Assembly: GCF_026409565.1 (NCBI RefSeq)
Contig: NZ_CP112881.1
Location: 822,501-886,500 of the forward strand
Reading direction: 5' to 3'
Length of the DNA: 64,000 nucleotides
Source: Sneathiella aquimaris
Lineage (GTDB): Bacteria; Pseudomonadota; Alphaproteobacteria; Sneathiellales; Sneathiellaceae
The position numbers were made by a program, and so were the translations under genes. The notes under the pieces are model-generated. The model had not been told where the DNA came from. It did no database searches and worked only from the letters and a program-made list of their open reading frames with translations. This document shows, piece after piece, positions 1 to 64,000 of this stretch (its first letter is position 1; every line of letters begins with the position of its first letter).

Positions 1-2286
<2,286 letters not shown>

Positions 2287-2384
2287 GAGCACGTTCATGC
2301 ACAGTAGTCAAAACAGACACTCAATAAACGAGGCGCTTCCCTCAACGAAGCCCTCCGGATGTAATTTATATCTGTCTTTCGCCG

Positions 2385-2500
2385 GCCTGGTGGCTATGGC
2401 GGGAGGCCCGCACCCGATCCCATCCCGAACTCGGCAGTGAAAACTCCCAGCGCCGATGGTACTTTGTCTTAAGGCACGGAAGAGTAGGTCGCCGCCAGGC
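2385..2500 (+). rRNA. rrf: 5S ribosomal RNA
   Basis: A 116-nt 5S rRNA starts GCCTGGTGGC and ends GCCGCCAGGC, so the terminal helix closes. The central CCCGATCCCATCCCGAACTC block is diagnostic. It lies about 100 nt after 23S. It is flanked by complementary arms, TATCTGTCTTTCG before and CGAAAGACAGATA after, which would form a long stem typical of rRNA precursor processing by RNase III. Confidence 0.97.
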
Positions 2501-2538
2501 CTGCGAAAGACAGATATTAACCTCTCACAACGTCAAAC

Positions 2539-2567
2539 AAAAAAACACCCAAATGGGTGTTTTTTGC
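2539..2567 (+). terminator. Rho-independent terminator of the rRNA operon
   Basis: The stem AAACACCC / GGGTGTTT has a short AAAT loop, an A-run before it and a T-run after it. It lies between 5S and tRNA-fMet, so the tRNA may be read through or have its own promoter. No promoter is obvious in the short gap. Confidence 0.85.
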
Positions 2568-2585
2568 TATAACACTCTACACAAC

Positions 2586-2664
<79 letters not shown>

Positions 2665-2671
2665 TAAAACA

Positions 2672-2702
2672 CCCGCTAACTCAATAGGTTGGCGGGTTTT
2701 TT
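2672..2702 (+). terminator. Terminator after tRNA-fMet, supplied by the element
   Basis: The stem CCCGCTAAC / GTTGGCGGG (one G-U pair) is followed by six Ts. It lies just inside the element, so the incoming DNA restores both the tRNA 3' end and a terminator. A decayed relative of this terminator follows the tRNA remnant near 49050. Confidence 0.8.
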
Positions 2703-2732
2703 GATTTCGGCGAATATATCGGTAAATGCCGA

Positions 2733-2752
2733 CGGGGGACAAATGGGGGACA
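2733..2752. repeat. Left arm-type repeat of the integrative element
   Basis: CGGGGGACAAATGGGGGACA is repeated exactly and in the same orientation at 36179-36198, near the other end. Each copy contains two GGGGGACA units. Position 70-180 bp inside each att repeat suggests arm-type binding sites for the integrase. That role is inferred from position and symmetry. Confidence 0.7.
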
Positions 2753-2833
2753 GTTGAGATTGAAAATAACCAACATTTCCCAATAACCTTCAATCCTGAA
2801 AACGTTTTGACGTGTTCCCCAAGTTCCAGCCAG

Positions 2834-3739
2834 TCATAGGTAGAGTCCTTGTTTCATTTGATGCCCTTTTTGGGCGGTTATTGCAACATGCACCTGGGCA
2901 TGCCCAGGTGCATGTTGTTTCGTCCAGTTGATGTTGACTTCCATAGGCGTTAGCCCTTTGAGGCTTGAGTGCGGTCGCACATGGTTGTAGTCCCGTCGCC
3001 AGAGCGCTAACTCGGCCCGCGCATGGCGAACGCTTGTGAATAGGGTTTCGTTTAGACACTCATCGCGAAGCCGTCCGTTGAAGCTTTCAACGAAGGCGTT
3101 CTGGGTTGGCTTTCCCGGGGCGATATAATGCCAATCAACGGCCCGATCCTGAGACCATTTGAGAATAGCCATGCCGGTCAGCTCCGTTCCATTGTCGCTG
3201 ACAATGGTTTTGGGCTTGCTACGTATGGCGATGATGGTATCCAGTTCCCGTGCGACACGGCTGCCCGACAAGGACGTATCCGCGATTAGCCCCAGACATT
3301 CGCGGCTGAAGTCATCAACCACACAAAGAATACGGAAGCGACGGCCATCCATCAGGGCGTCGGAGACAAAATCCAGCGACCAACGCTGGTTAGGCCCGTT
3401 CGGAACGATCATTGGCGCACGTGTGCCCAAGGCCCGCTTACGTCCCTTGCGCCGCCGTACCGCCAGCCCTTCGTCTCGATACAGGCGCAATAACTTCTTC
3501 CTGTTCATGACAATACCCTCATGCTGCAAGAGAAAACCCAGCCGCCGGAACCCGAAACGACGACGCTCATTGGCAAGTTCACGCAATCGTTTACGGATAT
3601 CGGCATCGTCCGGCCGCCTTGAGCGGTAACGGACCATGCTTCGATCCACGCCAAGAATGGTGCACGCCCGCCGTTCACTCACGTCATGCATCTCGCAGGC
3701 ATGAGCGACAGCCGATCGCTTGACGGCAGGCGTCACCAT
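2834..3739 (-). CDS. IS3-family transposase OrfB (DDE integrase domain)
   Basis: A 301-residue frame. It has an HTH_21-like N-terminus followed by the rve retroviral-type catalytic domain. The DDE residues are visible: D in WSLDFVSD, D in [10 protein letters not shown] and E in [18 protein letters not shown]. It would normally be made as an OrfAB fusion by -1 frameshifting at the overlap with orfA (3733-3739), as in other IS3 elements. No damage is seen. The last codons run over a 34-bp perfect palindrome (2884-2917). Confidence 0.92.
2884..2917. other. 34-bp perfect palindrome inside the 3' end of the transposase gene
   Basis: Perfect inverted symmetry centred on GGGCATGCCC, lying in the codons for the transposase tail. 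It could fold as a long hairpin in RNA of either strand. It may block transcription entering the IS or end its transcript, but there is no T-run. Function not known. Confidence 0.6.
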
Positions 3740-3999
3740 TTTTTTGAATTGATATCTTTCAGAACCGCATTATCCAGCAGGCTCTCGGCCAGCAACTTCT
3801 TTAACTGGGCATTCTCCGATTCAAGGGCCTTCAGGCGCTTCGCATCGGATACCTGCATACCGCCATACTTGGATTTGTACTTGTAAAAAGTGGCTTCGCT
3901 GATGCCGTGACGGCGGCAAACGTCCGCCGTTCGTTGCCCCGACTCCTGTTCCTTTAAAATCCCGATAATCTGTTCTTCTGTAAATCGACTGCGCTTCAT
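3733..3999 (-). CDS. IS3-family transposase OrfA (HTH domain)
   Basis: An 88-residue protein starting [17 protein letters not shown], the standard N-terminus of IS407/IS3 OrfA. It has a helix-turn-helix ([22 protein letters not shown]) and a leucine-zipper-like end ([17 protein letters not shown]). It overlaps orfB by 7 nt in a different frame, the arrangement used for programmed frameshifting. The start ATG lies about 66 nt inside the terminal repeat. Confidence 0.92.
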
Positions 4000-4084
4000 A
4001 AATCCGTCTCCTCATGGGTGAACGGACTCTACATTAAACTGGAGGGAATTACGGGGAACACGTCAGTTTCAATCGGCCATCAGA

Positions 4085-6082
4085 TCATTCTTTGAAGCTC
4101 GGTGGTAAAGGAAGCCCCGGATTTTCTTTCGATGATTCTATGGCCCGTTCCAGAGCCTTTACGGGCACATCCAACGCAGTTTCATTGTCATCATTGGTCC
4201 GCTCACTGATTTCAGTCGCGGCGGCGACCTCTTCCCCTTCCGGATTACTGGGGGCCAGATCAAACGGATAATAGCGTTCATAAGGTTCCTGTTCCCGCCG
4301 AGGTATCGTTTGACCCCACAGAGCTTTTTCCTCTTCCAACGATCTTCTAAGGGCTTCGTTCTTGTAGGCGTATGGCGGCAGATCGGCTTTTATTGGATAC
4401 TCACCGGCGAAAACGATTATTGCCTTGTCCGAGAATTTCGGTCCCATGAGGTCTTGTGGCTTGGCAAGCGGAGTTTCCTCCCCCCATAGATTTTTGGCGG
4501 TGCCCAACCGGGTCGAGATCATATTGGCGGTTTTCTGATCGTTGGGCTGGAAATAGACTTGGCCCTTACAATTGGCAAGGATGGACTCCCATTTTGGATA
4601 CACCTCGCTCAATTGGGCAATGTCCTGTGTGATCAGCCAAAGCCGGATATCGACGCCGCCGACAATCGAGATTGCCCGTTCAATTTCCTCCATATAGCCA
4701 AGCTGTGGAAGTTCATCGAGCACAAAAAGCCATGGCCAGCGCGGAGACTTGAACATACGCTCTTCTGCGTCGTCTGGCATTGTTGGATCGTTGCGTAGTT
4801 CCGCCAAATGGCGTCCGTGTGTCTCGATCAGACCATTGATATGCTGCCCGACCAGCACTCGCAACACAGAGCGATAGGTATTTATTTTCTCCGGCGGAAT
4901 GATGAAATACAGGCTCGCCGCTTCGCCATGATGCCGTTCTCCACCGGCGATCACTGGCCCAGGCGGGACGCCGTTGTACGGTGCGCTGTTAAAAGCATGG
5001 CGGTCGTTGAACCACAGCGTTTCCATATCCCAGCCATCGCTGCTTTCCGCTGTGATTTGTGCGATTTCATCGTTCAACCAAACACTTAATTGCACCCGCA
5101 ATGTTGTGTTGATTGACTGGAATAGGGTCTCCGGTTCAGTTTCAATGCGCCGTCCGAGCAGGCGCAGACGCTCATAGGTAGATTTTTGGAGCTTTTCCCC
5201 GAAAAGGGTCAGGTCATCTTTGCCCATGTGGAGCAACCGCACAACTTCAGCCATGTTGCGCTTTTCGCGTTCTGGTAAAGTCCGAACGTGGAAAATGATA
5301 CCCGTGAGTAGTTCCTTCCCCGCTTCATCCCAAAAGCGGTCTCGACTCATTGGTTCAACCAGAAGATCGGACAACACCGCCGCGTCGGACCAACTTTTAA
5401 TTTCCGCGAGAGGATTGAAACAGTCAGAGCGGCCGCATTTTCCAAAAGGGTCGAAAGTGAACAGGGAGCCGAACATATCCCGCCGCCAAGCCGTGTTCTG
5501 ATAATTCTCGCCCTTGGGATCGAGTATGATGGCCGGTCCCATGTAATTCAGGAGGTTGGGGATGATATAGCGCTGCCCCTTTCCAGAGCGGGTCGGCGCA
5601 ACTGTCAAAAGATGGCCTTCACCGCGAAAGCAAACCGATACGGCGCGCGAATCTGGCAAACCGTCTGTCAGCCCGCCAAGCACCAGAGCATCCTCAACTT
5701 CTTCGCCCCTGGGGAGTATATAGCCCGAATCGACCAGGCGGTTCGGGTCCATCCAGAAACCTTGCTCGCATATATTTTTGATGATCTGCCCGTATTCATC
5801 GGGCGCTGAAGGAAATACTACGGCGGCGATATACTTTCGAGCAGCGGCCAACTCGCCGTTCCAAAGTAATCCGCTGTATTCAGCCCGTATATGAGGATCG
5901 ATTGGAATGTCCTGCAAAAGATCGAGCACATTGCGAAGAACAGGATCGAGTTCCCGTCGGAGTTTCTGACCGCGTTCGCGCTGTTCCCGGCGCATCCGCT
6001 CCTGTTTTGCCTTTCGGCTTTCGCCAAACAACAAATTCCAAACCATGATCGAAATCCATAATCTCAATGTAACTTCATACAT
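4085..6082 (-). CDS. VirD4/TraG-family coupling protein, apparently without membrane anchor
   Basis: About 665 residues. The Walker A motif is near residue 165 (APTRSGKGQ), followed by a P-loop core of the VirD4 type (IILDPKGENY). The Walker B-like stretch WLFVLDELPQLGY and the ITQDIAQL motif come later. Such ATPases link the relaxosome to a type IV secretion channel. Here the N-terminus is charged (RKAKQERMRREQRERG) and lacks the two expected membrane helices. Possible starts are TTG 6112, ATG 6082 and ATG 6046; I chose 6082 and no ribosome site decides it. No secretion genes are nearby, so it would plug into another element's channel. The downstream IS does not disrupt it. Confidence 0.88.
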   Translation of the reverse strand: MYEVTLRLWISIMVWNLLFGESRKAKQERMRREQRERGQKLRRELDPVLRNVLDLLQDIPIDPHIRAEYSGLLWNGELAAARKYIAAVVFPSAPDEYGQIIKNICEQGFWMDPNRLVDSGYILPRGEEVEDALVLGGLTDGLPDSRAVSVCFRGEGHLLTVAPTRSGKGQRYIIPNLLNYMGPAIILDPKGENYQNTAWRRDMFGSLFTFDPFGKCGRSDCFNPLAEIKSWSDAAVLSDLLVEPMSRDRFWDEAGKELLTGIIFHVRTLPEREKRNMAEVVRLLHMGKDDLTLFGEKLQKSTYERLRLLGRRIETEPETLFQSINTTLRVQLSVWLNDEIAQITAESSDGWDMETLWFNDRHAFNSAPYNGVPPGPVIAGGERHHGEAASLYFIIPPEKINTYRSVLRVLVGQHINGLIETHGRHLAELRNDPTMPDDAEERMFKSPRWPWLFVLDELPQLGYMEEIERAISIVGGVDIRLWLITQDIAQLSEVYPKWESILANCKGQVYFQPNDQKTANMISTRLGTAKNLWGEETPLAKPQDLMGPKFSDKAIIVFAGEYPIKADLPPYAYKNEALRRSLEEEKALWGQTIPRREQEPYERYYPFDLAPSNPEGEEVAAATEISERTNDDNETALDVPVKALERAIESSKENPGLPLPPSFKE

Positions 6083-6128
6083 AGCATGAATCAGCCGATG
6101 GTTGTTCAGCAAAAAAATACTATCTGCA

Positions 6129-6160
6129 AAAGCCGCCTCATCACATGATGAGGCGGCTTT
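6129..6160. terminator. Strong hairpin between the 78-codon gene and the coupling-protein gene
   Basis: A perfect 15-bp stem (AAAGCCGCCTCATCA and its complement) around a 2-nt centre. On the minus strand it is followed within 20 nt by a run of Ts. It would stop or attenuate transcription from the small upstream gene into the coupling-protein gene. Confidence 0.6.
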
Positions 6161-6166
6161 GTTGAT

Positions 6167-6403
6167 TTAACGCCAACGGTCATCTTCACGCGAAGGGGGA
6201 TAGTAGTGACGCCCCATCTCCCGTTCGTCACGTTCGTCTTCCATTTGCATAGTTATCGTTGCGCCAACGGCCCCCCAAAATATCGCCCGATCTTGATCGC
6301 CGCAGACCCGTGCTTCATAGTTGCGCATGAAGGCCACTTCGCCAGCCCTGCGACCGTATTCCCGGCGCAGTTCAAGCGCCTTTTTTTCCAATGCGTCTTT
6401 CAT
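6167..6403 (-). CDS. Small charged protein upstream of the coupling-protein gene
   Basis: A 78-residue frame. The ATG at 6403 has a purine-rich ribosome site just before it (GAAGGGAAGTGGGTC). The product is hydrophilic with many Arg and Glu residues and ends in RREYDDRW-like charged residues. I do not recognise the family. Its place before the coupling-protein gene on the same strand suggests a mobilization-linked or regulatory role. The good ribosome site and in-family composition support a real gene. Confidence 0.55.
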   Translation of the reverse strand: MKDALEKKALELRREYGRRAGEVAFMRNYEARVCGDQDRAIFWGAVGATITMQMEDERDEREMGRHYYPPSREDDRWR

Positions 6404-6833
6404 GACCCACTTCCCTTCTTTTTATTGTTTATAGGTGAAGTGCACTTCATTGGCTTATGGCGTTGTAAGCCTGCCAAAACCGACAGCCGCCTGACATCCG
6501 TCATAAGGGGTAATCCGTTTGTGGTAGAAGGCCCGATACACGGATAAGCCTTACTATCTGACCCGTGTTTCCGTAATCCTCCCTCCTTACCTGTCATGGC
6601 TTTTCTTCTTCGAGGCAGTCCTGACAGAGGCATCGCAGGAGGCAAGGTTTCGGGCAACGATTTTTTCCCCGGCCTTTGACCTCCTCGCGCACCAAAAAAT
6701 CTCCCCCTCCACCTCTCCGCCTACGGCTATGTCCCTGACGGGATGCCTCCTGCTCTTACTGCCTCTGTCTTCTTGGCTGCCATCAGAAAAGCCGCAACGG
6801 GTGCGGCTTCAGGAAGATTAAGGAGACATTGAA
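6404..6833. promoter_or_regulatory. Divergent intergenic region with operator-like palindrome and leader hairpin
   Basis: 430 bp without a convincing gene. A perfect 14-bp palindrome, TGAAGTGCACTTCA, lies at 6436-6449, about 35 nt before the minus-strand 78-codon gene, and is a candidate operator. Before the plus-strand ArdC-like gene, GCCGCAACGGGTGCGGC forms a small hairpin (6791-6807), followed by the ribosome site AAGGAGA and ATG 6834. The rest is C-rich leader-like DNA. Confidence 0.45.
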
Positions 6834-7748
6834 ATGGCACAGACAGGAAAGACCAAACCGGATATTTACGAGCAGGTAACTCGACAGATTATCACCTGTA
6901 TTGAGCAAGGTGCTGGCGAATGGCAGATGCCCTGGCATCGGTCAGGAACCGGGCTGAACCGCCCCCTCAATATCGACACCAACAATGCTTATCGGGGGAT
7001 CAACGTAGTAGCTCTTTGGGCATCGGCCCAGGTACGTGGATTTAGCACCGGAACATGGGGCACCTATCGCCAATGGCAGAACAAAGGCTGTCAGGTGCGC
7101 AAAGGTGAAAAATCCTCGCTCGTGATCTTCTACAAGGAGTTTGCCGTCGAAGACGATAACGCCGCCCCTGATGAAACAACACTCGAAACCCGCCGTGTTG
7201 CGCGGGCATCCCATGTCTTCAATGCAGATCAAGTGGATGGCTATGAAGAACCAAGCACATCGGAACCTGTGGATCCTATTGTTCGCAGCTCTACAGCCGA
7301 TCACTTTGTCCAAGCCACCGGTGCCGATATCCGACATGGTGGGCAACGAGCCTTCTATCAGTCCCAGGATGACTTTATCCAAATGCCGGAGGAAGCCCGC
7401 TTTGTCGGTTCCGAAACCAGCACGGCGACCGAGAGCTACTATGCGACAATGCTACATGAGTTGACCCATTGGAGCGGTCACAAACGCCGATGTGATCGCG
7501 AATTCGGCAAGCGCTTCGGGGACAATGCTTATGCCATGGAAGAACTTGTGGCCGAACTTGGTGCCGCCTTCCTCTGTGCCGATCTTGGCATTACCAATGA
7601 ACCAAGGCCGGATCACGCAGCTTATCTCGACGGTTGGTTAAATGTTCTGAAAGCCGATAAGAAAGCTATCTTCACCGCCGCCAGCCAGGCTGCAAGAGCA
7701 ACGGACTTCCTGACCGGATTGCTGGATCGAGACAGGGAAGCGGCCTAA
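6834..7748 (+). CDS. ArdC-like anti-restriction protein (ssDNA-binding N-terminus plus zincin-like metallopeptidase)
   Basis: 304 residues. The N-terminal ArdC domain begins DIYEQVTRQII and contains the typical W-Q-MPWH and RGINVVALW segments. A zinc metallopeptidase-like domain follows, with HELTHWSGH at about residues 208-216 and a helper EELVAELGA near 237. ArdC-type proteins shield incoming single-stranded DNA from restriction during conjugation. Here the protein travels on the same element as a type III restriction set, so it may protect the element in new hosts before self-methylation. The ATG has AAGGAGA 7 nt upstream. A terminator overlaps the stop codon. Confidence 0.87.
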   Translation: MAQTGKTKPDIYEQVTRQIITCIEQGAGEWQMPWHRSGTGLNRPLNIDTNNAYRGINVVALWASAQVRGFSTGTWGTYRQWQNKGCQVRKGEKSSLVIFYKEFAVEDDNAAPDETTLETRRVARASHVFNADQVDGYEEPSTSEPVDPIVRSSTADHFVQATGADIRHGGQRAFYQSQDDFIQMPEEARFVGSETSTATESYYATMLHELTHWSGHKRRCDREFGKRFGDNAYAMEELVAELGAAFLCADLGITNEPRPDHAAYLDGWLNVLKADKKAIFTAASQAARATDFLTGLLDRDREAA

Positions 7749-7759
7749 TGGCCGCTTTT
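7738..7759 (+). terminator. Terminator overlapping the ArdC stop codon
   Basis: AAGCGGCC, a TAAT loop and GGCCGCTT followed by TT and a C-run. The TAA stop codon (7746-7748) forms the loop. It separates the ArdC-like gene from the convergent HTH gene. Confidence 0.7.
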
Positions 7760-7773
7760 CCCCTAGCTGCAAG

Positions 7774-8100
7774 TCATTTATGGTGATAATTCAAAAAGAA
7801 GTAGTGGAGCGAAATGTCGAATATTTCACATATTGCATAGAGGCGGCTTGCGGAAAGGCGGTTCGTTGCGTTTTCGTATTTTTGGACTTGCTGATATGAA
7901 ACGCCAAGAGAGGCGCTCAGATCGATTTGGGACAGCCCGTAGGCCTTCCTCAGCATTTTAATGCGTTGGCCAATATGTCTGTCAATTTCTTTCAGTTGGT
8001 CCTTGTCGCTGAAATCCAATCCATGCTTCCTCCTTTGTCTGTGAGCCGGATGTTCAAAACCCCGAAACGATGAGGCGCATCGCTTTTGGGTCGCACCCAT
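7774..8100 (-). CDS. XRE-family helix-turn-helix regulator
   Basis: About 108 residues. A lambda-repressor-type HTH fills the C-terminal half: IGQRIKMLRKAYGLSQIDL, then GVSYQQVQKYENATNRLSA, then ASRLYAICEIF. This layout is common in alphaproteobacterial regulators of plasmids and phages. The start is uncertain: ATG 8100 is used, an upstream ATG at 8163 is also open, and the region before the HTH is poorly conserved in such proteins. It is probably the repressor of an element operon. The likely target is the palindrome at 8241-8260 just upstream. Confidence 0.75.
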   Translation of the reverse strand: MGATQKRCASSFRGFEHPAHRQRRKHGLDFSDKDQLKEIDRHIGQRIKMLRKAYGLSQIDLSASLGVSYQQVQKYENATNRLSASRLYAICEIFDISLHYFFLNYHHK

Positions 8101-8689
8101 GACCCGGAACTGGGGACAATGCGGCCTTGGACATAACGATGCCATCCGGCCTTGTTGGAACAAAGGCCGTCGTTTCAGGATTTTGAAGTCCTGTTGCTAG
8201 AATACCATATGTTCTTATTATGTTCTATTTTGATGTTTTAAGGGGGAAAGCTTTCCCCCTGGCCTTAATCCGCACGCCTTGCCTTGCGGTTTTTGGCGCA
8301 CCCCCTTCAAGCGGGGATACCCCGCAACGCCCCGAATATGGCCGTCTTGTTGGCCGGTAGTTTGTTCGTCCGGTTTCCCGGACGCATGAGTTCTTGATCT
8401 ACCAGCTTACATCAGAACCCGTTGCATTATGGATTTTTGGAATACACAGCCACTAGGAGCACATCAAGTGCTCCGTCCGACCTGCCCGCACCTGTCGCTT
8501 TGCTCCCGTGTTGGACGGATACCCTTCTTGCGAAGGCGGCTTCTTGAAATGCCACGGAACCCGATACGCTCTCCCTTTTACTGATTTCCCATAGATCACT
8601 GGCGCTCTCTCGGTTGCTCGCCGCTGGGCAGAAGAACATGCGCGGGGTGATGTGCCTCGCATTGAATTAAACGACTGAAAGGGAAACAC
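8101..8689. promoter_or_regulatory. Long structured region between the XRE regulator and the DUF2958 gene
   Basis: 590 bp without a supported gene. A perfect 20-bp palindrome of the form AGGGGGAAAG plus its complement lies at 8241-8260 and could be the XRE operator. Several hairpins follow, such as CGTCCGG/CCGGACG near 8370. A larger one at 8473-8518 has a 9-bp stem (CCGTCCGAC/GTTGGACGG) and a loop containing TCGCTTTGCTCCCGT. A related hairpin with a different stem precedes another element gene at 10939-10978. The DUF2958 ribosome site is GAAAGGGA before ATG 8690. Confidence 0.4.
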
Positions 8690-9052
8690 ATGAAACTTCT
8701 GGGGAAACGGCAGCGCGTTCGAATGCTGGTGAATGGACAACGCAATGCACAGCGAATGGAGAACGAAGGCGACACGTATGACTTCTGGCCAGTTGTGAAG
8801 CTGTTCAACCCGTGTGGGGCTGGAACATGGCTTCTCACCGAGCTTGATCCCGATGACCCCGATATTGCATTCGGTCTGTGTGATCTTGGGATGGGTTGTC
8901 CTGAATTGGGGAGCGTTCGTCTGTCCGAGCTTGAAAGTATCAAGCTTATGGGCGGTGCGCTCGGGATTGAGCGGGACATACATTTCAAGGCAAAGAAAAG
9001 CTTGCGCGCTTATGCTGTTGAAGCTCGTCAACATGAAGTCATCAAAGCGTGA
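8690..9052 (+). CDS. DUF2958 family protein
   Basis: 120 residues, matching from memory the DUF2958 pattern: MKLL start, then NGQRN...D..PVVKLFNPCGAGTWLLTELDPDD, then FGLCDLGMGCPELGSVRL. These small proteins occur on plasmids, integrative elements and phages; their function is unknown. The stop lies about 10 nt before the next gene, whose ribosome site GAGGA overlaps this stop, so the two are probably co-translated. Confidence 0.85.
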   Translation: MKLLGKRQRVRMLVNGQRNAQRMENEGDTYDFWPVVKLFNPCGAGTWLLTELDPDDPDIAFGLCDLGMGCPELGSVRLSELESIKLMGGALGIERDIHFKAKKSLRAYAVEARQHEVIKA

Positions 9053-9062
9053 GGAAATGGGT

Positions 9063-9662
9063 ATGTTCGATTTTTCCATTTCCTATCGCCAGGACGGCAA
9101 GGATCTCCATGCGGAGATTCTTGCCCCATACGCTGAAGATATCGCCGAAGCAACCAAGTCGGATCAGATGGCTTTCATTACTGAAACGGCCTGTGCGCTT
9201 ATTCCACAAATGAACAAAGATATCCTTGTGGAGGGGGCAGGGACAGCAGTAAACCGCCCTCTGAGCTATCGCAAATTTAGCGCCTTACAGAAACTGGCCT
9301 GTAAGGTTGATGGCAGTGACAAATGCCCTGCGGATTGGGGGCGGATATTTAAAAAGGCCGTCTGTTCACCAGATGGAAAGGAACCATTACCCGGTCAAAT
9401 GGGCAGCTTTGTTCTCGATTATCAAGGTGTGTCCGTGCGCGTTGATTATGAGCCTGATTGGTGCAGCGTGACTGATCATCTCACCTTGCGCAGTATCTCT
9501 CCTGAAAGGCAGCCGTTACCTGTTTCAGGTACAGGCTATAAATCCCATTTTCTGAGCCGTGCCGATATTGTGTCAGCGGGTGGGGTTCAAAGCTGGGTGG
9601 TTGCCTTTCTCGACTGGGGTGCGAAGGAAAACGAGAGCTGGGGACAACAGTCTCTGTTCTGA
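9063..9662 (+). CDS. Protein of unknown function, second gene after DUF2958
   Basis: About 199 residues starting MFDFSISYRQDGKDLHAEIL. I do not recognise the family. It looks soluble with no membrane segments. The start ATG 9063 is chosen because GAGG at 9051-9054 sits 8 nt before it; ATG 9057 and longer upstream readings are possible but overlap DUF2958. The operon position with DUF2958 suggests an accessory plasmid function. Confidence 0.6.
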   Translation: MFDFSISYRQDGKDLHAEILAPYAEDIAEATKSDQMAFITETACALIPQMNKDILVEGAGTAVNRPLSYRKFSALQKLACKVDGSDKCPADWGRIFKKAVCSPDGKEPLPGQMGSFVLDYQGVSVRVDYEPDWCSVTDHLTLRSISPERQPLPVSGTGYKSHFLSRADIVSAGGVQSWVVAFLDWGAKENESWGQQSLF

Positions 9663-10124
9663 TTAGAGAGCAGTGCGGATGCCGTCATAGGGCCTTTGTA
9701 TCCAGAGCGATTATCGTGCCTTTGTTAGTTTCCGAACATCAAGAAATCAGCTTCCGTGGCAATCACAATCAGGGTGCTGGTTTGAAGCTCGCGAAAGTTC
9801 AAGCGTGTCATGTGCCTATTGTGCAGTCCGATGCCTTGTTGACATGAGAGTGTTTCCATCAGCGCCAGTCAGCCCCGCCCTTCGTTGCCTTTCCTTTCAT
9901 GGCGCGCATAGCCCTCGTCGCGATGGGCAGCAACGTGGCCAATGAATTTTCTTCCCCTGGCGACAGGTCGCCATTCCTCGCGGAACAAGAAAAGTAATTG
10001 CCCCCGTCCTCCACTCCGTTCCGGCCTTGCAGGTGCAACCCCTCGCTAAAAACGAGGACTTCTTTGAGCCATGGAAAGGCCACGAAGGACGCGGCCTCAA
10101 ACACAAAATTGAAGGAAAAATATC
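9663..10124. other. Intergenic stretch with no supported gene
   Basis: 462 bp between two plasmid-type genes. No frame with a good start and ribosome site was found on either strand. The second half is C-rich and reads like the long leaders before other element genes. The DUF736 ribosome site, AAGGAAAAAT, is just before ATG 10125. Confidence 0.4.
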
Positions 10125-10433
10125 ATGGCAACAATTGGAACATTTACCTGCGTAAACGACGTATTCAACGGAGAACTCGAAACACTCACCGTCAAAGCCA
10201 AGATCAGCATTGCGATCATCACCAAGGAAAAAGAAGGCATGCCTGACTATCGGGTCACCGCAGGAAAATCTGAAATCGGCGCAGGCTGGATACGCAAATC
10301 CAAAGGCGGAAGCGAGTACATCTCTATCAAAATCGACGACCCTGTTTGGCCAGCTCCGATCTATGCCAACCTCATCGAGCGCAACGGCTCTCACAAGCTC
10401 ATCTGGAACCGCAAAGGCTCGACCAAGGCCTAA
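10125..10433 (+). CDS. DUF736 family protein
   Basis: 102 residues starting MATIGTFTCVNDVFNGELETL. The start and the IGAGWIRKSKGG.EYISIKIDDPVWPAPIYANL block are typical of DUF736. These proteins are frequent on alphaproteobacterial plasmids and integrative elements; function is unknown. A strong ribosome site (AAGGA) precedes the ATG. It supports the plasmid-like origin of the element. Confidence 0.9.
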   Translation: MATIGTFTCVNDVFNGELETLTVKAKISIAIITKEKEGMPDYRVTAGKSEIGAGWIRKSKGGSEYISIKIDDPVWPAPIYANLIERNGSHKLIWNRKGSTKA

Positions 10434-10501
10434 CGTCGCGAGACAAGGGCTGGTCAATGCCAGCCCTTCTTCCCTTCAAATATCTTTTCTGGAGAATTCC
10501 A

Positions 10502-10675
10502 ATGACTTTCATCTTCGCTCTGTTCCTCGTTCCCGCAGTTTTCATTGCCAATAACCTCTATGGACATGACGGCATTACCGCCGTGCTTATCGGAGCGCCC
10601 TTTGTAGTTCCGGCGCTGGCCCTTCTGGAAGGGCTGCTAAAGGGGATCGCAATGCTGTTCCGCAATCGCACCTGA
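10502..10675 (+). CDS. Small membrane protein (57 residues)
   Basis: Starts MTFIFALFLVPAVFIANNLYG, with TGGAGAATTCC as ribosome site. It has two hydrophobic segments (residues about 2-17 and 28-50) and a short basic end. It lies 68 nt after DUF736 in the same direction and is probably co-transcribed. I do not recognise the family. Similar two-helix proteins often accompany DUF736 genes, but the role here is unknown. Confidence 0.6.
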   Translation: MTFIFALFLVPAVFIANNLYGHDGITAVLIGAPFVVPALALLEGLLKGIAMLFRNRT

Positions 10676-11056
10676 CAAGCCGTAGGAATAACCTTCCGCC
10701 GCACGGATAAAGCCGTGTGGCGGGGTCATTCGTCGATGAAAACTGCCAATCTTGGAATGAACTTGGTGCCAAGATGCTTGAAAAACAATTGAACTAAACC
10801 CCAAACAGCTATCTTGATTCGGCGGTTTTATTCACCGTTGCATCCATACCCACAACCTTCTGAAGCCCTTTCATTCCTTCGATTTCCGTCCCTTCGGATG
10901 GTCCGCGTCACTTTTGCCGTGCGACGCCTTGCCGTCCATGACCGGCCCGCTCCGTTCGCTTCGCTCCCGTGTTGGTCAGGACAGCGGCGGCTATGTCGCA
11001 CGGCTTTCGTTCAGCGTCCCTCGGGACAGAAACCAAATGAACGAAAGGATAAAGTC
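10676..11056. promoter_or_regulatory. Structured leader before the 121-residue gene
   Basis: 381 bp without a supported gene. A GC-rich hairpin lies near 10690-10725. A second at 10939-10978 has stem TGACCGG/TTGGTCA and the loop motif TTCGCTTCGCTCCCGTG. That loop is nearly identical to the one at 8473-8518, while the stem bases differ but still pair. The ribosome site AAAGGATAAA precedes ATG 11057. Confidence 0.4.
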
Positions 11057-11422
11057 ATGGGACTTGATATGTATGCAATGACAATGGAGAACGCACCGGA
11101 AACGGCGGTAGATTTTGAAGCCAGCGGCTCGGTGGAATTTTTCTACTGGCGCAAACACCCCAACCTGCATGGGTGGATGGAAACGCTCTACCGTGAGAAA
11201 GACGGGAAAGCCGAAACCTTCAATTGTGTCAACGTAGCCTTGAGCAGCGATGACCTTGACCGGTTGGAGGCCGATATCAAATCCGGAAGCCTTCCGCATA
11301 CCTCCGGGTTCTTCTTTGGAGCCTCCGATGGTTCGGAGGTGCAAGACGACCTGGATTTCGTCGCAAAAGCAAAAGAAGTCATCAAGGATGGTGATACGGT
11401 TTTCTATACATCCTGGTGGTAG
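11057..11422 (+). CDS. Small protein of a plasmid/phage-type family (MGLDMYA... start)
   Basis: 121 residues beginning MGLDMYAMTMENAPE, with FFYWRKHPNLHGWMETLY in the middle. The MGLDMY start and WRKHPNLHGWM core recur in small phage and plasmid proteins of unknown function, sometimes mislabelled as kinases. No catalytic motif is visible. A terminator follows directly (11439-11470). Confidence 0.75.
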   Translation: MGLDMYAMTMENAPETAVDFEASGSVEFFYWRKHPNLHGWMETLYREKDGKAETFNCVNVALSSDDLDRLEADIKSGSLPHTSGFFFGASDGSEVQDDLDFVAKAKEVIKDGDTVFYTSWW

Positions 11423-11438
11423 TGCCGACGTTTTGAAC

Positions 11439-11470
11439 ACCCCGCATGGATTTCATGCGGGGTTTCTTTT
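11439..11470 (+). terminator. Rho-independent terminator
   Basis: The 10-bp stem ACCCCGCATG / CATGCGGGGT has a 5-nt loop and is followed by TTCTTTTC. It ends the preceding plus-strand gene. Confidence 0.8.
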
Positions 11471-11643
11471 CTGGTTCGGCGCGGCGCTGGTGTTTCACTA
11501 CGAGGATAATAGTTCGGAGACTATTTTCTGGAAAAAACGAGAAAAACGGAAATTATTTTGAAATATACTTGTAATATGATAAATGAACACAATAATTGTT
11601 TTCAACATTTTCCTTTTTCTAAAAACTCAAGAAATGAGTAACA

Positions 11644-11673
11644 AAAAAGAGACAGGCCGAAGCCTGCCTCTTC
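11644..11673 (-). terminator. UUCG-loop terminator of the minus-strand mini-gene
   Basis: On the minus strand: AGAGGCAGGC, a TTCG tetraloop, GCCTGTCTCT, then six Ts. The stem has one G-U pair. The stable UUCG loop and T-run make it a convincing terminator. It lies 7 nt after the stop of the 38-codon frame. Confidence 0.85.
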
Positions 11674-11679
11674 ATTAAA

Positions 11680-11796
11680 CTAGCTATGAATCCAATCTGC
11701 CAAGCTCTCGATAAAGAACTTCCAAATCAGCTTCAATACCAGTATTACGTATCGTAGAAATCTACGAATACGTTTTCTTTTCCTTTGGTGCGGCAT
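11680..11796 (-). CDS. Candidate 38-residue basic, hydrophobic peptide (toxin-like)
   Basis: The frame starts ATG at 11796 with a perfect AGGAGG 6 nt upstream and stops TAG at 11680-11682. The first 12 residues are very basic (six Arg or Lys in residues 5-12, MPHQRKRKRIRR). A hydrophobic, membrane-like stretch follows (FLRYVILVLKLIWKFF), then a short polar tail. Its ribosome site is closed in an 8-bp hairpin (11803-11824), and a terminator follows. Size, composition and sequestration recall type I toxins, but no homologue is known to me. It overlaps the leader frame by 35 nt in another frame. Confidence 0.5.
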   Translation of the reverse strand: MPHQRKRKRIRRFLRYVILVLKLIWKFFIESLADWIHS

Positions 11797-11860
11797 GCGA
11801 TGCCTCCTGTGGGTAAACAGGAGGGCAACGCTTGCCGCTTTCGAATACAAAGACGGTCAC
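11762..11860 (-). CDS. Candidate 32-codon leader frame overlapping the toxin-like frame
   Basis: Starts GTG at 11860, 8 nt after AGGAGG (sense ACAGGAGG, 11876-11869), and stops TAG at 11762-11764. The product begins VTVFVFESGKRCPPVYP and is soluble. An ATG two bases earlier (11862) is followed at once by TGA, giving a start-stop codon pair in another frame. A ribosome reading this frame would pass through and open the hairpin that closes the second ribosome site, so leader translation could couple to the downstream peptide, as in mok/hok. Coding status is unproven. Confidence 0.4.
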   Translation of the reverse strand: MTVFVFESGKRCPPVYPQEASHAAPKEKKTYS

Positions 11861-11876
11861 ATAAGTAACCTCCTGT
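11803..11876 (-). promoter_or_regulatory. Ribosome-site switch: one anti-SD segment, two identical SD sites
   Basis: On the minus strand, ACAGGAGG occurs twice: at 11876-11869 before the leader frame and at 11810-11803 before the 38-codon frame. The exact complement CCTCCTGT (11824-11817) lies between them. Paired with the second copy it makes an 8-bp hairpin with a 6-nt loop that hides the downstream start. Paired with the first copy it would free it. Further upstream CCACCATA/TATGGTGG forms another hairpin (about 11928-11950). This is the geometry of a translational attenuator. Confidence 0.55.
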
Positions 11877-11987
11877 AGAGTCGAAAAAGGCAAAGAAGCA
11901 GGCAATTAGGCCCGGCATTTCAGCTCCCACCATAGGTTTGGTATGGTGGTCCTAAAATCTACCGCCTGCTGTAATTCTTGTCGAACG

Positions 11988-12019
11988 AAAAAGCACCTCA
12001 GTTATTGGGGTGCTTTTTT
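11988..12019. terminator. Bidirectional terminator
   Basis: AAAAAGCACC / GGTGCTTTTTT with a short loop containing TCAGTTATTG. It has an A-run on the left and a T-run on the right, so it can act on both strands. It insulates the mini-gene from the mobilization region. Confidence 0.75.
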
Positions 12020-12293
12020 GCTCAAATAGTATGCCTGATGGTGGTGCACAGCGGTAACCACTTCGAATGACACGCCCTGCATTGCCCCTTGCCGCCGCCT
12101 TTTGCGCGCCTCATCGAGCTGACATTGAACAAGGCATTCGCCGATCACGCCGCTGCGCTGTGACCTGTTGCAGGTTATTGGTTCGTATTGGGCGCTATGG
12201 TCGGTTGTTTTGTCTGATGGATTATGATATATATTTGTTGGTAAGTATATGATATTGAAGTAGTTTTCCGGGACTGTATTTCTGCAAGATGTA

Positions 12294-12366
12294 TATTGGA
12301 CCACGAAAACTGTGGGCTTTTCCGCTGGCGCTCCATTCGCTTTGCCACGATTTTCGTGGTCCAATA
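12294..12366. other. 16-bp inverted repeat upstream of mobC, candidate oriT
   Basis: Perfect 16-bp arms (TATTGGACCACGAAAA at 12294-12309 and its complement at 12351-12366) enclose a 41-nt loop. An inner GTGG/CCAC pair and the motif CGCTCCATTCGCTTTG lie in the loop. It sits 80 nt before the MobC-like gene, the usual place for a transfer origin with a nic site. The loop motif resembles those in two leader hairpins (8473-8518 and 10939-10978), so a regulatory RNA role is an alternative. Confidence 0.45.
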
Positions 12367-12446
12367 ATCTTGATCATTCGCTCCGTGGGGCTCAAGATTG
12401 GTTGTAAGAAACACAAACACCAATTTTGGGGAGGGGCCATAGGTAG

Positions 12447-12971
12447 ATGGCGCGGCCACGTAAAGACCCGGAAAGCCTCCGGCGCAACAATCTGAAACTG
12501 CGTTTCACGGATTCAGAATATCGCGACCTGAAACAGCGCGCATTGATCGCCGGTGTGACACCTTCGCACTATGCGCGCGAAACCATTCTTGGCCGCCGAC
12601 CAAAAGCTCGATCAGCCGACCGTCAAATTCTGGACCGGGCACTTTATGAGCTGCAATCCATTGCAACGAATTTTACCCAGCTTGCAAACGCTACCGGCGA
12701 TCAGAGTTTTGACGATTGGGCGCGCTATGTTGGTGGCGACTTGATTGAACGCTTGGTGGATCGTCCCGAGATTCTTCCGGTGCTTGAGGACGGCCTGGCT
12801 CGGCTCAATGAGGCGGGACAGTTCATCAATCAATTGGCGCGTCAGGCCAATACGGGAAAACCACTCGAAGAAAACCAGGCCGGTGACGCTATTGAAGCTG
12901 TTCGCGAAGCCACCGCACCGCTCCATGAAGCTATAGAACTGGCGCGATCAGATGAAGGGCGCGGACGGTGA
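12447..12971 (+). CDS. mobC: MobC-like relaxosome accessory protein
   Basis: 174 residues. The start MARPRKDPESLRRNN is basic, followed by a ribbon-helix-helix region (LKLRFTDSEYRDLKQRALIAG, ...SHYARETIL). The block ELQSIATNFTQLANA resembles the conserved MobC segment. MobC proteins bind oriT and help the relaxase open DNA. The stop overlaps the GTG start of the relaxase gene (GTGA), which indicates translational coupling. The region upstream holds the inverted repeat proposed as oriT. Confidence 0.82.
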   Translation: MARPRKDPESLRRNNLKLRFTDSEYRDLKQRALIAGVTPSHYARETILGRRPKARSADRQILDRALYELQSIATNFTQLANATGDQSFDDWARYVGGDLIERLVDRPEILPVLEDGLARLNEAGQFINQLARQANTGKPLEENQAGDAIEAVREATAPLHEAIELARSDEGRGR

Positions 12972-14701
12972 GATATAAGATATCGCGTCGTCAACCTGCT
13001 GCGTTTCGTCAACTATCTCTCTATTTGTCTGGTCCGGGAAAAGAAGTCGATCGCTCGAAGGCTTTTGACGAAACCGCGTTATACCTTTCCGGCGAGGCTG
13101 AAGGCCATACCACCGACCGGGTTTTATGGATGCAAACCCGCAATCTTCACACCACTGATCCGCGTGCGGCGTCGGCGATCATGGAAGCAACCAGTCGGGC
13201 GAAACCAAACCGCTGTAAGAAACCCGCCTACCACTTCATTTTGGCGTTCGATCCGGAGGATGACAAGGTAGGCAAAATCAATCCGGATATGATGAAGGAA
13301 ATTGCTGACAAGGCGCTCACCCGGCTTGAGCTGCAGGAGCATCAGGCCTTGATCTATGCGCATCAGGATAAGGAGCATCCCCATATCCATTTCCTCGTAA
13401 ATCGCATCCATCCAGATACGGGCAAGGCTTGGAACCGGCACAACGAGGGTCGCCGTCTGCTAGAGTTCTGCGGTGACATAGCCCGCGAATATGACTTGAA
13501 TATTCCCCATGATCGGAACCGGAAGCAGGAGAAAGATAAGGATAAGGAACTTGATCTCGACTTTGCTGAAGAGCAGCTTCCCGAATATGGATTCGACATC
13601 GAACAGGTCATCGACCGGCTTGAAGCCGATGGTAAATTGCCCGATTGGCTGGCGGTTGCAAACGACCCCTACAAACTTCCCACCCGCCGGTTTTCAAAGG
13701 ATCAAGTTCTAGCACTACGGGAGAAAGCCAGCGACGGATTGCTCCGAGCAGCCGGTTGGGATGATGTATCTCGGGTGATGCGAAACACCGGTTTGAAGGT
13801 GCAGAAACACGGGCAGGGTTTGGTGGTAACCGATGGCAAAGCGTATATCGGCATCTCGGCCATAAACCGGAAATGCAGCCTTAAAGGCCTCGAAAAAAGA
13901 TTTGGCCAGGACTTTGATACATGGCGGCGCGCAAAGGCCGTTGGCGCTGTAACAGGTATTGAGACGGAACGGGTCAAATCCAACAGGGTATTGGCCGCCG
14001 ACGTTGCCGATATGGAACTGCGCGGCGTCCAAATGGTGTTCGAGGAAGTGCATTCAGCTGAGTGGCATGTGGATATGCGTGAAGGCCACCTTGCTCGCCA
14101 TGAACAGCGCCATAAGAGACAGCAAGAACATGAGAAAAGGCACGAGCTGCATTTTCTTGATGGCTTGAGCAAAACATATCGTGATCCCGCAAAAGCGCGC
14201 CGCGACTGGATAAAGCTGGATGCCGAACTGGGCTGGGAGCGCGCTGCGCTGCGCATTCAGGAGAACCCGCAAATCATCGGGCCGATGCGTGGTGTTGAAC
14301 TCGTCGGCGGGAAAACGCCGGATCGAAGAGCCGCTGAACGGTCATTCCGATACCTGCAATCCCGCCGCATGAAGTGGCTGAAAGCCCGTGACCGCACCCA
14401 ACTCATCGCCCAGGACTTGGAAAAGCATCACAGTCTTCTTGCCCAGGCCAAACGTGATTACCGCCGCCTGATAGATTCTCTTGGTCAAAACCACGACATG
14501 ATGGAACTGCTGCGCGAGAAAATCAGGCGTCGATATGCTGCACTCGACCGCCTTACTCCGAAGATGATCCGTGAGGCCGATATGTCGGAAGACCGCCGTA
14601 CAGAGCTGGACAAGGCTCTTCGTAAGCACAACGAGCGAAAACGTGCTCGATCACGTCAACGGCAACTTGATAGGGAGATGGGAATTGACCCGTTTGTATG
14701 A
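12968..14701 (+). CDS. mobA: Relaxase (MobA/VirD2 nuclease domain)
   Basis: 577 residues from a GTG overlapping the mobC stop. The HUH metal motif is clear: HQDKEHPHIHFLVN at about residues 132-145, with the three-histidine cluster. An upstream YHFILAF strand fits motif II, and the N-terminal Tyr residues (about 19 and 39) are candidates for the nicking tyrosine. The C-terminal half is long, charged and helical (many KR and DR pairs), typical of relaxase tails that bind the coupling protein. Function: nicks oriT and pilots the strand. The nearest family cannot be set by eye. Confidence 0.9.
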   Translation: MRYKISRRQPAAFRQLSLYLSGPGKEVDRSKAFDETALYLSGEAEGHTTDRVLWMQTRNLHTTDPRAASAIMEATSRAKPNRCKKPAYHFILAFDPEDDKVGKINPDMMKEIADKALTRLELQEHQALIYAHQDKEHPHIHFLVNRIHPDTGKAWNRHNEGRRLLEFCGDIAREYDLNIPHDRNRKQEKDKDKELDLDFAEEQLPEYGFDIEQVIDRLEADGKLPDWLAVANDPYKLPTRRFSKDQVLALREKASDGLLRAAGWDDVSRVMRNTGLKVQKHGQGLVVTDGKAYIGISAINRKCSLKGLEKRFGQDFDTWRRAKAVGAVTGIETERVKSNRVLAADVADMELRGVQMVFEEVHSAEWHVDMREGHLARHEQRHKRQQEHEKRHELHFLDGLSKTYRDPAKARRDWIKLDAELGWERAALRIQENPQIIGPMRGVELVGGKTPDRRAAERSFRYLQSRRMKWLKARDRTQLIAQDLEKHHSLLAQAKRDYRRLIDSLGQNHDMMELLREKIRRRYAALDRLTPKMIREADMSEDRRTELDKALRKHNERKRARSRQRQLDREMGIDPFV

Positions 14702-14852
14702 CAGGAAAAAGCTGGGGTTCTCAAAAGAAAGTCGAAATTGTATTTTAAAAACAATAGCATAACAGAATGGTGTATAGTGTTCCACGAAGGTAGATCGACG
14801 AATCTTTAAAGTCAACAGGTCCGTCGGCGTGAAAGTGCAAAAATGAATTGGG

Positions 14853-15452
14853 TTGGAACACTTGCAGCAGGTTTTGTTCGATGTACATGGCAATCGGAAA
14901 TATCTAACGACCAAAGAATGGTATTCTTTTCTGCGGGCGGCGGAACTGCAACCGCCTGACGTTCGCACTTTTTGCGCCGTTCTCGCCTATACGGGATGCA
15001 GGATATCCGAAGCGCTGGCACTAACGCCGGAACGGATAAAGTTCGATGAAGGGGTTATCATCTTTGAAACCCTGAAAAAGCGCCGGAAAGGCGTGTTTCG
15101 TCCGGTTCCGGTTCCGGCAGAACTTCTTGAAGCCTTGGACCTTGTGCACCAAATCAAGCGTTCTCAATCCCTGCAAAAATACCGCAATGTGAAGCTGTGG
15201 CCCTGGGCGCGAAATACCGGCTGGCGCAACGTCAAGATAGTTATGGAGAAGGCAAACGTTGTTGGCACCCATGCCTCACCGAAGGGACTGCGCCACACGT
15301 TCGGAATTCGCACGACACAGAGCGGTGTGCCTCTCAATCTGGTTCAAAGATGGCTTGGCCATTCACGTATGGAGACAACCGCAGTCTATCTCGATGCGAG
15401 GGGGGAGGAAGAGCGCGCCTATATGGAAATGTTCTGGAAAAACAATAAGTAA
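14853..15452 (+). CDS. Tyrosine recombinase, short form (second recombinase of the element)
   Basis: 199 residues, catalytic domain only. TGCRISEAL gives Arg I, SPKGLRHTFG gives the second box with Arg and His, WLGHSRMETTAVYLD gives the His and the nucleophilic Tyr. The first His of the HxxR box is Lys here, a substitution seen in some active recombinases. The start is TTG 14853, since an in-frame stop lies just before; no strong ribosome site is seen. It is unlike the 369-residue integrase at the right end. It may resolve multimers of the circular form or move a cassette. Confidence 0.82.
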   Translation: MEHLQQVLFDVHGNRKYLTTKEWYSFLRAAELQPPDVRTFCAVLAYTGCRISEALALTPERIKFDEGVIIFETLKKRRKGVFRPVPVPAELLEALDLVHQIKRSQSLQKYRNVKLWPWARNTGWRNVKIVMEKANVVGTHASPKGLRHTFGIRTTQSGVPLNLVQRWLGHSRMETTAVYLDARGEEERAYMEMFWKNNK

Positions 15453-15508
15453 CGAGATTTCCGATGGAACCGAATACACCATTCTGTTCCATGAAGGGAG
15501 TCCTTTCT

Positions 15509-15916
15509 ATGCAATTCCTCAAGAAGACCGCGCCATTCGGTGTGATTTTGGCAGTCCTTTTCCTCGCAGCTTGCCAAACAACCTCAACGACCCCGGTTGC
15601 AGCGGATAAGTTTCCGTCGCTTATCTCCGGTGTTTGGGACGGTCATTTCATCAATAGGCAGGGCACGCGCTATCCTGTCACCTTTAGGCTTCAAGGGTCG
15701 AATGGCAAGGTGTCGGGCAAGGCGCATATTCCGGACAGCAGTTACGACGAGAAGCCGAGCCTCACCGGGACTTATTCCGGCAATGAGGCAGTGATTGAAA
15801 CCAGTTCCGGCTTCAAACATGTTCTCGAAATGTCGGTCGCGGACAACGGTGATTATTGGCTGAAGGGGCGTAGCTCCGGGCCAAATACCGGTCGTCTTGA
15901 ACTGAAACGTCAGTAG
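15509..15916 (+). CDS. Small lipoprotein, copy 1
   Basis: 136 residues. A lipoprotein signal peptide ends LAACQTTS, with Cys as lipidation site. The mature part (about 110 residues) reads SGVWDGHFINRQGTRYPVTF... and LTGTYSGNEAVIETSS, a small beta-rich domain of unknown function. ATG 15509 has GGGAG 9 nt upstream. From the lipobox onward it is nearly identical to the lipoprotein at 18037-18435, but the signal peptides differ, so the duplication begins inside the gene at 15572. Confidence 0.75.
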   Translation: MQFLKKTAPFGVILAVLFLAACQTTSTTPVAADKFPSLISGVWDGHFINRQGTRYPVTFRLQGSNGKVSGKAHIPDSSYDEKPSLTGTYSGNEAVIETSSGFKHVLEMSVADNGDYWLKGRSSGPNTGRLELKRQ

Positions 15917-16101
15917 GTGGCGGTCATGACAAGGACAAAAGCACTCAGCCGGTGGGCATATTGCCTACTGGCTGTTGCCAGCCTAACCGCTTGCAATGAA
16001 GGTACTGACAGTTCGGTTGTGCTCACTTGTGAGAACATGCGCGACATGCAGACGGTTTCTGGTGGGGTGAAGCTGTGGGATATTCTCTCGCCCCAGTTCT
16101 G
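15572..16101 (+). repeat. 530-bp direct repeat, copy 1
   Basis: Matches 18091-18620 at a constant offset of 2519 bp with no gaps and only scattered substitutions. It begins at TGCCAAACAACC inside one lipoprotein gene and ends at CCAGTTCTG inside the next. Both junctions cut genes, so this is a recent segmental duplication and not two ancestral genes. Confidence 0.93.
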
Positions 16102-16102
16102 A
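15926..16102 (+). pseudogene. Truncated copy of the second lipoprotein gene
   Basis: The first about 58 codons match the intact gene at 18445-18894 (MTRTKALSRWA.CLLAVASLTACNEGTD). It stops at TGA created exactly at the duplication junction, losing the C-terminal two thirds. The signal peptide and lipobox remain, so a short exported stub could still be made. Confidence 0.8.
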
Positions 16103-16347
16103 GCTGATTGGGGTGGTTTCAGCATTGTCAATTTTGGCTGAATACCAAACACTGACATTTGTCAGCTCTAGTTAGGATTCTGCTGTTCTCGATTCGGGAT
16201 CGGTTAATCATATCAGGCGTGCTGACTGAGGCGACTGCAATAAATTAGGTATAGCCAAAACAAATGCGTCCATATTTACTGCTTTAGAACGGAGAAAATG
16301 AAACGCTTGGAAAACTGAGTGAGTGAAACGATTTAAGACTTATTGGC

Positions 16348-17451
16348 ATGGATGTATTTGAGGTCATATCCAAAATATATGATGCGGCTGTTGATCCCTG
16401 TGATTGGTCGGCGGCATTGGGTGGAGTCTGCGATTTCACCGGTTCGAACGGTTTTAACATTTTCGTGCTTGATCATCTTTCCGGCACAGTTCCGTTTACC
16501 ACGTCCTTTGGCATACCGGAAAGCTTGCTGGCTGAGTATAATGCCTATTATGTCGGGGTTGACCCCGGCATACAGTATTTTGTCAGAAATCCCACTCAGC
16601 CGTTTTACTACAATTATCTGCATACCGGCGAAAAGGAAATGGCCGGTCATGAGTATTATGATTGGCTCGAAAATGCGGGCGGGGCCAAATACTATCTGGC
16701 ACGGACATTTAAGCAGGATGACCGGTTTTCGGTGATCGCAACCTCTCAAAGAAGTGCGAAGGTTGGTCATGCACAAGCTGAAGACTTTGAAAAATTGGCG
16801 CTTGTCGGGCCGCATATCCAGAAGGCGGTGCGCATCAATCAGTTGTTTAAATCGGTCGATCTACGCATGGCGGCGGCCTATGATGCTCTGGAGCGGTTGC
16901 CTTATGGCGTTTTTCTTCTCTCGGAAGAGGCGTCCGTGCTCTATATGAACGAAAGAGCAAAGCAGGCTATCGGCGAAAGGGATGGATTGATATTTTCAGG
17001 TGGGCGGTTGAAGGCCTTCGATCCGCGCGATGACCGGCTGTTGCAATTCACAATCAAGCAAAACCTGTCCATGGTAGACGCCCCCACCGCGCCTAACCCC
17101 GGTTATGTTCAGATCAGCAGACAAAAATCGCTGCATCCCTATACAATGCAGGTTTTATCACTGATACCAAGCTATCGGCTGTTTTCCAAAGGGCAGCCTT
17201 CCTGCATTGTCATCTTGAGCGATCCGTCGAGCCGGTTACGGGTTCGCCACGAAGCGTTGGCAGAGATTTATGGGCTTACTCCTACGGAAGCTCGTATTGC
17301 GTCCGTGCTCGCCGCCGGAATACGCCCTGCCGATATATGCCAGCAGGAAGGGATTTCTGACAATACGCTCAGGACTCACAGAAAGCGTATACTCAGCAAG
17401 ATCGGCGTTGAGACACAGGCGCAGCTTGTGCAAATTTTGAACGCCCTTTGA
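16348..17451 (+). CDS. LuxR-family regulator with PAS-like N-terminus
   Basis: 367 residues. The C-terminal LuxR-type HTH is clear: LTPTEARIASVLAAGIRPADI, then GISDNTLRTHRKRILSKIGV, then TQAQLVQIL. The N-terminal 290 residues look like a PAS or GAF-like sensor (a YDALERLPYGVFLLSEEASVLYMNERA stretch resembles a PAS core). It was chosen at ATG 16348; no strong ribosome site is visible. It lies between the two 530-bp repeats with a Tat-exported protein gene, and probably controls that small module. Confidence 0.8.
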   Translation: MDVFEVISKIYDAAVDPCDWSAALGGVCDFTGSNGFNIFVLDHLSGTVPFTTSFGIPESLLAEYNAYYVGVDPGIQYFVRNPTQPFYYNYLHTGEKEMAGHEYYDWLENAGGAKYYLARTFKQDDRFSVIATSQRSAKVGHAQAEDFEKLALVGPHIQKAVRINQLFKSVDLRMAAAYDALERLPYGVFLLSEEASVLYMNERAKQAIGERDGLIFSGGRLKAFDPRDDRLLQFTIKQNLSMVDAPTAPNPGYVQISRQKSLHPYTMQVLSLIPSYRLFSKGQPSCIVILSDPSSRLRVRHEALAEIYGLTPTEARIASVLAAGIRPADICQQEGISDNTLRTHRKRILSKIGVETQAQLVQILNAL

Positions 17452-17565
17452 ATGCGTCACCCCATGGGGTGACGGCTATTTCCCCTCAAATCAGTTAAGC
17501 GAAAGACTGAAAACGCCTCTCCATTGGATTGAGGTAAGGCTTTTGTTCTGAGGGAGGTCGCAACA

Positions 17566-17877
17566 ATGAACATTGATTACAAAAGAATTTCTCGGCGCGC
17601 TTTTATCCGCCAATCCTGTTTGCTGGCGGCAACATCTGCGGCATTAACCGGTGGTGCGTCCGTTGCCGATGCGGCCACAAGAATTCCGGTTACAGCAAAA
17701 CGGAAATGCGCCACATGCCAGTATTGGGGTGGAGCCAGAAGTATTTCTCAGGACGGGAAATATGTCGAGGCCGTTGGGAAAGGGGAATGCGAGAACCCCA
17801 AAAGCCCTGCTTACCAGCGGCAAACGAAACCGGATCAGGGCGCGCCGGTTTGGGTTAAGTGGCAGAAACTGGGGTGA
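17566..17877 (+). CDS. Tat-exported small Cys-containing protein
   Basis: 103 residues. A twin-arginine signal (SRRAFIRQSCLLAATSAAL) is followed by a cleavage-like ASVADA. The mature part holds CATCQYWGG and a later Cys in KGECENPKSPAY, then GAPVWVKW. Three Cys residues and the Tat signal suggest a periplasmic metal or iron-sulfur protein, but only three of the four Cys ligands of a HiPIP are present. It probably forms a unit with the upstream LuxR gene. A strong ribosome site (GGGAGG) precedes the ATG. Confidence 0.65.
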   Translation: MNIDYKRISRRAFIRQSCLLAATSAALTGGASVADAATRIPVTAKRKCATCQYWGGARSISQDGKYVEAVGKGECENPKSPAYQRQTKPDQGAPVWVKWQKLG

Positions 17878-18036
17878 GTGCGATTTTCCCCCGGTTCATG
17901 ACAGCTTTGCTGGTCGCGCTACCGCAAGGTGACGGACCTTCGACGCTGGGTAGATTTCAAACCGCAACTGGAGAATCTAATCGCACACGGGGCGCGATAG
18001 AAAATTTCCAGCCATTCCTCGAAAGGAACTTATCTC

Positions 18037-18435
18037 ATGAAAATCATTCGTCTTGCCTGTTTATTCTTTGGACTGGTCACTCTTGCGGCCTGCCAAACAA
18101 CCTCAACGACCCCGGTTGCAGCGGATAAGTTTCCGTCGCTTATTTCTGGTGTTTGGGACGGTCATTTTATCAATAGGCAGGGCACACGCTACCCCGTCAC
18201 CTTTAGGCTTCAAGGGTCGAATGGCAAGGTGTCGGGCAAGGCGCATATTCCGGACAGCAGTTACGACGAGAAGCCGAGCCTCACCGGGACTTATTCCGGC
18301 AATGAGGCAGTGATTGAAACCAGTTCCGGCTTCAAACATGTTCTCGAAATGTCGGTCGCGGACAACGGTGATTATTGGCTGAAGGGGCGTAGCTCCGGGC
18401 CAAATACCGGTCGTCTTGAACTGAAACGTCAGTAG
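18037..18435 (+). CDS. Small lipoprotein, copy 2
   Basis: 132 residues with signal MKIIRLACLFFGLVTLAAC and lipobox LAAC. From QTTST onward the protein is identical to copy 1 at 15509-15916. AAGGAAC lies before the ATG. The unique signal peptide on each copy means the two genes are chimeras around the repeat edge. The next lipoprotein gene follows after 9 nt. Confidence 0.75.
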   Translation: MKIIRLACLFFGLVTLAACQTTSTTPVAADKFPSLISGVWDGHFINRQGTRYPVTFRLQGSNGKVSGKAHIPDSSYDEKPSLTGTYSGNEAVIETSSGFKHVLEMSVADNGDYWLKGRSSGPNTGRLELKRQ

Positions 18436-18620
18436 GTGGCGGTCATGACAAGGACAAAAGCACTCAGCCGGTGGGCATTTTGCCTACTGGCTGTTGCCAG
18501 CCTAACCGCTTGCAATGAAGGTACTGACGGTTCGGTTGTGCTCAATTACGAGAACATGCGCGACATGCAGACGGTTTCTGGTGGGGTGAAGCGGTGGGAT
18601 ATTCCCTCGCCCCAGTTCTG
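18091..18620 (+). repeat. 530-bp direct repeat, copy 2
   Basis: Partner of 15572-16101. This copy reads on into an intact second lipoprotein gene, so it is likely the original. Recombination between the copies would delete 2519 bp including the LuxR and Tat genes. Confidence 0.93.
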
Positions 18621-18894
18621 CGCGTTTGATTTGACCGTGGCCAATAATCTTGATGAAGTTGTTGAGAGCTTGAAGGTTTCTTGGTGGGCGGATGGCATCA
18701 GGGAAAACCTGCGCATCAACTCCTATGGTTTTAAGCGCAAAAATATCAAGTTGGGTGAAACAACCGCAAGCCAACCGGTCAACGTGCGGGTGAGTTGTGA
18801 TCAGTTCAGACAGGCGGAGCTTCGTATCGAGCAATGCACCACGTCTCTGAAAACATGTGCAGAAACCGTCATTGAGCGTGGCCGGTTCGATTGA
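18445..18894 (+). CDS. Second lipoprotein, intact copy
   Basis: 149 residues from ATG 18445, with AGGTGG 6 nt upstream overlapping the previous stop. The signal ends SLTACNEG, a lipobox. The mature domain holds four Cys residues (near FCAFDL, VSCDQF, EQCTTS and KTCAET), which could form disulfides in the periplasm. I do not recognise the family. Co-translation with copy 2 of the first lipoprotein suggests a joint envelope function. Confidence 0.7.
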   Translation: MTRTKALSRWAFCLLAVASLTACNEGTDGSVVLNYENMRDMQTVSGGVKRWDIPSPQFCAFDLTVANNLDEVVESLKVSWWADGIRENLRINSYGFKRKNIKLGETTASQPVNVRVSCDQFRQAELRIEQCTTSLKTCAETVIERGRFD

Positions 18895-18928
18895 TGCAGG
18901 GGTTGGCTCAGAAAAACATTTAAAAACA

Positions 18929-19010
18929 ATACCATGACATCATGATGCTATGATACTATGATGTCATGGTATCTCGATATCGAGATGTTTTGGCATCTTG
19001 ATATCAAGAT
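18929..19010. promoter_or_regulatory. Cluster of three palindromes upstream of parA (candidate parS/operator)
   Basis: First, a 15-bp inverted repeat (ATACCATGACATCAT, 18929-18943, with its complement at 18958-18972). Then two perfect 16-bp palindromes, ATCTCGATATCGAGAT (18971-18986) and ATCTTGATATCAAGAT (18995-19010), with centres 24 bp apart. They share GATATC cores. They lie 40-125 bp before the parA start. Such sites usually bind the partition DNA-binding protein and serve as centromere and operator. Confidence 0.7.
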
Positions 19011-19053
19011 ATCAGCACCCGCATAAAAAGAACAACAAACTGGGTCCTGAGTA

Positions 19054-19707
19054 TTGAAAGTGGTCTCTTTCGTCGCCAGCAAAGGCGGCGCAGGCAAAAG
19101 CACATTGGCGATTCAATGTGCGGTACATGCCTCACAAAATGGTTTGAACGTTTTAATTCTGGACATGGACAGTCAGGGCAGCGTGCGTGACTGGTATGAC
19201 CAGCGATTGCAGACGATTTCAGAATTTTCCGAACAGCATCATTCACGATTGCATGTGCAGCCAGTTCAGCTTGGTGAACTGGTGGAGACTGTTGAGCGCG
19301 CTCGTGCTTCCGGCATTGATGTTTTGGTGATCGATACGGCAGGCGATGACAGGCTGGGCACAGCCTCTGTTGTCGGCGTCAGTGATCAGGTGCTGGTACC
19401 GTGCCGACCGACGATGCGCGACCTGAAGGGCGCAATCCAAACCTTCCAGATGGTGTCGCGTCAGCAGAAGTCGTTTGCATTCATTCTCAATCAAACCCCG
19501 CCACAAACCGCCGCCAAGGGCGGGCGTGTGCGAGAAGCGGCGCAGGTTCTTTTGCAAATGGGGACACTTTGCCCAGTCCCCGTTGTTGCCCGCGTTGATT
19601 ATCAGGACGCTGACGGTCTTGGCCTTGGGGTGACGGAATTTAACCCCTCCGGAAAGGCTGCTTCCGACATCAGGGCGCTTTGGGCATGGGTCGAAAATAG
19701 AAAATAA
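19054..19707 (+). CDS. parA: ParA-family partition ATPase
   Basis: 217 residues. Deviant Walker A KGGAGKSTLA (about residues 10-19), then VLILDMDSQGS and VLVIDTAGDD (Walker B). It is the short type without an N-terminal HTH, so autoregulation would rely on the small partner. The start is TTG 19054 (a GTG follows at 19060); no clear ribosome site. It forms an operon with an RHH-like protein and RepA and follows the palindrome cluster. Role: ATP-driven segregation of the circular form. Confidence 0.9.
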   Translation: MKVVSFVASKGGAGKSTLAIQCAVHASQNGLNVLILDMDSQGSVRDWYDQRLQTISEFSEQHHSRLHVQPVQLGELVETVERARASGIDVLVIDTAGDDRLGTASVVGVSDQVLVPCRPTMRDLKGAIQTFQMVSRQQKSFAFILNQTPPQTAAKGGRVREAAQVLLQMGTLCPVPVVARVDYQDADGLGLGVTEFNPSGKAASDIRALWAWVENRK

Positions 19708-19730
19708 GAAAAACAAGAGAGGGGAACTCC

Positions 19731-20012
19731 ATGAAAAAATACAAACGAACTTCCATGGCGCTTGCGCCAAGTGAAGCGCCTTCAAACCCTGCAATACTTC
19801 AGGACAAAACTGGTGAACAGGAAACGGCTCAGCAGAAAACGGTCAACCGCACATTACGTTTGCCGCCAGCCGTCTATCACCTGTTGCGCAATTTGAGCCA
19901 TGAGGAAGTGCGCCCGATGCACAGCTATTACCTTGAGGCGATTGACCTGTGGCTGACGAAGCGGGGGCTTCCCGGTTTTGCAGAGCTGGATGGCGGCAGG
20001 GAGCTGACCTGA
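19731..20012 (+). CDS. Small RHH-like partition partner (ParB/ParG-type)
   Basis: 93 residues with a flexible Gln/Glu-rich N-terminus and a C-terminal VNRTLRLPPAVYHLLRNLS stretch that fits a ribbon-helix-helix. Small RHH proteins act as centromere binders with short ParA proteins, as ParG does with ParF. AGAGGGGAA precedes the ATG. Its TGA overlaps the ATG of repA (TGATG), so partition and replication genes are coupled. Family assignment is inferred from fold and position. Confidence 0.65.
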   Translation: MKKYKRTSMALAPSEAPSNPAILQDKTGEQETAQQKTVNRTLRLPPAVYHLLRNLSHEEVRPMHSYYLEAIDLWLTKRGLPGFAELDGGRELT

Positions 20013-20989
20013 TGGTGATCGACAAAAAGAACGAGTCTCCCCGCGTACTGAATAAGGCCTTTCAGGGGTTCCTGGACCGTATGCCGGTGGAGGGCGAAAC
20101 CTGTCCACCTGCGGCAAACGACAATAAACCACCCGAACAACCGGATCTGTTTGTGCCGTCCCTCCATGATATTCCGATCAAGGACAACATCGATTTGATG
20201 GATATCGCGGTGTTTCGGCTGTCCACCAAGCAGAAGGTTCATGATGACATGATTGTCCATGACCTACCGAACGCGCGGGTCGAGGTGACCGGGAATGCTC
20301 GATATGGCATAGCGACCATTCATGACTACGACATCGTACTCATGGCGGTCAGTCAGCTTACCAACGCGGTCATGCGGTATCGGAATGGTTATGGCCCGAG
20401 GCCTTCCAATGTGTTCCGCATTCACAGCACGGAGGTTTTCAAGTTTCGGCGAACCGGGGCCGGTGGAAAGGACTATGAGCGCTTGGAAAGCGCGCTCAAC
20501 CGTTTGCAGGGCACATTCATCAAGATCGAGCGGAAAGGCGAAAAGGGCCGATTGCGGCGCACCGGATATTTCCCTCTGATTGCCGGGGCGAAGGTGGTGA
20601 GCCATACCAGTTCCGGTCGGATCGGCACGTTGGAGATTACCATTCCCGACTGGATATGCGACGGCATCATGAAGCACGAAAAGCCGGAGGTGTTGACCAT
20701 TCACCCGGAGTATTTCGGTCTCAAGATCGCGTTGGCCAAGTTCATTTCCCGTTTCGTCCGCAAGCAAGCCGGACAGACCGAGGCCTTGTGGGGGTTCCGG
20801 AAAATTCAGGAAAAATCCCAATTGGTGGACCCGGAGAAAAAATTCAACCACAAGCTCCGGGAGGTTATCAAGGCTAATCCCTTGCCGGACTATGATCTGC
20901 TTGAGGTGAGCGGCAAGGACGGCCCTATGTTGCGGATGATGCCCAAAGGAAAGCGAGGTGTTGAAAAGGGCGGCAAGGGCAAGTCGTAG
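20012..20989 (+). CDS. repA: Plasmid replication initiator RepA (RPA type)
   Basis: 326 residues from ATG 20012. The pattern FRLSTKQ.....MIVHDLPNARVEVTG...YGIATIHDYDIVLMAVSQL matches the replication initiator RepA (RPA) family from memory. The later WICDGIMKHEKPEVLTIHPEYF block also fits. These proteins bind iterons near their own gene. Five regular 21-bp repeats and a DnaA box follow 60 bp after the stop. It indicates that the element can replicate, or once did, as a plasmid. Confidence 0.9.
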   Translation: MVIDKKNESPRVLNKAFQGFLDRMPVEGETCPPAANDNKPPEQPDLFVPSLHDIPIKDNIDLMDIAVFRLSTKQKVHDDMIVHDLPNARVEVTGNARYGIATIHDYDIVLMAVSQLTNAVMRYRNGYGPRPSNVFRIHSTEVFKFRRTGAGGKDYERLESALNRLQGTFIKIERKGEKGRLRRTGYFPLIAGAKVVSHTSSGRIGTLEITIPDWICDGIMKHEKPEVLTIHPEYFGLKIALAKFISRFVRKQAGQTEALWGFRKIQEKSQLVDPEKKFNHKLREVIKANPLPDYDLLEVSGKDGPMLRMMPKGKRGVEKGGKGKS

Positions 20990-21048
20990 CCTTTCCCGGT
21001 TCCAAAAGTCCGAAATAGATCGGATGGATTTTCGGGACAATGCAGGCT

Positions 21049-21262
21049 TGTGGATAATTTTCGGAATCTTGGAACCCGATTTCGGAAATTGAGAGCCGAT
21101 CTTCGGAATTTCGGAACCCAGCGTCGGAATTTGAGAACCTGATTTCGGAATTATGGAACCGCTAATATTCGGAACGCCGCGCAATCCGGAGCAGTTCACG
21201 GATTGAACAGGCCTAAAACATATTTAAAACTATTTAAAACATTTAAAAACCGGTTTCGGTAT
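21049..21262. other. oriV: Replication origin: DnaA box, iterons and AT-rich region
   Basis: A perfect DnaA box, TGTGGATAA, is at 21049-21057. Units starting TCGGAA follow at 21061, 21082, 21103, 21124 and 21145, an exact 21-bp period, with a sixth at 21169. The consensus is close to TCGGAATTTTGGAACCCGAT. An AT-rich block with three TTTAAAAC units lies at 21221-21250. This is the classic layout of an iteron origin: initiator sites, DnaA site, melting region. It belongs with RepA just upstream. Confidence 0.85.
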
Positions 21263-21525
21263 TCCGGAAACCGGGAAGAGGCGGGAAAAAATACTTCGCT
21301 GAAAGCCGGTGCGATCACCGAAGCGATATTTGTTACCTCAAGTCTGATTTTACTTGGGAGACGGGTGTTGAAGTCATAATCAGACTGCTGTTTTTCCCCA
21401 ACTTGCGAAGTATTCGGAAATAGTTATGCAATTTAAGGGCGTGCAGTCGGGTCGAGCATATACTATTTGTTAATTGTCGAATTTTCCCGTATTTTCTCAT
21501 CGAGATAAGTGAGGTCGAGAGAATC
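21263..21525. other. Intergenic region before the defence operon
   Basis: No gene is seen. AGTCTGATT (21342-21350) and AATCAGACT (near 21382-21390) form a loose hairpin. An AT-rich stretch at 21450-21500 probably holds the operon promoter, but I cannot assign -35 and -10 boxes with confidence. GAGG at 21511 and GAGAG at 21517 precede the first ATG. Confidence 0.35.
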
Positions 21526-21720
21526 ATGAAGACCGACATAATGACGATCAAGGAAGTAGCGGAGTATCTGAAGCTGACGGAGAAAACGGCTTATCGTCTG
21601 GCGGCGGAAGGGAAGATACCTGGCTTCAAGGTTGGTGGATCATGGCGATTTCGGCGAAGCGAAATTGAAAACTGGATTGATGCTGAGACAAACAGACAGA
21701 AGGGAGAACCGGAGGGGTGA
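21526..21720 (+). CDS. Excisionase-family HTH protein at the head of the defence operon
   Basis: 64 residues: IMTIKEVAEYLKLTEKTAYRLAAEGKIPGFKVGGSWRFRR is the HTH_17/excisionase-like DNA-binding fold. Its stop overlaps the GTG of the helicase gene (GTGA). First place in the operon and tight coupling suggest a regulator of the defence operon, not the excisionase of the element; a better excisionase candidate is next to the integrase (34723-34938). Confidence 0.8.
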   Translation: MKTDIMTIKEVAEYLKLTEKTAYRLAAEGKIPGFKVGGSWRFRRSEIENWIDAETNRQKGEPEG

Positions 21721-24611
21721 TTACAGACTACCATGCCAAACTGTTTGCTCATGAGTTGAGCAAGCGGCACTCCGTTGCGGATGCCGAGAAACTGGCCGGT
21801 ACCCTTTTTGACGCCCAGGTTGATCTGAACCCGCATCAGGTCGAAGCGGCTCTTTTTGCTTTCAAATCGCCCTTGTCCAGGGGGGCTATTCTGGCCGATG
21901 AAGTCGGGCTTGGTAAAACAATCGAAGCCGGTTTGCTTCTTTCCCAAAAATGGACGGAGGGAAAGCGCCGGATCATCATCATTGGCCCCGCCAACCTTCG
22001 GAAACAATGGTCGCAGGAGATTGAAGAGAAGTTCTTTTTGCCGACCTTAATCCTTGAAGCCAAGAACTATAACCGATTGATTAAGGATGGCGTTAAGTGT
22101 CCGTTTGAACAGGATAAGATCGTCATTTGCTCATTCCAGTTTGCCGCGCGCCATGCGGAAGAACTCATGGTGCAGCGATGGGACTTGGCTGTGATCGACG
22201 AGGCACATCGCCTTCGAAATGTCTATCGCCCTGACAACAAGATTGGCAAAGCCCTCAAAGGGGCGTTGTCGAATGCGCCCAAGGTGTTACTGACGGCTAC
22301 GCCATTGCAGAACTCCCTCATGGAGCTCTATGGGCTGGTGAGTATCATTGACGACTATGCCTTTGGAGACGCCAAGAGTTTCCGGGCGCAGTATGCGCGT
22401 TTGACCGGGGACGACCAATTCGATCACCTCAAGAGCAGGCTTGCCCCCGTTTGTCATCGAACCCTCCGTCGTCAGGTGATGGAATATATCCGTTACACCA
22501 ACCGCATTCCCATAACGCAAGAGTTCGTCCCCACCGAGGATGAGCAAGCTCTATACGATATGGTGTCGGATTATCTTCGCCGTCCGTCGCTTCAGGCATT
22601 GCCGAGCGGTCAGCGCACCTTAATGACGTTGATCATGCGCAAGCTGTTGGCGTCTTCGACGTTTGCTATCGCCGGGGCGCTGGATTCCTTGGCGCGAAAG
22701 CTGGAGCGGCAACTGAAGGATGATGCGACCCTTCGCAAGAACCTTGAGGAAGACCAAGAGGAACAGGATGAAATCGTCTATGACTTCGACGGCTTCTCGG
22801 AAGAAGCGGAAGAATGGGTGGACGATGAAGAAGAGCCTGAGCTTCTAACCGAAGCCGATATCGAAGCCATTGAAAGGGAGATCGAAGACCTGCGTGGCTT
22901 CCGGGATTTGGCAGTTGCCATAACCGAAAACGCGAAAGGGCAAGCCCTGTTGGCAGCCCTGAAGGCCGGTATGGACAAGGCGCGGGAACTGGGAAGCGCC
23001 GAGAAGGCGATTATCTTTACGGAGTCCCGCCGAACACAGGAATACCTTGTCCGGCTTCTGACCGAGAACGGCCATGAGGGTAAGCTCGTCCTGTTCAACG
23101 GATCAAACTCGGATACGCAATCCAAGGCCATTTATGAGCAGTGGAAAGTTCGTCATGTCGGCAGCGATCAGATCACGGGTTCCCGGACGGCGGATATGCG
23201 CGCCGCGCTTGTCGAGCATTTCAAAGACCAAGCCTCAATCATGATTGCGACGGAAGCCGCCGCCGAGGGGATCAACCTGCAATTCTGTTCGATGGTGGTG
23301 AATTACGACCTGCCCTGGAACCCGCAAAGAATTGAGCAGCGGATCGGGCGGTGCCACCGTTACGGCCAGAAATATGACGTGGTGGTGATCAACTTCCTGA
23401 ACAAGAACAATGCCGCCGACCAGCGCATTCACCAGCTCCTGTCCGAGAAGTTCAAACTCTTCTCCGGCGTGTTTGGTGCAAGTGATGAGGTGTTGGGTGC
23501 CATTGAGTCCGGTGTGGAGTTCGAAAAGCGGATTGTATCCATTTACCAGACTTGCAGAACAACCGAAGAAATTGAGGAAGCCTTTGAAGCCCTTCAGGCT
23601 GAGATGAGCGCCAAGATCGACGAGACGATGGAGGATACCCGCAAGAAGCTCTTGGAAAACTTCGACGCGGACGTTCATGACCGCCTTCGTATGAATATGA
23701 CGCAGAGCAAGGAATACCTTGGCCGCTATGAACATATGCTCTGGGCGCTGACCAAGCATGAACTCGGACGCCAGGCAGCGTTCGATGATGATCATATGAC
23801 CTTTGTTTTGAAAGAAGCGCCCAAGGGTTTGCAGGACGCCACGCGCGCGCCTGTCGGTGGCTATCACCTGTCCAAGGTTGGATTGGAAGGCCATCGCTAC
23901 CGGATCGGCCATCCGCTTGCCCAGTATTTGTTGGTCCAGGCGGGAGAGAGAAAGCTGAACGGTGCCGAACTTGTCTTTGACTATTCCACATGGCCTCAAA
24001 AGGCCGCCAGTGTCGAGCCGCTTGTCGGTAAGTCGGGAACCTTGTCTGTCCAGAAACTGTCGGTCACAGGGGCAGATGCACAGGATCATATCATCCTTGC
24101 GGGCATGACCGATGATGGCGCACCCATAGACCAGAATGCCGCCATGCGTCTGTTCGACCTTCCATCAAAGAAGGGAGCGACAAGCGGGCTTGAGATCCCC
24201 GAAGCCATTCAGCCCAAAGAAGTCCAAAAGACCATTAGCGCCCGCCGTGAGGCCATCATGCAGGAACTTGCCGAGCAGCAAGCCCAATGGTTCGACGAGG
24301 AAATGGACAAGCTGGACAATTGGGCGGAAGACAAACGCGCCGGGCTGAAAGCTGAGTTGAAGGACTTGGATGATCAGATCAAGGAGTTTAAGCGACAGGT
24401 ACGCCAGACGGGAAACCTGCCGGACAAGCTCGCCTTGCGGAAGAAGGCTCGGAAGCTTGAGCAAAAACGGGATGAGGCGTGGCGTGACTATGACGCCGCA
24501 GCCAAGCAGGTCGAGGTGCAGAAAGATACGCTTCTCGATCAGGTAGAAGAACGATTGCAGCAACAGGTCTCTGACCATGAGCTGTTCACAATCAGATTTA
24601 CGGTTCAGTAG
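21717..24611 (+). CDS. SNF2/RapA-like DEAD-box helicase of the defence operon
   Basis: 964 residues from GTG 21717. Helicase motifs are intact: GLGKTIEAGLLL (Walker A, about residue 64), AVIDEAHRLRN (DEAH), LTATPLQNSLMEL (motif III), and in the second lobe ATEAAAEGINLQFCSMVVNYD, then NPQRIEQRIGRCHRYGQ (motif VI). This is the SNF2 superfamily, close in layout to RapA. An acidic insertion lies between the lobes (DEEEPELLTEADIEAIERE) and a long coiled coil at the C-terminus. It likely translocates on DNA and works with the downstream Mod, DUF262 and Res proteins. Confidence 0.88.
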   Translation: MITDYHAKLFAHELSKRHSVADAEKLAGTLFDAQVDLNPHQVEAALFAFKSPLSRGAILADEVGLGKTIEAGLLLSQKWTEGKRRIIIIGPANLRKQWSQEIEEKFFLPTLILEAKNYNRLIKDGVKCPFEQDKIVICSFQFAARHAEELMVQRWDLAVIDEAHRLRNVYRPDNKIGKALKGALSNAPKVLLTATPLQNSLMELYGLVSIIDDYAFGDAKSFRAQYARLTGDDQFDHLKSRLAPVCHRTLRRQVMEYIRYTNRIPITQEFVPTEDEQALYDMVSDYLRRPSLQALPSGQRTLMTLIMRKLLASSTFAIAGALDSLARKLERQLKDDATLRKNLEEDQEEQDEIVYDFDGFSEEAEEWVDDEEEPELLTEADIEAIEREIEDLRGFRDLAVAITENAKGQALLAALKAGMDKARELGSAEKAIIFTESRRTQEYLVRLLTENGHEGKLVLFNGSNSDTQSKAIYEQWKVRHVGSDQITGSRTADMRAALVEHFKDQASIMIATEAAAEGINLQFCSMVVNYDLPWNPQRIEQRIGRCHRYGQKYDVVVINFLNKNNAADQRIHQLLSEKFKLFSGVFGASDEVLGAIESGVEFEKRIVSIYQTCRTTEEIEEAFEALQAEMSAKIDETMEDTRKKLLENFDADVHDRLRMNMTQSKEYLGRYEHMLWALTKHELGRQAAFDDDHMTFVLKEAPKGLQDATRAPVGGYHLSKVGLEGHRYRIGHPLAQYLLVQAGERKLNGAELVFDYSTWPQKAASVEPLVGKSGTLSVQKLSVTGADAQDHIILAGMTDDGAPIDQNAAMRLFDLPSKKGATSGLEIPEAIQPKEVQKTISARREAIMQELAEQQAQWFDEEMDKLDNWAEDKRAGLKAELKDLDDQIKEFKRQVRQTGNLPDKLALRKKARKLEQKRDEAWRDYDAAAKQVEVQKDTLLDQVEERLQQQVSDHELFTIRFTVQ

Positions 24612-24625
24612 GAGGGGCGTTGGCG

Positions 24626-26494
24626 ATGGCCGGACCTGAAAAAATGGCGCTGACGTCAATGGACGTAGCAGAGGAAAAACGGGAAGAGCTGAAGCAGCTA
24701 TTTCCGGAGGTGTTTTCCGAAGGGAAGATCGACTTCGATCAGCTCAAGCGCGTGTTGGGTGATTGGGTGGAGCCGGGCAAGGAACGGTTCGGGCTTAATT
24801 GGCCGGGCAAAGCCGAGTGCATGAAGATCATTCAAGAGCCGAGTGTTGCCACACTGAAACCTGTGCGCGATGAGTCAGTCGATTTCGATGAAACGGAAAA
24901 CCTCTTCATCGAAGGGGACAATCTGGAAGTTTTGAAGCTCTTGCAGAAGGCCTACTTCGGTAAGGTCAAAACCATTTACATCGATCCTCCATACAACACC
25001 GGACAGGAGTTTATTTATCCGGACAAGTACGCTGAAAACTTAGATACCTACCTTGCCTATACTGGTCAGGTCGATAGCGAAGGAAGGAAGTTTTCAACAA
25101 ATGCCGATGCAGTTGGGCGTTATCACTCTAACTGGTTAAGCATGATGTATCCGCGTCTATATCTGGCGAGGAACTTACTTTCAGATGATGGGATCGTTTT
25201 CATATCGATAGATGACAACGAGCTCGCCAATCTACAGAGTATCTGTAACGACATTTTTGGCGAGGAAAACCTGATCGCGGTATTTGTTTGGAAGAGCCGT
25301 CAAAACAAGGACAACAGGCCGGAAAAAGGTGCTTCAATTGATCATGAATATGTCGTTTGTTATGGCCGTCGCGTTCGTGGAGACCAGAGAAAAGTAGAAC
25401 AATACTCTAATCCTGATAACGACCCTAGAGGGGCTTGGACAAGTGCTAATATGGTTGGGCTTGCCACTAAAGATCGGCGACCAAATTTGCACTTTGATCT
25501 AATCGACCCAGACACCGAGATCAATTACGGATGCCCTGAAATGGGCTGGCGCTACGATCCGAAAACGATGGCACGCTTGATCGAAGAAGACAGGATCATT
25601 TGGCCGTCTTCGCCAGATGGGAGGCCACGTAGGAAGGCATTCTTTGAAGACCTTGGAAGTCAATTTACAGGCATATCCTCAATCGTAGGCAAGGATTTAT
25701 ACACTCGCACAGGAACTGCTGAAATTAGTGACCTTTTTGGATTTCGGGCTATGGATTTTCCGAAGCCGGTTGGGTTGATAAGTGAGGTTGTCGAACAAAG
25801 CGGAGGTGACGACGATATTGTTTTGGACTTCTTCGCAGGTTCTTGTACGACCGCACATGCGGTAATGGGGCTGAATCAGAAGGATGGTGGTAATCGAAAG
25901 TACATTATGGTTCAGTTGCCCGAAGCTTGTGATGAGCAATCTGAGCCATTTCAACGTGGATTGAAGACAATTGCCGATATTGGGAGGGAACGTGTCAGAT
26001 TGGCAGCTGCCAAGCTTAAAGATGCCGAGAACGATCAGCTTACTTTTAATGGTTACCCCAGTAAGGATTTTGGTTTCAAGGCGTTTAAATTAGATCGCTC
26101 GAATTTTAGAGTATGGGATGGTGATTTTGGTGAGGACGAAATCGTTTCTGAACAGCTCGAAATGCACGTCGATCATGTTGCTAAAGAAAGTACGCCTGAA
26201 GACATCCTCTATGAACTTCTCTTGAAAGCTGGCTTCCCGCTGACAACTAAAGTTGAGCAGATCGAACTTGCGGGTAAGCAGGTGTTCTCTGTCGAAGATG
26301 GAGCCTTGCTGATTTGCCTCGAAAAAGAGGTCACGTCAGAGCTGATTGACGCGCTGGCCGATGCCGAGCCTTTGCAGGTGATCTGTCTGGACGAAGGTTT
26401 CCAAGGCAACGACCAACTTAAAGCCAATGCCGTTCAAACCTTCAAGGCGCGTGCTGAATCTCAAGAATCAGAAATCGTCTTCAAGACGGTCTAG
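24626..26494 (+). CDS. Type III-like DNA adenine methyltransferase (Mod)
   Basis: About 622 residues from ATG 24626 (GGAGGGG 9 nt upstream; TTG 24620 is weaker). The beta-class order is seen: IYIDPPYNTG (catalytic DPPY, about residue 115) precedes the SAM motif DIVLDFFAGSCTTAHAV (about 400). The 280-residue middle is the target recognition region. From about 25050 to 25960 the DNA looks clearly AT-richer than both sides, as if the recognition part was exchanged. Its Res partner is two genes downstream. Product: N6-methyladenine that marks self DNA. Confidence 0.9.
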   Translation: MAGPEKMALTSMDVAEEKREELKQLFPEVFSEGKIDFDQLKRVLGDWVEPGKERFGLNWPGKAECMKIIQEPSVATLKPVRDESVDFDETENLFIEGDNLEVLKLLQKAYFGKVKTIYIDPPYNTGQEFIYPDKYAENLDTYLAYTGQVDSEGRKFSTNADAVGRYHSNWLSMMYPRLYLARNLLSDDGIVFISIDDNELANLQSICNDIFGEENLIAVFVWKSRQNKDNRPEKGASIDHEYVVCYGRRVRGDQRKVEQYSNPDNDPRGAWTSANMVGLATKDRRPNLHFDLIDPDTEINYGCPEMGWRYDPKTMARLIEEDRIIWPSSPDGRPRRKAFFEDLGSQFTGISSIVGKDLYTRTGTAEISDLFGFRAMDFPKPVGLISEVVEQSGGDDDIVLDFFAGSCTTAHAVMGLNQKDGGNRKYIMVQLPEACDEQSEPFQRGLKTIADIGRERVRLAAAKLKDAENDQLTFNGYPSKDFGFKAFKLDRSNFRVWDGDFGEDEIVSEQLEMHVDHVAKESTPEDILYELLLKAGFPLTTKVEQIELAGKQVFSVEDGALLICLEKEVTSELIDALADAEPLQVICLDEGFQGNDQLKANAVQTFKARAESQESEIVFKTV

Positions 26495-26504
26495 GGGGGC
26501 GATT

Positions 26505-28232
26505 ATGGGGCAACAAGATTTACGGATTCATGAGCTGGTAACGAAAATTGAGCGCGGCGATATTCGCTTGCCGGAGATGCAGCGTCAATACGTTTGGCAG
26601 CAAACGCGTGTTCGCGATTTATTGGACTCTCTATATCGAGGATATCCATCAGGAACGATTTTGACGTGGGAAACCGATGAGGGCGTGGCGACACGAGATT
26701 TTGCGGTGGGTCAGGACGCTTCGGAGCAGCGTAGTTTTCAGCTTTTGCTGGATGGTCAACAACGACTGACTTCCTTGTCAGCTATTCTCCGGGGTGAGCC
26801 GATTCATGTGAGGGGACGAAAACGACCCATCGATATTTTGTTCAATTTGGAACACCCGGAAAATCTCGAAGAGATAACGGAAGTATTCGAAGATGAGGAG
26901 GCAGAAGACGATACAGACGCCGATCCGGATGAAAGCACAGCGGACGCTTCTGAAGACGAAATCCTGAAGCGTTTCGATCGAATGGCCTTTGTGGTGCATT
27001 CCAACAAGTTGGCGAAGCTACCTCATTGGGTTTCTGTTACTAAAGTCTTTAAGGAAAGCAGCGACACCCCCTTCCTGAAGGAAGCGGGGGTTACATCAAT
27101 GGAAGACCCCCGATACGACAAATATACGGCGCGCTTAAAAAGACTGAGAGACATCAAGGATTACAGTTATCGAGTCCACATCCTTGACCGGGATAAATCC
27201 TATGAGGAAGTGACAGAGATATTCGTGCGCGTGAATTCTCTCGGCGCAAAGCTGAGGAGCTCGGACCTGGCGCTGGCGCAAATTACTGCGAAGTGGCGAG
27301 ATTCTTTAAGTATTTTTCAGGCGTTTGAAGCGGAATGCGTTGACCTTGAGTTTGACCTCGGACTCTCTATTCACCTGAAGAACCTCGTTGCATTTGCGAC
27401 TGGTCAATCCCGGTTTAAGACGGTTGGAAGTTTATCCAAGGAAAGGCTGGAGGCCGCCTGGGAAGATGCCAAGAAGGGAATGCTTTTCGCCCTAAATTTC
27501 CTTCGCAGCAATGTGGGGATCGACAGTCCGGCGCTGTTATCCTCGCCGTTTATTATAATTACGCTTGCTGCGTATGGACATTCAAAGGGCTACCACCTGT
27601 CCCCGGAAGAGAGTGCCCGCCTTCGGTATTGGGTTCTAGTGGCAAATGCGAAAGCCCGGTATTCGAGGGGGTCATCGGAAACTTTCCTTGATCAGGATTT
27701 GGCAGCGCTTCGTCGCGATCAAAATATTGACGGGCTACTACAGCTTCTCAAAACGCAGGTTGGCCGTTTAGAGGTGTTGCCGAGTGATCTGGAAAACAGA
27801 AATAGTCGCAGTGCATATTTCAAGACCATGTTCATGGCATTCCGAAAAGATGATGCCCGTGATTGGCGAGATCAGCTTGTTATTTCTCTGAAACATTCTG
27901 GGGCGCAACACGCACTTCAGTTCCATCATGTTTTTCCCCAGGCCGTTTTGAAGAAGGCTAATTTGCCGAGCCAAAAGATTAACGACATTTGCAACCTGAC
28001 CTTCATTAGCGGCAGCACAAACAGGCGGATTAGCGACAAGGAGCCCGCAGTCTATTTGCCCGGAGTGATTGAGAAAATTGGTGCGGAAGAATTGGGCAAG
28101 CAATGTATTCCGACCAATGACGGACTTTGGAAGGTTGATGATTATGAAAGCTTCCTGACTACACGCAGGGAGCTTGTTGCGGAACGACTTAATCAGTTTC
28201 TTGAGCACGATAAATGGGGAGTGGCGGCATGA
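26505..28232 (+). CDS. DUF262 plus HNH (DUF1524) nuclease, GmrSD-like
   Basis: 575 residues from ATG 26505. The N-terminal DUF262 shows RGDIRLPEMQRQYVW and LLDGQQRLTSLSAIL, the ParB/Srx-like NTP-binding signature. The C-terminal DUF1524 HNH part shows QFHHVFPQAVL and ICNLTFISGSTNRRIS. Proteins of this two-domain type (GmrSD, BrxU) cut modified phage DNA in an NTP-dependent way. An acidic spacer (EDEEAEDDTDADPDE) separates parts of the N-domain. It sits between mod and res, which is not the usual type III layout, and its stop overlaps the res start (ATGA). Confidence 0.88.
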   Translation: MGQQDLRIHELVTKIERGDIRLPEMQRQYVWQQTRVRDLLDSLYRGYPSGTILTWETDEGVATRDFAVGQDASEQRSFQLLLDGQQRLTSLSAILRGEPIHVRGRKRPIDILFNLEHPENLEEITEVFEDEEAEDDTDADPDESTADASEDEILKRFDRMAFVVHSNKLAKLPHWVSVTKVFKESSDTPFLKEAGVTSMEDPRYDKYTARLKRLRDIKDYSYRVHILDRDKSYEEVTEIFVRVNSLGAKLRSSDLALAQITAKWRDSLSIFQAFEAECVDLEFDLGLSIHLKNLVAFATGQSRFKTVGSLSKERLEAAWEDAKKGMLFALNFLRSNVGIDSPALLSSPFIIITLAAYGHSKGYHLSPEESARLRYWVLVANAKARYSRGSSETFLDQDLAALRRDQNIDGLLQLLKTQVGRLEVLPSDLENRNSRSAYFKTMFMAFRKDDARDWRDQLVISLKHSGAQHALQFHHVFPQAVLKKANLPSQKINDICNLTFISGSTNRRISDKEPAVYLPGVIEKIGAEELGKQCIPTNDGLWKVDDYESFLTTRRELVAERLNQFLEHDKWGVAA

Positions 28233-31177
28233 AGCTAAAATTCGACCCCTCCTTAGAGTTCCAGCAGGATGCGATTAACGCCGTCGTTGATGCGTTTGAC
28301 GGTCAGGCGATTTCGCAATCCGGTGCGACGGCTTTTCAGGCTTTGCAAATCGGTGGTTTGTTTCAGAACGAGCTTGGCATGGGCAACCAATTGACGCTGC
28401 CAGCAGATCAAATTTTGGCGAATGTGCAAAAAGCGCAGGAAGCCAACGATATTGAGAAAGTGCCGTCTCTTCAGGGGCATGAGTTTTCCGTCGAGATGGA
28501 GACAGGGACAGGCAAGACCTACGTCTATCTTCGCACCATTTTCGAGCTGAACAAGAAATACGGCTTCCGCAAGTTCATCATTGTGGTTCCGAGCGTGGCG
28601 ATCCGTGAAGGTGTCCTGAAGAGCATTGACGTGATGAAGGATCACTTCAGAACGCTCTATGACAACGTGCCGTTCGATCATTTTGTCTATGATTCAAAAC
28701 GGCTGAGCAAGGTACGCCAGTTCGCCAGCAGCAACCAAATCCAGATCATGATCATCAACATTCAGGCTTTTGTGAAAGATGTGCCGGACAAGCCTGAATC
28801 CGAGATGACGGAAGACGAGCTCAAAAAGCTCAACGTCATTAACCGGGAGAATGATCGTATGTCGGGGCGCAAGCCGATTGAGTTCATTCAGGCCACAAAT
28901 CCGTTTGTAATTATCGATGAACCGCAAAGTGTCGATAACACCGAGAAGGCGAAGAACGCCATCAAGCGATTGCATCCGGCAGCGACGTTACGCTACAGCG
29001 CCACCCACCGGAACCCCTATAACCTGCTCTACAAGCTTGATCCGATCAAAGCCTATGACTTGCGGCTCGTGAAGCGGATCGAGGTGGCTTCCATTCGTTC
29101 GGACGACAATTTCAACGACGCCTATGTGAAGCTCCTGAAGACCGACAATAAGAACGGGATCAAAGCGCAGGTTGAAATCCACAAAGAAACGCCGTCGGGG
29201 CCGAAGGCTTCCAAGCTTTGGGTCAAACAGAGCGACGATCTGTTTGTGAAGTCCGGCGAACGTATTTCCTATGAGGATGGCTATATCGTTCAGAATATTG
29301 ATTGCACACCGGGCGCTGAAGGTTTGGAGTTCAACTCTGGACGTTGGCTCGATCTGGGGCAGGAAATCGGTGGCCTTGGTGACGACATCATGAAGGCGCA
29401 GGTGTTTGAGACTGTCGAACAGCACCTGAAGAAAGAACGCGCCCTCAAGGGCAAGGGAATCAAGGTTCTCTCCCTCTTCTTCATCGACAAGGTGGCGAAT
29501 TACCGTGTCTACAACGATGACAACACGACCAGTCTTGGCAAGATTGGCCAATGGTTTGAAGAGGCGTTCCGGGAGCTGACGGAGAAGCCGCGATATAAAG
29601 GCCTGATCCCGTTTGATGTATCGCAAGTTCATGACGGCTATTTCAGTCAGGACAAACAAGGCCACGACAAGGATACGCGCGGCAACACCAAGGACGATGA
29701 CGATACCTATAGTCTGATAATGCGGGATAAGGAGCGGCTCTTGGATGAAGCCGTCCCCTTGCGTTTCATCTTCTCCCACTCCGCTTTGCGGGAGGGCTGG
29801 GATAACCCGAACGTCTTCCAGATTTGCACCCTGAACGAAACGCAGTCGGTTGAGAAGAAGCGGCAGGAAATCGGACGTGGCCTGCGATTGCCCGTGAACA
29901 AGCATGGTGAGCGGGTGCATGACGAAACCGTCAACCGCCTGACTGTGATTGCCAATGAGTCATACGAGGAGTTTGCGCGCACCCTGCAAACCGAGTTCGA
30001 GGAAGATTTCGGTATCCAGTTTGGCAAGGTCGAAAAGATCGCCTTTTCCAAGCTGATCGTCACCAAAACCGATGGAACCGAAGAAGAGCTTGGGCAAGAG
30101 GCGTCGGCCAAAATCTGGCAGGAGATGATCGATAACGGCTATCTGAATGATGCCGGTGAAATCCTTGACACGTTTGACCCGAAGAACCCGCATTTTGATT
30201 TGAAAGTTTCCGATGAGTTTGCCGGTTTGAAGGCCGAGATCATCGACGAAATCAACAAGAAGGTTTTCAAAAACCGTATCGTGAATGCGCGGGAACGCCG
30301 TGAGCTCAAGTTCCGCAAAGAAGTGCATTTGAGCGAAGACTTTATTGCCCTGTGGGATCGGATCAAGCACCGCACCCGCTATCGCGTGACCTTCGAGACC
30401 GATGACTTGATTGAAAAAGCCGTTAGCCGGATCAAGAAGCTGGAGGCCATCAAGCCTGTTCGCATTGCCATGACCCGCGTTGATCTTGGCATTACCGAGG
30501 CCGGAGTCAATACGGATACGAAGCTTGAGGAGAAGTCCATTGATGCGGAACCCGTCAAGGTGTTGCCGGACATCCTTGCCTTTTTACAGAAGGAAACGGA
30601 ACTCACTCGCCACACGCTGGTTCAAATACTGAAACAGTCCGGACGGCTTGAAGAGTTCAAGATCAATCCGCAAGCCTTTATGGCCGCTGTTGCCAAGGAA
30701 ATCTCCCGTGCGCTTCACGACTTGATGCTGGAAGGCATCCAGTACGACAAGATCGCTGGTCAGCAGTGGGAGATGAGCCGTATTGAGCAGGAGGCGGAGG
30801 AAGGGATCGTCCGCTACCTGAGTAATTTGTACGAGGTGCAGAACCGCGAGAAGGCGCTCTTTGACGCCATTGAGTATGACTCGGAAGTCGAACGACAGTT
30901 CGCGCAAGACCTCGATACGAATGATTTTGTCCGTTTGTTCGTCAAGCTTCCGAGCTGGTTCAAGATCGACACACCGATCGGACCGTATAATCCGGATTGG
31001 GCGTTCGTGACCGACAGAGACGATAAGCTCTACTTTGTTCGCGAAACCAAAAGCTCATTGGACTCCGAAGATCGACGCAACAAGGAAAACCAAAAGATCG
31101 CTTGCGGCAAAAAGCACTTTGAGACGATTGGAGTTGACTACGACGTCGTGACCTCTTTGTCAGAGGTGGCATTATGA
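28229..31177 (+). CDS. Type III restriction subunit (Res)
   Basis: 982 residues from ATG 28229. The helicase core has ETGTGKTYVYLRTIFEL (Walker A), FVIIDEPQSVD (DEPQ box), LRYSATHRN, and EKKRQEIGRGLRLPVN (motif VI). The C-terminal PD-(D/E)xK nuclease is visible as TPIGPYNPDWAFV followed by YFVRETKSS. All catalytic motifs are intact, so it should be active. It pairs with Mod at 24626-26494 to form a type III enzyme. It overlaps the previous and next genes by 4 nt (ATGA) at both ends. Confidence 0.93.
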   Translation: MKLKFDPSLEFQQDAINAVVDAFDGQAISQSGATAFQALQIGGLFQNELGMGNQLTLPADQILANVQKAQEANDIEKVPSLQGHEFSVEMETGTGKTYVYLRTIFELNKKYGFRKFIIVVPSVAIREGVLKSIDVMKDHFRTLYDNVPFDHFVYDSKRLSKVRQFASSNQIQIMIINIQAFVKDVPDKPESEMTEDELKKLNVINRENDRMSGRKPIEFIQATNPFVIIDEPQSVDNTEKAKNAIKRLHPAATLRYSATHRNPYNLLYKLDPIKAYDLRLVKRIEVASIRSDDNFNDAYVKLLKTDNKNGIKAQVEIHKETPSGPKASKLWVKQSDDLFVKSGERISYEDGYIVQNIDCTPGAEGLEFNSGRWLDLGQEIGGLGDDIMKAQVFETVEQHLKKERALKGKGIKVLSLFFIDKVANYRVYNDDNTTSLGKIGQWFEEAFRELTEKPRYKGLIPFDVSQVHDGYFSQDKQGHDKDTRGNTKDDDDTYSLIMRDKERLLDEAVPLRFIFSHSALREGWDNPNVFQICTLNETQSVEKKRQEIGRGLRLPVNKHGERVHDETVNRLTVIANESYEEFARTLQTEFEEDFGIQFGKVEKIAFSKLIVTKTDGTEEELGQEASAKIWQEMIDNGYLNDAGEILDTFDPKNPHFDLKVSDEFAGLKAEIIDEINKKVFKNRIVNARERRELKFRKEVHLSEDFIALWDRIKHRTRYRVTFETDDLIEKAVSRIKKLEAIKPVRIAMTRVDLGITEAGVNTDTKLEEKSIDAEPVKVLPDILAFLQKETELTRHTLVQILKQSGRLEEFKINPQAFMAAVAKEISRALHDLMLEGIQYDKIAGQQWEMSRIEQEAEEGIVRYLSNLYEVQNREKALFDAIEYDSEVERQFAQDLDTNDFVRLFVKLPSWFKIDTPIGPYNPDWAFVTDRDDKLYFVRETKSSLDSEDRRNKENQKIACGKKHFETIGVDYDVVTSLSEVAL

Positions 31178-32568
31178 CAGGCATATGCAAATACAAACTT
31201 CTTTCGCCGGATTCAGCCAGTGCTAGCGAAGATTTGATAGCGGGCAAAAACTCCGAAGACGGCCTTCGACGGATTCAAGCTTTGCTGGCCGAATGGCTTA
31301 GAATGGAAAACGTGGTTGTACTGACTGCGGCTGGCTGTTCCGTTGGTGCTGGAGGCCGGTTAATGGCTGGCCCCGCTGATAATAATTTGGAGTGTCTGGT
31401 TCTTGATGCAGTTGAACAGTGTGATCTGCCCGATGATGCTAAGGCCATTATAGAATGGAAAAAGGCAAACGGTTTTGGCGCAGGAAACTTCGAGGAGTGG
31501 CTGAGTTTTCTGTTCAACGCAAACGGATTGCTTGAGGGTGACCAGACACCAATCCAATCGGTATCTTGGAAGCGACAAGGAGCTGGAGGCGGGGAAATTA
31601 CCCTGTCATCCGATGATGAAGCGAAACTGCGTAGCTATATCGAGAAGGCCATTTACAGTGAGTGCGCGCTTGAGCTTAATAGGAAAGAATTAACAGGCGA
31701 GGAGGTGGAGTCGTCGGGACACATACCTTTCTTAGCGAAGTTGATAGCCAGAGATACTAATCTTGGGCGCACCCATTTATTTACGTTGAATTACGACACT
31801 CTGTTTGAGCAAGCCCTTGAGGAGCTCGGAATTCAGTATTTTGATGGGTTCTCTGGCAAGACAACTGCTCGGTTTGATCCAGCGGTTTATGGGCTGGACA
31901 TTTATTATCCCGGCGACGTAGCCGAAGGCCGCGTCCGACGTTTCGACAAATTTCTGCAATTTTATAAGCTACATGGTTCCCTCCACTGGTTCTTGGAGGA
32001 TGGCGCATACAGGGCTCAGCACAGGAACCTGTCTTTTGCCAAAGACTACCGTGAAAGTGATGCAGCCGCGAAGGCTGAAAAGCTCAAATCTGACGAGTAC
32101 AAAAATATCGGTTCGTTTGGCATTTTACCAACGTCGCAGAAATTCACTCAAACATTGGACATGCCATATGCCCATCTTTTCCGGCTGTTTCATGCACGGT
32201 TAAACCAGCCACAGACCTTCTTGTTGGTGATGGGATATGGGTTTGGCGATGATCATGTAACACGCATTATTGAAACGGCATTGATGAACCCTTCGTTGGT
32301 CATGCTTGTTGTCGAACCAAATCCGGACAGTGACATAGTTAAAAGGATCGCTCGGTATCAGAACCTTGGGCAGAGAGCTTTTGTACTTACTGAAAGGTTG
32401 GAAGAAGGCGCAGATTGCTCATATGGAGTGGCGACCTTTTCTGATTTTGCTCAGAACGTGATGCCTGACGTGAAGTGGTTAGAGGACTTTAAACGTCTTA
32501 GGAAATTTGAAGAGCAGATTCGAAAATCACAGGAGAAAAACCCCGACGAGCCTGCGGAGGAAGCTTAA
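31174..32568 (+). CDS. SIR2-like defence protein
   Basis: 464 residues. SIR2 features: VVVLTAAGCSVGAGG near residue 50 (NAD-binding loop, GAGxS-like), FTLNYDTLFEQALEELGI near 205 and FYKLHGSLHWF near 268 with the catalytic-type His. A Rossmann-like VMGYGFGDDHV occurs later. Defence SIR2 proteins degrade NAD on infection. The next gene encodes a HerA-like ATPase; SIR2-HerA is an established two-gene defence pair. The start overlaps the res stop (ATGA) and its stop overlaps the herA start (TAATG), so it is fixed into the operon. Confidence 0.9.
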   Translation: MTGICKYKLLSPDSASASEDLIAGKNSEDGLRRIQALLAEWLRMENVVVLTAAGCSVGAGGRLMAGPADNNLECLVLDAVEQCDLPDDAKAIIEWKKANGFGAGNFEEWLSFLFNANGLLEGDQTPIQSVSWKRQGAGGGEITLSSDDEAKLRSYIEKAIYSECALELNRKELTGEEVESSGHIPFLAKLIARDTNLGRTHLFTLNYDTLFEQALEELGIQYFDGFSGKTTARFDPAVYGLDIYYPGDVAEGRVRRFDKFLQFYKLHGSLHWFLEDGAYRAQHRNLSFAKDYRESDAAAKAEKLKSDEYKNIGSFGILPTSQKFTQTLDMPYAHLFRLFHARLNQPQTFLLVMGYGFGDDHVTRIIETALMNPSLVMLVVEPNPDSDIVKRIARYQNLGQRAFVLTERLEEGADCSYGVATFSDFAQNVMPDVKWLEDFKRLRKFEEQIRKSQEKNPDEPAEEA

Positions 32569-34655
32569 TGGAGCAACCTCGCGTTATCGGGTACGTCGTT
32601 TCTGTAAATGGGTTCCGCCTGAAAGTGGAGCTTTCAACAGAAGCAAAGTCTTCGTCTAGGGCGACACCTGATGGTGTTCAGCGCGCTGTTGCTATCAATT
32701 CATTCCTTACGTTCGATCTGGGGGCGGGAACTCATGCAATCGGGATTTTAAGCGATCTTGAGGCGCGTGAATCCTACGACCCAACGCGTGATGAGGAACT
32801 GTCCTTGGAACTAACGAAACCAAGGAGAATTGCATCTGTTCAGTTGTTGGGAACGGTAAGGCAGTCCACCAACCGGAGTTGGCTTTTTGATACGGGCATC
32901 ACAGTGTTGCCTACCCTCGACACCCCGGCTGAAGTAGCGAATCCTGAAGTGCTTTCTGGGATTTTTGCTCTCCCTCCATTGAGGAATAGGCCGCGAGGGT
33001 CGGAGGATGATAATTATGATTATCCGCTCGAAATCGGATATCTCACGGGCGATGAAAATTCTAAAGTGAAGGCGTCTTTTAACGATCTGTTTTCGCGCCC
33101 TTTGGCCGTAGTGGGGAATACCGGCTCAGGAAAGTCATATACCGTTGCAAGCCTTCTAAGAGGGGTTATTGAACATGAAGGTTTACAGTCGGCAGATGCT
33201 GATCCCCATATATTTATCCTCGATATCAACGGTGAGTATGCCAATGCTTTTTTGGAGGGCGAAGCAGCCCGTCACCAACGAGAACCAAACAAAATTTATC
33301 TAAATGGTGAAGAGTTTTGTCTTCCGGCTTGGCTTATGAATGGCGAGGAGATTTGCGATTGGCTTCAGGCTTCAGAAGCCACTCAGGAGCCTGTTCTAAA
33401 AGATTGGTGGGCGATAGCAAAGGCGAGTTCAGCAGCGCCGGGAACTTACGACCCGCTACAAGTGGCAATTGGCAAAATTGATTCTGCAATTGCTTGGTTG
33501 GACGGGAATACCCCTGCCAGCAATTTCGATTTGCTCATTTCCCATGCTCGACAGTATGCGGTGGACTTGGATTGGGACGCGTTTGATCAGCTCCCAAATT
33601 GGTCACCCAACAACCAAGATCAATGGAGAAGGGTGTCGAATGATCGTGAGGTCAGGGATCGTTTGGGTGAATTTCGTGCCGCTTTATTGGAGGCTATTTC
33701 CCAGCGCCAAAATGAGGGGGTCAACTTCGCAAAATCTGCGGATGCTCCCCGTTTCATCTCACTACATGAATTTCGAGACCCAAACCTCATTGATCGATCA
33801 ACAGATCAGGACAGTAACAAGCGGATAGATCAGTACTTATTGACCTTGAAGCTGCGGTTAAGAACGCGTCTCGATGATCGTAGGTGGCAGTCGTTTTTTA
33901 GCTTTGAAGAGCAGGATGTTCGTTCCTACGAAGATTGGATGGGGAGGCTTGGCGTTGGGCAAGCGGCTGGAAGCCGCATTTCTGTCCTCGATTTGTCGAT
34001 GCTGGCTTCTGAAATCCTGCCGTTCGCGTGCGCTATTCTGGGAAGGTTGCTGTTGGAATCTCGGGAGATGCTTAACCCGGATGTCAGGAGCAAATATCCT
34101 TGGCTATTGGTGCTCGAAGAAGCTCATAATTATGTGCGCCCGCCAAGAGCTGTAGAAGATCGAAGCCTTAGCCTGTCTAGGCGAGCATTTGAGAGAGTTG
34201 CGAAAGAAGGACGGAAGTTTGGCTTGTCTCTTGTGGTCGCCAGTCAGCGTCCCAGTGAAATCAGCCCTACAATCATAAGCCAATGTGCAAATTTTTTCTC
34301 CCATCGTTTGCAGAACCCTGATGACATTGATCATTTCCGACGCATTATTCCAAAACAAGCCCAGCGTCTCTTGGATCAAGTGACTGTTCTTGCGGCAGGG
34401 GAGGCGATTGTTTTTGGAAGTGCCGTACATGTGCCATCTCGGGTGCAAATCAGGAAGCCTTCTCAGGAGCCTTGGAGTTCCACAGCAGCCCCATATGTTG
34501 ATTGGGCTACGGGTGACAGTTTTCCGTTGGCGTCTGTGATTGAAAGCTGGGGTTTGGCAGATGTGGAGCAGGAGGATGTTGTTGAGAACGTGAACGCAGT
34601 TCATATGCCTGTAGACGCAGGCGAAGGGCAGGATGATGACGATCTGCCGTTTTGA
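32568..34655 (+). CDS. HerA-like ATPase (DUF87), partner of the SIR2 protein
   Basis: 695 residues. An N-terminal HAS-barrel-like domain is followed by DUF87: AVVGNTGSGKSYTVASLLRG (Walker A, about residue 180), FILDINGEYANAF, LLVLEEAHNYVRPP (Walker B), and ASQRPSEISPTIISQCANFF. HerA proteins form hexameric rings on DNA. In SIR2-HerA systems the ring assembles with SIR2 into a large complex. The DNA of this gene and of the SIR2 gene looks AT-richer than res, suggesting they joined the operon separately. A terminator follows. Confidence 0.91.
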   Translation: MEQPRVIGYVVSVNGFRLKVELSTEAKSSSRATPDGVQRAVAINSFLTFDLGAGTHAIGILSDLEARESYDPTRDEELSLELTKPRRIASVQLLGTVRQSTNRSWLFDTGITVLPTLDTPAEVANPEVLSGIFALPPLRNRPRGSEDDNYDYPLEIGYLTGDENSKVKASFNDLFSRPLAVVGNTGSGKSYTVASLLRGVIEHEGLQSADADPHIFILDINGEYANAFLEGEAARHQREPNKIYLNGEEFCLPAWLMNGEEICDWLQASEATQEPVLKDWWAIAKASSAAPGTYDPLQVAIGKIDSAIAWLDGNTPASNFDLLISHARQYAVDLDWDAFDQLPNWSPNNQDQWRRVSNDREVRDRLGEFRAALLEAISQRQNEGVNFAKSADAPRFISLHEFRDPNLIDRSTDQDSNKRIDQYLLTLKLRLRTRLDDRRWQSFFSFEEQDVRSYEDWMGRLGVGQAAGSRISVLDLSMLASEILPFACAILGRLLLESREMLNPDVRSKYPWLLVLEEAHNYVRPPRAVEDRSLSLSRRAFERVAKEGRKFGLSLVVASQRPSEISPTIISQCANFFSHRLQNPDDIDHFRRIIPKQAQRLLDQVTVLAAGEAIVFGSAVHVPSRVQIRKPSQEPWSSTAAPYVDWATGDSFPLASVIESWGLADVEQEDVVENVNAVHMPVDAGEGQDDDDLPF

Positions 34656-34674
34656 ACATGAGATATGGCTATGA

Positions 34675-34710
34675 AAAAGCCCCCGCCGATATCTCGGCAA
34701 GGGGCTTTCT
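34675..34710 (+). terminator. Terminator of the defence operon
   Basis: AAAGCCCC-CGCCGA / TCGGC-GGGGCTTT stem with TATC loop, a bulge and TCTTGTC after it. It lies 20 nt after the herA stop. Confidence 0.8.
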
Positions 34711-34722
34711 TGTCTATATTCG

Positions 34723-34938
34723 TCAGGCTACCCAATCCGTTTTGGGGGCCATTCTTTGGCTATCGAGCCATTTGTTGAATTCAGTCCGGTCGATGTAAAC
34801 GCGACCGCTGACTTTAATGAGTGCGGGCTTCAATCCGTTTTGGTCCGAATGGAATATCCACCAGCGCAGTTTATTTTCCGTCAGAAACGGTGCTTCGAGG
34901 GCGAGCTGCTTGACCGTGCGCAGCTCAGTGTAATCCAC
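34723..34938 (-). CDS. xis: Excisionase-like HTH protein next to the integrase
   Basis: 71 residues from a GTG at 34938. It reads as a small wHTH of the excisionase/AlpA type: ELRTVKQLALEAPFLTENKLRWWIF, then VYIDRTEFNKWLDSQ. It lies about 95 nt downstream of the integrase gene on the same strand and is likely co-transcribed. Probable role: recombination directionality factor for excision. ATG is not available in frame near the start. Confidence 0.7.
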   Translation of the reverse strand: MDYTELRTVKQLALEAPFLTENKLRWWIFHSDQNGLKPALIKVSGRVYIDRTEFNKWLDSQRMAPKTDWVA

Positions 34939-35033
34939 TTGAGCGCCACCTGTGTTTCAGTTGTCAGGAAAAAGAATAAGATAATTCTGTGTAGCACAAC
35001 CCGCAGTTTTTTGCAAATCGGGTGTGTTCAGCG

Positions 35034-36143
35034 TTAGAACAACTTCTTGTTTAGGTCGGTGACAAGCCCTTTTACATGGCTTTCCGACAGGTGCGCGTAG
35101 CGCTTCACCATTTGCAAAGTTTTGTGACCCAGGACTTCGGCGATTTCCATCTGGCTGGCTCCGCTCATGGCCAGATAGGACGCCGTTGAATGGCGCAAAT
35201 CATGGAAACGGAAGTCGGTGATGCCTGCTTCATTTCTGGCATTCTCCCAGGCCTTCCGAATATCGATAGGCGCTTGAGCGTCATTTCGAGGAAATAGCCA
35301 ACGCCGGTTTGAAGGGGTATCCATTTCATCATGCAGCCGTTCCGCAAAATCCGCCTGCTCTGTAAGCAGCTCATGCAAATGATGAACGACGGAAACAGCC
35401 CGGGTTTCACCGTTTTTGGTATCTCTAAGAATGGCCGTGTCACGGCCAAGGTGCAGATCATCGAGCTTCAGGTTGAGGATTTCGCTCTTTCGTGCACCGG
35501 TCGATAGGGCAAAGACGACAATCGGGTAAAGCTGTTTATTCGGGCTGGATTTGCAAGCCGCCAGGAGCGCGTCTCGCTCATCATCCAGAAGGTAGCGATC
35601 CCGCTCATTTCTGATTTTGGCGTATCTGTTGACGCCCTGAAGCGGATCGTCGGCCATCCAGCCCCAATGCCTCGCGTATTTCAGGAGTTGGGCAAGATTG
35701 TCCCGGTAGAGCTTCAGCGTCTTGCGGCTCTTTGGTTTACGCGGTGCATCCGTTTCAACATGGCTTCGGGTATCTCCGGCTTTGGCCAACGCCTTCAGCT
35801 TTTCGTTAATCAGTTCCGGTGTGAGGAAAGCCAAGCCATATTGTCCAAGGCTCTTTTGCCAGAAGGAAAGGTAACTCTGTTGCGCGCGTTGTGTGCTCAC
35901 CGCTTTGTCCGGCAGAATATCTTCCCGGTATCGGTCGATAACATCTGTAAGTTTGAACCCTTTCGCCGACTTGCTGATTTGTCGGAATTCGCCGTTGCGG
36001 ATTGCCGCCTGGGTTTGCTCGGCCCATATTTTAGCATCGGTTCGCCGGGTAAAGCTCTTCTGGACCTCCGGCAGGCCTTGGACGCGAATGCGAACGCGAT
36101 AAAAGGTGCCTGTTTTACGTGTGCGTTTCTCAATCGTGGCCAT
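35034..36143 (-). CDS. int: Tyrosine integrase of the element
   Basis: 369 residues. An N-terminal arm-binding-like region (RVRIRVQGLPEVQKSFTRR) is followed by a SAM-like core-binding domain and the catalytic domain. Catalytic residues: Arg in LSTGARKSEIL, Lys in DTKNGETRAV, HDLRHSTASYLA, LGHKT and the Tyr in VKRYAHLS. All are intact. Its target, by position of the att repeats, is tRNA-fMet. It lies beside attR, whereas the intact tRNA is at the other end, the reverse of the commonest layout. The arm repeat at 36179-36198 lies just upstream. Confidence 0.94.
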   Translation of the reverse strand: MATIEKRTRKTGTFYRVRIRVQGLPEVQKSFTRRTDAKIWAEQTQAAIRNGEFRQISKSAKGFKLTDVIDRYREDILPDKAVSTQRAQQSYLSFWQKSLGQYGLAFLTPELINEKLKALAKAGDTRSHVETDAPRKPKSRKTLKLYRDNLAQLLKYARHWGWMADDPLQGVNRYAKIRNERDRYLLDDERDALLAACKSSPNKQLYPIVVFALSTGARKSEILNLKLDDLHLGRDTAILRDTKNGETRAVSVVHHLHELLTEQADFAERLHDEMDTPSNRRWLFPRNDAQAPIDIRKAWENARNEAGITDFRFHDLRHSTASYLAMSGASQMEIAEVLGHKTLQMVKRYAHLSESHVKGLVTDLNKKLF

Positions 36144-36178
36144 TTGAGACCTTCAGGTTAGATCGTTGAAAATAGGGC

Positions 36179-36198
36179 CGGGGGACAAATGGGGGACA
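36179..36198. repeat. Right arm-type repeat of the element
   Basis: An exact copy of the repeat at 2733-2752, same orientation, lying between the integrase start and attR. It is likely bound by the integrase N-terminus. Beyond it, AT-rich DNA (36200-36300) may hold the int promoter and bending-protein sites. Confidence 0.7.
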
Positions 36199-36315
36199 AT
36201 ACAATCAACAAAGTACGCCACTTTTCAATAAACGCCAAGCCCGATAAGTGGATAAAACTATGAAAAATAATGTGAAAAATATTGGCCGTTATTGGTGCGT
36301 ATTGCCTGACTTAAA

Positions 36316-36363
36316 GCTCATAACCTGAAGGTCGTAGGTTCAAATCCTACCCCCGCAACCAAA
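36316..36363. repeat. attR: 48-bp direct repeat
   Basis: A perfect copy of 2617-2664: anticodon arm to 3' end of tRNA-fMet, without the tRNA 5' half. It marks the right end of the 33.7-kb element (33,699 bp from repeat to repeat). Confidence 0.95.
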
Positions 36364-36392
36364 ATCACCAAACAATATCAATACGATACACA

Positions 36393-36425
36393 AAAGCCTC
36401 GAACCCAAAGTTCGGGGCTTTCCGT
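36393..36425 (+). terminator. Terminator downstream of attR
   Basis: AAAGCCTCGAAC / GTTCGGGGCTTT with a CCAAA loop (one G-U pair), then CCGTTTTCC. Before the element inserted, it would have ended the tRNA-fMet transcript. It is now detached from any full tRNA. Confidence 0.75.
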
Positions 36426-36551
36426 TTTCCGGAAGCACGACGGAAGCAGAGGATTTTGCTTGTATGCGGAAATTTGACTCGAAACCCGGAAATGGGGGAG
36501 TATGGGTTGAATAGAAGGGATTCATATTCTGGGGCAGTATGTGAAAGTCAA

Positions 36552-37229
36552 ATGAGTCTATTTTCTGGATGGTTTGGAGAAAAAATAGCCACATTTACAA
36601 TGTGGCTGACACTGGATTCCAAAAAATACAAGAGAGTTCACGATGTCATTTTACCGTCAAAAAATGGAACCGCACAGATCGATCATATACTAGTCTCTGT
36701 GTATGGGATCTTCATTATCGAGACGAAAAATGTAAAAGGTTGGATTTTCGGTTCTGAAAAACAGGCAAAATGGACTCAAGTTCTTTATGGCCATAAATAT
36801 ACTTTTCAAAACCCAATTAGACAAACATTCAGGCAAAAAAAGGTGCTTGCTGAATTTTTGGATATTGACGAACATCTGATACATACCATTGTCTATTTCG
36901 TCGGTGATTGTGAGTTTAAAACCCGATTGCCGCCCAATGTTTTGCAATATGGACTGGAATCCTACGTAAAGCGATTTAGACAACATGTGTTCTCATATGC
37001 TGAAACTATACGCATTTACGATAAGCTTGAAAGGACGGCAAAATCAAAATCACTCTCGAAAAGTGACCATTTGAAGTCCCTGCATGAACGGCACAATTCT
37101 ACAAAAGCCTGCCCGAGATGTGGAGGTGTTTTATTGATAAGAACGGCGAGGAAGGGCTCTAATGCCGGGTTGGAGTTTCTCGGATGCTCCAATTATCCGA
37201 AATGTAGGTTTACACGCCGCGTTTCCTGA
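36552..37229 (+). CDS. NERD-domain protein with C-terminal zinc ribbon
   Basis: About 225 residues from ATG 36552; the frame is open further upstream but MSLFSGWFGEK is the usual start of this family. The NERD (nuclease-related) core is clear: HDVILPSKNGTAQIDHILVS, VYGIFIIETKNVKGWIFGS, WTQ, FQNPIRQ. The E..K pair in IETKN is the nuclease-like site. The C-terminus has CPRCGG and LGCSNYPKCRFTRR, a topoisomerase-type zinc ribbon. It is probably a DNA-acting enzyme. It is the first gene beyond attR, in the AT-richer older island. Confidence 0.87.
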   Translation: MSLFSGWFGEKIATFTMWLTLDSKKYKRVHDVILPSKNGTAQIDHILVSVYGIFIIETKNVKGWIFGSEKQAKWTQVLYGHKYTFQNPIRQTFRQKKVLAEFLDIDEHLIHTIVYFVGDCEFKTRLPPNVLQYGLESYVKRFRQHVFSYAETIRIYDKLERTAKSKSLSKSDHLKSLHERHNSTKACPRCGGVLLIRTARKGSNAGLEFLGCSNYPKCRFTRRVS

Positions 37230-37440
37230 TTGCGATGAGCTAAATTTTAAACCTGCTCAACTATTTTTTTGGCCCCGTTTCGAATATAGTTTGCCAATTC
37301 TATGCTGTTGCCGACTAGGTATTTTGGTTCTCGCTGTCGCTAGAGACCGGGTCGATCTGGATATGCCTTCGGTCAGTGTCGAGGGCAGGACGAGAATTCT
37401 TAATAGAGTCGTGAGAAGATCTAGGGATATCGTATACTGA

Positions 37441-38070
37441 ATGACGGTTTGTGCGATCAAGGCGAGGCCTGCTATCCAAACGGTGTGGCGCGTCTCGCCC
37501 GCTTGGCTGGCCTCATGGCCCAGATCGGCGATAAGCATTGACCAGGTATGTTTGGCGGGAAACCGTCAGTGGTCAGGGATAACAGGGTGAACCGACAATT
37601 TGACGTTGATGCACTAGACAGGTTCTGGGTGACAGATATTACCTACATCAAAACCTATGAAGGATTTTTATATCAGGCAGTTTTTATGGGCCTTTATTCC
37701 CGTCATGTGGTTGGGGGACAACGCACAGCCGCCAACATATAGACCGTGCTCTTTAAGCGTTGTTGATGGCTGTCTGGCGGTGCAAGCCAATGGATAAAGT
37801 CTTGATCCACTTTGATCAGGGTTCCGAATGCACCAGCATTGAATGGCAATCTTTTCTAAAACAACACAATCTGGAACACATCATGAGCCACCGAGGAAGC
37901 TGTCACTTCAACGCCGTTGCTGAGAGTTTTTTCAATCTGCTGAAACAAGAGCGTATTGGGCAGAGCGTATATAAGGCCAGAGAAGATGCGCGGCGTGACA
38001 TATTCGATTATATTGGAATGTTGTCACCCGTAGAGTTTGAAAATCAGCGAAACGAAAACAAGAAAGTGTC
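37441..38070 (+). pseudogene. IS3-family transposase remnant
   Basis: Decayed orfB. Fragments in shifted frames read GVARLARLAGLMAQIGDK, then NRQFDVDALDRFWVTDITYIKTYEGFLYQAVFMGLYSRHVVG, then VLIHFDQGSECTSIEWQ, then HRGSCHFNAVAESFFNLLKQER, then LSPVEFENQ. There are frameshifts, an in-frame stop near 37740 and a deletion before LSPVEF. The order and motifs are those of the DDE domain. It is a different IS3 subgroup from the intact copy at 2808-4065. No terminal repeats were found. Confidence 0.85.
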
Positions 38071-38077
38071 TACAAAT

Positions 38078-39436
38078 CTAGGGGCTATTCAATGCTTGTT
38101 CAGCCCAGAGTCCCGCTTTAAGTACTGAATCGTCATCATGCTCCCATGAAGACAATGATACAGAGTTCGGAGCATCATTGTTTTCAAAGCCAGTTGGCGT
38201 TGCTATGCATGGCATTTTCAAAAAACTACCGATCTTCGTGAGAGCCAATGCCTTCTGATTTGCTTCCATAAATTTGTGTTGGCTAGCCTGTACGTCTTTC
38301 AATCGAGGTGGCGCCTGAAGAACTGTCGGCATTATAAGAATGCGGCCATCAAGTTCCAATTTTGAGTTGGCAATTAAGTCGGATCGGATTTTTGTGAGTT
38401 GATTGCGAGCACATTCTTCCATTGCTAATGCTTGCTTAAATCTAGCCACTACGTTTGGATCAATTGGCATTTCGTGATTATTCAGTACTAAATCTCTATG
38501 AAGAGCGGCAGATTCTGCGGCGCCAAGCCATCCATAGTCTTCAATCGCTTTGCATGTGTGATCAATAAAGGTTAGTTGCTGTCGATCCACTTGTGCGCCA
38601 GCACTTTTGATCAAATCTACAAATTTCATAAACTGAACGCGTACCTCCTTGCTCATATCACTGTTATCCAAAATCGCTGTCTCTATAACGAAGCGGGGTG
38701 GAGTGCGCGGCTTTGATGGTATCTCGCAGGGATATCCCCGCATCATTGCGTCAAGCAAGATGGAGTCTATAGCGGTTCGACAGATCGTTCCCAAACAATC
38801 AAAAGACGGGGCTAGTGGGAATACACCGTTCATCGAATAGCGCTTCGGCGATCCTTTATAACCCACAAGCCCATTAAAAGCGGCTGGTACACGAATGGAT
38901 CCTGCGGTGTCCGTGCCAACAGCGGCAGCAACCACGCCTCGTTGCACAGCAATAGCGGAACCTGAGGATGAACCGCCTGGTACATACGCAACATCACCGT
39001 CAGATACAGCCGTAGGCGTACCAAAATGTGGATTTAAACCAAGGCCGCTGTAGGCGAGTTCACTCAAATTACTTTTTGCCAACGATATGAGACCAAATTT
39101 CTTCGTATTGACAATGACGTCAGCGTCTTTCACCGCAATAATATTTTTTGCCTGTAGACGTTTGGATCCGGCCGTTGTCACGGTGCCCGCCAAATCAAAC
39201 ATATCCTTCCATACAATGGGGATACCGTCATATGGGCTCAGAGGGGCGCCTTTGCCCCAGCGTTGTTTCGCTTTTTTAGCCTCTATTAGAGCTTCTTTAC
39301 CTTGAAAGGTTATAAAAGCATTCGGATGATTTTCAGCTCTTTCAAGGGCATCACTGACAACGCAGACCGGATCAGTAGTGCCGTTTTGCAGTTGTGATGA
39401 CAGGTTCGTTAAAGTGCTATTCAGGAAATGAGACAT
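38078..39436 (-). CDS. Amidase-signature family hydrolase
   Basis: About 452 residues from ATG 39436. The amidase triad is intact: Lys in YDGIPIVWKDMFDLAG, the first Ser in PGGSSSGSAIAVQRG, and the Ser nucleophile in GTDTAGSIRVPAAFNGLVGYK. It hydrolyses an amide to acid plus ammonia or amine; substrate unknown. The start is uncertain: ATG 39493, 7 nt after the upstream stop, adds 19 residues. It is the last gene of the minus-strand operon with DUF3830 and DUF4286-like genes, downstream of the HpaB-type oxygenase, which suggests a nitrogen-containing intermediate. Confidence 0.88.
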   Translation of the reverse strand: MSHFLNSTLTNLSSQLQNGTTDPVCVVSDALERAENHPNAFITFQGKEALIEAKKAKQRWGKGAPLSPYDGIPIVWKDMFDLAGTVTTAGSKRLQAKNIIAVKDADVIVNTKKFGLISLAKSNLSELAYSGLGLNPHFGTPTAVSDGDVAYVPGGSSSGSAIAVQRGVVAAAVGTDTAGSIRVPAAFNGLVGYKGSPKRYSMNGVFPLAPSFDCLGTICRTAIDSILLDAMMRGYPCEIPSKPRTPPRFVIETAILDNSDMSKEVRVQFMKFVDLIKSAGAQVDRQQLTFIDHTCKAIEDYGWLGAAESAALHRDLVLNNHEMPIDPNVVARFKQALAMEECARNQLTKIRSDLIANSKLELDGRILIMPTVLQAPPRLKDVQASQHKFMEANQKALALTKIGSFLKMPCIATPTGFENNDAPNSVSLSSWEHDDDSVLKAGLWAEQALNSP

Positions 39437-39500
39437 TACTGGGGATACCTGCTTTTTTATCTTGAAGGTGGTTTCTTTATAATGCGGGTTCATTTTTTTC

Positions 39501-39968
39501 TTATGATAAAAGTTCAAAATGTAGGGAACCAACACCCTCAAACCGACGTCCTCGCGCCCATATCGCCAGGTCTTCCAGCCCCTCACAAATCTGTGCGAAA
39601 ACAACCAAAGTGTTTGGACCTGAAGGCAAACGGGCTTCAGCGGTTCCATACGTTACTGTGAATTCACCATATTTTGGATCGTAAGCCACATCTCCTGGCC
39701 TTACGAGCCGAACATGATGCTCAGGATTGGTTATGCCAACTGGATGGGGTTTAGCGCTCATAACCATGTCACCACTCCACGCAACATGGACCATCGGTAA
39801 TTCAAAAGGAAAATGGGTACGTATAGTCTCTGCTGTTTTCGGGACGCCTTCGTTATAGAAATTTGCTATAGCCTCGCCGTGATCCCATTTGAGTCGAATC
39901 TTCTGGTTTCCTCGCCGAAAATCACTCCAGGTTTTTTCCCAATACCAGTCATCACTTTGCACAGGCAT
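39501..39968 (-). CDS. DUF3830-like (cyclophilin-fold) protein
   Basis: 155 residues. The pattern KIRLKWDHGEAIANF...PKTAETIRTHFPFE, then GDVAYDPKYGEFTVTYG.AEARLPSGPNTLVVFAQI fits DUF3830 from memory, a cyclophilin-like beta-barrel family often beside hydrolases and amidases in catabolic operons. Its ATG overlaps the stop of the preceding gene (TAATG). Its role is unknown, possibly binding or isomerising a small substrate. Confidence 0.65.
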   Translation of the reverse strand: MPVQSDDWYWEKTWSDFRRGNQKIRLKWDHGEAIANFYNEGVPKTAETIRTHFPFELPMVHVAWSGDMVMSAKPHPVGITNPEHHVRLVRPGDVAYDPKYGEFTVTYGTAEARLPSGPNTLVVFAQICEGLEDLAIWARGRRFEGVGSLHFELLS

Positions 39969-40276
39969 TACATTTTCCCTTCGCTTATTTTTTTAAAAGT
40001 ATGAACATTCGCATGTACTTTGTCGCTAAAATGTGCCCAACCACGCCTTGCATTGAATTCTGTGCTTTCGGCTGCGTTTGCATGCTCAAGTTCGTAAACA
40101 GTCAAATAAAGACGTCCGCTTTCGTCTTCAGACATGTAGCGCGAAGCCGACAAAAAACCCGGACATTCCGATATTTCGGGGAGATGAACCTTGTTGTACC
40201 AGGTATTCCATTCGCTTTCGACATCCGGATCGACTTTTACGCGTACAACCAAAAGGTTGTTAGAAATGCTGTGCAT
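39968..40276 (-). CDS. Small dimeric alpha-beta barrel protein (DUF4286-like)
   Basis: 102 residues: LLVVRVKVDPDVESEWNTWYNKVHLPEISECPGFLSASRY, then LYLTVYELE. This is the ferredoxin-like, dimeric alpha-beta barrel seen in DUF4286 and EthD-like proteins. It heads the three-gene minus-strand operon with DUF3830 and amidase. Such barrels occur in aromatic catabolism as small isomerase- or lyase-like proteins. Confidence 0.7.
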   Translation of the reverse strand: MHSISNNLLVVRVKVDPDVESEWNTWYNKVHLPEISECPGFLSASRYMSEDESGRLYLTVYELEHANAAESTEFNARRGWAHFSDKVHANVHTFKKISEGKM

Positions 40277-40380
40277 CGTTTAATTCCTTGTTTTTATAGC
40301 AATCGGGTTCAGATTTACCGTCCTGTGCGAAGTCATCAGTGCAGAACAAGAGCCTGCGGTGCTTCCTGTTTGATTTAGTG

Positions 40381-40416
40381 TTACTCTTACTCTTACTCTT
40401 ACTCTTACTCTTACTC
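40381..40416. repeat. Six tandem TTACTC hexamers
   Basis: Six perfect head-to-tail units, plus two bases of a seventh, between the flavin reductase gene and the DUF4286-like gene. On the transcribed minus strand they read GAGTAA. They lie about 105 bp upstream of the DUF4286-like start. Slippage in multiples of 6 bp could change promoter or leader spacing. Confidence 0.9.
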
Positions 40417-40441
40417 TTCACACCCTTTGACAGTTTGAAAT

Positions 40442-40957
40442 TTAGTCATTTGGAAACGAAAAGAAGCGTCCCTGAAAGAAACCGAGAGGATCTTGCTGGA
40501 TAACTTCATACCCGGTGACCCGCCCCAGAAATATTGCGTGATCGCCGGCTTCTATTTGCTCCCAAGGATCGCAAAAAATTACAGCCAGTTTCTCGTCAAG
40601 ATAGAAGTGATTGTTTGTTTGACTCCACCCAATCGGTATGTCCTGGGGCTTGCCTGAAAAATGCATTGCAATATCCCGCTGCTCCGCAGAAAGGATGTTT
40701 ATCGCAAAGGATTGACCCTGCATGGATACACATGACTTGGCATGCTTGTCGATGCAGACGAGAATTAAGGGCGGTTCCATTGAAACGGAAGTAAAGGAAT
40801 TGGCTGTAAATCCGCGCGGGCCATCCTCCGTTTTATAAGTAACGACAACTACACCGGTGGCGAAGGTCGAAAAAACTCTTCTTAAATTCTGAGGGGTCAA
40901 CAAACTCTCATTGAAATTTGACACACTTGAAATACCCTTTGGGTTCAATTTGCTCAT
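40442..40957 (-). CDS. Flavin reductase (HpaC-like)
   Basis: 171 residues from ATG 40957 (AAGG 9 nt upstream; a GTG at 40975 is also open). Family pattern: LRRVFSTFATGVVVVTYKTEDGPRGFTANSFTSVSMEPPLILVCIDKHAKSC split over strands, then FAINILSAEQRDIAMHFSGK and DHAIFLGRVTGYE. It supplies reduced flavin to a two-component monooxygenase. The oxygenase gene lies just upstream on the same strand, so the two form a classic HpaBC pair. Confidence 0.9.
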   Translation of the reverse strand: MSKLNPKGISSVSNFNESLLTPQNLRRVFSTFATGVVVVTYKTEDGPRGFTANSFTSVSMEPPLILVCIDKHAKSCVSMQGQSFAINILSAEQRDIAMHFSGKPQDIPIGWSQTNNHFYLDEKLAVIFCDPWEQIEAGDHAIFLGRVTGYEVIQQDPLGFFQGRFFSFPND

Positions 40958-41028
40958 ATAAATCGGCCTTTTCACAACTGTATTGCGTCCACAAGCTTCA
41001 ATACGGACACACGGGTTGAGATTTGTTG

Positions 41029-42501
41029 TTATTTAGTGGGGCTATTTTTGGGGGGAAGGTCATAGCTAGCCATTAGATCGTCCACCATTTGCTTGGATCC
41101 GTCCCAATCGTAAAGGCGATAGGAATGCCCCCGTGTGACGAAACTTGGTCCAGAGTAAAACATTTCATACTGCGTATGCCGCGAGGCAAATTCGCTGCCG
41201 ATGGCGTCCCACGCAAGGTTGAAAAGTTTTACTCGATCCAATGAGTCGGTGACCGAGGAGCGCTGAGTTTTCTCAATGACGCTTCGGAATTCTGGTTGAT
41301 GGAAATCAGCGGCTTCTGAGGGCAGCATAATCAAACCACCACCGGCCAATTTACGAATAAGAGTTACTATCTCCGGGTAGAGATTTTGTGCAATGACCTG
41401 ACTAGTTGCCAACGTTGATCGATTGGGAACGTAGTATCCTTTGTATCGCTCACCATCAGCTTCCATCGCATGAACCAACCCTTCGATCATTCGCGCTTGA
41501 GAGGCAAGCAGCCCAAGGTCTTCGCGAACGGATGGAATATTGATAATACCGTTTGTTTCTGCAATTTTGCGAGTAAGCCCCACAAGAAATTTGAGTTTGA
41601 CAGACAAACGGATCTGACACTGATAATTCTGAAAAACGTGTGCCCGAGTTTGATGCCATTGTGCCTGGGCCATTTTGACGTCTCTATAGACAAACACGCG
41701 ATCCCACGGAATTTTTACATCTTCAAAATAAAGAACAGCATCATTTTCGTCGAAACGGCTGGAAAGAGGATTGTCGAATGTTGAAGTAGTATTTGCTTCA
41801 TATGACCTTCGGGAAAATACCTTTAGCCCTTTCGCGCCAATTGGAACGACCGCAGTGAAGGCAAAGTCTTCTTCGCCCGGCTGTAGACCCATAAAGCCTG
41901 ATACCAGCACCTCATTCGCAAACGGAACTGACGTACCCAGCATCTTTGCACCACGGATAGTGATGCCCTCATTGTCCTCGTCAACGACTCTAGCGACCAG
42001 ATCCTCACCGGGTTGATCGCTTGTCGCTTTTGAGCGATCTGCCTGGGGATTGATGATCACATATGTAAGAAAGAGGTCATTATCACGCGCAAAATGATAG
42101 TAGTCGCGAAGGGCTGAAGCTCGTTTCGGATTATCTTCTTCAAAGACATCCAATCCCATATACATTCCGGCAAGACTTGATCCAACATGATCCGGTGATC
42201 GACCGAGCATCCCACAGGATAATTCGGCCCATTCTGACAGCGCGCGCCGACGAGAAACCAACTCCTGGTAGTTTTTTGGTAGTTGCCAAAGACGGTTCAC
42301 CTGTTCGCCACTTGTTGGCGAAACAAATGTCATGCGATCTATGTTTGCAGGATCAGACTGATAATCATACAACGCGGCATAAGATTTTGTTGTTCCGGCA
42401 AAAGCAGGGTCGCTTACGATATCCTGAACTTGCTTGCCGTATATATAGAGAGATCGATCATCATCCAAAGAACGAATATGATCATTGCCCGATTTAACCA
42501 T
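41029..42501 (-). CDS. Flavin-dependent oxygenase of the HpaB (4-hydroxyphenylacetate 3-hydroxylase) family
   Basis: 490 residues, the usual HpaB length. Visible blocks: SDPANIDRMTFVSPTSGEQ, GRSPDHVGSSLAGMYMG, NPQADRSKATSDQPGEDLVARVV, GAKMLGTSVPFANEVLV, EDVKIPWDRVFVYRDV and LAGGGLIMLPSEAADF. It hydroxylates an aromatic or heteroaromatic ring with reduced FAD and oxygen. The substrate cannot be read from the sequence. The ATG at 42501 has no strong ribosome site. Its promoter faces that of the plus-strand operon, with a TetR-type site at 42860-42881. Confidence 0.92.
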   Translation of the reverse strand: MVKSGNDHIRSLDDDRSLYIYGKQVQDIVSDPAFAGTTKSYAALYDYQSDPANIDRMTFVSPTSGEQVNRLWQLPKNYQELVSRRRALSEWAELSCGMLGRSPDHVGSSLAGMYMGLDVFEEDNPKRASALRDYYHFARDNDLFLTYVIINPQADRSKATSDQPGEDLVARVVDEDNEGITIRGAKMLGTSVPFANEVLVSGFMGLQPGEEDFAFTAVVPIGAKGLKVFSRRSYEANTTSTFDNPLSSRFDENDAVLYFEDVKIPWDRVFVYRDVKMAQAQWHQTRAHVFQNYQCQIRLSVKLKFLVGLTRKIAETNGIINIPSVREDLGLLASQARMIEGLVHAMEADGERYKGYYVPNRSTLATSQVIAQNLYPEIVTLIRKLAGGGLIMLPSEAADFHQPEFRSVIEKTQRSSVTDSLDRVKLFNLAWDAIGSEFASRHTQYEMFYSGPSFVTRGHSYRLYDWDGSKQMVDDLMASYDLPPKNSPTK

Positions 42502-42941
42502 GGATACTAATTCCCAAACTGGCTAAATCAACGCTAGACTTTTTGTCCTTTAGCAGCTGATTTTGATAAAAAATAGAATGGACAGTTCGTCTGTATCCTC
42601 GGTTTTCCGAGATTAGATACTGTGAGAAACAACTTCGACGAACAGTTTCATTGATCTTCTTTTAATGATGCGGATCCTCTTCGTTATGTCAATGGTTTTT
42701 TCAATCACGTAAAAAATCAACCAAATAACGAAAACATGACAACTATGAAGTTCGTATTGCCTGGCATGGGATTTCCGCCTTTATAAGAAAAAAATGTCGT
42801 CTCAAAAAAAGGTTTCGATCTGAACTATTTTGTTCATTTGAACAATCTGGGTCAACAAATTGTATAGATCAATCTAGACAATTGCATTTTTTCAAATATT
42901 GTGATCCTTCGAGGATATTTACAAAAACAATAGGAAAAAAA
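42502..42941. promoter_or_regulatory. Divergent promoter region of the catabolic cluster
   Basis: 440 bp, very AT-rich, without a gene. It separates the minus-strand oxygenase operon from the plus-strand operon. A 22-bp inverted repeat of form TTG-N4-GAT-N2-ATC-N4-CAA lies at 42860-42881, close to the plus-strand start. GGAAAAA at 42933 is the ribosome site for ATG 42942. Confidence 0.6.
42860..42881. promoter_or_regulatory. Operator-like site 1 (TetR-type)
   Basis: A 22-bp inverted repeat, TTGT-A-TAGAT-CA-ATCTA-G-ACAA. The TAGAT/ATCTA half-sites are perfect. The same half-sites recur at 43717-43730 and 43975-43988, and the spaced TTG...GAT..ATC...CAA form recurs at 48282-48303 before the TetR gene. 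Confidence 0.65.
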
Positions 42942-43631
42942 ATGCATCAAGAAATTGAGCCAGCGGTTTTGTATGTTGGCACGCCAGTGGTTCTTGTCAG
43001 TACTATGAATGAAGATGAAACGCCCAATCTTTCACCAATGTCATCCGCATGGTGGTTAGGTTGGAGTTGTATGATGGGTTTTGATGCCAGTTCAAAGACA
43101 GTGGAGAATCTGCTTCGAACAAAGGAGTGTGTCTTGAACTTGCCCTCTGTTAATGAGGTTTCCAATGTGGATCGGCTAGCGCGCCTCACAGGATCGAATC
43201 CAATCCCCGTCCATAAAAACCGTATGGGCTATCAGTTTAAACCAAATAAATTTGAAATTGCAAAACTGACACCTGAGCCAGCAGTATCAGTGGGTGCTCC
43301 CCGGGTTCAGGAATGCCCAATACAACTTGAAGCTACTCTTGTAAACAGTCACGAGTTTGCTGCTAATGATCCCAAAATGCTCATTGAAACAATTGCAATT
43401 GAGGTCCGTGTTACAAAAGTTCACGTAAGAACAGACATATTATCTGAAACGTTTGAAAACCGAATTGATCCAGACAAGTGGAAGCCTCTTCTAATGAGCT
43501 TTCTTGAGTTTTTTTCTCATGGAGAAAAACTTCAACGATCTCGTTTGGCAGAACTACCAGAAGAGAATTGGGGGGGGCGAAAACCGAGCCTTAGACAGGC
43601 AACTGGAGAAAAAAGTAATTGCAACAAATAA
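42942..43631 (+). CDS. Flavin reductase-like (FMN-binding split barrel) protein
   Basis: 229 residues from ATG 42942. AVLYVGTPVVLVSTMNEDETPNLSPMSSAWWLGW and TVENLLRTKECVLNLPSVNEVSNVDRLARLTG are typical of the flavin reductase-like fold used for FMN binding. It is a different branch from the HpaC-like gene at 40442. It is the first gene of the plus-strand operon and may reduce flavin or act directly as a small flavoenzyme. Confidence 0.8.
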   Translation: MHQEIEPAVLYVGTPVVLVSTMNEDETPNLSPMSSAWWLGWSCMMGFDASSKTVENLLRTKECVLNLPSVNEVSNVDRLARLTGSNPIPVHKNRMGYQFKPNKFEIAKLTPEPAVSVGAPRVQECPIQLEATLVNSHEFAANDPKMLIETIAIEVRVTKVHVRTDILSETFENRIDPDKWKPLLMSFLEFFSHGEKLQRSRLAELPEENWGGRKPSLRQATGEKSNCNK

Positions 43632-43716
43632 GCTGAAGATACGGATAATGAGGACAACGCTAATGCCGGATACTCATTTCAGACTTGACAGATAGTTAGA
43701 TTTTTTTCAATTATAA

Positions 43717-43730
43717 ATAGATCGATCTAT
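43717..43730. promoter_or_regulatory. Operator-like site 2
   Basis: Perfect 14-bp palindrome ATAGATCGATCTAT, identical to the site at 43975-43988 and sharing both half-sites with 42860-42881. Proposed binding site of the TetR-family regulator at 48351. Confidence 0.65.
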
Positions 43731-43974
43731 CTAATTTGTGAATTTTCAATGTAAGAGCAAAAGGATCAAACCTGTTTTTAGCTATTGATCAGAGATTGGG
43801 CGCTTCATGGAGGCGCAGTCATTATCTTTGGTGAAACCAGAATACTGCCAATTGAAGAAGAGAAAATACATCTGAAAAGCTGCTTTCTAGAAATGGAGTG
43901 GGAAGCTGCTCATGTCCGACAGAAAGGTATTGTTCTGAAGTCTTGGGCTTACGATTTTATTACGCATTAAATAG

Positions 43975-43988
43975 ATAGATCGATCTAT
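43975..43988. promoter_or_regulatory. Operator-like site 3
   Basis: Second exact copy of ATAGATCGATCTAT, 30 nt before ATG 44019. It lies at the promoter position expected for repression of the NTF2-to-flavodoxin operon. Confidence 0.65.
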
Positions 43989-44018
43989 ATATTATTTGGT
44001 CTCTGAAAGGGCAGGCAA

Positions 44019-44393
44019 ATGCCAACTATTGAAAGAGTAAATGAGTTTATTGCTACCGTTGTAGATGGAAAACATGTGGAAGCGATCGAAAATTTTTACC
44101 ATGAACACGCGTTTATGCAAGAGAACTTGAACCCTCCGAGGAAAGGTCGCGACCTTCTCATCTCTCATGAAAAAAATTCCCTGGAAAAAATTAGATCCAT
44201 CAGGACGCACGTTCCGAAAAACATGGCGATCAATGGAGATCTTGTCGTTGTTCAATGGGTGTTCGAGATTACGACCGCTAAAAATGAACAAAGAAGGCTT
44301 GAAGAAGTTGCCGTTCAAAAATGGGAAGGTGACCGAATTGCAGAGGAGCAGTTTTTCTACGACTCAGTTAAAGCCTGGCACCTCGTTGAATAA
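44019..44393 (+). CDS. NTF2/SnoaL-like protein
   Basis: 124 residues. TIERVNEFIATVVDGKHVEAIENFYHEHAFMQENLNPPRKGRDLL is the usual start of NTF2-like folds, followed by beta strands (GDLVVVQWVFEITT and VAVQKWEGDRIAEEQFFYD). Such cone-shaped proteins act as small hydratases, isomerases or binding proteins. The ribosome site AAAGGGCAGG precedes the ATG. First gene after operator site 3. Confidence 0.75.
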   Translation: MPTIERVNEFIATVVDGKHVEAIENFYHEHAFMQENLNPPRKGRDLLISHEKNSLEKIRSIRTHVPKNMAINGDLVVVQWVFEITTAKNEQRRLEEVAVQKWEGDRIAEEQFFYDSVKAWHLVE

Positions 44394-44431
44394 ATTCTCA
44401 AAGCATTATTTCAAACTACAGGAGAGCAACA

Positions 44432-45217
44432 ATGCAGCTCAAATTAGAAGGCCAAACTGCCATGATTTCCGGCGCTAGTAAGGGGATTGGCGCTCGAATA
44501 GCTCATTCTCTAGCCGCGCAAGGGGTAAACCTCTCGATTTCCGCAAGGGATGGGGAAACGCTGGGGCGCACCGCTGACCGGCTTAGAGATAAGTATAAAA
44601 TTGATTGCCTCGCCATTGCAGGAGATATGGGCGACCAGCAATTTATCGAAGACTGGACTGCTAAAACAGCAGAAACTTTCAAGAAAATTGATGTCTTGAT
44701 AAATAATGCTGGCTCATCACCCCCTGGTGGATTTGATACCCAGACGGATGACGAATGGCAGGATGCATTCAAGGTCAAGCCTTTTGGTTATATTCGGGCT
44801 GCACGGGCTGCTCTTCCCTATCTCAAAGAAACCAAAGGCAGGATCGTAAATATTATTGGTTTGGCAGGTCATCAGCCACTTCCGAAGTTTTTTATCGGCG
44901 GCGCAGGAGACGGCGCATTAATGAATTTTACAAAAAGCCTGGCAGACGATGTTGCTGCCTTCGGCGTTCGTGTGAATGCCATTAGTCCGGGCTTTACAAG
45001 AACAGAACGCTGGGAAGTACTTGTTGCCGGCAGCGGTGCGATGATGGGGGTCAGCCCTGAACAAGCGGAAAAAGCTCTGCTTTCCTCAATGCCGCTTGGC
45101 CGCCCGGCTGAGATGGAGGAAATAGCCTCGACGGTGCTTTTCCTTGTGTCAGGCATGTCCAGCTATATTACCGGAGTAACGATCCCTGTCGATGGTGGTG
45201 CCACCAGATCTATTTAG
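44432..45217 (+). CDS. SDR-family protein lacking the catalytic Tyr and Lys
   Basis: 261 residues. Cofactor binding is intact: ISGASKGIGARIA (GxxxGxG) and LINNAG. At the active site the usual Ser, Tyr-x-x-x-Lys are replaced: NIIGLAG instead of N-S-S, and IGGAGDGALMNFTK where Y and K would be (Gly and Asp here). The C-terminus ITGVTIPVDGGATRSI is normal. A branch of SDRs with NIIGLAG and ...ALLNFTK carries the same loss, so this is a family trait and not decay. The chemistry is therefore not ordinary dehydrogenation. CAGGAGAG precedes the ATG. Confidence 0.85.
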   Translation: MQLKLEGQTAMISGASKGIGARIAHSLAAQGVNLSISARDGETLGRTADRLRDKYKIDCLAIAGDMGDQQFIEDWTAKTAETFKKIDVLINNAGSSPPGGFDTQTDDEWQDAFKVKPFGYIRAARAALPYLKETKGRIVNIIGLAGHQPLPKFFIGGAGDGALMNFTKSLADDVAAFGVRVNAISPGFTRTERWEVLVAGSGAMMGVSPEQAEKALLSSMPLGRPAEMEEIASTVLFLVSGMSSYITGVTIPVDGGATRSI

Positions 45218-45252
45218 CCAAACCGCGCATTAAAGAAAGCGGAGAGAAACAA

Positions 45253-46149
45253 ATGCCTCAATTTACAGTGTCCGAGATTTGGCGCTATCCCGTGAAATCG
45301 ATGGGCGGTGAACAAATTCATGAAGCTTCCGTATCAGAGAAAGGGATCGATCAAGATCGAGTTTGGGCTATTCGCGATGAGAAAACAAAAACGATTCGTG
45401 GGGCCAAACATTTTGGTGATCTTATGCATTTTTCTGCACGTTGTCTGGAGAGGAGGTTTAGTGATCAGGTTGCCCATGTCGAAATTACTTTACCTTCTGG
45501 AAAGAAAGTTTGTTCGGATGATGATTCCGTGCATCAGTTTATTTCTGAAGCGCTTGGCCGAGCCGTAACACTTTGGCCCATCATGCCGGAAAATAACGAC
45601 AACCACTATCGCCTTCAGGATCTGCCAAAAGCTTCGTCTCTAAAAGAGTTTCGAAGAAGCTTTGGCTTGGAAGACGGGGAACCGCTTCCAGACATGTCTG
45701 GTTTTCCAAAAGAATTGCTCAGGGAGTTTGTGCGTTTTTCTACACCAAGAGGAACCTATTTCGATGCGTATCCGATCAATATTCTAACAACAGCCTCTCT
45801 ATTCAAACTGGCCTCGTTTTGCCCGGACTCCTCCCTCGACAGGCGCCGTTTTCGACCGAATATACTAGTGTCGGATAATAAAGCCCTTTGTGATTTTGTT
45901 GAAGATGGCTGGTTGAATAATTCTCTCATCATCGGGTCTTCAAAATTTGAAATTGAAACACGTACGGTCCGTTGTGTGATGGTCACACGATCACAACCAG
46001 AAATACCGAAAGATACCGTCATCATGAGAAGATTGGTGGAGCATGCCAGTCAAAAACTTAGTGTTTACGCCACAGTTTCTACGCCAGGCAACATTTGCAC
46101 GGGAAATGTTGTGACTCTACCCAATCTAGGAGTATCAAATGCGTCCTGA
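45253..46149 (+). CDS. MOSC-domain protein (YcbX/mARC-like)
   Basis: 298 residues. The MOSC_N barrel begins VSEIWRYPVKSMGGEQI and the MOSC part holds RRRFRPNILVS and RTVRCVMVTRSQPEIPKD. The Cys in RCVMVT is at the place of the molybdenum-binding Cys of mARC and YcbX. Such proteins reduce N-hydroxylated compounds with electrons from flavin or iron-sulfur partners. No 2Fe-2S domain is present at the C-terminus; the flavodoxin-like and flavin reductase proteins of the operon could supply electrons. The stop lies inside the next gene (11-nt overlap). Confidence 0.87.
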   Translation: MPQFTVSEIWRYPVKSMGGEQIHEASVSEKGIDQDRVWAIRDEKTKTIRGAKHFGDLMHFSARCLERRFSDQVAHVEITLPSGKKVCSDDDSVHQFISEALGRAVTLWPIMPENNDNHYRLQDLPKASSLKEFRRSFGLEDGEPLPDMSGFPKELLREFVRFSTPRGTYFDAYPINILTTASLFKLASFCPDSSLDRRRFRPNILVSDNKALCDFVEDGWLNNSLIIGSSKFEIETRTVRCVMVTRSQPEIPKDTVIMRRLVEHASQKLSVYATVSTPGNICTGNVVTLPNLGVSNAS

Positions 46150-46780
46150 AACCAGCAAAACAATTGAGTTGGCAGCAAAATCCGGATGCTCAGCGTTTTT
46201 AAAAAAAGGTCAACTCGTGAACCTCATTGATGTTGACGGTGCTCAGGTAGCTGACCTTTTCGCCTGTAAAGCCAATAGTCAGAACGAGTGGATCAGTACA
46301 AGTCATACAAGAACAAAAACAGGCCGTTTATTTCCGAAAATTGGTCAATCATTCTGTTCACAAAATTACGAAAATTTGCTGATGTTTTTGAAGGATACGT
46401 CCCCCGGATACCATGACATGTTTTACCCGTCCTGCGATCCGGCACTTTACAATCGGTTGTTGGGATCAGAAAACCACCCCAACTGTTTTGACAACTTCTG
46501 GCATGCCGCCAAACGGTTGCATTGGAATCCGCCTGTCATTCCTGACCCGGTGAATTTTTTTCAGAATACTCCAACGGATCAAAACGGCAATCTCCTGATC
46601 AGGCCTGCTGCCTCTCTTCCTGGTAATTCGGTTTTATTGAAAGCAGAGACCGATTTAATTCTTGTAGTAACAGCCTGCTCTCAGGATCTAGCCCCAATTA
46701 ATGGTGATAAATGTACAGATTTGAGAATTGATATTTTTGATGAAGATGTTGAAGAGCTTGTTATGCAAAAGAAAGACTAA
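46139..46780 (+). CDS. DUF1989 (urea carboxylase-associated family) protein
   Basis: 213 residues. LKKGQLVNLIDVDGAQVADLFA, then EWISTSHTRTKTGRLFPKIGQSFCSQ, then SCDPALYNRL and CFDNF follow the DUF1989 pattern. Members accompany urea carboxylase and guanidine or carboxyguanidine degradation, where they act as deiminase subunits. None of those genes is here, but nitrogen removal is a fair guess. It overlaps the MOSC gene by 11 nt. Confidence 0.82.
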   Translation: MRPETSKTIELAAKSGCSAFLKKGQLVNLIDVDGAQVADLFACKANSQNEWISTSHTRTKTGRLFPKIGQSFCSQNYENLLMFLKDTSPGYHDMFYPSCDPALYNRLLGSENHPNCFDNFWHAAKRLHWNPPVIPDPVNFFQNTPTDQNGNLLIRPAASLPGNSVLLKAETDLILVVTACSQDLAPINGDKCTDLRIDIFDEDVEELVMQKKD

Positions 46781-46784
46781 CTAG

Positions 46785-47306
46785 ATGCAGAAGCGTTTTT
46801 TACCAAAAGATTTTTCCATTCCAACAGTCAAATGGAAACAAAAATATGTGATTAGACCTTTGATCATGGAAGATGTCACTAAAGACTTCACCTGCTATAT
46901 GGGGTGCGTTGACTACATTCAAGAAGGGGCTTTTATCCAGCCCGTCAACCGGCCGTTCACAGATTTTCCCAATCATAATATCACTTTGCGTAAAGCCCTT
47001 ATTCTATTGGCAGTCGCAGAATATGAAATGGCGTTAGGCAATAGAGTCGAATATGGAATATTCAGTGATGATGAACAGGAGGAATTCGGATGTGTTTATA
47101 TTATGCCGAGTATGAAAGAAGGTCATGATGCCCAGGTAACTTTCTGGGTGAAGGAGGAAAGCTACGCGCTTTTGGATAACGAGTTATACAATTTTCTTAA
47201 AAATTGGGTGCCGTATGCCTATCCATTCCTCAAAACAATCCTTTTCCCCGGCCGTGAGATCACTTGGGAAGCTTGGTCAGACCTACCTCGAAAGGAAACT
47301 AAATGA
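46785..47306 (+). CDS. GNAT-fold-like protein
   Basis: 173 residues. The layout VIRPLIMEDVTKDFTCYMGCVDYI...DFPNHNITLRKALILLAVAEYEMALGNRVEYGIF split by turns, then EEFGCVYIMPS and AQVTFWVKEES, resembles GNAT-like acetyltransferase folds of uncertain function. The acetyl-CoA loop (Q/RxxGxG/A) is not obvious, so activity is doubtful. It starts 5 nt after DUF1989 and overlaps the next gene (ATGA). Confidence 0.6.
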   Translation: MQKRFLPKDFSIPTVKWKQKYVIRPLIMEDVTKDFTCYMGCVDYIQEGAFIQPVNRPFTDFPNHNITLRKALILLAVAEYEMALGNRVEYGIFSDDEQEEFGCVYIMPSMKEGHDAQVTFWVKEESYALLDNELYNFLKNWVPYAYPFLKTILFPGREITWEAWSDLPRKETK

Positions 47307-48019
47307 AAGAGCTTGATCAGAATGTGAAAACCCTTCCGTCTTGGAGGGGAGATGGAAAGAAAGTTCTTATTCTTGCAACTTCACCTCGAGAGAACGGGAA
47401 TTCCCACCTTTTAGCGCAATCTCTATATGAAGGCGCCCTGGAAGCCAAACACGATGCGGTTATTACAATGATAAGTCCTTACGTTCTACAATTGATGAGG
47501 TACTGTGGCGATTGCCGCGATGAGGAAGGTAATTGTGGGCTGCAAGACGATTTTTCCAAGATTTTTCGCTCTCTTTATCAACCTGCTGAGGCCGTTGTTT
47601 TTGCCACACCTATATGGTGGTATGGCATGTCAGGCCATATGAAGAATTTTCTCGATCGAATTTCTTGCGAAATCTCTGCACGTAACAAAAGCGGAATTCA
47701 GGCCAAGCAGGATATTATTGGCAAAAAGATGGGGTTACTCCTTAGCGCAGAAGAGAGTAATTTTGCGTGCAGGATGCCAATTGTTGCACAATTCAACGAA
47801 TTGTGCAGACATCTAAGATGCCCTTTTGTTGGTCACGTTTCCGGGTTTGGCAATCTCAGGGGCGAAGTTTCCAAAGATCCGTTGGATCCTCTAGGCTCTG
47901 CGAGAAAACTGGGGCATGATCTGTTCGATATTGAAGAAACGGATTATGAGTTGGATAGCGAAAGACCACATGAAGTCTGGAGCGTTGACAGAACAAGTCT
48001 ACCCAACTATTGGCGTTGA
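47303..48019 (+). CDS. Flavodoxin-like NADPH-dependent FMN reductase
   Basis: 238 residues. ILATSPRENGNSHLLAQSLYEGA is the FMN phosphate loop, followed by YCGDCRDEEGNC (a Cys cluster typical of iron-sulfur flavoprotein-like reductases) and VVFATPIWWYGMSGHMKNFLDR. It likely moves electrons from NAD(P)H to FMN or to a partner such as the MOSC protein. The ATG overlaps the previous stop. Last gene of the operon. Confidence 0.87.
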   Translation: MKELDQNVKTLPSWRGDGKKVLILATSPRENGNSHLLAQSLYEGALEAKHDAVITMISPYVLQLMRYCGDCRDEEGNCGLQDDFSKIFRSLYQPAEAVVFATPIWWYGMSGHMKNFLDRISCEISARNKSGIQAKQDIIGKKMGLLLSAEESNFACRMPIVAQFNELCRHLRCPFVGHVSGFGNLRGEVSKDPLDPLGSARKLGHDLFDIEETDYELDSERPHEVWSVDRTSLPNYWR

Positions 48020-48350
48020 GAGCATACTAAATGAATAGTAAGATACCTATTCATGGGGCGAGCCGTTTCAATTATAGAGCATGGCAAAAAGCATTGCTTT
48101 AAAGATAGTCAGAGATTTCATCGGCTGCACTGGAAACCACATGAATGCCTCTTCAACGGTTCGCATCTTTGACTTTAACTACATCTGTTCAGTGAGTGAT
48201 GTAAAAAATGGTTATTCTAAGTTTTTCGCAGAATTTGTTGGAACCTGCCCATGTTGGCAGTGGAACGATCCAGATAAACTCTTGAGTAGATTGATCGCTA
48301 CAATGTGGTAAGAATAGACTTAAACCTCAAACCACATAAATTCTGAGCAT
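48020..48350. promoter_or_regulatory. Region upstream of the TetR gene
   Basis: 331 bp. A 76-codon frame (48081-48311) has no ribosome site or family likeness and is not called. A 22-bp site of the form TTG-N4-GAT-N2-ATC-N4-CAA lies at 48282-48303, 48 nt before ATG 48351, fitting autoregulation. No terminator for the upstream operon is clear. Confidence 0.5.
48282..48303. promoter_or_regulatory. Operator-like site 4, before the TetR gene
   Basis: TTG-AGTA-GAT-TG-ATC-GCTA-CAA has the same spacing as site 1 (TTG-TATA-GAT-CA-ATC-TAGA-CAA). The inner half-sites are weaker (TAGAT but ATCGC). Position supports autorepression. Confidence 0.5.
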
Positions 48351-48914
48351 ATGAAAACAAAAGATAAATTTTTGAACGCAAGTATTGATCTTTTTGGCTC
48401 GCAGGGCTTCTCGGGTACTGGCATAAAACAAATTGTTAGTAAAGCTGGCGCGACATGGGGATCTGTCTATCACTTCTTCCCTGATGGTAAGGATCAATTG
48501 GGTGTGGAATCGGTGAAACTAGCTGCCGAAAAGGATAACGAGGCCTTCAAAATTGCACTTGGCAGTTCAAAAAGTCTGATGGCAGGAATTGAACTTATCT
48601 TCAAATCTGAAATAAAACGCTTGAAGAAGAGCAACTACACATACGGCTGCGCGGTGGCTTCAATCGCTTCCGATGTTGCGGCTTCGTCTGACGATGTACG
48701 AAAAGCTTGCTCAGATGCTTTTCGCTTGTGGCAGTCAACGATTTCCAATGCCATTCGGGATAGAGGAGTGGAGGACAAGCGGGCTGAATTCCTGTCAGAT
48801 GTTATTCTGTCAACTCTGGAAGGGGCAACTCTCATGAGCCGTACACATCGCTCAACTGAACCAATGGAAAACGCCATACTGATGATTGAACTCCTGCTGA
48901 AGGATACTGATTAG
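48351..48914 (+). CDS. TetR-family regulator (LmrA/YxaF-like)
   Basis: 187 residues. The TetR HTH is clear: TKDKFLNASIDLFGSQGFSGTGI, then IVSKAGATWGSVYHFFPDGKDQL. The C-terminal part, YGCAVASIASDVAASSDDVRKAC, resembles the ligand domain of LmrA/YxaF regulators. It is probably the ligand-responsive repressor of the flavin catabolic cluster, acting at the TAGATCGATCTA-type sites. No other regulator lies in the island. Confidence 0.9.
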   Translation: MKTKDKFLNASIDLFGSQGFSGTGIKQIVSKAGATWGSVYHFFPDGKDQLGVESVKLAAEKDNEAFKIALGSSKSLMAGIELIFKSEIKRLKKSNYTYGCAVASIASDVAASSDDVRKACSDAFRLWQSTISNAIRDRGVEDKRAEFLSDVILSTLEGATLMSRTHRSTEPMENAILMIELLLKDTD

Positions 48915-48979
48915 CGTTTCGGTATGCAGGTATGTTTATCGTCATGGTATTTGAGACAGATGCCTGTCTGACATAAGAG

Positions 48980-49080
48980 AGACTTTGGCTCATCAGGTTA
49001 TAAATCTTAGGGTCGTAGTTTCAAATATTCCCCTCGTAAAAATTTAAAACACGATTAACTCCAGGAGTTAGATGGGGTTT
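48980..49080 (+). pseudogene. Decayed tRNA-fMet 3' region and terminator (old att remnant)
   Basis: Ungapped comparison with 2605-2702 shows shared blocks: GGCTC-TCAGG, GGTCGTAG, TTCAAAT, CCCC-CG, TAAAACAC, TTAACTC, and the stem partner of the terminator. The anticodon is lost (TTATAAA replaces CTCATAA). By eye about two thirds of positions agree. It is not functional. It looks like the distal boundary of an older island inserted at the same tRNA. Confidence 0.7.
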
Positions 49081-49148
49081 CGCGTTGGCAGGGAAAGAAC
49101 GGTGAAATCACAAAGGATGCAGTGACATGCTCCCCTCCTTATCCTCAT

Positions 49149-49430
49149 TCATACGTTAGTTCTATTCCTGATATGATCCAAATTGGATCGATTTACAAAT
49201 TCTAGTGGCGTGAGCCAATTCAGGCTCGAATTTGGTCGGTTCTGGTTATAGTCGGATCTCCATTTTTCGTAAATAATGCGGGTATGATGATAACTGGTAA
49301 AGGGATGCTCGTTCAGACATTCATCGGGCAGCCGACCGTTGAAGTTCATGGAATTCTTTAGCGTCTGCATAAACACTGACGGCGCAGCGTTCGTCAATGC
49401 AAGATGTCGCTGTCACCTATCACTCTATTG
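49149..49430 (-). pseudogene. IS3-family OrfB C-terminal fragment
   Basis: Reads MNFNGRLPDECLNEHPFTSYHHTR and NQNRPNSSLNWLTPLEFVN, matching the end of the transposase at 2834-3739 ([23 protein letters not shown]). The N-terminal part and element ends are missing. It lies next to the decayed att remnant. Confidence 0.8.
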
Positions 49431-49635
49431 ATGCATTTTTTCTATTTGGTGAATTGGTCAATGTTGTATTTAACTGGTTTGGGATCAATTGTCGTATAAC
49501 CTTTTATTTCTCGGTCGGAACAGGCAAGGATTGTTGATCTAAGGCTTACGCAAGTGCGCCGGACGATAATAATCAACATGACGCTAAACCCAGCCCCCGT
49601 AACCCGGTATTGATGGCGGCCTTGTTAAACAAGGA

Positions 49636-49666
49636 AAACGCCTCGGATCTGAAATCCGGGGCGTTT
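49636..49666. terminator. Terminator of the azoreductase gene
   Basis: AAACGCCTCGGAT / ATCCGGGGCGTTT with a CTGAA loop; minus-strand transcripts meet TTTTCC after the stem. 20 nt beyond the azoreductase stop. Confidence 0.75.
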
Positions 49667-49685
49667 ACTATTCATTGGCACACTC

Positions 49686-50351
49686 TTATCGGCTGGCCAG
49701 TTCCAGAGCGAGCGCTTCTGCCGACTTGTGGGCGTTTCTGACGGACTCCAAATGCCGGTCGTCGTTAAATTCCTGATATTCAGCGTTGATTTCATGGACG
49801 GTTTCAACACCCAAATAGTGGCTGAGTGTCCGTATATGTGGGCCGAGATGGTTCATTTTTTCGCGGATATCACCAATCCCGAAACCAAACTCGCCACTGG
49901 ATGTAATCAAAACCAGTATTTTTCCAGACATAATAGGCTCTAATGGAAAGTCCCCACGCGCCAGGTCAAAGGTGAATGTCTTGTGGATGCGGATAACCTG
50001 ATCAAACCAGGCCTTCAAAGCAGCTGGCATGCCGTAATTGTACATGGAGGATGACATGACAATGATGTCGGCCTGCTCCAACTCACTGATCAAGGTATCC
50101 GATAGGGAAAGCAAGGCCTTTTGAGCGTCAGTTTTTGCGTCATCTGGCGTAAAAACTGCGGCAATCCAGTCTTGACTGATAAAATCTGGTGGGTTGATGC
50201 CCACATCCCGATGAATGATTTTACCTTCATTGTTCAAGATACGCCATTTCTTCAAAAAAGTGGCGGCGATTGATTTTGATACAGAATTATAAGCAGCTGT
50301 CGAGTTGGTTGTTTTTCTCGCACTAGAGTCAATATGCAAAAGGGTTTTCAT
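49686..50351 (-). CDS. azoR: FMN-dependent NADH-azoreductase
   Basis: 221 residues. LLHIDSSARKTTNSTA is the FMN phosphate loop, MSSSMYNYGMPAALKAWFDQVIR is the AzoR flavin and dimer motif, and TSSGEFG is the third. It reduces quinones or azo compounds with NADH. The divergent LysR gene (50472) is the likely regulator; such azoR-lysR pairs respond to quinone or aldehyde stress. Length is slightly above the usual about 200 residues. Base composition is back to that of the chromosome. Confidence 0.9.
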   Translation of the reverse strand: MKTLLHIDSSARKTTNSTAAYNSVSKSIAATFLKKWRILNNEGKIIHRDVGINPPDFISQDWIAAVFTPDDAKTDAQKALLSLSDTLISELEQADIIVMSSSMYNYGMPAALKAWFDQVIRIHKTFTFDLARGDFPLEPIMSGKILVLITSSGEFGFGIGDIREKMNHLGPHIRTLSHYLGVETVHEINAEYQEFNDDRHLESVRNAHKSAEALALELASR

Positions 50352-50471
50352 CTGATATCCTTTCGTGGGTTCTGATATTTGTTAAAAGTTATATTGCACC
50401 TGAAGGGAAGTTTGACGAATGGTGATTTCTTATCTATAGATGAGTATAAATAATCTATGGCGGGCTGACTG

Positions 50472-51374
50472 ATGTACCCGAAATTACCATCTCTTAATGT
50501 TCTTAGGACCTTTGATGCGGCTGCAAGACTTAAAAGCTTTAAATTGGCCGCTGAAGAATTGAATGTGACTCCAACGGCTGTCTCTCACCAAATCAAGGCA
50601 TTGGAAGAGGGGCTTGGAACGCGATTGTTTGAGCGCCAAACCCGTGCTGTAAAGCTGACCAGAGACGGAGAAATCCTTCTGGACACGACATTCAATGCCT
50701 TTCGGCAACTCACTGAAACTGTCAACAATATCGTCGGTTCAGCAGAGATACTGACGATCAGTACAACATCATCGTTTGCTTCCATGTGGCTGGTGCCAAA
50801 CCTGCATAAGTTTTACGAAGAAAATCCAGGCATTGAGGTTGCCATCCAAACGGGAGAGCAAAAAGTTGATGTGATGCATGATCGTCGCATTGACCTTGCG
50901 ATCAGTTATGGGCAGTACGATCCTGCATCGCCCCATGCCTCAAAACTCGTTACCGAAAAGTTTGGCATGTATGCGACGCCAACCTATCTGGATAACGTCG
51001 TGACCCTAAAGGATGCTCAGCTACTTGAAACTGAGTGGATGAACAGATCATTGCCGTCCATTACCTGGGAGGCGCTGATTAATCGGCACGGGCGCGAAGA
51101 GAGACATGGGAACTTCACTGTAAGGCGGTTTGATCAGGAGCATCACGTTATTCAAGCCGCACTGGCGGGTCAGGGCATTGCCCTGGTGAGCTCTATACTT
51201 GTTAGAAATGCTGTGAAAGAACAATGGCTTGTTCCTTATATCAGCGATGGTTTGCCGGGCGAAATTGCAGGTTTGACCTATTACCTTGTTGTGCCCCCCC
51301 ATAATCAACGCAATAAAAACGTCCAGGCCTTCACTAAATGGCTGTCTTCTGAGATTCAGGAGAGCCTCATCTGA
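50472..51374 (+). CDS. LysR-family regulator (GcvA-like)
   Basis: 300 residues. The LysR wHTH is typical: LPSLNVLRTFDAAARLKSFKLAAEELNVTPTAVSHQIKALEEGLG, divided by turns, then RLFERQTRAVKLT. The effector domain has GcvA-type features (SFASMWLVPNLHKFYEENPGIEVAI). It faces the azoreductase gene across a 120-bp gap, the standard layout for a LysR regulator and its target. Confidence 0.92.
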   Translation: MYPKLPSLNVLRTFDAAARLKSFKLAAEELNVTPTAVSHQIKALEEGLGTRLFERQTRAVKLTRDGEILLDTTFNAFRQLTETVNNIVGSAEILTISTTSSFASMWLVPNLHKFYEENPGIEVAIQTGEQKVDVMHDRRIDLAISYGQYDPASPHASKLVTEKFGMYATPTYLDNVVTLKDAQLLETEWMNRSLPSITWEALINRHGREERHGNFTVRRFDQEHHVIQAALAGQGIALVSSILVRNAVKEQWLVPYISDGLPGEIAGLTYYLVVPPHNQRNKNVQAFTKWLSSEIQESLI

Positions 51375-51429
51375 TCCCTGTTCTGTATTTTTTGAGATGC
51401 CGGAACGGGTCTAAGCCGCCAGGAATGGG

Positions 51430-52190
51430 TCAATTGAAATGAATGCCGCCATCGGTGACCAACACCTGACCCGTGACGGTTTCACTTTTACAAAATGCCA
51501 CTACGTGTGAGACGACATCTTCTAAAGAAGTGGTCTTGTCCAAAACTGCGCGTGTCCGCCATCCTTCGACAAAGCTCTCCGGTGCACCGCCGTTCATCAT
51601 GGTGTCTTCCATTAGATCAGGGGTACACAATTGACGGTGATTTCCGGGGCGAGCACGGCCGCCAAATAACGTGTTAGTGTCCCGATTGCGCCTTTGCTGG
51701 GGGCATATGGCGCGCCGGCACCCCACGGCCCGATCCCAATAGTGGGCCCTGGATTCACAATCCGTCCCCATTTGGATTTGCGAAGAAAAGGCGCCGCGGC
51801 GCGAGAAACAAGATAAGGTCCTCGTACATTCACCGTCATCATTTCATCCCAAATTTCCGGAGTCATTGCGGCAAGATCGCTGTAGGGCAAGCGATGTCCC
51901 CCGGCCGCCATCCCTGCAATATTGACCAACAAATCGCATCCATCGAAGATTTCTGAGACCTTTAAGATAGCTTGTTTAATGGAAACTGGATCGCTTTGAT
52001 CAATTTCGACGAGTACTGCTTGCTGTCCGGTTTTTTCGACGGCGGCTTTAACTTTTTTGGCTCAGGCTAAGCCATTTCGATATCCAATCGCGATATCCAC
52101 ACATTCCTTTGCAAGAGTGACGGCGATAACAGAACCGAGGCCGCCTGACCCTCCAGTAAAAAAAGCACGTGCACCGGATAATTCCTTCCC
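51430..52190 (-). pseudogene. SDR-family dehydrogenase, broken
   Basis: Three frames together make one SDR. The N-terminus is AFFTGGSGGLGSVIAVTLAK (cofactor loop), the middle LLVNIAG...EIWDEMMTVNVRGPYLVSRA with APYAPSKGAIG (Tyr and Lys present), and the C-terminus ETVTGQVLVTDGGIHFN. A stop after IGYRNGLA (near 52062) and a frameshift near 51612 break it. All core motifs are still readable, so inactivation is recent or sequencing errors are possible. Confidence 0.8.
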
Positions 52191-52323
52191 GTCCCGCCGT
52201 GGTCTCTTGCCTTCGGTTCGGGCTTTTATCGATTTTTTGGTTACCGGGTATAAAATGAAATCCGCTGAAACCGATAATGTCGATCGCAATGCCGGGCCCT
52301 GACTTGGAGGGTTAGGGGCGGTT

Positions 52324-53424
52324 TTACCCTGTTTTCGCGCAGTTATATTGCGGTTGTGTCTGCGCAATTTGATGTTGAGGGAATATATTCGCGTTTTCTG
52401 CGGGGCGAGGGGTGATTTCCCCTGCCATCATTTTGAACAGCCAAGGTAGATCTCCGTCTTGAGAACGACGGGACGCGACCCGTTCTGCAAGGTTTTTTAC
52501 ACCGTCATTGGGGTTGGCCCCGTCTTGTAATTGAAAACGGAAAACATAGTTTGGGGTTAGGCCCATTCTGAGGTCTGCTTGCACTAATTTGTTATCTGTT
52601 GCCTGTGTAAGGCTGTAATACCCCTTGGTAAAAGCCCGAAGAATTTCGTGAGCCGGATAGCCGCCCAATTGTGCGCATGTGAGGTTTCTCGGCCACCTTT
52701 TGTGCCTGTAGAAGATGGGGGCGTCGTCGGTTTTTGTGAGGGGTAAGTACAAGTTTGTGTAGGTGTCTCCTTGAACGGCGATTGCCTTCCAGGCCAGAGT
52801 AGAGAAGGGTAGGGGAAGAACCAAGACCTGATCTGTTGGAATATTGCGACTGGCAAAATGTTCGATGGCCCTGTTTTTCATCCAGTCCTGAGCGAAAACC
52901 GACCAGCCCAGATACAGGGTGGATAGGCAAAATGAAACTGTCAGGGCTTTTGTATAGGCTTTTGTCCAAGTTGGACGGATTAGCGCCCAAACCACAACGA
53001 ACAGTAATGGTAACGTGTATAAAGGGTCGATGATAAACACAGAGCCAATGCCAAAAGGATGGTTTGTTATTGGCCAGAATAACTGTGTGCCATAGATGGT
53101 GACTGCATCCAGAAGGGCGTGTGTGATTAAGCACAACCAGATGACAAGATAGAAGGTAAATCTGCCGTCCAATGGTTTTTTGAAGACCCGCCAAAGACTT
53201 TCTGCCAGCAAGGGGGTGATGATCGTTTGAAGAACCAGCGAGTGTGTCGCAGAACGATGAAAGACAAAGTTTTCGAGGGGGCCACCATAGTTCCAGAAGA
53301 CGTCAAGGTCAGGCAGGGTTCCCAACAATCCACCCGTTAAGACGGCTTTACGCAGCCCGTGGCGTTTTCCAAGGCACGCCGCACCGATACTCGCGCCCAG
53401 AACAAATTGTGTGACAGAATCCAT
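52324..53424 (-). CDS. YdjM/YbcI-like integral membrane protein (metal-dependent hydrolase family)
   Basis: 366 residues. MDSVTQFVLGASIGAACLGKRHGLRKAVLTGGLLGTLPDLDVFW, split over helices, and HRSATHSLVLQTI are the YdjM-type metal-binding features (His and Asp). Four or five membrane helices follow (LVIWLCLITHALLDAVTIYG, LPLLFVVVWALI). A soluble C-terminal domain of about 150 residues is present. Its role is poorly defined in the family and may involve membrane or DNA-damage responses. It lies convergent to the broken SDR region. Confidence 0.82.
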   Translation of the reverse strand: MDSVTQFVLGASIGAACLGKRHGLRKAVLTGGLLGTLPDLDVFWNYGGPLENFVFHRSATHSLVLQTIITPLLAESLWRVFKKPLDGRFTFYLVIWLCLITHALLDAVTIYGTQLFWPITNHPFGIGSVFIIDPLYTLPLLFVVVWALIRPTWTKAYTKALTVSFCLSTLYLGWSVFAQDWMKNRAIEHFASRNIPTDQVLVLPLPFSTLAWKAIAVQGDTYTNLYLPLTKTDDAPIFYRHKRWPRNLTCAQLGGYPAHEILRAFTKGYYSLTQATDNKLVQADLRMGLTPNYVFRFQLQDGANPNDGVKNLAERVASRRSQDGDLPWLFKMMAGEITPRPAENANIFPQHQIAQTQPQYNCAKTG

Positions 53425-53622
53425 CCCTGTCCCTTTTCCGAAACAATAGAACTAACATATAGATCGCAAACAATAATGTACAATGAACAAGTAAAGCATC
53501 CGACTTGTAAAAAAGCCCAAATTCTCAGGATTTAACCGCTAAAAAAGACAATTTTAATAAATTGTTAAACGCTTTATTAGCATGGTTGGTTAAAGCAGCA
53601 AGTATTTGGTTGATGGGGTTCT

Positions 53623-56046
53623 ATGTTTCTGTTCTGGCGCCAAGCGACAAGCCTTTGGTTGGTTGTGGTCCTATTATTTGGTTTCCAATTCAGTGTTATT
53701 GCTGAGGAGCAACCTGATAAGCCGGTCGCCATTAAAGGTGTGCTGGACTTGCGCAATTGGAATTTTCAGGATGAAGGTCGACTGGAGCTTGCAGGGGAAT
53801 GGGCCTTTTACTGGGAGGAATTTATCGATCCCGCCGAAATCAGCACAACAAAGGCCACCCCAATTTATCATTCTGTTCCGGGTGTTTGGCTGGGTTTGGA
53901 CAGTCACGGTGAAATTCTTGGAAAATATGGCTATGCAACATATAGCCTGAAAGTTCTATTGCCTGATAAACCTGTAGATCTGGCGATCTACTTAAAGCGG
54001 GTTCAATCCGCCTATCGCCTTTATGTTGATGGTCAACAATGGATGCAGTCCGGTATTCCGGGTAAAACAGCAGATACCGAGACCGCGTTGGTTGTTCGGG
54101 ACGTCGGTGCTTTAAAGGGCGCGGCTGGGACACTTGATATCGTCGTTCATGTCTCAAACCATATCGGTTATTCTGGCGGCGGGTTTTTCAGTTCTTTCTC
54201 TTTAGGGCCGGAAAAAATACAGCATTTAACCCATTTGGGTGAGGTATCTCGGGATCTCTTTTTGTCGGGAGCGCTGTTTTGTTTGGGAGCGTTCCTGATG
54301 GTTCTTCATTTGGGGCGCTTTCGAGAGCGGATTTATTTTGTTCTCTACGTGATGTCTTTCTTTTCGGCTGTTTACATGATGACGGTGACATCGACGTTGG
54401 TGGAACTGTTTCCGTCCATTCCATATTTGGTGACAGAGAGATTGTCGTATGTCAGTGCCGTCTTTCTGATTGCATTTACCTATGAATTTATTCATCATTT
54501 CAGCCCAAGACGGTTTAGCTTTGCCGTTTCCTGTTACATCCTTTACCAATCAGTTTTTATTTCCTTATTCGTTATTTTCTGGCTTGGGGGGATACCCTTC
54601 GAGATAATTTATATACTCGCTTTTCACCTTTTCGTTGTTTCCGTCGCCTGCTTTATTGAAATTCTCCATGTCTTGAAGCAAAGGATCTCTGGAAGCTGGC
54701 TGATTGTATTCGGCGTGACGACCTTGATCGTGTTCGGTGTCCACGATATTTTACATGCGAACGGCTATTTAAACACAACATATCTGGGGCCTTACGGGAT
54801 TCTTCTTCTTCTGTTTTTCTATGCCGTTATTTTGGCGTTGAGGGTCAATGGTAGCATCACACGAAACGAACAGCTTGCAGAGGCAATCCGGTCATTGAGT
54901 GAGGCTGTGGCAATTTTCGACAATCGCGATCATGTCGTGGTTTGGAATGATGCTTACAGGCAACATCTATCTGTCAATGCACAGGAGATATTGACTCCAG
55001 GGCGGCCATTTTTAGAGCTGGTACGAGCGGACGCCTATTCAGGTGATCTGCCCGATGCTATCGGTCGGGAAGAAGCCTATATTCGCCAGCGGATGAAACA
55101 GCATAGCCGACCAGCCGAAGCGTTTGAAGTGGAGCGCAACAGTGGTTGGTACCTGTACCGGGAAGCCCGAACTCCAGACGGTGGCCGGGTAACCCTTGCT
55201 GCCAATCTGTCCAGTCAAAAAGCGAAAGAAGAAGAATTGCAGGCTGCGCTGGAAAAGTTGATTGATGCCAACGAAGCAAAAAACAGCTTTTTATCCAATA
55301 TGAGCCATGAATTAAGAACGCCACTGAATGCAATCAATGGATTTTCCGAGATGATGGTTAAGGGCATCCTGGGTCCCATGAATGCCCAGTATAAGGATTA
55401 CGCGGGCCACATTCATCGCTCAGGTCATCATCTGTTACGGTTGGTCACGGATATGCTGGATGTCGTACGGATTGAAACCGGGAAGCTGCAAATTTCTCCA
55501 GAACAGGTCAATATTGCTCAACTGCTGGAAGACTGTTTTCAGATGGAGATGGAGAAATTTACGGCTAAAAATATCACGTTCCATACGAGCATTCCCCAGA
55601 ATACACCGCCTCTATTTGTTGATCTGATCCGGGTACAGCAGATAATTTTAAATCTTTTGGATAACGCGATTAAATTTACGGATGCAGAGGGGAGAATTTC
55701 GGCTTCGGTAAGAACCGCCTCTGATGGAGCTGTTTCAATTGAGATCACTGATACCGGTATTGGAATGGCCCAAAAGGATATCCAGATCGCGCTTCAGAAA
55801 TTCGGACAAATCCGTCAAAGCCACTTGATGGCGCATGATGGTTTGGGGTTGGGGTTATCAATCGCGAAAGTCCTGATGGAATTGCAAGGTGGAGAATTGC
55901 AACTGGATAGTCGATTGGGTGAGGGGACAAGAATTACCCTTGTTTTTCTTCCGATTGAGCAAGCAAGAATTTTCTTTGAAAGTCAAGGGTCGCCTTCAGA
56001 GACCACCCCACCAGTAAAGGACGATCAGACAATTGAAAGCGCCTGA
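53623..56046 (+). CDS. Sensor histidine kinase with 7TMR-DISM sensor and PAS domain
   Basis: 807 residues. A signal peptide and a beta-rich extracellular domain (residues about 30-190, 7TMR-DISMED2-like) are followed by seven helices (about 200-400). A PAS domain comes next (SLSEAVAIFDNRDHVVVWNDAY), then HisKA with SHELRTPLNAINGF (phospho-His), and HATPase_c with NLLDNAIKFTD (N box), DTGIGM and GLGLGLSI. No receiver domain is attached, and no response regulator gene is adjacent, so the partner is elsewhere. PAS plus HisKA resembles the PleC/DivJ type of alphaproteobacteria. Confidence 0.92.
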   Translation: MFLFWRQATSLWLVVVLLFGFQFSVIAEEQPDKPVAIKGVLDLRNWNFQDEGRLELAGEWAFYWEEFIDPAEISTTKATPIYHSVPGVWLGLDSHGEILGKYGYATYSLKVLLPDKPVDLAIYLKRVQSAYRLYVDGQQWMQSGIPGKTADTETALVVRDVGALKGAAGTLDIVVHVSNHIGYSGGGFFSSFSLGPEKIQHLTHLGEVSRDLFLSGALFCLGAFLMVLHLGRFRERIYFVLYVMSFFSAVYMMTVTSTLVELFPSIPYLVTERLSYVSAVFLIAFTYEFIHHFSPRRFSFAVSCYILYQSVFISLFVIFWLGGIPFEIIYILAFHLFVVSVACFIEILHVLKQRISGSWLIVFGVTTLIVFGVHDILHANGYLNTTYLGPYGILLLLFFYAVILALRVNGSITRNEQLAEAIRSLSEAVAIFDNRDHVVVWNDAYRQHLSVNAQEILTPGRPFLELVRADAYSGDLPDAIGREEAYIRQRMKQHSRPAEAFEVERNSGWYLYREARTPDGGRVTLAANLSSQKAKEEELQAALEKLIDANEAKNSFLSNMSHELRTPLNAINGFSEMMVKGILGPMNAQYKDYAGHIHRSGHHLLRLVTDMLDVVRIETGKLQISPEQVNIAQLLEDCFQMEMEKFTAKNITFHTSIPQNTPPLFVDLIRVQQIILNLLDNAIKFTDAEGRISASVRTASDGAVSIEITDTGIGMAQKDIQIALQKFGQIRQSHLMAHDGLGLGLSIAKVLMELQGGELQLDSRLGEGTRITLVFLPIEQARIFFESQGSPSETTPPVKDDQTIESA

Positions 56047-56160
56047 TGAGCAGGGGGTCCTTATGTCAATATTATTGGGAATTGTGTTAAGAACGAAGCA
56101 CACTCGGTCACAGGTTCTTTGCAAGGTCTATACTGGTTTTTTCAGCCTGATATACAAGAT

Positions 56161-56904
56161 CTACTGGTGAAACAGACGACCCGGGCCTTTCCCGCTCGTC
56201 TGAAGGCCTGCCAGGGTGAGCATATGCCAATAGAGAGCTTGATTGCTGCTGATGACTGGCTTGCCTGTTCTTCGCTCGGCTTCTTCGATAATTGAAAAAC
56301 TGTTGAGGTTCGTACAGGAAACAAAGAGGCCGTCTACATCGTTTTGCGTGCTAAGATCAATGAGGGCCTTGAGAACGGAACGGTGGCTAATCCGGGCGAC
56401 AATGGCTTCCTGTTCTTCTGAGAAAGAGCCGAAAGCGGAGATTTCCAATCCGCTCTTTTCCAGTAACGTCCGCATAGCGCCTGAAACTTCTTCGATATAC
56501 GGGGTTATAAATCCAATCCGTTTTACCCTGAGCGCTTTACAGGCAGCCAGTACGGCACGCATAGGGTCCGTTACCTGTGCCGTTGGGTGAATGTCTTGAA
56601 CGAGTGTTTTGACTGTCTCGGATCCGATATAGGTGGCGCCGGATGTGCAGGCATAAGCAATAACATCGAACCGTGCGCTTTTTGGCAATAGCGCAGCGGC
56701 AGCTGGAAGGTCCGCCTTCATTTGCATAAGTGTTTCAGGGGTGAGGTCTGCGCCGCTTGGTATCCGGCTATGGAGCAGGCCCACGGCATTGTTATCAAGG
56801 ACCGTCCGGATTTCATTTTCAATGGTTTCATCGGCCTGAAGGACAATCAGGCCGAGAGCTGTTTTTTTGTCCGTGCGATCATCAATGTCATATGGCAGCT
56901 TCAT
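56161..56904 (-). CDS. EutA-like protein (Asp/Glu racemase superfamily)
   Basis: 247 residues from ATG 56904 (AAAGGG 8 nt upstream; ATG 56946 overlaps the previous gene). Two active-site Cys regions are present: YACTSGATYIG and VSCTNLNSFSII. The end KPVISSNQALYWHMLTLAG is typical of the maleate isomerase, arylmalonate decarboxylase and EutA group. In ectoine-degrading bacteria EutA lies beside an M24 hydrolase, as here. It is the third gene of the minus-strand operon. Its substrate is not known. Confidence 0.8.
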   Translation of the reverse strand: MKLPYDIDDRTDKKTALGLIVLQADETIENEIRTVLDNNAVGLLHSRIPSGADLTPETLMQMKADLPAAAALLPKSARFDVIAYACTSGATYIGSETVKTLVQDIHPTAQVTDPMRAVLAACKALRVKRIGFITPYIEEVSGAMRTLLEKSGLEISAFGSFSEEQEAIVARISHRSVLKALIDLSTQNDVDGLFVSCTNLNSFSIIEEAERRTGKPVISSNQALYWHMLTLAGLQTSGKGPGRLFHQ

Positions 56905-56921
56905 CCAATACCCTTTCTGTT

Positions 56922-58076
56922 CTATCCCGAAACTATCGGCAGACATTCTGGCGCAGGCCGTGACAGATAACGGGGCGGGCCGTCCTGAATGAGAATGTTT
57001 TCCTCATGAACCATAATCCGGCCTTCACCAACGCTCATGCTGGGCTCAAGGGTGATGACCATATTTTCTTCGAGAAGCGTGTCATCGAAATGAATAAGGG
57101 ACGGGGCCTCCGTCAATTGCATACCCAAACCATGCCCAAACCGGCCAACATCGTTGTTTTCCTGCTGGATGGTATTTTTTATAATCTTATAAAGATCACT
57201 GCAGCGTAATCCGGGACGAGCCGCGTCGAACGCCGCGCGGGTCGCTGCAATCAGGATTTCATAGGCATGTTTAGCGGTGTCTGAAGCATGGCCAAACGCG
57301 TAGTTTCTGTCAAAATCGCAAAAATAGCCCTTGAGGGTCGCGCCGGTATCCAGCATCAGGATATCGCCCTCTTTTAAAGGGGTCTGGCTAGGAGGTGAGA
57401 TAACATCGGCATATCCCCCTGTACCCGCGCCACCAACCAGATACGGAACATCGTCGGCACCGTTGCGCAATAAATCAATTTTAAAGGCGCGAAAAACATC
57501 CTCCAGCGGCATCCCTACATGAAATAGATTGGCGGCATTTTCGAAGCTAGAAGACGCAATGCTACAAATTTTCTGGATAAGTTCTATCTCTGCCGTTGAT
57601 TTTACCATCCTGAGCTTTTGTACAAGAGGAGTTGCATCGACAAATTTTGAGTGAGGAAGCATGTTTTTTAACATGCCGAAGTCGTTTATGGGCATTCGAA
57701 GAGCGCTTTCCCGCCCCATAAGCATTCCAATGGTACCAAATGATTTAAGCCCGTCACAAATAAGGGAAAGCCCATCATCCTGAGCATGCGGGCTTGACCA
57801 GGTACGGATATCCTCAACCCAAGTATTTTCCATTAAAGCCGCCCCGATTTCTGGAATGACTGCAATTGGTTTCCCGTTCAGCGGAATGATCAGGTACCAG
57901 GGCCGCGTAGGGCTTTGCCAAAACAAGGTTCGAAAGCCTGTAAAGTAACGCATTTCGGCCTCGCTCGTGAAAAACAGAGCGTCTATTTTAGCCGCGCGCA
58001 TCGCCGCCTGTACTTTTAGAAGCCTGTTCTCGAATTCAGCTGTTTCGAAGTCGATAATGCCCGGCTCAAGTTGCAT
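56922..58076 (-). CDS. M24-family hydrolase (ectoine hydrolase DoeA/EutD-like or aminopeptidase P-like)
   Basis: 384 residues from ATG 58076, which overlaps the previous stop by 11 nt and has GAGG in front. The creatinase N-domain is followed by the pita-bread catalytic domain. All five metal ligands are seen: Asp in MLDTGA, Asp in CDFDRN, His in GHGLGMQLTE, Glu in TLEPSM and Glu in VHEENI. M24 relatives open cyclic amides (ectoine, creatine) or cut X-Pro bonds. With EutA-like and DpaL-like neighbours, a small amino compound is the likely substrate. Confidence 0.85.
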   Translation of the reverse strand: MQLEPGIIDFETAEFENRLLKVQAAMRAAKIDALFFTSEAEMRYFTGFRTLFWQSPTRPWYLIIPLNGKPIAVIPEIGAALMENTWVEDIRTWSSPHAQDDGLSLICDGLKSFGTIGMLMGRESALRMPINDFGMLKNMLPHSKFVDATPLVQKLRMVKSTAEIELIQKICSIASSSFENAANLFHVGMPLEDVFRAFKIDLLRNGADDVPYLVGGAGTGGYADVISPPSQTPLKEGDILMLDTGATLKGYFCDFDRNYAFGHASDTAKHAYEILIAATRAAFDAARPGLRCSDLYKIIKNTIQQENNDVGRFGHGLGMQLTEAPSLIHFDDTLLEENMVITLEPSMSVGEGRIMVHEENILIQDGPPRYLSRPAPECLPIVSG

Positions 58077-59157
58077 CGGGTGTGGCCTCTTCAGAAAGGA
58101 TTGCAAGGGCAATCGCTGTTTGATCAAGTCCGTCAATAGTGTGAGAAGACTCGCAAAGCGTTTTTAAGCCGGCGATGCCCGCAACGCCTGAAGGGGTAGA
58201 GGCGAGGTCCTGCTCGGCGAGCCACCGACAAGTAGCTTTGGCTTCTTTATCACTGATTGTCATAAAGTAATCGGCTTCCCGGGCCAAATACCGCAATGCA
58301 AGATGGGATGGCTCTTTACAATCCAACCGCCCCATATTGGAGACAGCCCCTTGTGCCCGAATTGGCTTGCCCGCCTCAATGCTGTCGATCAGGCAGGGCG
58401 CGTCTTCAGGCTCAACAATAATAATTTTTGGACCTTCCTGCCAGAGATGACGGCACATTGCGGTGACGCCAGCCGCCAAGCCACCAACGCCAGCCTGCAG
58501 AAAAACATGGGTCGGGGGGGCAGGAATCTGGCGTTCCATTTCTGATCCAATGATCAGGTACCCTTCCATGACGTCGCGGGCTGGCTCAGAATATCCCGGC
58601 CAACTGCTGTCTGAAAGAAGTTGCCATCCTTCAAGGTCTGCTGCCCGCCGGGCAGCAACCATGCTGGCCTCGTAGTCAGGACCCTCCCGTACAACGGTTG
58701 CCCCTTTTCCTCTTAACTTTTCGGCAAAGCTTTCCGGCACCGTTTGCGAAAGATAGACAACCGCCGTTGCTCCGAAAATACGGGCACCTGCGGCCATGGA
58801 AAGGCCATGGTTTCCTGCGCTGGCACAGACAAATGTTTTGTCTCTCAGTGCGTTCTCTGGCGCGCTGCCTGGATTGGATTCCAGATAGGGGGCTGCCTGC
58901 TTGGCAATGGCAAAGGCCGCGCCTAATGCTTTGAAGCTGCCCAGTCCCATGCGGCCTCTTTCATCTTTGACATATAAGCCGGCGATTCCAATTTGTTCCG
59001 CGATTTTTAACGAAGATACCGTAGGGGTCGTATGAGCAGCGGGACACAAACTCATGAGACTGACCGCCGCTTCAGGATTGACCACAATGTCGCCTGGTTC
59101 AAAATTGGGCTGATCGGGCAACCCTTTCTGACGGTATGGATTGGTATTGATCCGCAT
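58066..59157 (-). CDS. PLP-dependent lyase of the diaminopropionate ammonia-lyase type
   Basis: 363 residues, fold type II. The PLP lysine lies in GLGSFKALGAAFA, the phosphate-binding loop in CASAGNHGLSMA, and SDSSWPGYSEPARDVMEGY matches the DpaL-specific segment (E. coli DpaL has a similar WPGY). QAGVGGLAAGVTAM follows. It is somewhat shorter than classic DpaL (about 400). It likely eliminates ammonia from 2,3-diaminopropionate or a related amino acid (serine, threonine). First gene of the operon, divergent from the transporter. Confidence 0.85.
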   Translation of the reverse strand: MRINTNPYRQKGLPDQPNFEPGDIVVNPEAAVSLMSLCPAAHTTPTVSSLKIAEQIGIAGLYVKDERGRMGLGSFKALGAAFAIAKQAAPYLESNPGSAPENALRDKTFVCASAGNHGLSMAAGARIFGATAVVYLSQTVPESFAEKLRGKGATVVREGPDYEASMVAARRAADLEGWQLLSDSSWPGYSEPARDVMEGYLIIGSEMERQIPAPPTHVFLQAGVGGLAAGVTAMCRHLWQEGPKIIIVEPEDAPCLIDSIEAGKPIRAQGAVSNMGRLDCKEPSHLALRYLAREADYFMTISDKEAKATCRWLAEQDLASTPSGVAGIAGLKTLCESSHTIDGLDQTAIALAILSEEATPDAT

Positions 59158-59606
59158 AGTTTCCCCTACTTTTCCACAAGACCATGGTCAGCCTAACGAT
59201 AAACAATGGGAAAAGCCAGTATCGCCCAACCTACCCATATTAAGCTTATTAATAAGATGAGCGAGAGATGAATACTTGACAATTTCGGTAATAATTTCGT
59301 TTCAGTTAGGGGGTTTTGTTAAAAAACGGTAGATCTCAAAGTAAAAAAATAAATATTTCAAAGATTAATTATGTATAATACGTTAATTTACAGTACCTGG
59401 TAATAAGGTTGTCCGGTTTTTGAAGTAAAAATCTATAACATCATGAGTCTCTGTAGAATTTGCAGGTCGGTATATTGGCTGTGGATAATAAATTTTTTAC
59501 AGCAGCTGTTGTTTTGTTGGTTGAATTTTGTTTTAATCAAACTAATTGGGAGACGGGTTTGCAAAAAGCCCGAACGAATATTTGTTACAGAACAGAGGGG
59601 GCCAGT
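59158..59606. promoter_or_regulatory. Divergent control region between the lyase operon and the transporter operon
   Basis: 449 bp. The AT-rich middle (59260-59430) probably holds both promoters. An open frame extends the ATPase gene upstream to 59460, but its codons lack family likeness and no ribosome site is there. No regulator gene or clear operator was found. GAGGGG near 59595 serves the ATPase start. Confidence 0.4.
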
Positions 59607-60707
59607 TTGGCTAATACAGCGGAGGAGCAGGCGTTCGTTGAATTCGAACGCGTGCAGAAAAGTTATGACGGCGAGACCCTGGTCGTCAAAGATCTGAATC
59701 TTTCCATGCCAAAAGGCGAATTCTTAACAATGTTAGGACCATCAGGGTCAGGAAAGACAACCTGTCTTATGATGTTAGCAGGATTTGAGACCGCCACGCA
59801 TGGAGATATCCGTCTTGATGGGCAGGGCATTAACAATATCCCGCCCCACAAAAGAGGGATTGGCATGGTTTTTCAGAACTATGCTCTTTTCCCTCATATG
59901 ACGGTGAATGAAAACCTCGCCTTTCCACTTGAAATTCGAAAGCTGGGCAGGTCTGAGCGTGAAGCAAAGGTTAAGCGCGCCCTGGAGATGGTTCAAATGG
60001 GTGAGTTCGGCTCGCGTCGCATCGCTCAATTATCAGGCGGTCAGCAACAACGTATTGCACTTGCCCGTGCCTTGGTGTTCGATCCAACTCTGGTTCTGAT
60101 GGACGAGCCGTTGGGCGCGTTGGACAAGCAGTTGCGAGAGCATATGCAGTTTGAAATTAAACGAATTGCCGATGATCTTGATATTACAGTTGTCTATGTG
60201 ACACATGACCAGACCGAAGCGTTGACCATGTCTGATCGGGTTGCTGTGTTCGATGATGGCCGCATTCAGCAGCTGGCGCCGCCAGATCGGCTTTATGAGC
60301 AGCCTGAAAACAGTTTCGTTGCACAGTTTATTGGCGAGAATAATACCCTGGAAGGCGTTGTTGAGAAAATCAGCGGCGGGCAGGCACTTGTTCGGCTCGA
60401 CAATGGCGAGTTGATCGATACGACCCCGGTTAATATCAGTAAGGTTGGAGAACGAACCAAGGTCTCCATCCGTCCCGAGCGGGTTGAGTTTGACCGCGAG
60501 CGGCTTGGCGATGAAGTGCATACACTGAAAGCAGAAGTGCTCGAATTTATCTATATGGGCGACATATTCCGGACCCGTTTACGGGTCGCTGGAAATGAAG
60601 ACTTTATTGTGAAAACCAGAAATGCAGTAAATCAAACCCGGTTTCAGCCGGGACAACAGATTGAGATAGGGTGGTTGGCAGAAGACTGTCGGGCGCTTGA
60701 CGCCTAA
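59607..60707 (+). CDS. potA: Polyamine-type ABC transporter ATPase (PotA-like)
   Basis: 366 residues from TTG 59607, chosen because AGAGGGG lies 7 nt upstream and family members begin about here. Walker A GPSGSGKTTCLMMLAGFE, Q-loop VFQNYALFPHMTV, signature LSGGQQQRIALARAL, Walker B VLMDEPLGALD and H-loop VTHDQTEAL are intact. A C-terminal TOBE domain follows (VSIRPERVEF). Imports polyamine-like or amino compounds with the next three genes. Confidence 0.93.
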   Translation: MANTAEEQAFVEFERVQKSYDGETLVVKDLNLSMPKGEFLTMLGPSGSGKTTCLMMLAGFETATHGDIRLDGQGINNIPPHKRGIGMVFQNYALFPHMTVNENLAFPLEIRKLGRSEREAKVKRALEMVQMGEFGSRRIAQLSGGQQQRIALARALVFDPTLVLMDEPLGALDKQLREHMQFEIKRIADDLDITVVYVTHDQTEALTMSDRVAVFDDGRIQQLAPPDRLYEQPENSFVAQFIGENNTLEGVVEKISGGQALVRLDNGELIDTTPVNISKVGERTKVSIRPERVEFDRERLGDEVHTLKAEVLEFIYMGDIFRTRLRVAGNEDFIVKTRNAVNQTRFQPGQQIEIGWLAEDCRALDA

Positions 60708-60823
60708 GTTTACTGAAACGACCTGCTGCAACAGATTAGCAATGACTATCTGAAGGATAGGGTGGTCCCATACCCTGCAGCAAATCTCATTTATATGAAC
60801 GGGACATGACAGAGGAGATTAGT

Positions 60824-61930
60824 ATGAAATTGTTTACAAAGCTGTCCACTGCAATAGTATTTGCGGCTGTGGGAGCAACTGGAGCTACGGCTGCGGATAT
60901 GTCTAATGAGATGACAATTGTGTCTTGGGGCGGCGCATATTCCACATCTCAGTTGAAGGCCTATCACGAGCCTTATATGGAAAAAACCGGCATTAAGATC
61001 ATCAATGATGAAAGTTCTGCCGAAGCGGTTGCAAAACTCCGTGCTATGGATGAAGCCGGTAATGTAACCTGGGATCTGGTCGACGTTGTTGCGTCTGACG
61101 CCATTCGCTTGTGCGATGAGGGTCTTGCCGAAGAAATCGATCACGATAAGGTTCTTGCAAAAGCCCCTGATGGATCCCCTGCCAGTAAAGATTTTGGCGA
61201 TTTGATCGTATCACAGTGCTTTATTCCGCAGATCGTTTACTCCACAGCTTTCGGGTATCGTACAGATCTTGTCGGCGACAAGAAGCCAACAAGTGTTTGC
61301 GCGATCTTTGATACTAAAACCTGGCCTGGTAAACGGTCCCTTGAAAAGCGTCCAATCAACAACATGGAATGGGCTCTTTTGTGTGACGGTGTCGCTAAAG
61401 ACAAGGTTTATGAAGTTCTGGCAACGCCAGCCGGACAAGAGCAGGCTCTTGCCAAGTTGGGTACCATCAAAGACGACGTGATCTGGTGGTCAGCTGGCGC
61501 TGACACGCCTCAGCTTCTGGCTGACGGTGAAATTGTAATGGGCTCTACTTATAATGGTCGTCTATTCTCTGTTATTGAAGAACAGAAACAGCCGGTTGCC
61601 ATGCTTTGGGACGCCCAGGTGTTTGATCTTGACGGTTGGATTGTTCCAGCTGGTCTGAGCGACGAGCGTAAAGCCCGCGTGATGGACTATTTGAAATTTG
61701 CAACGGATACGCAGCGTCTTGCGGACCAGGCAAAATATATTTCTTATGGTCCAGCCCGTAAATCATCAGCCCCGCTGGTTGGCAAGCATGCCAGCCTAGG
61801 AATTGATATGGGTCCACATATGCCAACTGATCCAGCCAATGCCAAGAATACATTCTTGTATAACTATGAATTCTGGGCAGATTATCGCGACGACATCGAC
61901 GCGAAATTCCAGGCTTGGTTAGCCAAGTAG
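60824..61930 (+). CDS. Periplasmic solute-binding protein (PotD/F-like)
   Basis: 368 residues from ATG 60824 with GAGGAGA before it. A cleavable signal (MKLFTKLSTAIVFAAVGATG, cut near TAADM) precedes MTIVSWGGAYSTSQLKAYHEPYMEKTGI, the common start of polyamine-family binding proteins. INDESSAEAVAKLRAM and DLVDVVASD follow. It captures the substrate for the ATPase and permeases. A hairpin just downstream would favour higher expression of this gene than of the permeases. Confidence 0.9.
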   Translation: MKLFTKLSTAIVFAAVGATGATAADMSNEMTIVSWGGAYSTSQLKAYHEPYMEKTGIKIINDESSAEAVAKLRAMDEAGNVTWDLVDVVASDAIRLCDEGLAEEIDHDKVLAKAPDGSPASKDFGDLIVSQCFIPQIVYSTAFGYRTDLVGDKKPTSVCAIFDTKTWPGKRSLEKRPINNMEWALLCDGVAKDKVYEVLATPAGQEQALAKLGTIKDDVIWWSAGADTPQLLADGEIVMGSTYNGRLFSVIEEQKQPVAMLWDAQVFDLDGWIVPAGLSDERKARVMDYLKFATDTQRLADQAKYISYGPARKSSAPLVGKHASLGIDMGPHMPTDPANAKNTFLYNYEFWADYRDDIDAKFQAWLAK

Positions 61931-61937
61931 GGCTTTG

Positions 61938-61966
61938 AAGAAGCGGGTTAAATACCCGCTTCTTTT
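61938..61966 (+). terminator. Attenuating hairpin between binding-protein and permease genes
   Basis: AAGAAGCGGGT / ACCCGCTTCTT, 11 bp, TAAAT loop, followed by TTC ATT. It sits 8 nt after the binding-protein stop. Partial termination here is a usual way to raise the ratio of binding protein to permease. Confidence 0.7.
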
Positions 61967-62024
61967 CATTTACCAGACGAAAGTTCTGGCCAAATTCAAT
62001 GAACACTGAACTGGCGACTAAAGA

Positions 62025-63575
62025 ATGAGTGATACGATCGAAACTGGTCCTGTGTTGGCGGCAGACGGGACACCTTTGAAGCGGAGTTTGCAGCGCTCTT
62101 TGCGGCTACAAAAATTCAGAGCTTTAATGCTGATTTCGCCCCTGCTTGCTTTCATCCTGATCACGTTTATCGCGCCGATCGCAGATATGTTATTTCGCTC
62201 CGTCGAAAATGAAATCGTGAGTGAAACGCTTCCGCAAACGGTCAATCTGTTGAACGCGGATGCTGCGTCTGCGCCGATTGTGCCGGGCGAAAAAACATTC
62301 TCCGCCCTCTATGTGGATCTCTTCGTTGCGGTCAAAAACAAAGAACATACGCGGCTTGGGAGCCGCCTGAATTACGAACAAACAGGGGTTTCCTCGCTGT
62401 TTCGTAAATCCGGCAGACGGGTTCGCCGCCTCAATGTTGAAATCTATCCAGATCAATTTGCCGCTGTTGATCCCAGTTGGACAGATGTAAAAACATGGCA
62501 GATGCTGGCAGATTCTAAAGATGCAAAAGAAGAATTACCGCAATCCATGTGGGCCTATTCTTCCTGGCGCAAATACGTGATTGAAGATGGGGATGATCCT
62601 CAAAAAGAGGCCCTCGCAGATTTTGTTTTTGTCGCTCTTTATAACGACCTCGTGCGTTTAGAGGGAGTATCTTCAAATGCGCTCATTCAGAAAAGCGCCG
62701 CGGCGGCTGCAGATTTCAAAACCGTTGATTTTAAAGAAGCGTTCCTCAAGTTCGATAAAGAATGGGCGAGTGAAGACGTCTGGAAAACACTCCGCGTTTA
62801 TTCTCCGCCTTATACTGAAGGTTACTTCTTGACAGCCGTTGATCTTAAAAAGGATTTTGACGGATATTCAGTCCGTCCGGAAAATGAGCGCCTTTATGGA
62901 ACTCTTTTCCTAAGGACGCTGTTTATGTCGCTTGTGATTACCGGCTGCGCCATTTTGCTGGGTTATCCGATCGCTTGGCTTATGTCCAATCGGCCCATGC
63001 GAGAAGCCAACCTTCTGATGATTATGGTCCTGCTGCCATTCTGGACCTCCCTGCTTGTGAGGACGTCCGCCTGGAAGGTAATGCTGCAACAGCAAGGGGT
63101 GATTAACGATACGCTTGTTTGGCTTAATATTATTGACGAGGCGGGACGCCTTGTGTTGATTAATAACCAGTTCGGTACGATCGTCGCAATGACCCACATC
63201 CTGCTACCCTTTATGGTTTTGCCACTTTATTCAGTGATGCGTACAATCCCGGAAACCTATACGCGTGCCGCCAAGTCAATGGGTGCGACGAACTGGACGG
63301 CTTTCTGGCGAATATATTTTCCTTTATCTGTTCCTGGAATTGGGGCTGGATCCATTCTCGTCTTTATTCTGTCCATTGGTTACTACATTACCCCTGAAAT
63401 CGTCGGCGGCACGTCCGGTACGTTCATTTCGAACCGGATTGCCTATCATATCTCTAGTTCGCTCAACTGGGGCCTGGCCGCTGCATTGGGAACAATATTG
63501 CTGCTGGTCGTTCTGTTGCTCTACTGGGTGTATGACCGAATTGTTGGCATTGATAACGTGAAGTTGGGGGGCTGA
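62025..63575 (+). CDS. ABC transporter permease (PotB-like) with a long periplasmic insertion
   Basis: 516 residues, against about 280-320 for typical PotB. The first helix (LMLISPLLAFILITFIAPI) is followed by about 230 hydrophilic residues (about 60-290), then five helices. The EAA loop is typical: TYTRAAKSMGATNWTAFWRIYFPLSVPG. The insertion should lie in the periplasm and has no motif I recognise. It is an expanded variant of the polyamine permease fold. Stop 63575 is 4 nt before the next start. Confidence 0.9.
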   Translation: MSDTIETGPVLAADGTPLKRSLQRSLRLQKFRALMLISPLLAFILITFIAPIADMLFRSVENEIVSETLPQTVNLLNADAASAPIVPGEKTFSALYVDLFVAVKNKEHTRLGSRLNYEQTGVSSLFRKSGRRVRRLNVEIYPDQFAAVDPSWTDVKTWQMLADSKDAKEELPQSMWAYSSWRKYVIEDGDDPQKEALADFVFVALYNDLVRLEGVSSNALIQKSAAAAADFKTVDFKEAFLKFDKEWASEDVWKTLRVYSPPYTEGYFLTAVDLKKDFDGYSVRPENERLYGTLFLRTLFMSLVITGCAILLGYPIAWLMSNRPMREANLLMIMVLLPFWTSLLVRTSAWKVMLQQQGVINDTLVWLNIIDEAGRLVLINNQFGTIVAMTHILLPFMVLPLYSVMRTIPETYTRAAKSMGATNWTAFWRIYFPLSVPGIGAGSILVFILSIGYYITPEIVGGTSGTFISNRIAYHISSSLNWGLAAALGTILLLVVLLLYWVYDRIVGIDNVKLGG

Positions 63576-63579
63576 AAAT

Positions 63580-64000
63580 ATGTCAAAAAAGAAAGTAAAA
63601 CCGATTATTGCCTCTATCCAGCAGATTGCCGGCGCAGGTGCCTTTTTTGCAGGTCTGTTTGGTTTGCTGTTTGGTATGACCCAGGAAATCCCGTTGATCG
63701 GGATTGCGGGGGGCGTCATTCTTGGCGCTATCGTGTCTGTCCTGATCATCAAAGTGCTCAAAACACGGCGCATTGCTCAACTGGTCACCGTGGTTGTTGG
63801 CCTTGTTGCTGGTTATCTGCAGGCCGAGATATCGGGCGCCTTATTGGGAGGAATTTTCGGTTGGGTGTTCACCTGGTTTGTATTTTGGGTTGGAACTGGC
63901 GACTATCGCCGCAGGTTGCCTTCTTATGCTACACCGGGGCAGGTTATCTGGCATCATTCTTTTGTGGTTATCTGCTGGGCGATCTTTCTGTTCCTGATCA
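63580..64000 (+). CDS. Second permease component (partial, runs off the window)
   Basis: The frame opens at ATG 63580 and stays open to the last base (140 codons). It begins MSKKKVKPIIASIQQIAG and has hydrophobic helices (AGAFFAGLFGLLFGM, GIAGGVILGAIVSVLIIKVL, LVTVVVGLVAGYL, LLGGIFGWVFTWFVFWVG). It then reads GQVIWHHSFVVICWAIFLFLI, which resembles the first helix of PotC-type permeases after an extra N-terminal segment. Gene position and spacing support PotC. The true end is not visible. Confidence 0.7.
   Translation, partial: MSKKKVKPIIASIQQIAGAGAFFAGLFGLLFGMTQEIPLIGIAGGVILGAIVSVLIIKVLKTRRIAQLVTVVVGLVAGYLQAEISGALLGGIFGWVFTWFVFWVGTGDYRRRLPSYATPGQVIWHHSFVVICWAIFLFLI

What the first reader, a model, noticed from the sequence alone, without database searches (positions are those of the whole stretch)
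21526..34655. Seven-gene compound defence operon: HTH, SNF2 helicase, Mod, DUF262-HNH, Res, SIR2, HerA
All seven genes run in one direction with 4-nt overlaps or gaps of 14 bp or less, then one terminator. Each part alone is known in defence: type III Mod/Res, GmrSD-like DUF262-HNH nuclease, SNF2 helicase as in DISARM-type systems, and SIR2-HerA. I do not know of a described system that fuses all of them in one coupled operon with the DUF262 nuclease between mod and res. A layered logic is plausible: Res and Mod cut unmodified DNA, DUF262-HNH cuts modified DNA, SIR2-HerA depletes NAD if both fail. That logic is inference.
Basis: partly seen in the sequence, partly recalled or inferred. Interest (0 to 1): 0.88.

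Follow-up and report, generated by a model that had tools for sequence, protein, structure and literature searches.

The report
Helicase-coupled restriction operon with plug-in effectors
A mobile DNA island in this bacterium carries a seven-gene anti-phage operon in which a common helicase-plus-restriction backbone has been fitted with two further known defence modules; each part is familiar, but the backbone turns out to be a widespread platform whose restriction pair and effectors have been exchanged between lineages.

Summary
Confirmed: seven co-directional, tightly packed, intact genes (HTH, RapA-like SNF2 helicase, type III Mod, BrxU-like DUF262-HNH, EcoP15I-like Res, SIR2, HerA) at 21526-34655, carried by a 33.7-kb mobilizable island flanked by a 48-bp repeat of the tRNA-Met 3' end. 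SNF2-Mod-Res is a widespread chassis for which I found no name: 67 of 104 SNF2 loci surveyed show it in order; 24 of the other 37 end at a nearby contig end. Other defence genes (AIPR, AAA, Schlafen, Fic, Abi_2, RhuM, DUF262, SIR2) sit between or behind the three with near-zero spacing. Mod and Res identities track each other (Spearman 0.84) but hardly SNF2 (0.26, 0.34), so the restriction pair looks exchangeable too. SIR2-HerA is a Nezha-type pair whose nearest relative found (73/77% identical) stands alone. Yet all seven families recur in another order on a Planctomycetes plasmid, with a different SIR2-HerA (27/35%), and SIR2-HerA sits in a third chassis in a spirochaete: recruitment seems recurrent. 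New variant of a known kind (restriction operons with embedded back-up effectors). The layered cut-then-suicide logic remains inference.

The parts
2586..2662 (+). tRNA-Met gene, attachment site of the island
   Evidence: ARAGORN
2617..2664 (+). 48-bp exact repeat, probable left attachment site (3' part of tRNA-Met)
36316..36363 (+). 48-bp exact repeat, probable right attachment site, just beyond the integrase
35034..36143 (-). tyrosine integrase of the island
   Evidence: Pfam Phage_integrase 105 bits
21526..21720 (+). small HTH protein (HTH_17; NCBIfam MAD1 84.8 bits, cut-off 80), probable regulator
21717..24611 (+). RapA-like SWI2/SNF2 helicase, 964 aa; constant part of the chassis
24620..26494 (+). 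type III Mod (DPPYNTG and DFFAG motifs)
26505..28232 (+). DUF262-HNH (GmrSD/BrxU-like, PADLOC HEC-05); longest ORF from 26427; DGQQR and HHVFP motifs
   Evidence: start counted from the translation
28229..31177 (+). type III Res (EcoP15I-like helicase plus PD-ExK nuclease)
31174..32568 (+). SIR2 NADase-like; TLNYD and KLHGS stretches aligned to the SIR2 of 8j4u
32568..34655 (+). HerA ATPase, partner of SIR2
34680..34703 (.). strong hairpin behind the last gene, probable terminator
   Evidence: + strand sequence

Best explanation
The locus is a defence operon carried by an integrative mobilizable element. Its core is a type III restriction-modification pair (Mod, Res) coupled to a RapA-like SNF2 translocase; this core is a widespread chassis into which other effectors are inserted in operon. 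Here the inserts are a BrxU-like DUF262-HNH nuclease between mod and res, and a complete Nezha-type SIR2-HerA pair behind res. Shown by sequence: the parts, their motifs, the operon packing, the chassis with its varying inserts and varying restriction pair, the island ends. Inferred from characterised relatives: Mod-Res methylates self and cuts unmodified DNA; the SNF2 motor strips or remodels DNA-bound protein so that Res can act; DUF262-HNH cuts phage DNA whose bases are modified and escape Res; SIR2-HerA destroys NAD+ if infection goes on. Co-transcription would give one horizontally moving package with several independent lines of defence; no physical complex between cargo and chassis is claimed.
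For: Families, motifs and solved relatives. SNF2-Mod-Res in order in 67 of 104 SNF2 loci (window 1, plasmids 9, genome contigs 46, phylum draw 11). Slot counts among the 67: 35 with gene(s) between SNF2 and Mod, 18 between Mod and Res, 21 behind Res, 16 bare (mechanical gene calls, so approximate). Cargo junctions of 30 bp or less: 97 of 121; only three minus-strand genes of 150 aa or more inside. Many inserts match known defence families. Pairwise identities: Mod-Res Spearman 0.84, SNF2-Mod 0.26, SNF2-Res 0.34 over 58 loci; window versus L138 is SNF2 69%, Mod 19%, Res 16%. The closest chassis L021 and L136 (SNF2 77/75%, Res 78/79%) lack SIR2-HerA and have other genes between mod and res. The nearest SIR2-HerA pairs found stand alone. 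Recurrence in K2D and a spirochaete. Island: 48-bp tRNA repeat, relaxase, NikA, coupling protein, RepA, ParA, integrase; none of 23 other genomes of the genus has a close SNF2 match (best E 3.6e-14).
Against: No expression or phage data. 13 of the 37 incomplete loci have 5 kb or more in view and still lack the rest of the order. HTH was detected upstream in only 14 of 90 loci, so it is not shown to be a fixed part. SIR2-HerA occurs in only 3 of 104 chassis loci and in 0 of 27 viral-contig loci read, so its link to this chassis is rare. Among 19 loci fetched by their Res, 8 have another SNF2-like helicase upstream and 5 with enough DNA in view have none recognised, so this SNF2 is not needed for type III restriction in general. 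The HNH profile scored below Pfam's cut-off (20.7 versus 23). The identity correlations use non-independent pairs and no rooted trees.
Confidence: 0.8

Rival explanations
1. One obligate seven-component machine: SNF2, Mod/Res, DUF262 and SIR2-HerA form a sensing and effector complex, with SIR2-HerA fired by the restriction complex.
For: Overlapping or nearly touching genes throughout; all seven families recur in the K2D plasmid.
Against: The nearest SIR2-HerA pairs found stand alone; the closest chassis lack them; K2D's SIR2 is only 27% identical and lies in another slot; in Vibrio cholerae deleting the whole island except SIR2-herA kept resistance to two ICP1 phages (passages of PMC11559045).
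Confidence: 0.08
2. Pure chance adjacency of unrelated defence systems in a defence island, with no functional tie beyond shared mobility.
For: The SIR2-HerA pair and the DUF262 subfamily occur without the chassis elsewhere; the island looks mobile.
Against: Inserts lie inside the chassis in the same direction with gaps of 30 bp or less in 97 of 121 junctions; three divergent SIR2-HerA pairs lie in chassis loci, in two different slots; SNF2-Mod-Res order holds in 67 loci.
Confidence: 0.12
3. The operon serves mainly the mobile element (competition with other elements, or stabilisation of its own inheritance) rather than the cell.
For: Carried by a mobilizable island with relaxase, ArdC-type anti-restriction protein, RepA and ParA; relatives of the helicase and Mod lie on plasmids.
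Against: Relatives also lie on megabase contigs. It does not exclude phage defence.
Confidence: 0.25

Closest known systems
Type III restriction-modification (EcoP15I)
   Same: Mod and Res full-length homologs with methylase, helicase and PD-ExK motifs
   Different: preceded by a RapA-like SNF2 helicase and carrying inserts between and behind mod and res
Nezha (SIR2-HerA)
   Same: adjacent SIR2 and HerA; active-site stretches conserved against 8j4u
   Different: here appended to an SNF2-Mod-DUF262-Res operon with a 4-nt overlap
BrxU / GmrSD type IV enzymes; PADLOC HEC-05
   Same: DUF262 with DGQQR and an HNH-like C-terminus; the only solved relative found is 7p9k, a 'DUF262 domain-containing protein' that I recall to be BrxU
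   Different: sits between mod and res instead of in a BREX locus
BREX-related (BR) systems: SWI2/SNF2 helicase, DUF499 ATPase, DUF1156 methylase
   Same: SWI2/SNF2 helicase plus methylase plus embedded back-up effectors (passages of PMC12839542)
   Different: no DUF499 ATPase and no DUF1156 in the seven proteins; restriction by a type III Res
Hma (helicase, methylase, ATPase; passages of PMC8565338)
   Same: helicase and methylase in one operon; HmaA matches the SNF2 at 163.7 bits
   Different: better match to other helicase models; no HmaC-type ATPase gene recognised here
DISARM class 1 (DrmD)
   Same: SNF2 helicase matches DrmD over residues 29-675
   Different: 711.6 bits, below NCBIfam's cut-off of 950; no DrmB or DrmC among the seven genes
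Planctomycetes bacterium K2D plasmid operon (CP036351.1, L022)
   Same: all seven families in one operon, DUF262 63% identical
   Different: order HTH-SNF2-SIR2-HerA-Mod-DUF262-Res and a different SIR2-HerA (27% and 35%)

Membership tests
Type III restriction-modification | neighbouring Mod methylase and Res with SF2 helicase and PD-ExK endonuclease | tested here: met
   a DUF262 gene is inserted between them
Type III restriction-modification | methylation of one strand and cleavage between head-to-head sites | not testable with these tools
   needs methylome and in vitro cleavage
Nezha SIR2-HerA | adjacent SIR2 and HerA of defence families with NADase and ATPase motifs | tested here: met
Nezha SIR2-HerA | NAD+ depletion on infection, complex of 12 SIR2 and 6 HerA | not testable with these tools
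   known for relatives only (passages of PMC11559045)
GmrSD/BrxU type IV | DUF262 N-terminal NTPase domain with DGQQR | tested here: met
   Pfam GmrSD_N 109 bits, motif, 7p9k alignment
GmrSD/BrxU type IV | C-terminal HNH (DUF1524) domain | tested here: inconclusive
   GmrSD_C 20.7 bits, cut-off 23; HHVFP motif present
GmrSD/BrxU type IV | cleavage of DNA with modified cytosine | not testable with these tools
   no biochemical data
DISARM | DrmD equivalog together with DrmA, DrmB, DrmC | tested here: not met
   DrmD below cut-off; no DrmB or DrmC row and DrmA only as a helicase cross-hit among the rows shown (25 of 48 families shown for the helicase, 25 of 27 for Mod, 25 of 26 for SIR2, all rows for the other four)
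MADS | MAD1 HTH | tested here: met
   NCBIfam NF047737 84.8 bits, cut-off 80
MADS | the other mad genes | tested here: not met
   only a weak mad8 cross-hit on HerA (63 bits) among the rows shown
BREX / BREX-related BR | BrxC or DUF499 ATPase, PglZ, DUF1156-type methylase | tested here: not met
   no such family in the complete Pfam and NCBIfam lists of the seven proteins
Hma | HmaA, HmaB and HmaC together | tested here: not met
   HmaA cross-hit on the helicase only (163.7 bits); no HmaB or HmaC row shown (lists capped as said above)

The most novel reading that the evidence does not exclude
The RapA-like SNF2 helicase is the conserved hub of an unnamed defence family: the type III restriction pair and the effectors are both interchangeable plug-ins around it, so the helicase (not Mod-Res) sets the identity of the system and may act as the sensor or DNA-clearing motor that every plugged-in effector depends on; the seven-part assembly seen here has been built at least twice independently because NAD-depleting and modified-DNA-cutting back-ups complement it.
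Probability: 0.35. Interest if true: 0.72.

Novelty: new variant of a known kind. Interest (0 to 1): 0.52.

Why it matters
It turns one odd operon into a testable rule: a helicase-coupled type III restriction platform, found on plasmids, chromosomes and this island, that takes up abortive-infection and type IV effectors in defined slots and seems to exchange even its restriction pair. The slots between SNF2, mod and res are places to look for unknown defence genes (at least L136's insert, and L253's in a related operon type, have no Pfam match), and the decoupling of SNF2 from Mod-Res asks what the helicase does for such different restriction enzymes.

Tried and rejected
Considered and rejected: DISARM, full MADS, Hma, BR and BREX membership (see membership rows). 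Considered: HTH as a fixed part; only 14 of 90 loci gave a hit, although 6 of 8 annotated plasmid loci have an HTH gene directly upstream. Tried a control of type III loci without SNF2, fetched by their Res (28 of 200 genomes match; 19 of the 29 listed places fetched). It did not work as a control: 8 of 19 carry another SNF2-like helicase upstream (1052-1097 aa, 100-129 bits to my SNF2 profile), followed in 7 of the 8 by a 224-269 aa gene that is DUF4391 in the two tested (L259, L260); of the other 11, six are cut close to Mod or Res and five have DNA in view without a recognised SNF2, too few to compare insert rates. Distant blastn in E. coli showed only the methylase under the listed rows (20 of 234 records). 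VIA-align ranks many SNF2 cores level (Z 20-24); the RapA entries (Z 21-22) are the listed ones that align over nearly the whole model (699-732 residues, rmsd 4.7-9.7), and Foldseek puts RapA first, with modest TM-scores of 0.39-0.51; BREX or DISARM helicases not being listed excludes nothing. Gene calls are mechanical: L027's annotated AIPR gene was missed, a split helicase or Res made false inserts in L100, L032 and L101, and some slot-B genes are second methylases. Four fetched loci had no recognisable SNF2 gene; duplicates L137, L140, L149 were dropped; L025 was kept apart. The Pfam scan of slots B and C used 48 of 56 proteins (left out: 5 slot-B genes, three of them Mod-like and two about 100 aa, and 3 slot-C genes under 145 aa), that of slot A 63 of 64 (a helicase fragment left out). 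Of 79 viral loci I read the first 27. The DUF262 queries began one codon before the likely start.

Full report
What is there. The window holds seven + strand genes at 21526-34655. Family scans give HTH_17/MAD1; SNF2 helicase; type III Mod; DUF262 with HNH-like end (PADLOC HEC-05); type III Res; SIR2; HerA. Motifs are present: SNF2 DEVGLGKT and DEAH, Mod DPPYNTG and DFFAG, DUF262 DGQQR and HHVFP, Res GTGKT, DEPQ, PD and ETK, SIR2 TLNYD and KLHGS, HerA GNTGSGKS and EEAH. Nearest solved relatives by sequence are RapA (8so8), EcoP15I Res (4zcf), the DUF262 protein 7p9k (BrxU, by recall), the SIR2 of 8j4u and HerA of 9c1m, 8xau and 8j4u. An AlphaFold model of the helicase (mean pLDDT 79, pTM 0.62) has RapA as its four best Foldseek matches, over about 1060 alignment columns with TM-scores of 0.39-0.51. 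Junctions run from a 4-nt overlap to a 14-nt gap.

Where it sits. A 48-bp exact repeat of the 3' end of tRNA-Met lies at 2617-2664 and 36316-36363. Between the copies are a VirD4/TraG-type coupling protein, an ArdC-type anti-restriction protein, NikA, a MobA-type relaxase, a short integrase-type ORF (199 aa), a ParA-type protein, a RepA-type initiator, the operon, and a tyrosine integrase next to the right repeat. I read this as an integrative mobilizable element in tRNA-Met; excision was not shown. None of the 23 other genomes of the genus searched has a close match to the helicase (best E 3.6e-14, against 0 in the window's genome). Several of them also carry more than one copy of the tRNA end, so the site may be an insertion hot spot; I did not follow that up.

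The chassis. I collected SNF2 relatives from plasmids, from named genome contigs (best 80) and from an even draw of the phylum, where 23 of 398 genomes, the window's own included, match at E 1e-60 or better. After dropping duplicates, 104 loci have the SNF2 gene; 67 show SNF2, Mod and Res in that order (window 1, plasmids 9, genome contigs 46, phylum draw 11), 13 show SNF2-Mod and 24 SNF2 alone. Of these 37, 13 have 5 kb or more in view and still lack the rest (one of them, L082, has Mod-Res in front); the other 24 end sooner. Host names range over Pseudomonadota, Bacteroidota, Planctomycetota, Spirochaetota, Bacillota, Actinomycetota and others.

Slots. Of the 67, 35 have gene(s) between SNF2 and Mod, 18 between Mod and Res, 21 close behind Res, 16 none. 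The inserts are packed like operon genes: 97 of 121 junctions are 30 bp or less, and only three minus-strand genes of 150 aa or more fall inside, two of them in L027, where the annotation has an AIPR gene on the plus strand. Pfam matches among 63 slot-A proteins (a protein can match several): AAA_15 12, AIPR 10, Schlafen AlbA_2 5, DUF4276 4, SIR2_2 3, Abi_2 2, Fic 2, GmrSD_N 2, HerA DUF87 2. Among 48 of the 56 slot-B and slot-C proteins: RhuM 4, GmrSD_N 3 (the window's included), SbcD_C 3, AAA_21 4, and singles such as DUF4276, YhcG and NERD. One slot-A insert is a 1189-aa SIR2 protein (L096).

The restriction pair seems to be exchanged as well. Over 58 loci with near-full genes, pairwise identities correlate strongly between Mod and Res (Spearman 0.84) and weakly between SNF2 and Mod (0.26) or Res (0.34). 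Examples: window versus L138, SNF2 69%, Mod 19%, Res 16%; L054 versus L106, 83%, 23%, 17%. So Mod and Res travel together, and one helicase lineage is joined to quite different type III pairs. The pairs are not independent, and this was not tested on rooted trees.

The two cargo modules here. The closest chassis, L021 (Rhizobium plasmid) and L136, share SNF2 at 77/75% and Res at 78/79%, but have another DUF262-HNH (26% identity) or a 231-aa gene without Pfam match between mod and res, and no SIR2-HerA. The window's DUF262 subfamily also occurs without these neighbours (L166, 49% identity). For SIR2-HerA, 5 of 385 genomes of the class have this HerA family at E 1e-60 (window included); in the other four the pair has no recognised SNF2, Mod or Res in the 17-19.5 kb fetched, and the same holds for Shinella (31 kb). 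Identities to the window for SIR2/HerA: L163 73/77, L162 57/54, Shinella 56/49, L164 47/49, and L165, a distant one, 26/27. In the phylum draw the four other genomes with HerA matches of 660 bits or more (G366, G102, G234, G066) are not among those with the SNF2.

Recurrence. Planctomycetes bacterium K2D carries HTH-SNF2-SIR2-HerA-Mod-DUF262-Res on a 70-kb plasmid: the 342-aa 'hypothetical protein' is SIR2 (398 bits), its DUF262 is 63% identical to the window's, but its SIR2 and HerA only 27% and 35%. A Spirochaetes contig has SNF2, other genes, SIR2-HerA, other genes, Mod, with Res further along the same contig (overlap checked). That makes 3 of 104 loci, and 0 of 27 viral-contig loci read. 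These pairs differ strongly in sequence (26-35% identity) and lie in two different slots, so I infer separate recruitments. I have no exact base rate: 82 of 398 genomes hold some HerA match at E 1e-40, most of them over part of the model.

How it probably works. From the relatives: Mod-Res methylates and restricts; BrxU-like enzymes cut modified DNA (passages of PMC10952713); Nezha destroys NAD+, and both SIR2's active site and HerA are needed (passages of PMC11559045). The SNF2 role is the least certain; RapA recycles RNA polymerase (entry title), so clearing bound protein from invading DNA is a reasonable guess. Order of action is inference.

What is known already. That restriction operons harbour extra abortive-infection genes is old: a figure legend of PMC2292703 calls AIPR common in restriction operons (passages), PMC3710099 lists HEPN genes embedded in them (passages), and PMC12839542 describes back-up effectors in BREX and BR loci (abstract, outline and passages). 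PADLOC's name HEC-05 I recall as 'Hma-embedded candidate'; no call shows this. None of ten full-text searches over open-access papers brought up, in the listings and passages I saw, a description of the SNF2-Mod-Res chassis with its slots; subscription papers and most preprints were not searched.

Verdict.

Noticed in passing
window 2617-2664 and 36316-36363: 48-bp exact repeat of the tRNA-Met 3' end bounding a 33.7-kb probable integrative mobilizable element with relaxase, NikA, coupling protein, ParA, RepA and integrase.
   Followed up: yes
window 6834-7748: ArdC-type anti-restriction protein (ArdcN plus MPTase-PolyVal) on the same island as the restriction operon: the element carries both restriction and anti-restriction.
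   Followed up: no
window 15563-15862 and 18082-18381: 300-bp direct repeat, 97% identical, on the island.
   Followed up: no
window 36456-37229: NERD nuclease-related domain with topoisomerase zinc ribbon, just outside the right repeat.
   Followed up: no
L251, L252, L253, L256, L259-L262: Second helicase-coupled type III group in the same phylum: another SNF2-like helicase (1052-1097 aa), in 7 of 8 a 224-269 aa gene (DUF4391 in the two tested), Mod, Res, and in some extra genes (Fic, Schlafen, GmrSD, OLD-like).
   Followed up: partly
L138 and L153 (both from genome G477): One genome holds two SNF2 chassis with different type III pairs.
   Followed up: no
tRNA-Met copies in other genomes of the genus (e.g. 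G003 contig 8, G017 contig 9, G022 contig 1): Repeated tRNA-Met 3' ends about 3.5-10.5 kb apart suggest that the same site takes up islands repeatedly in this genus.
   Followed up: no
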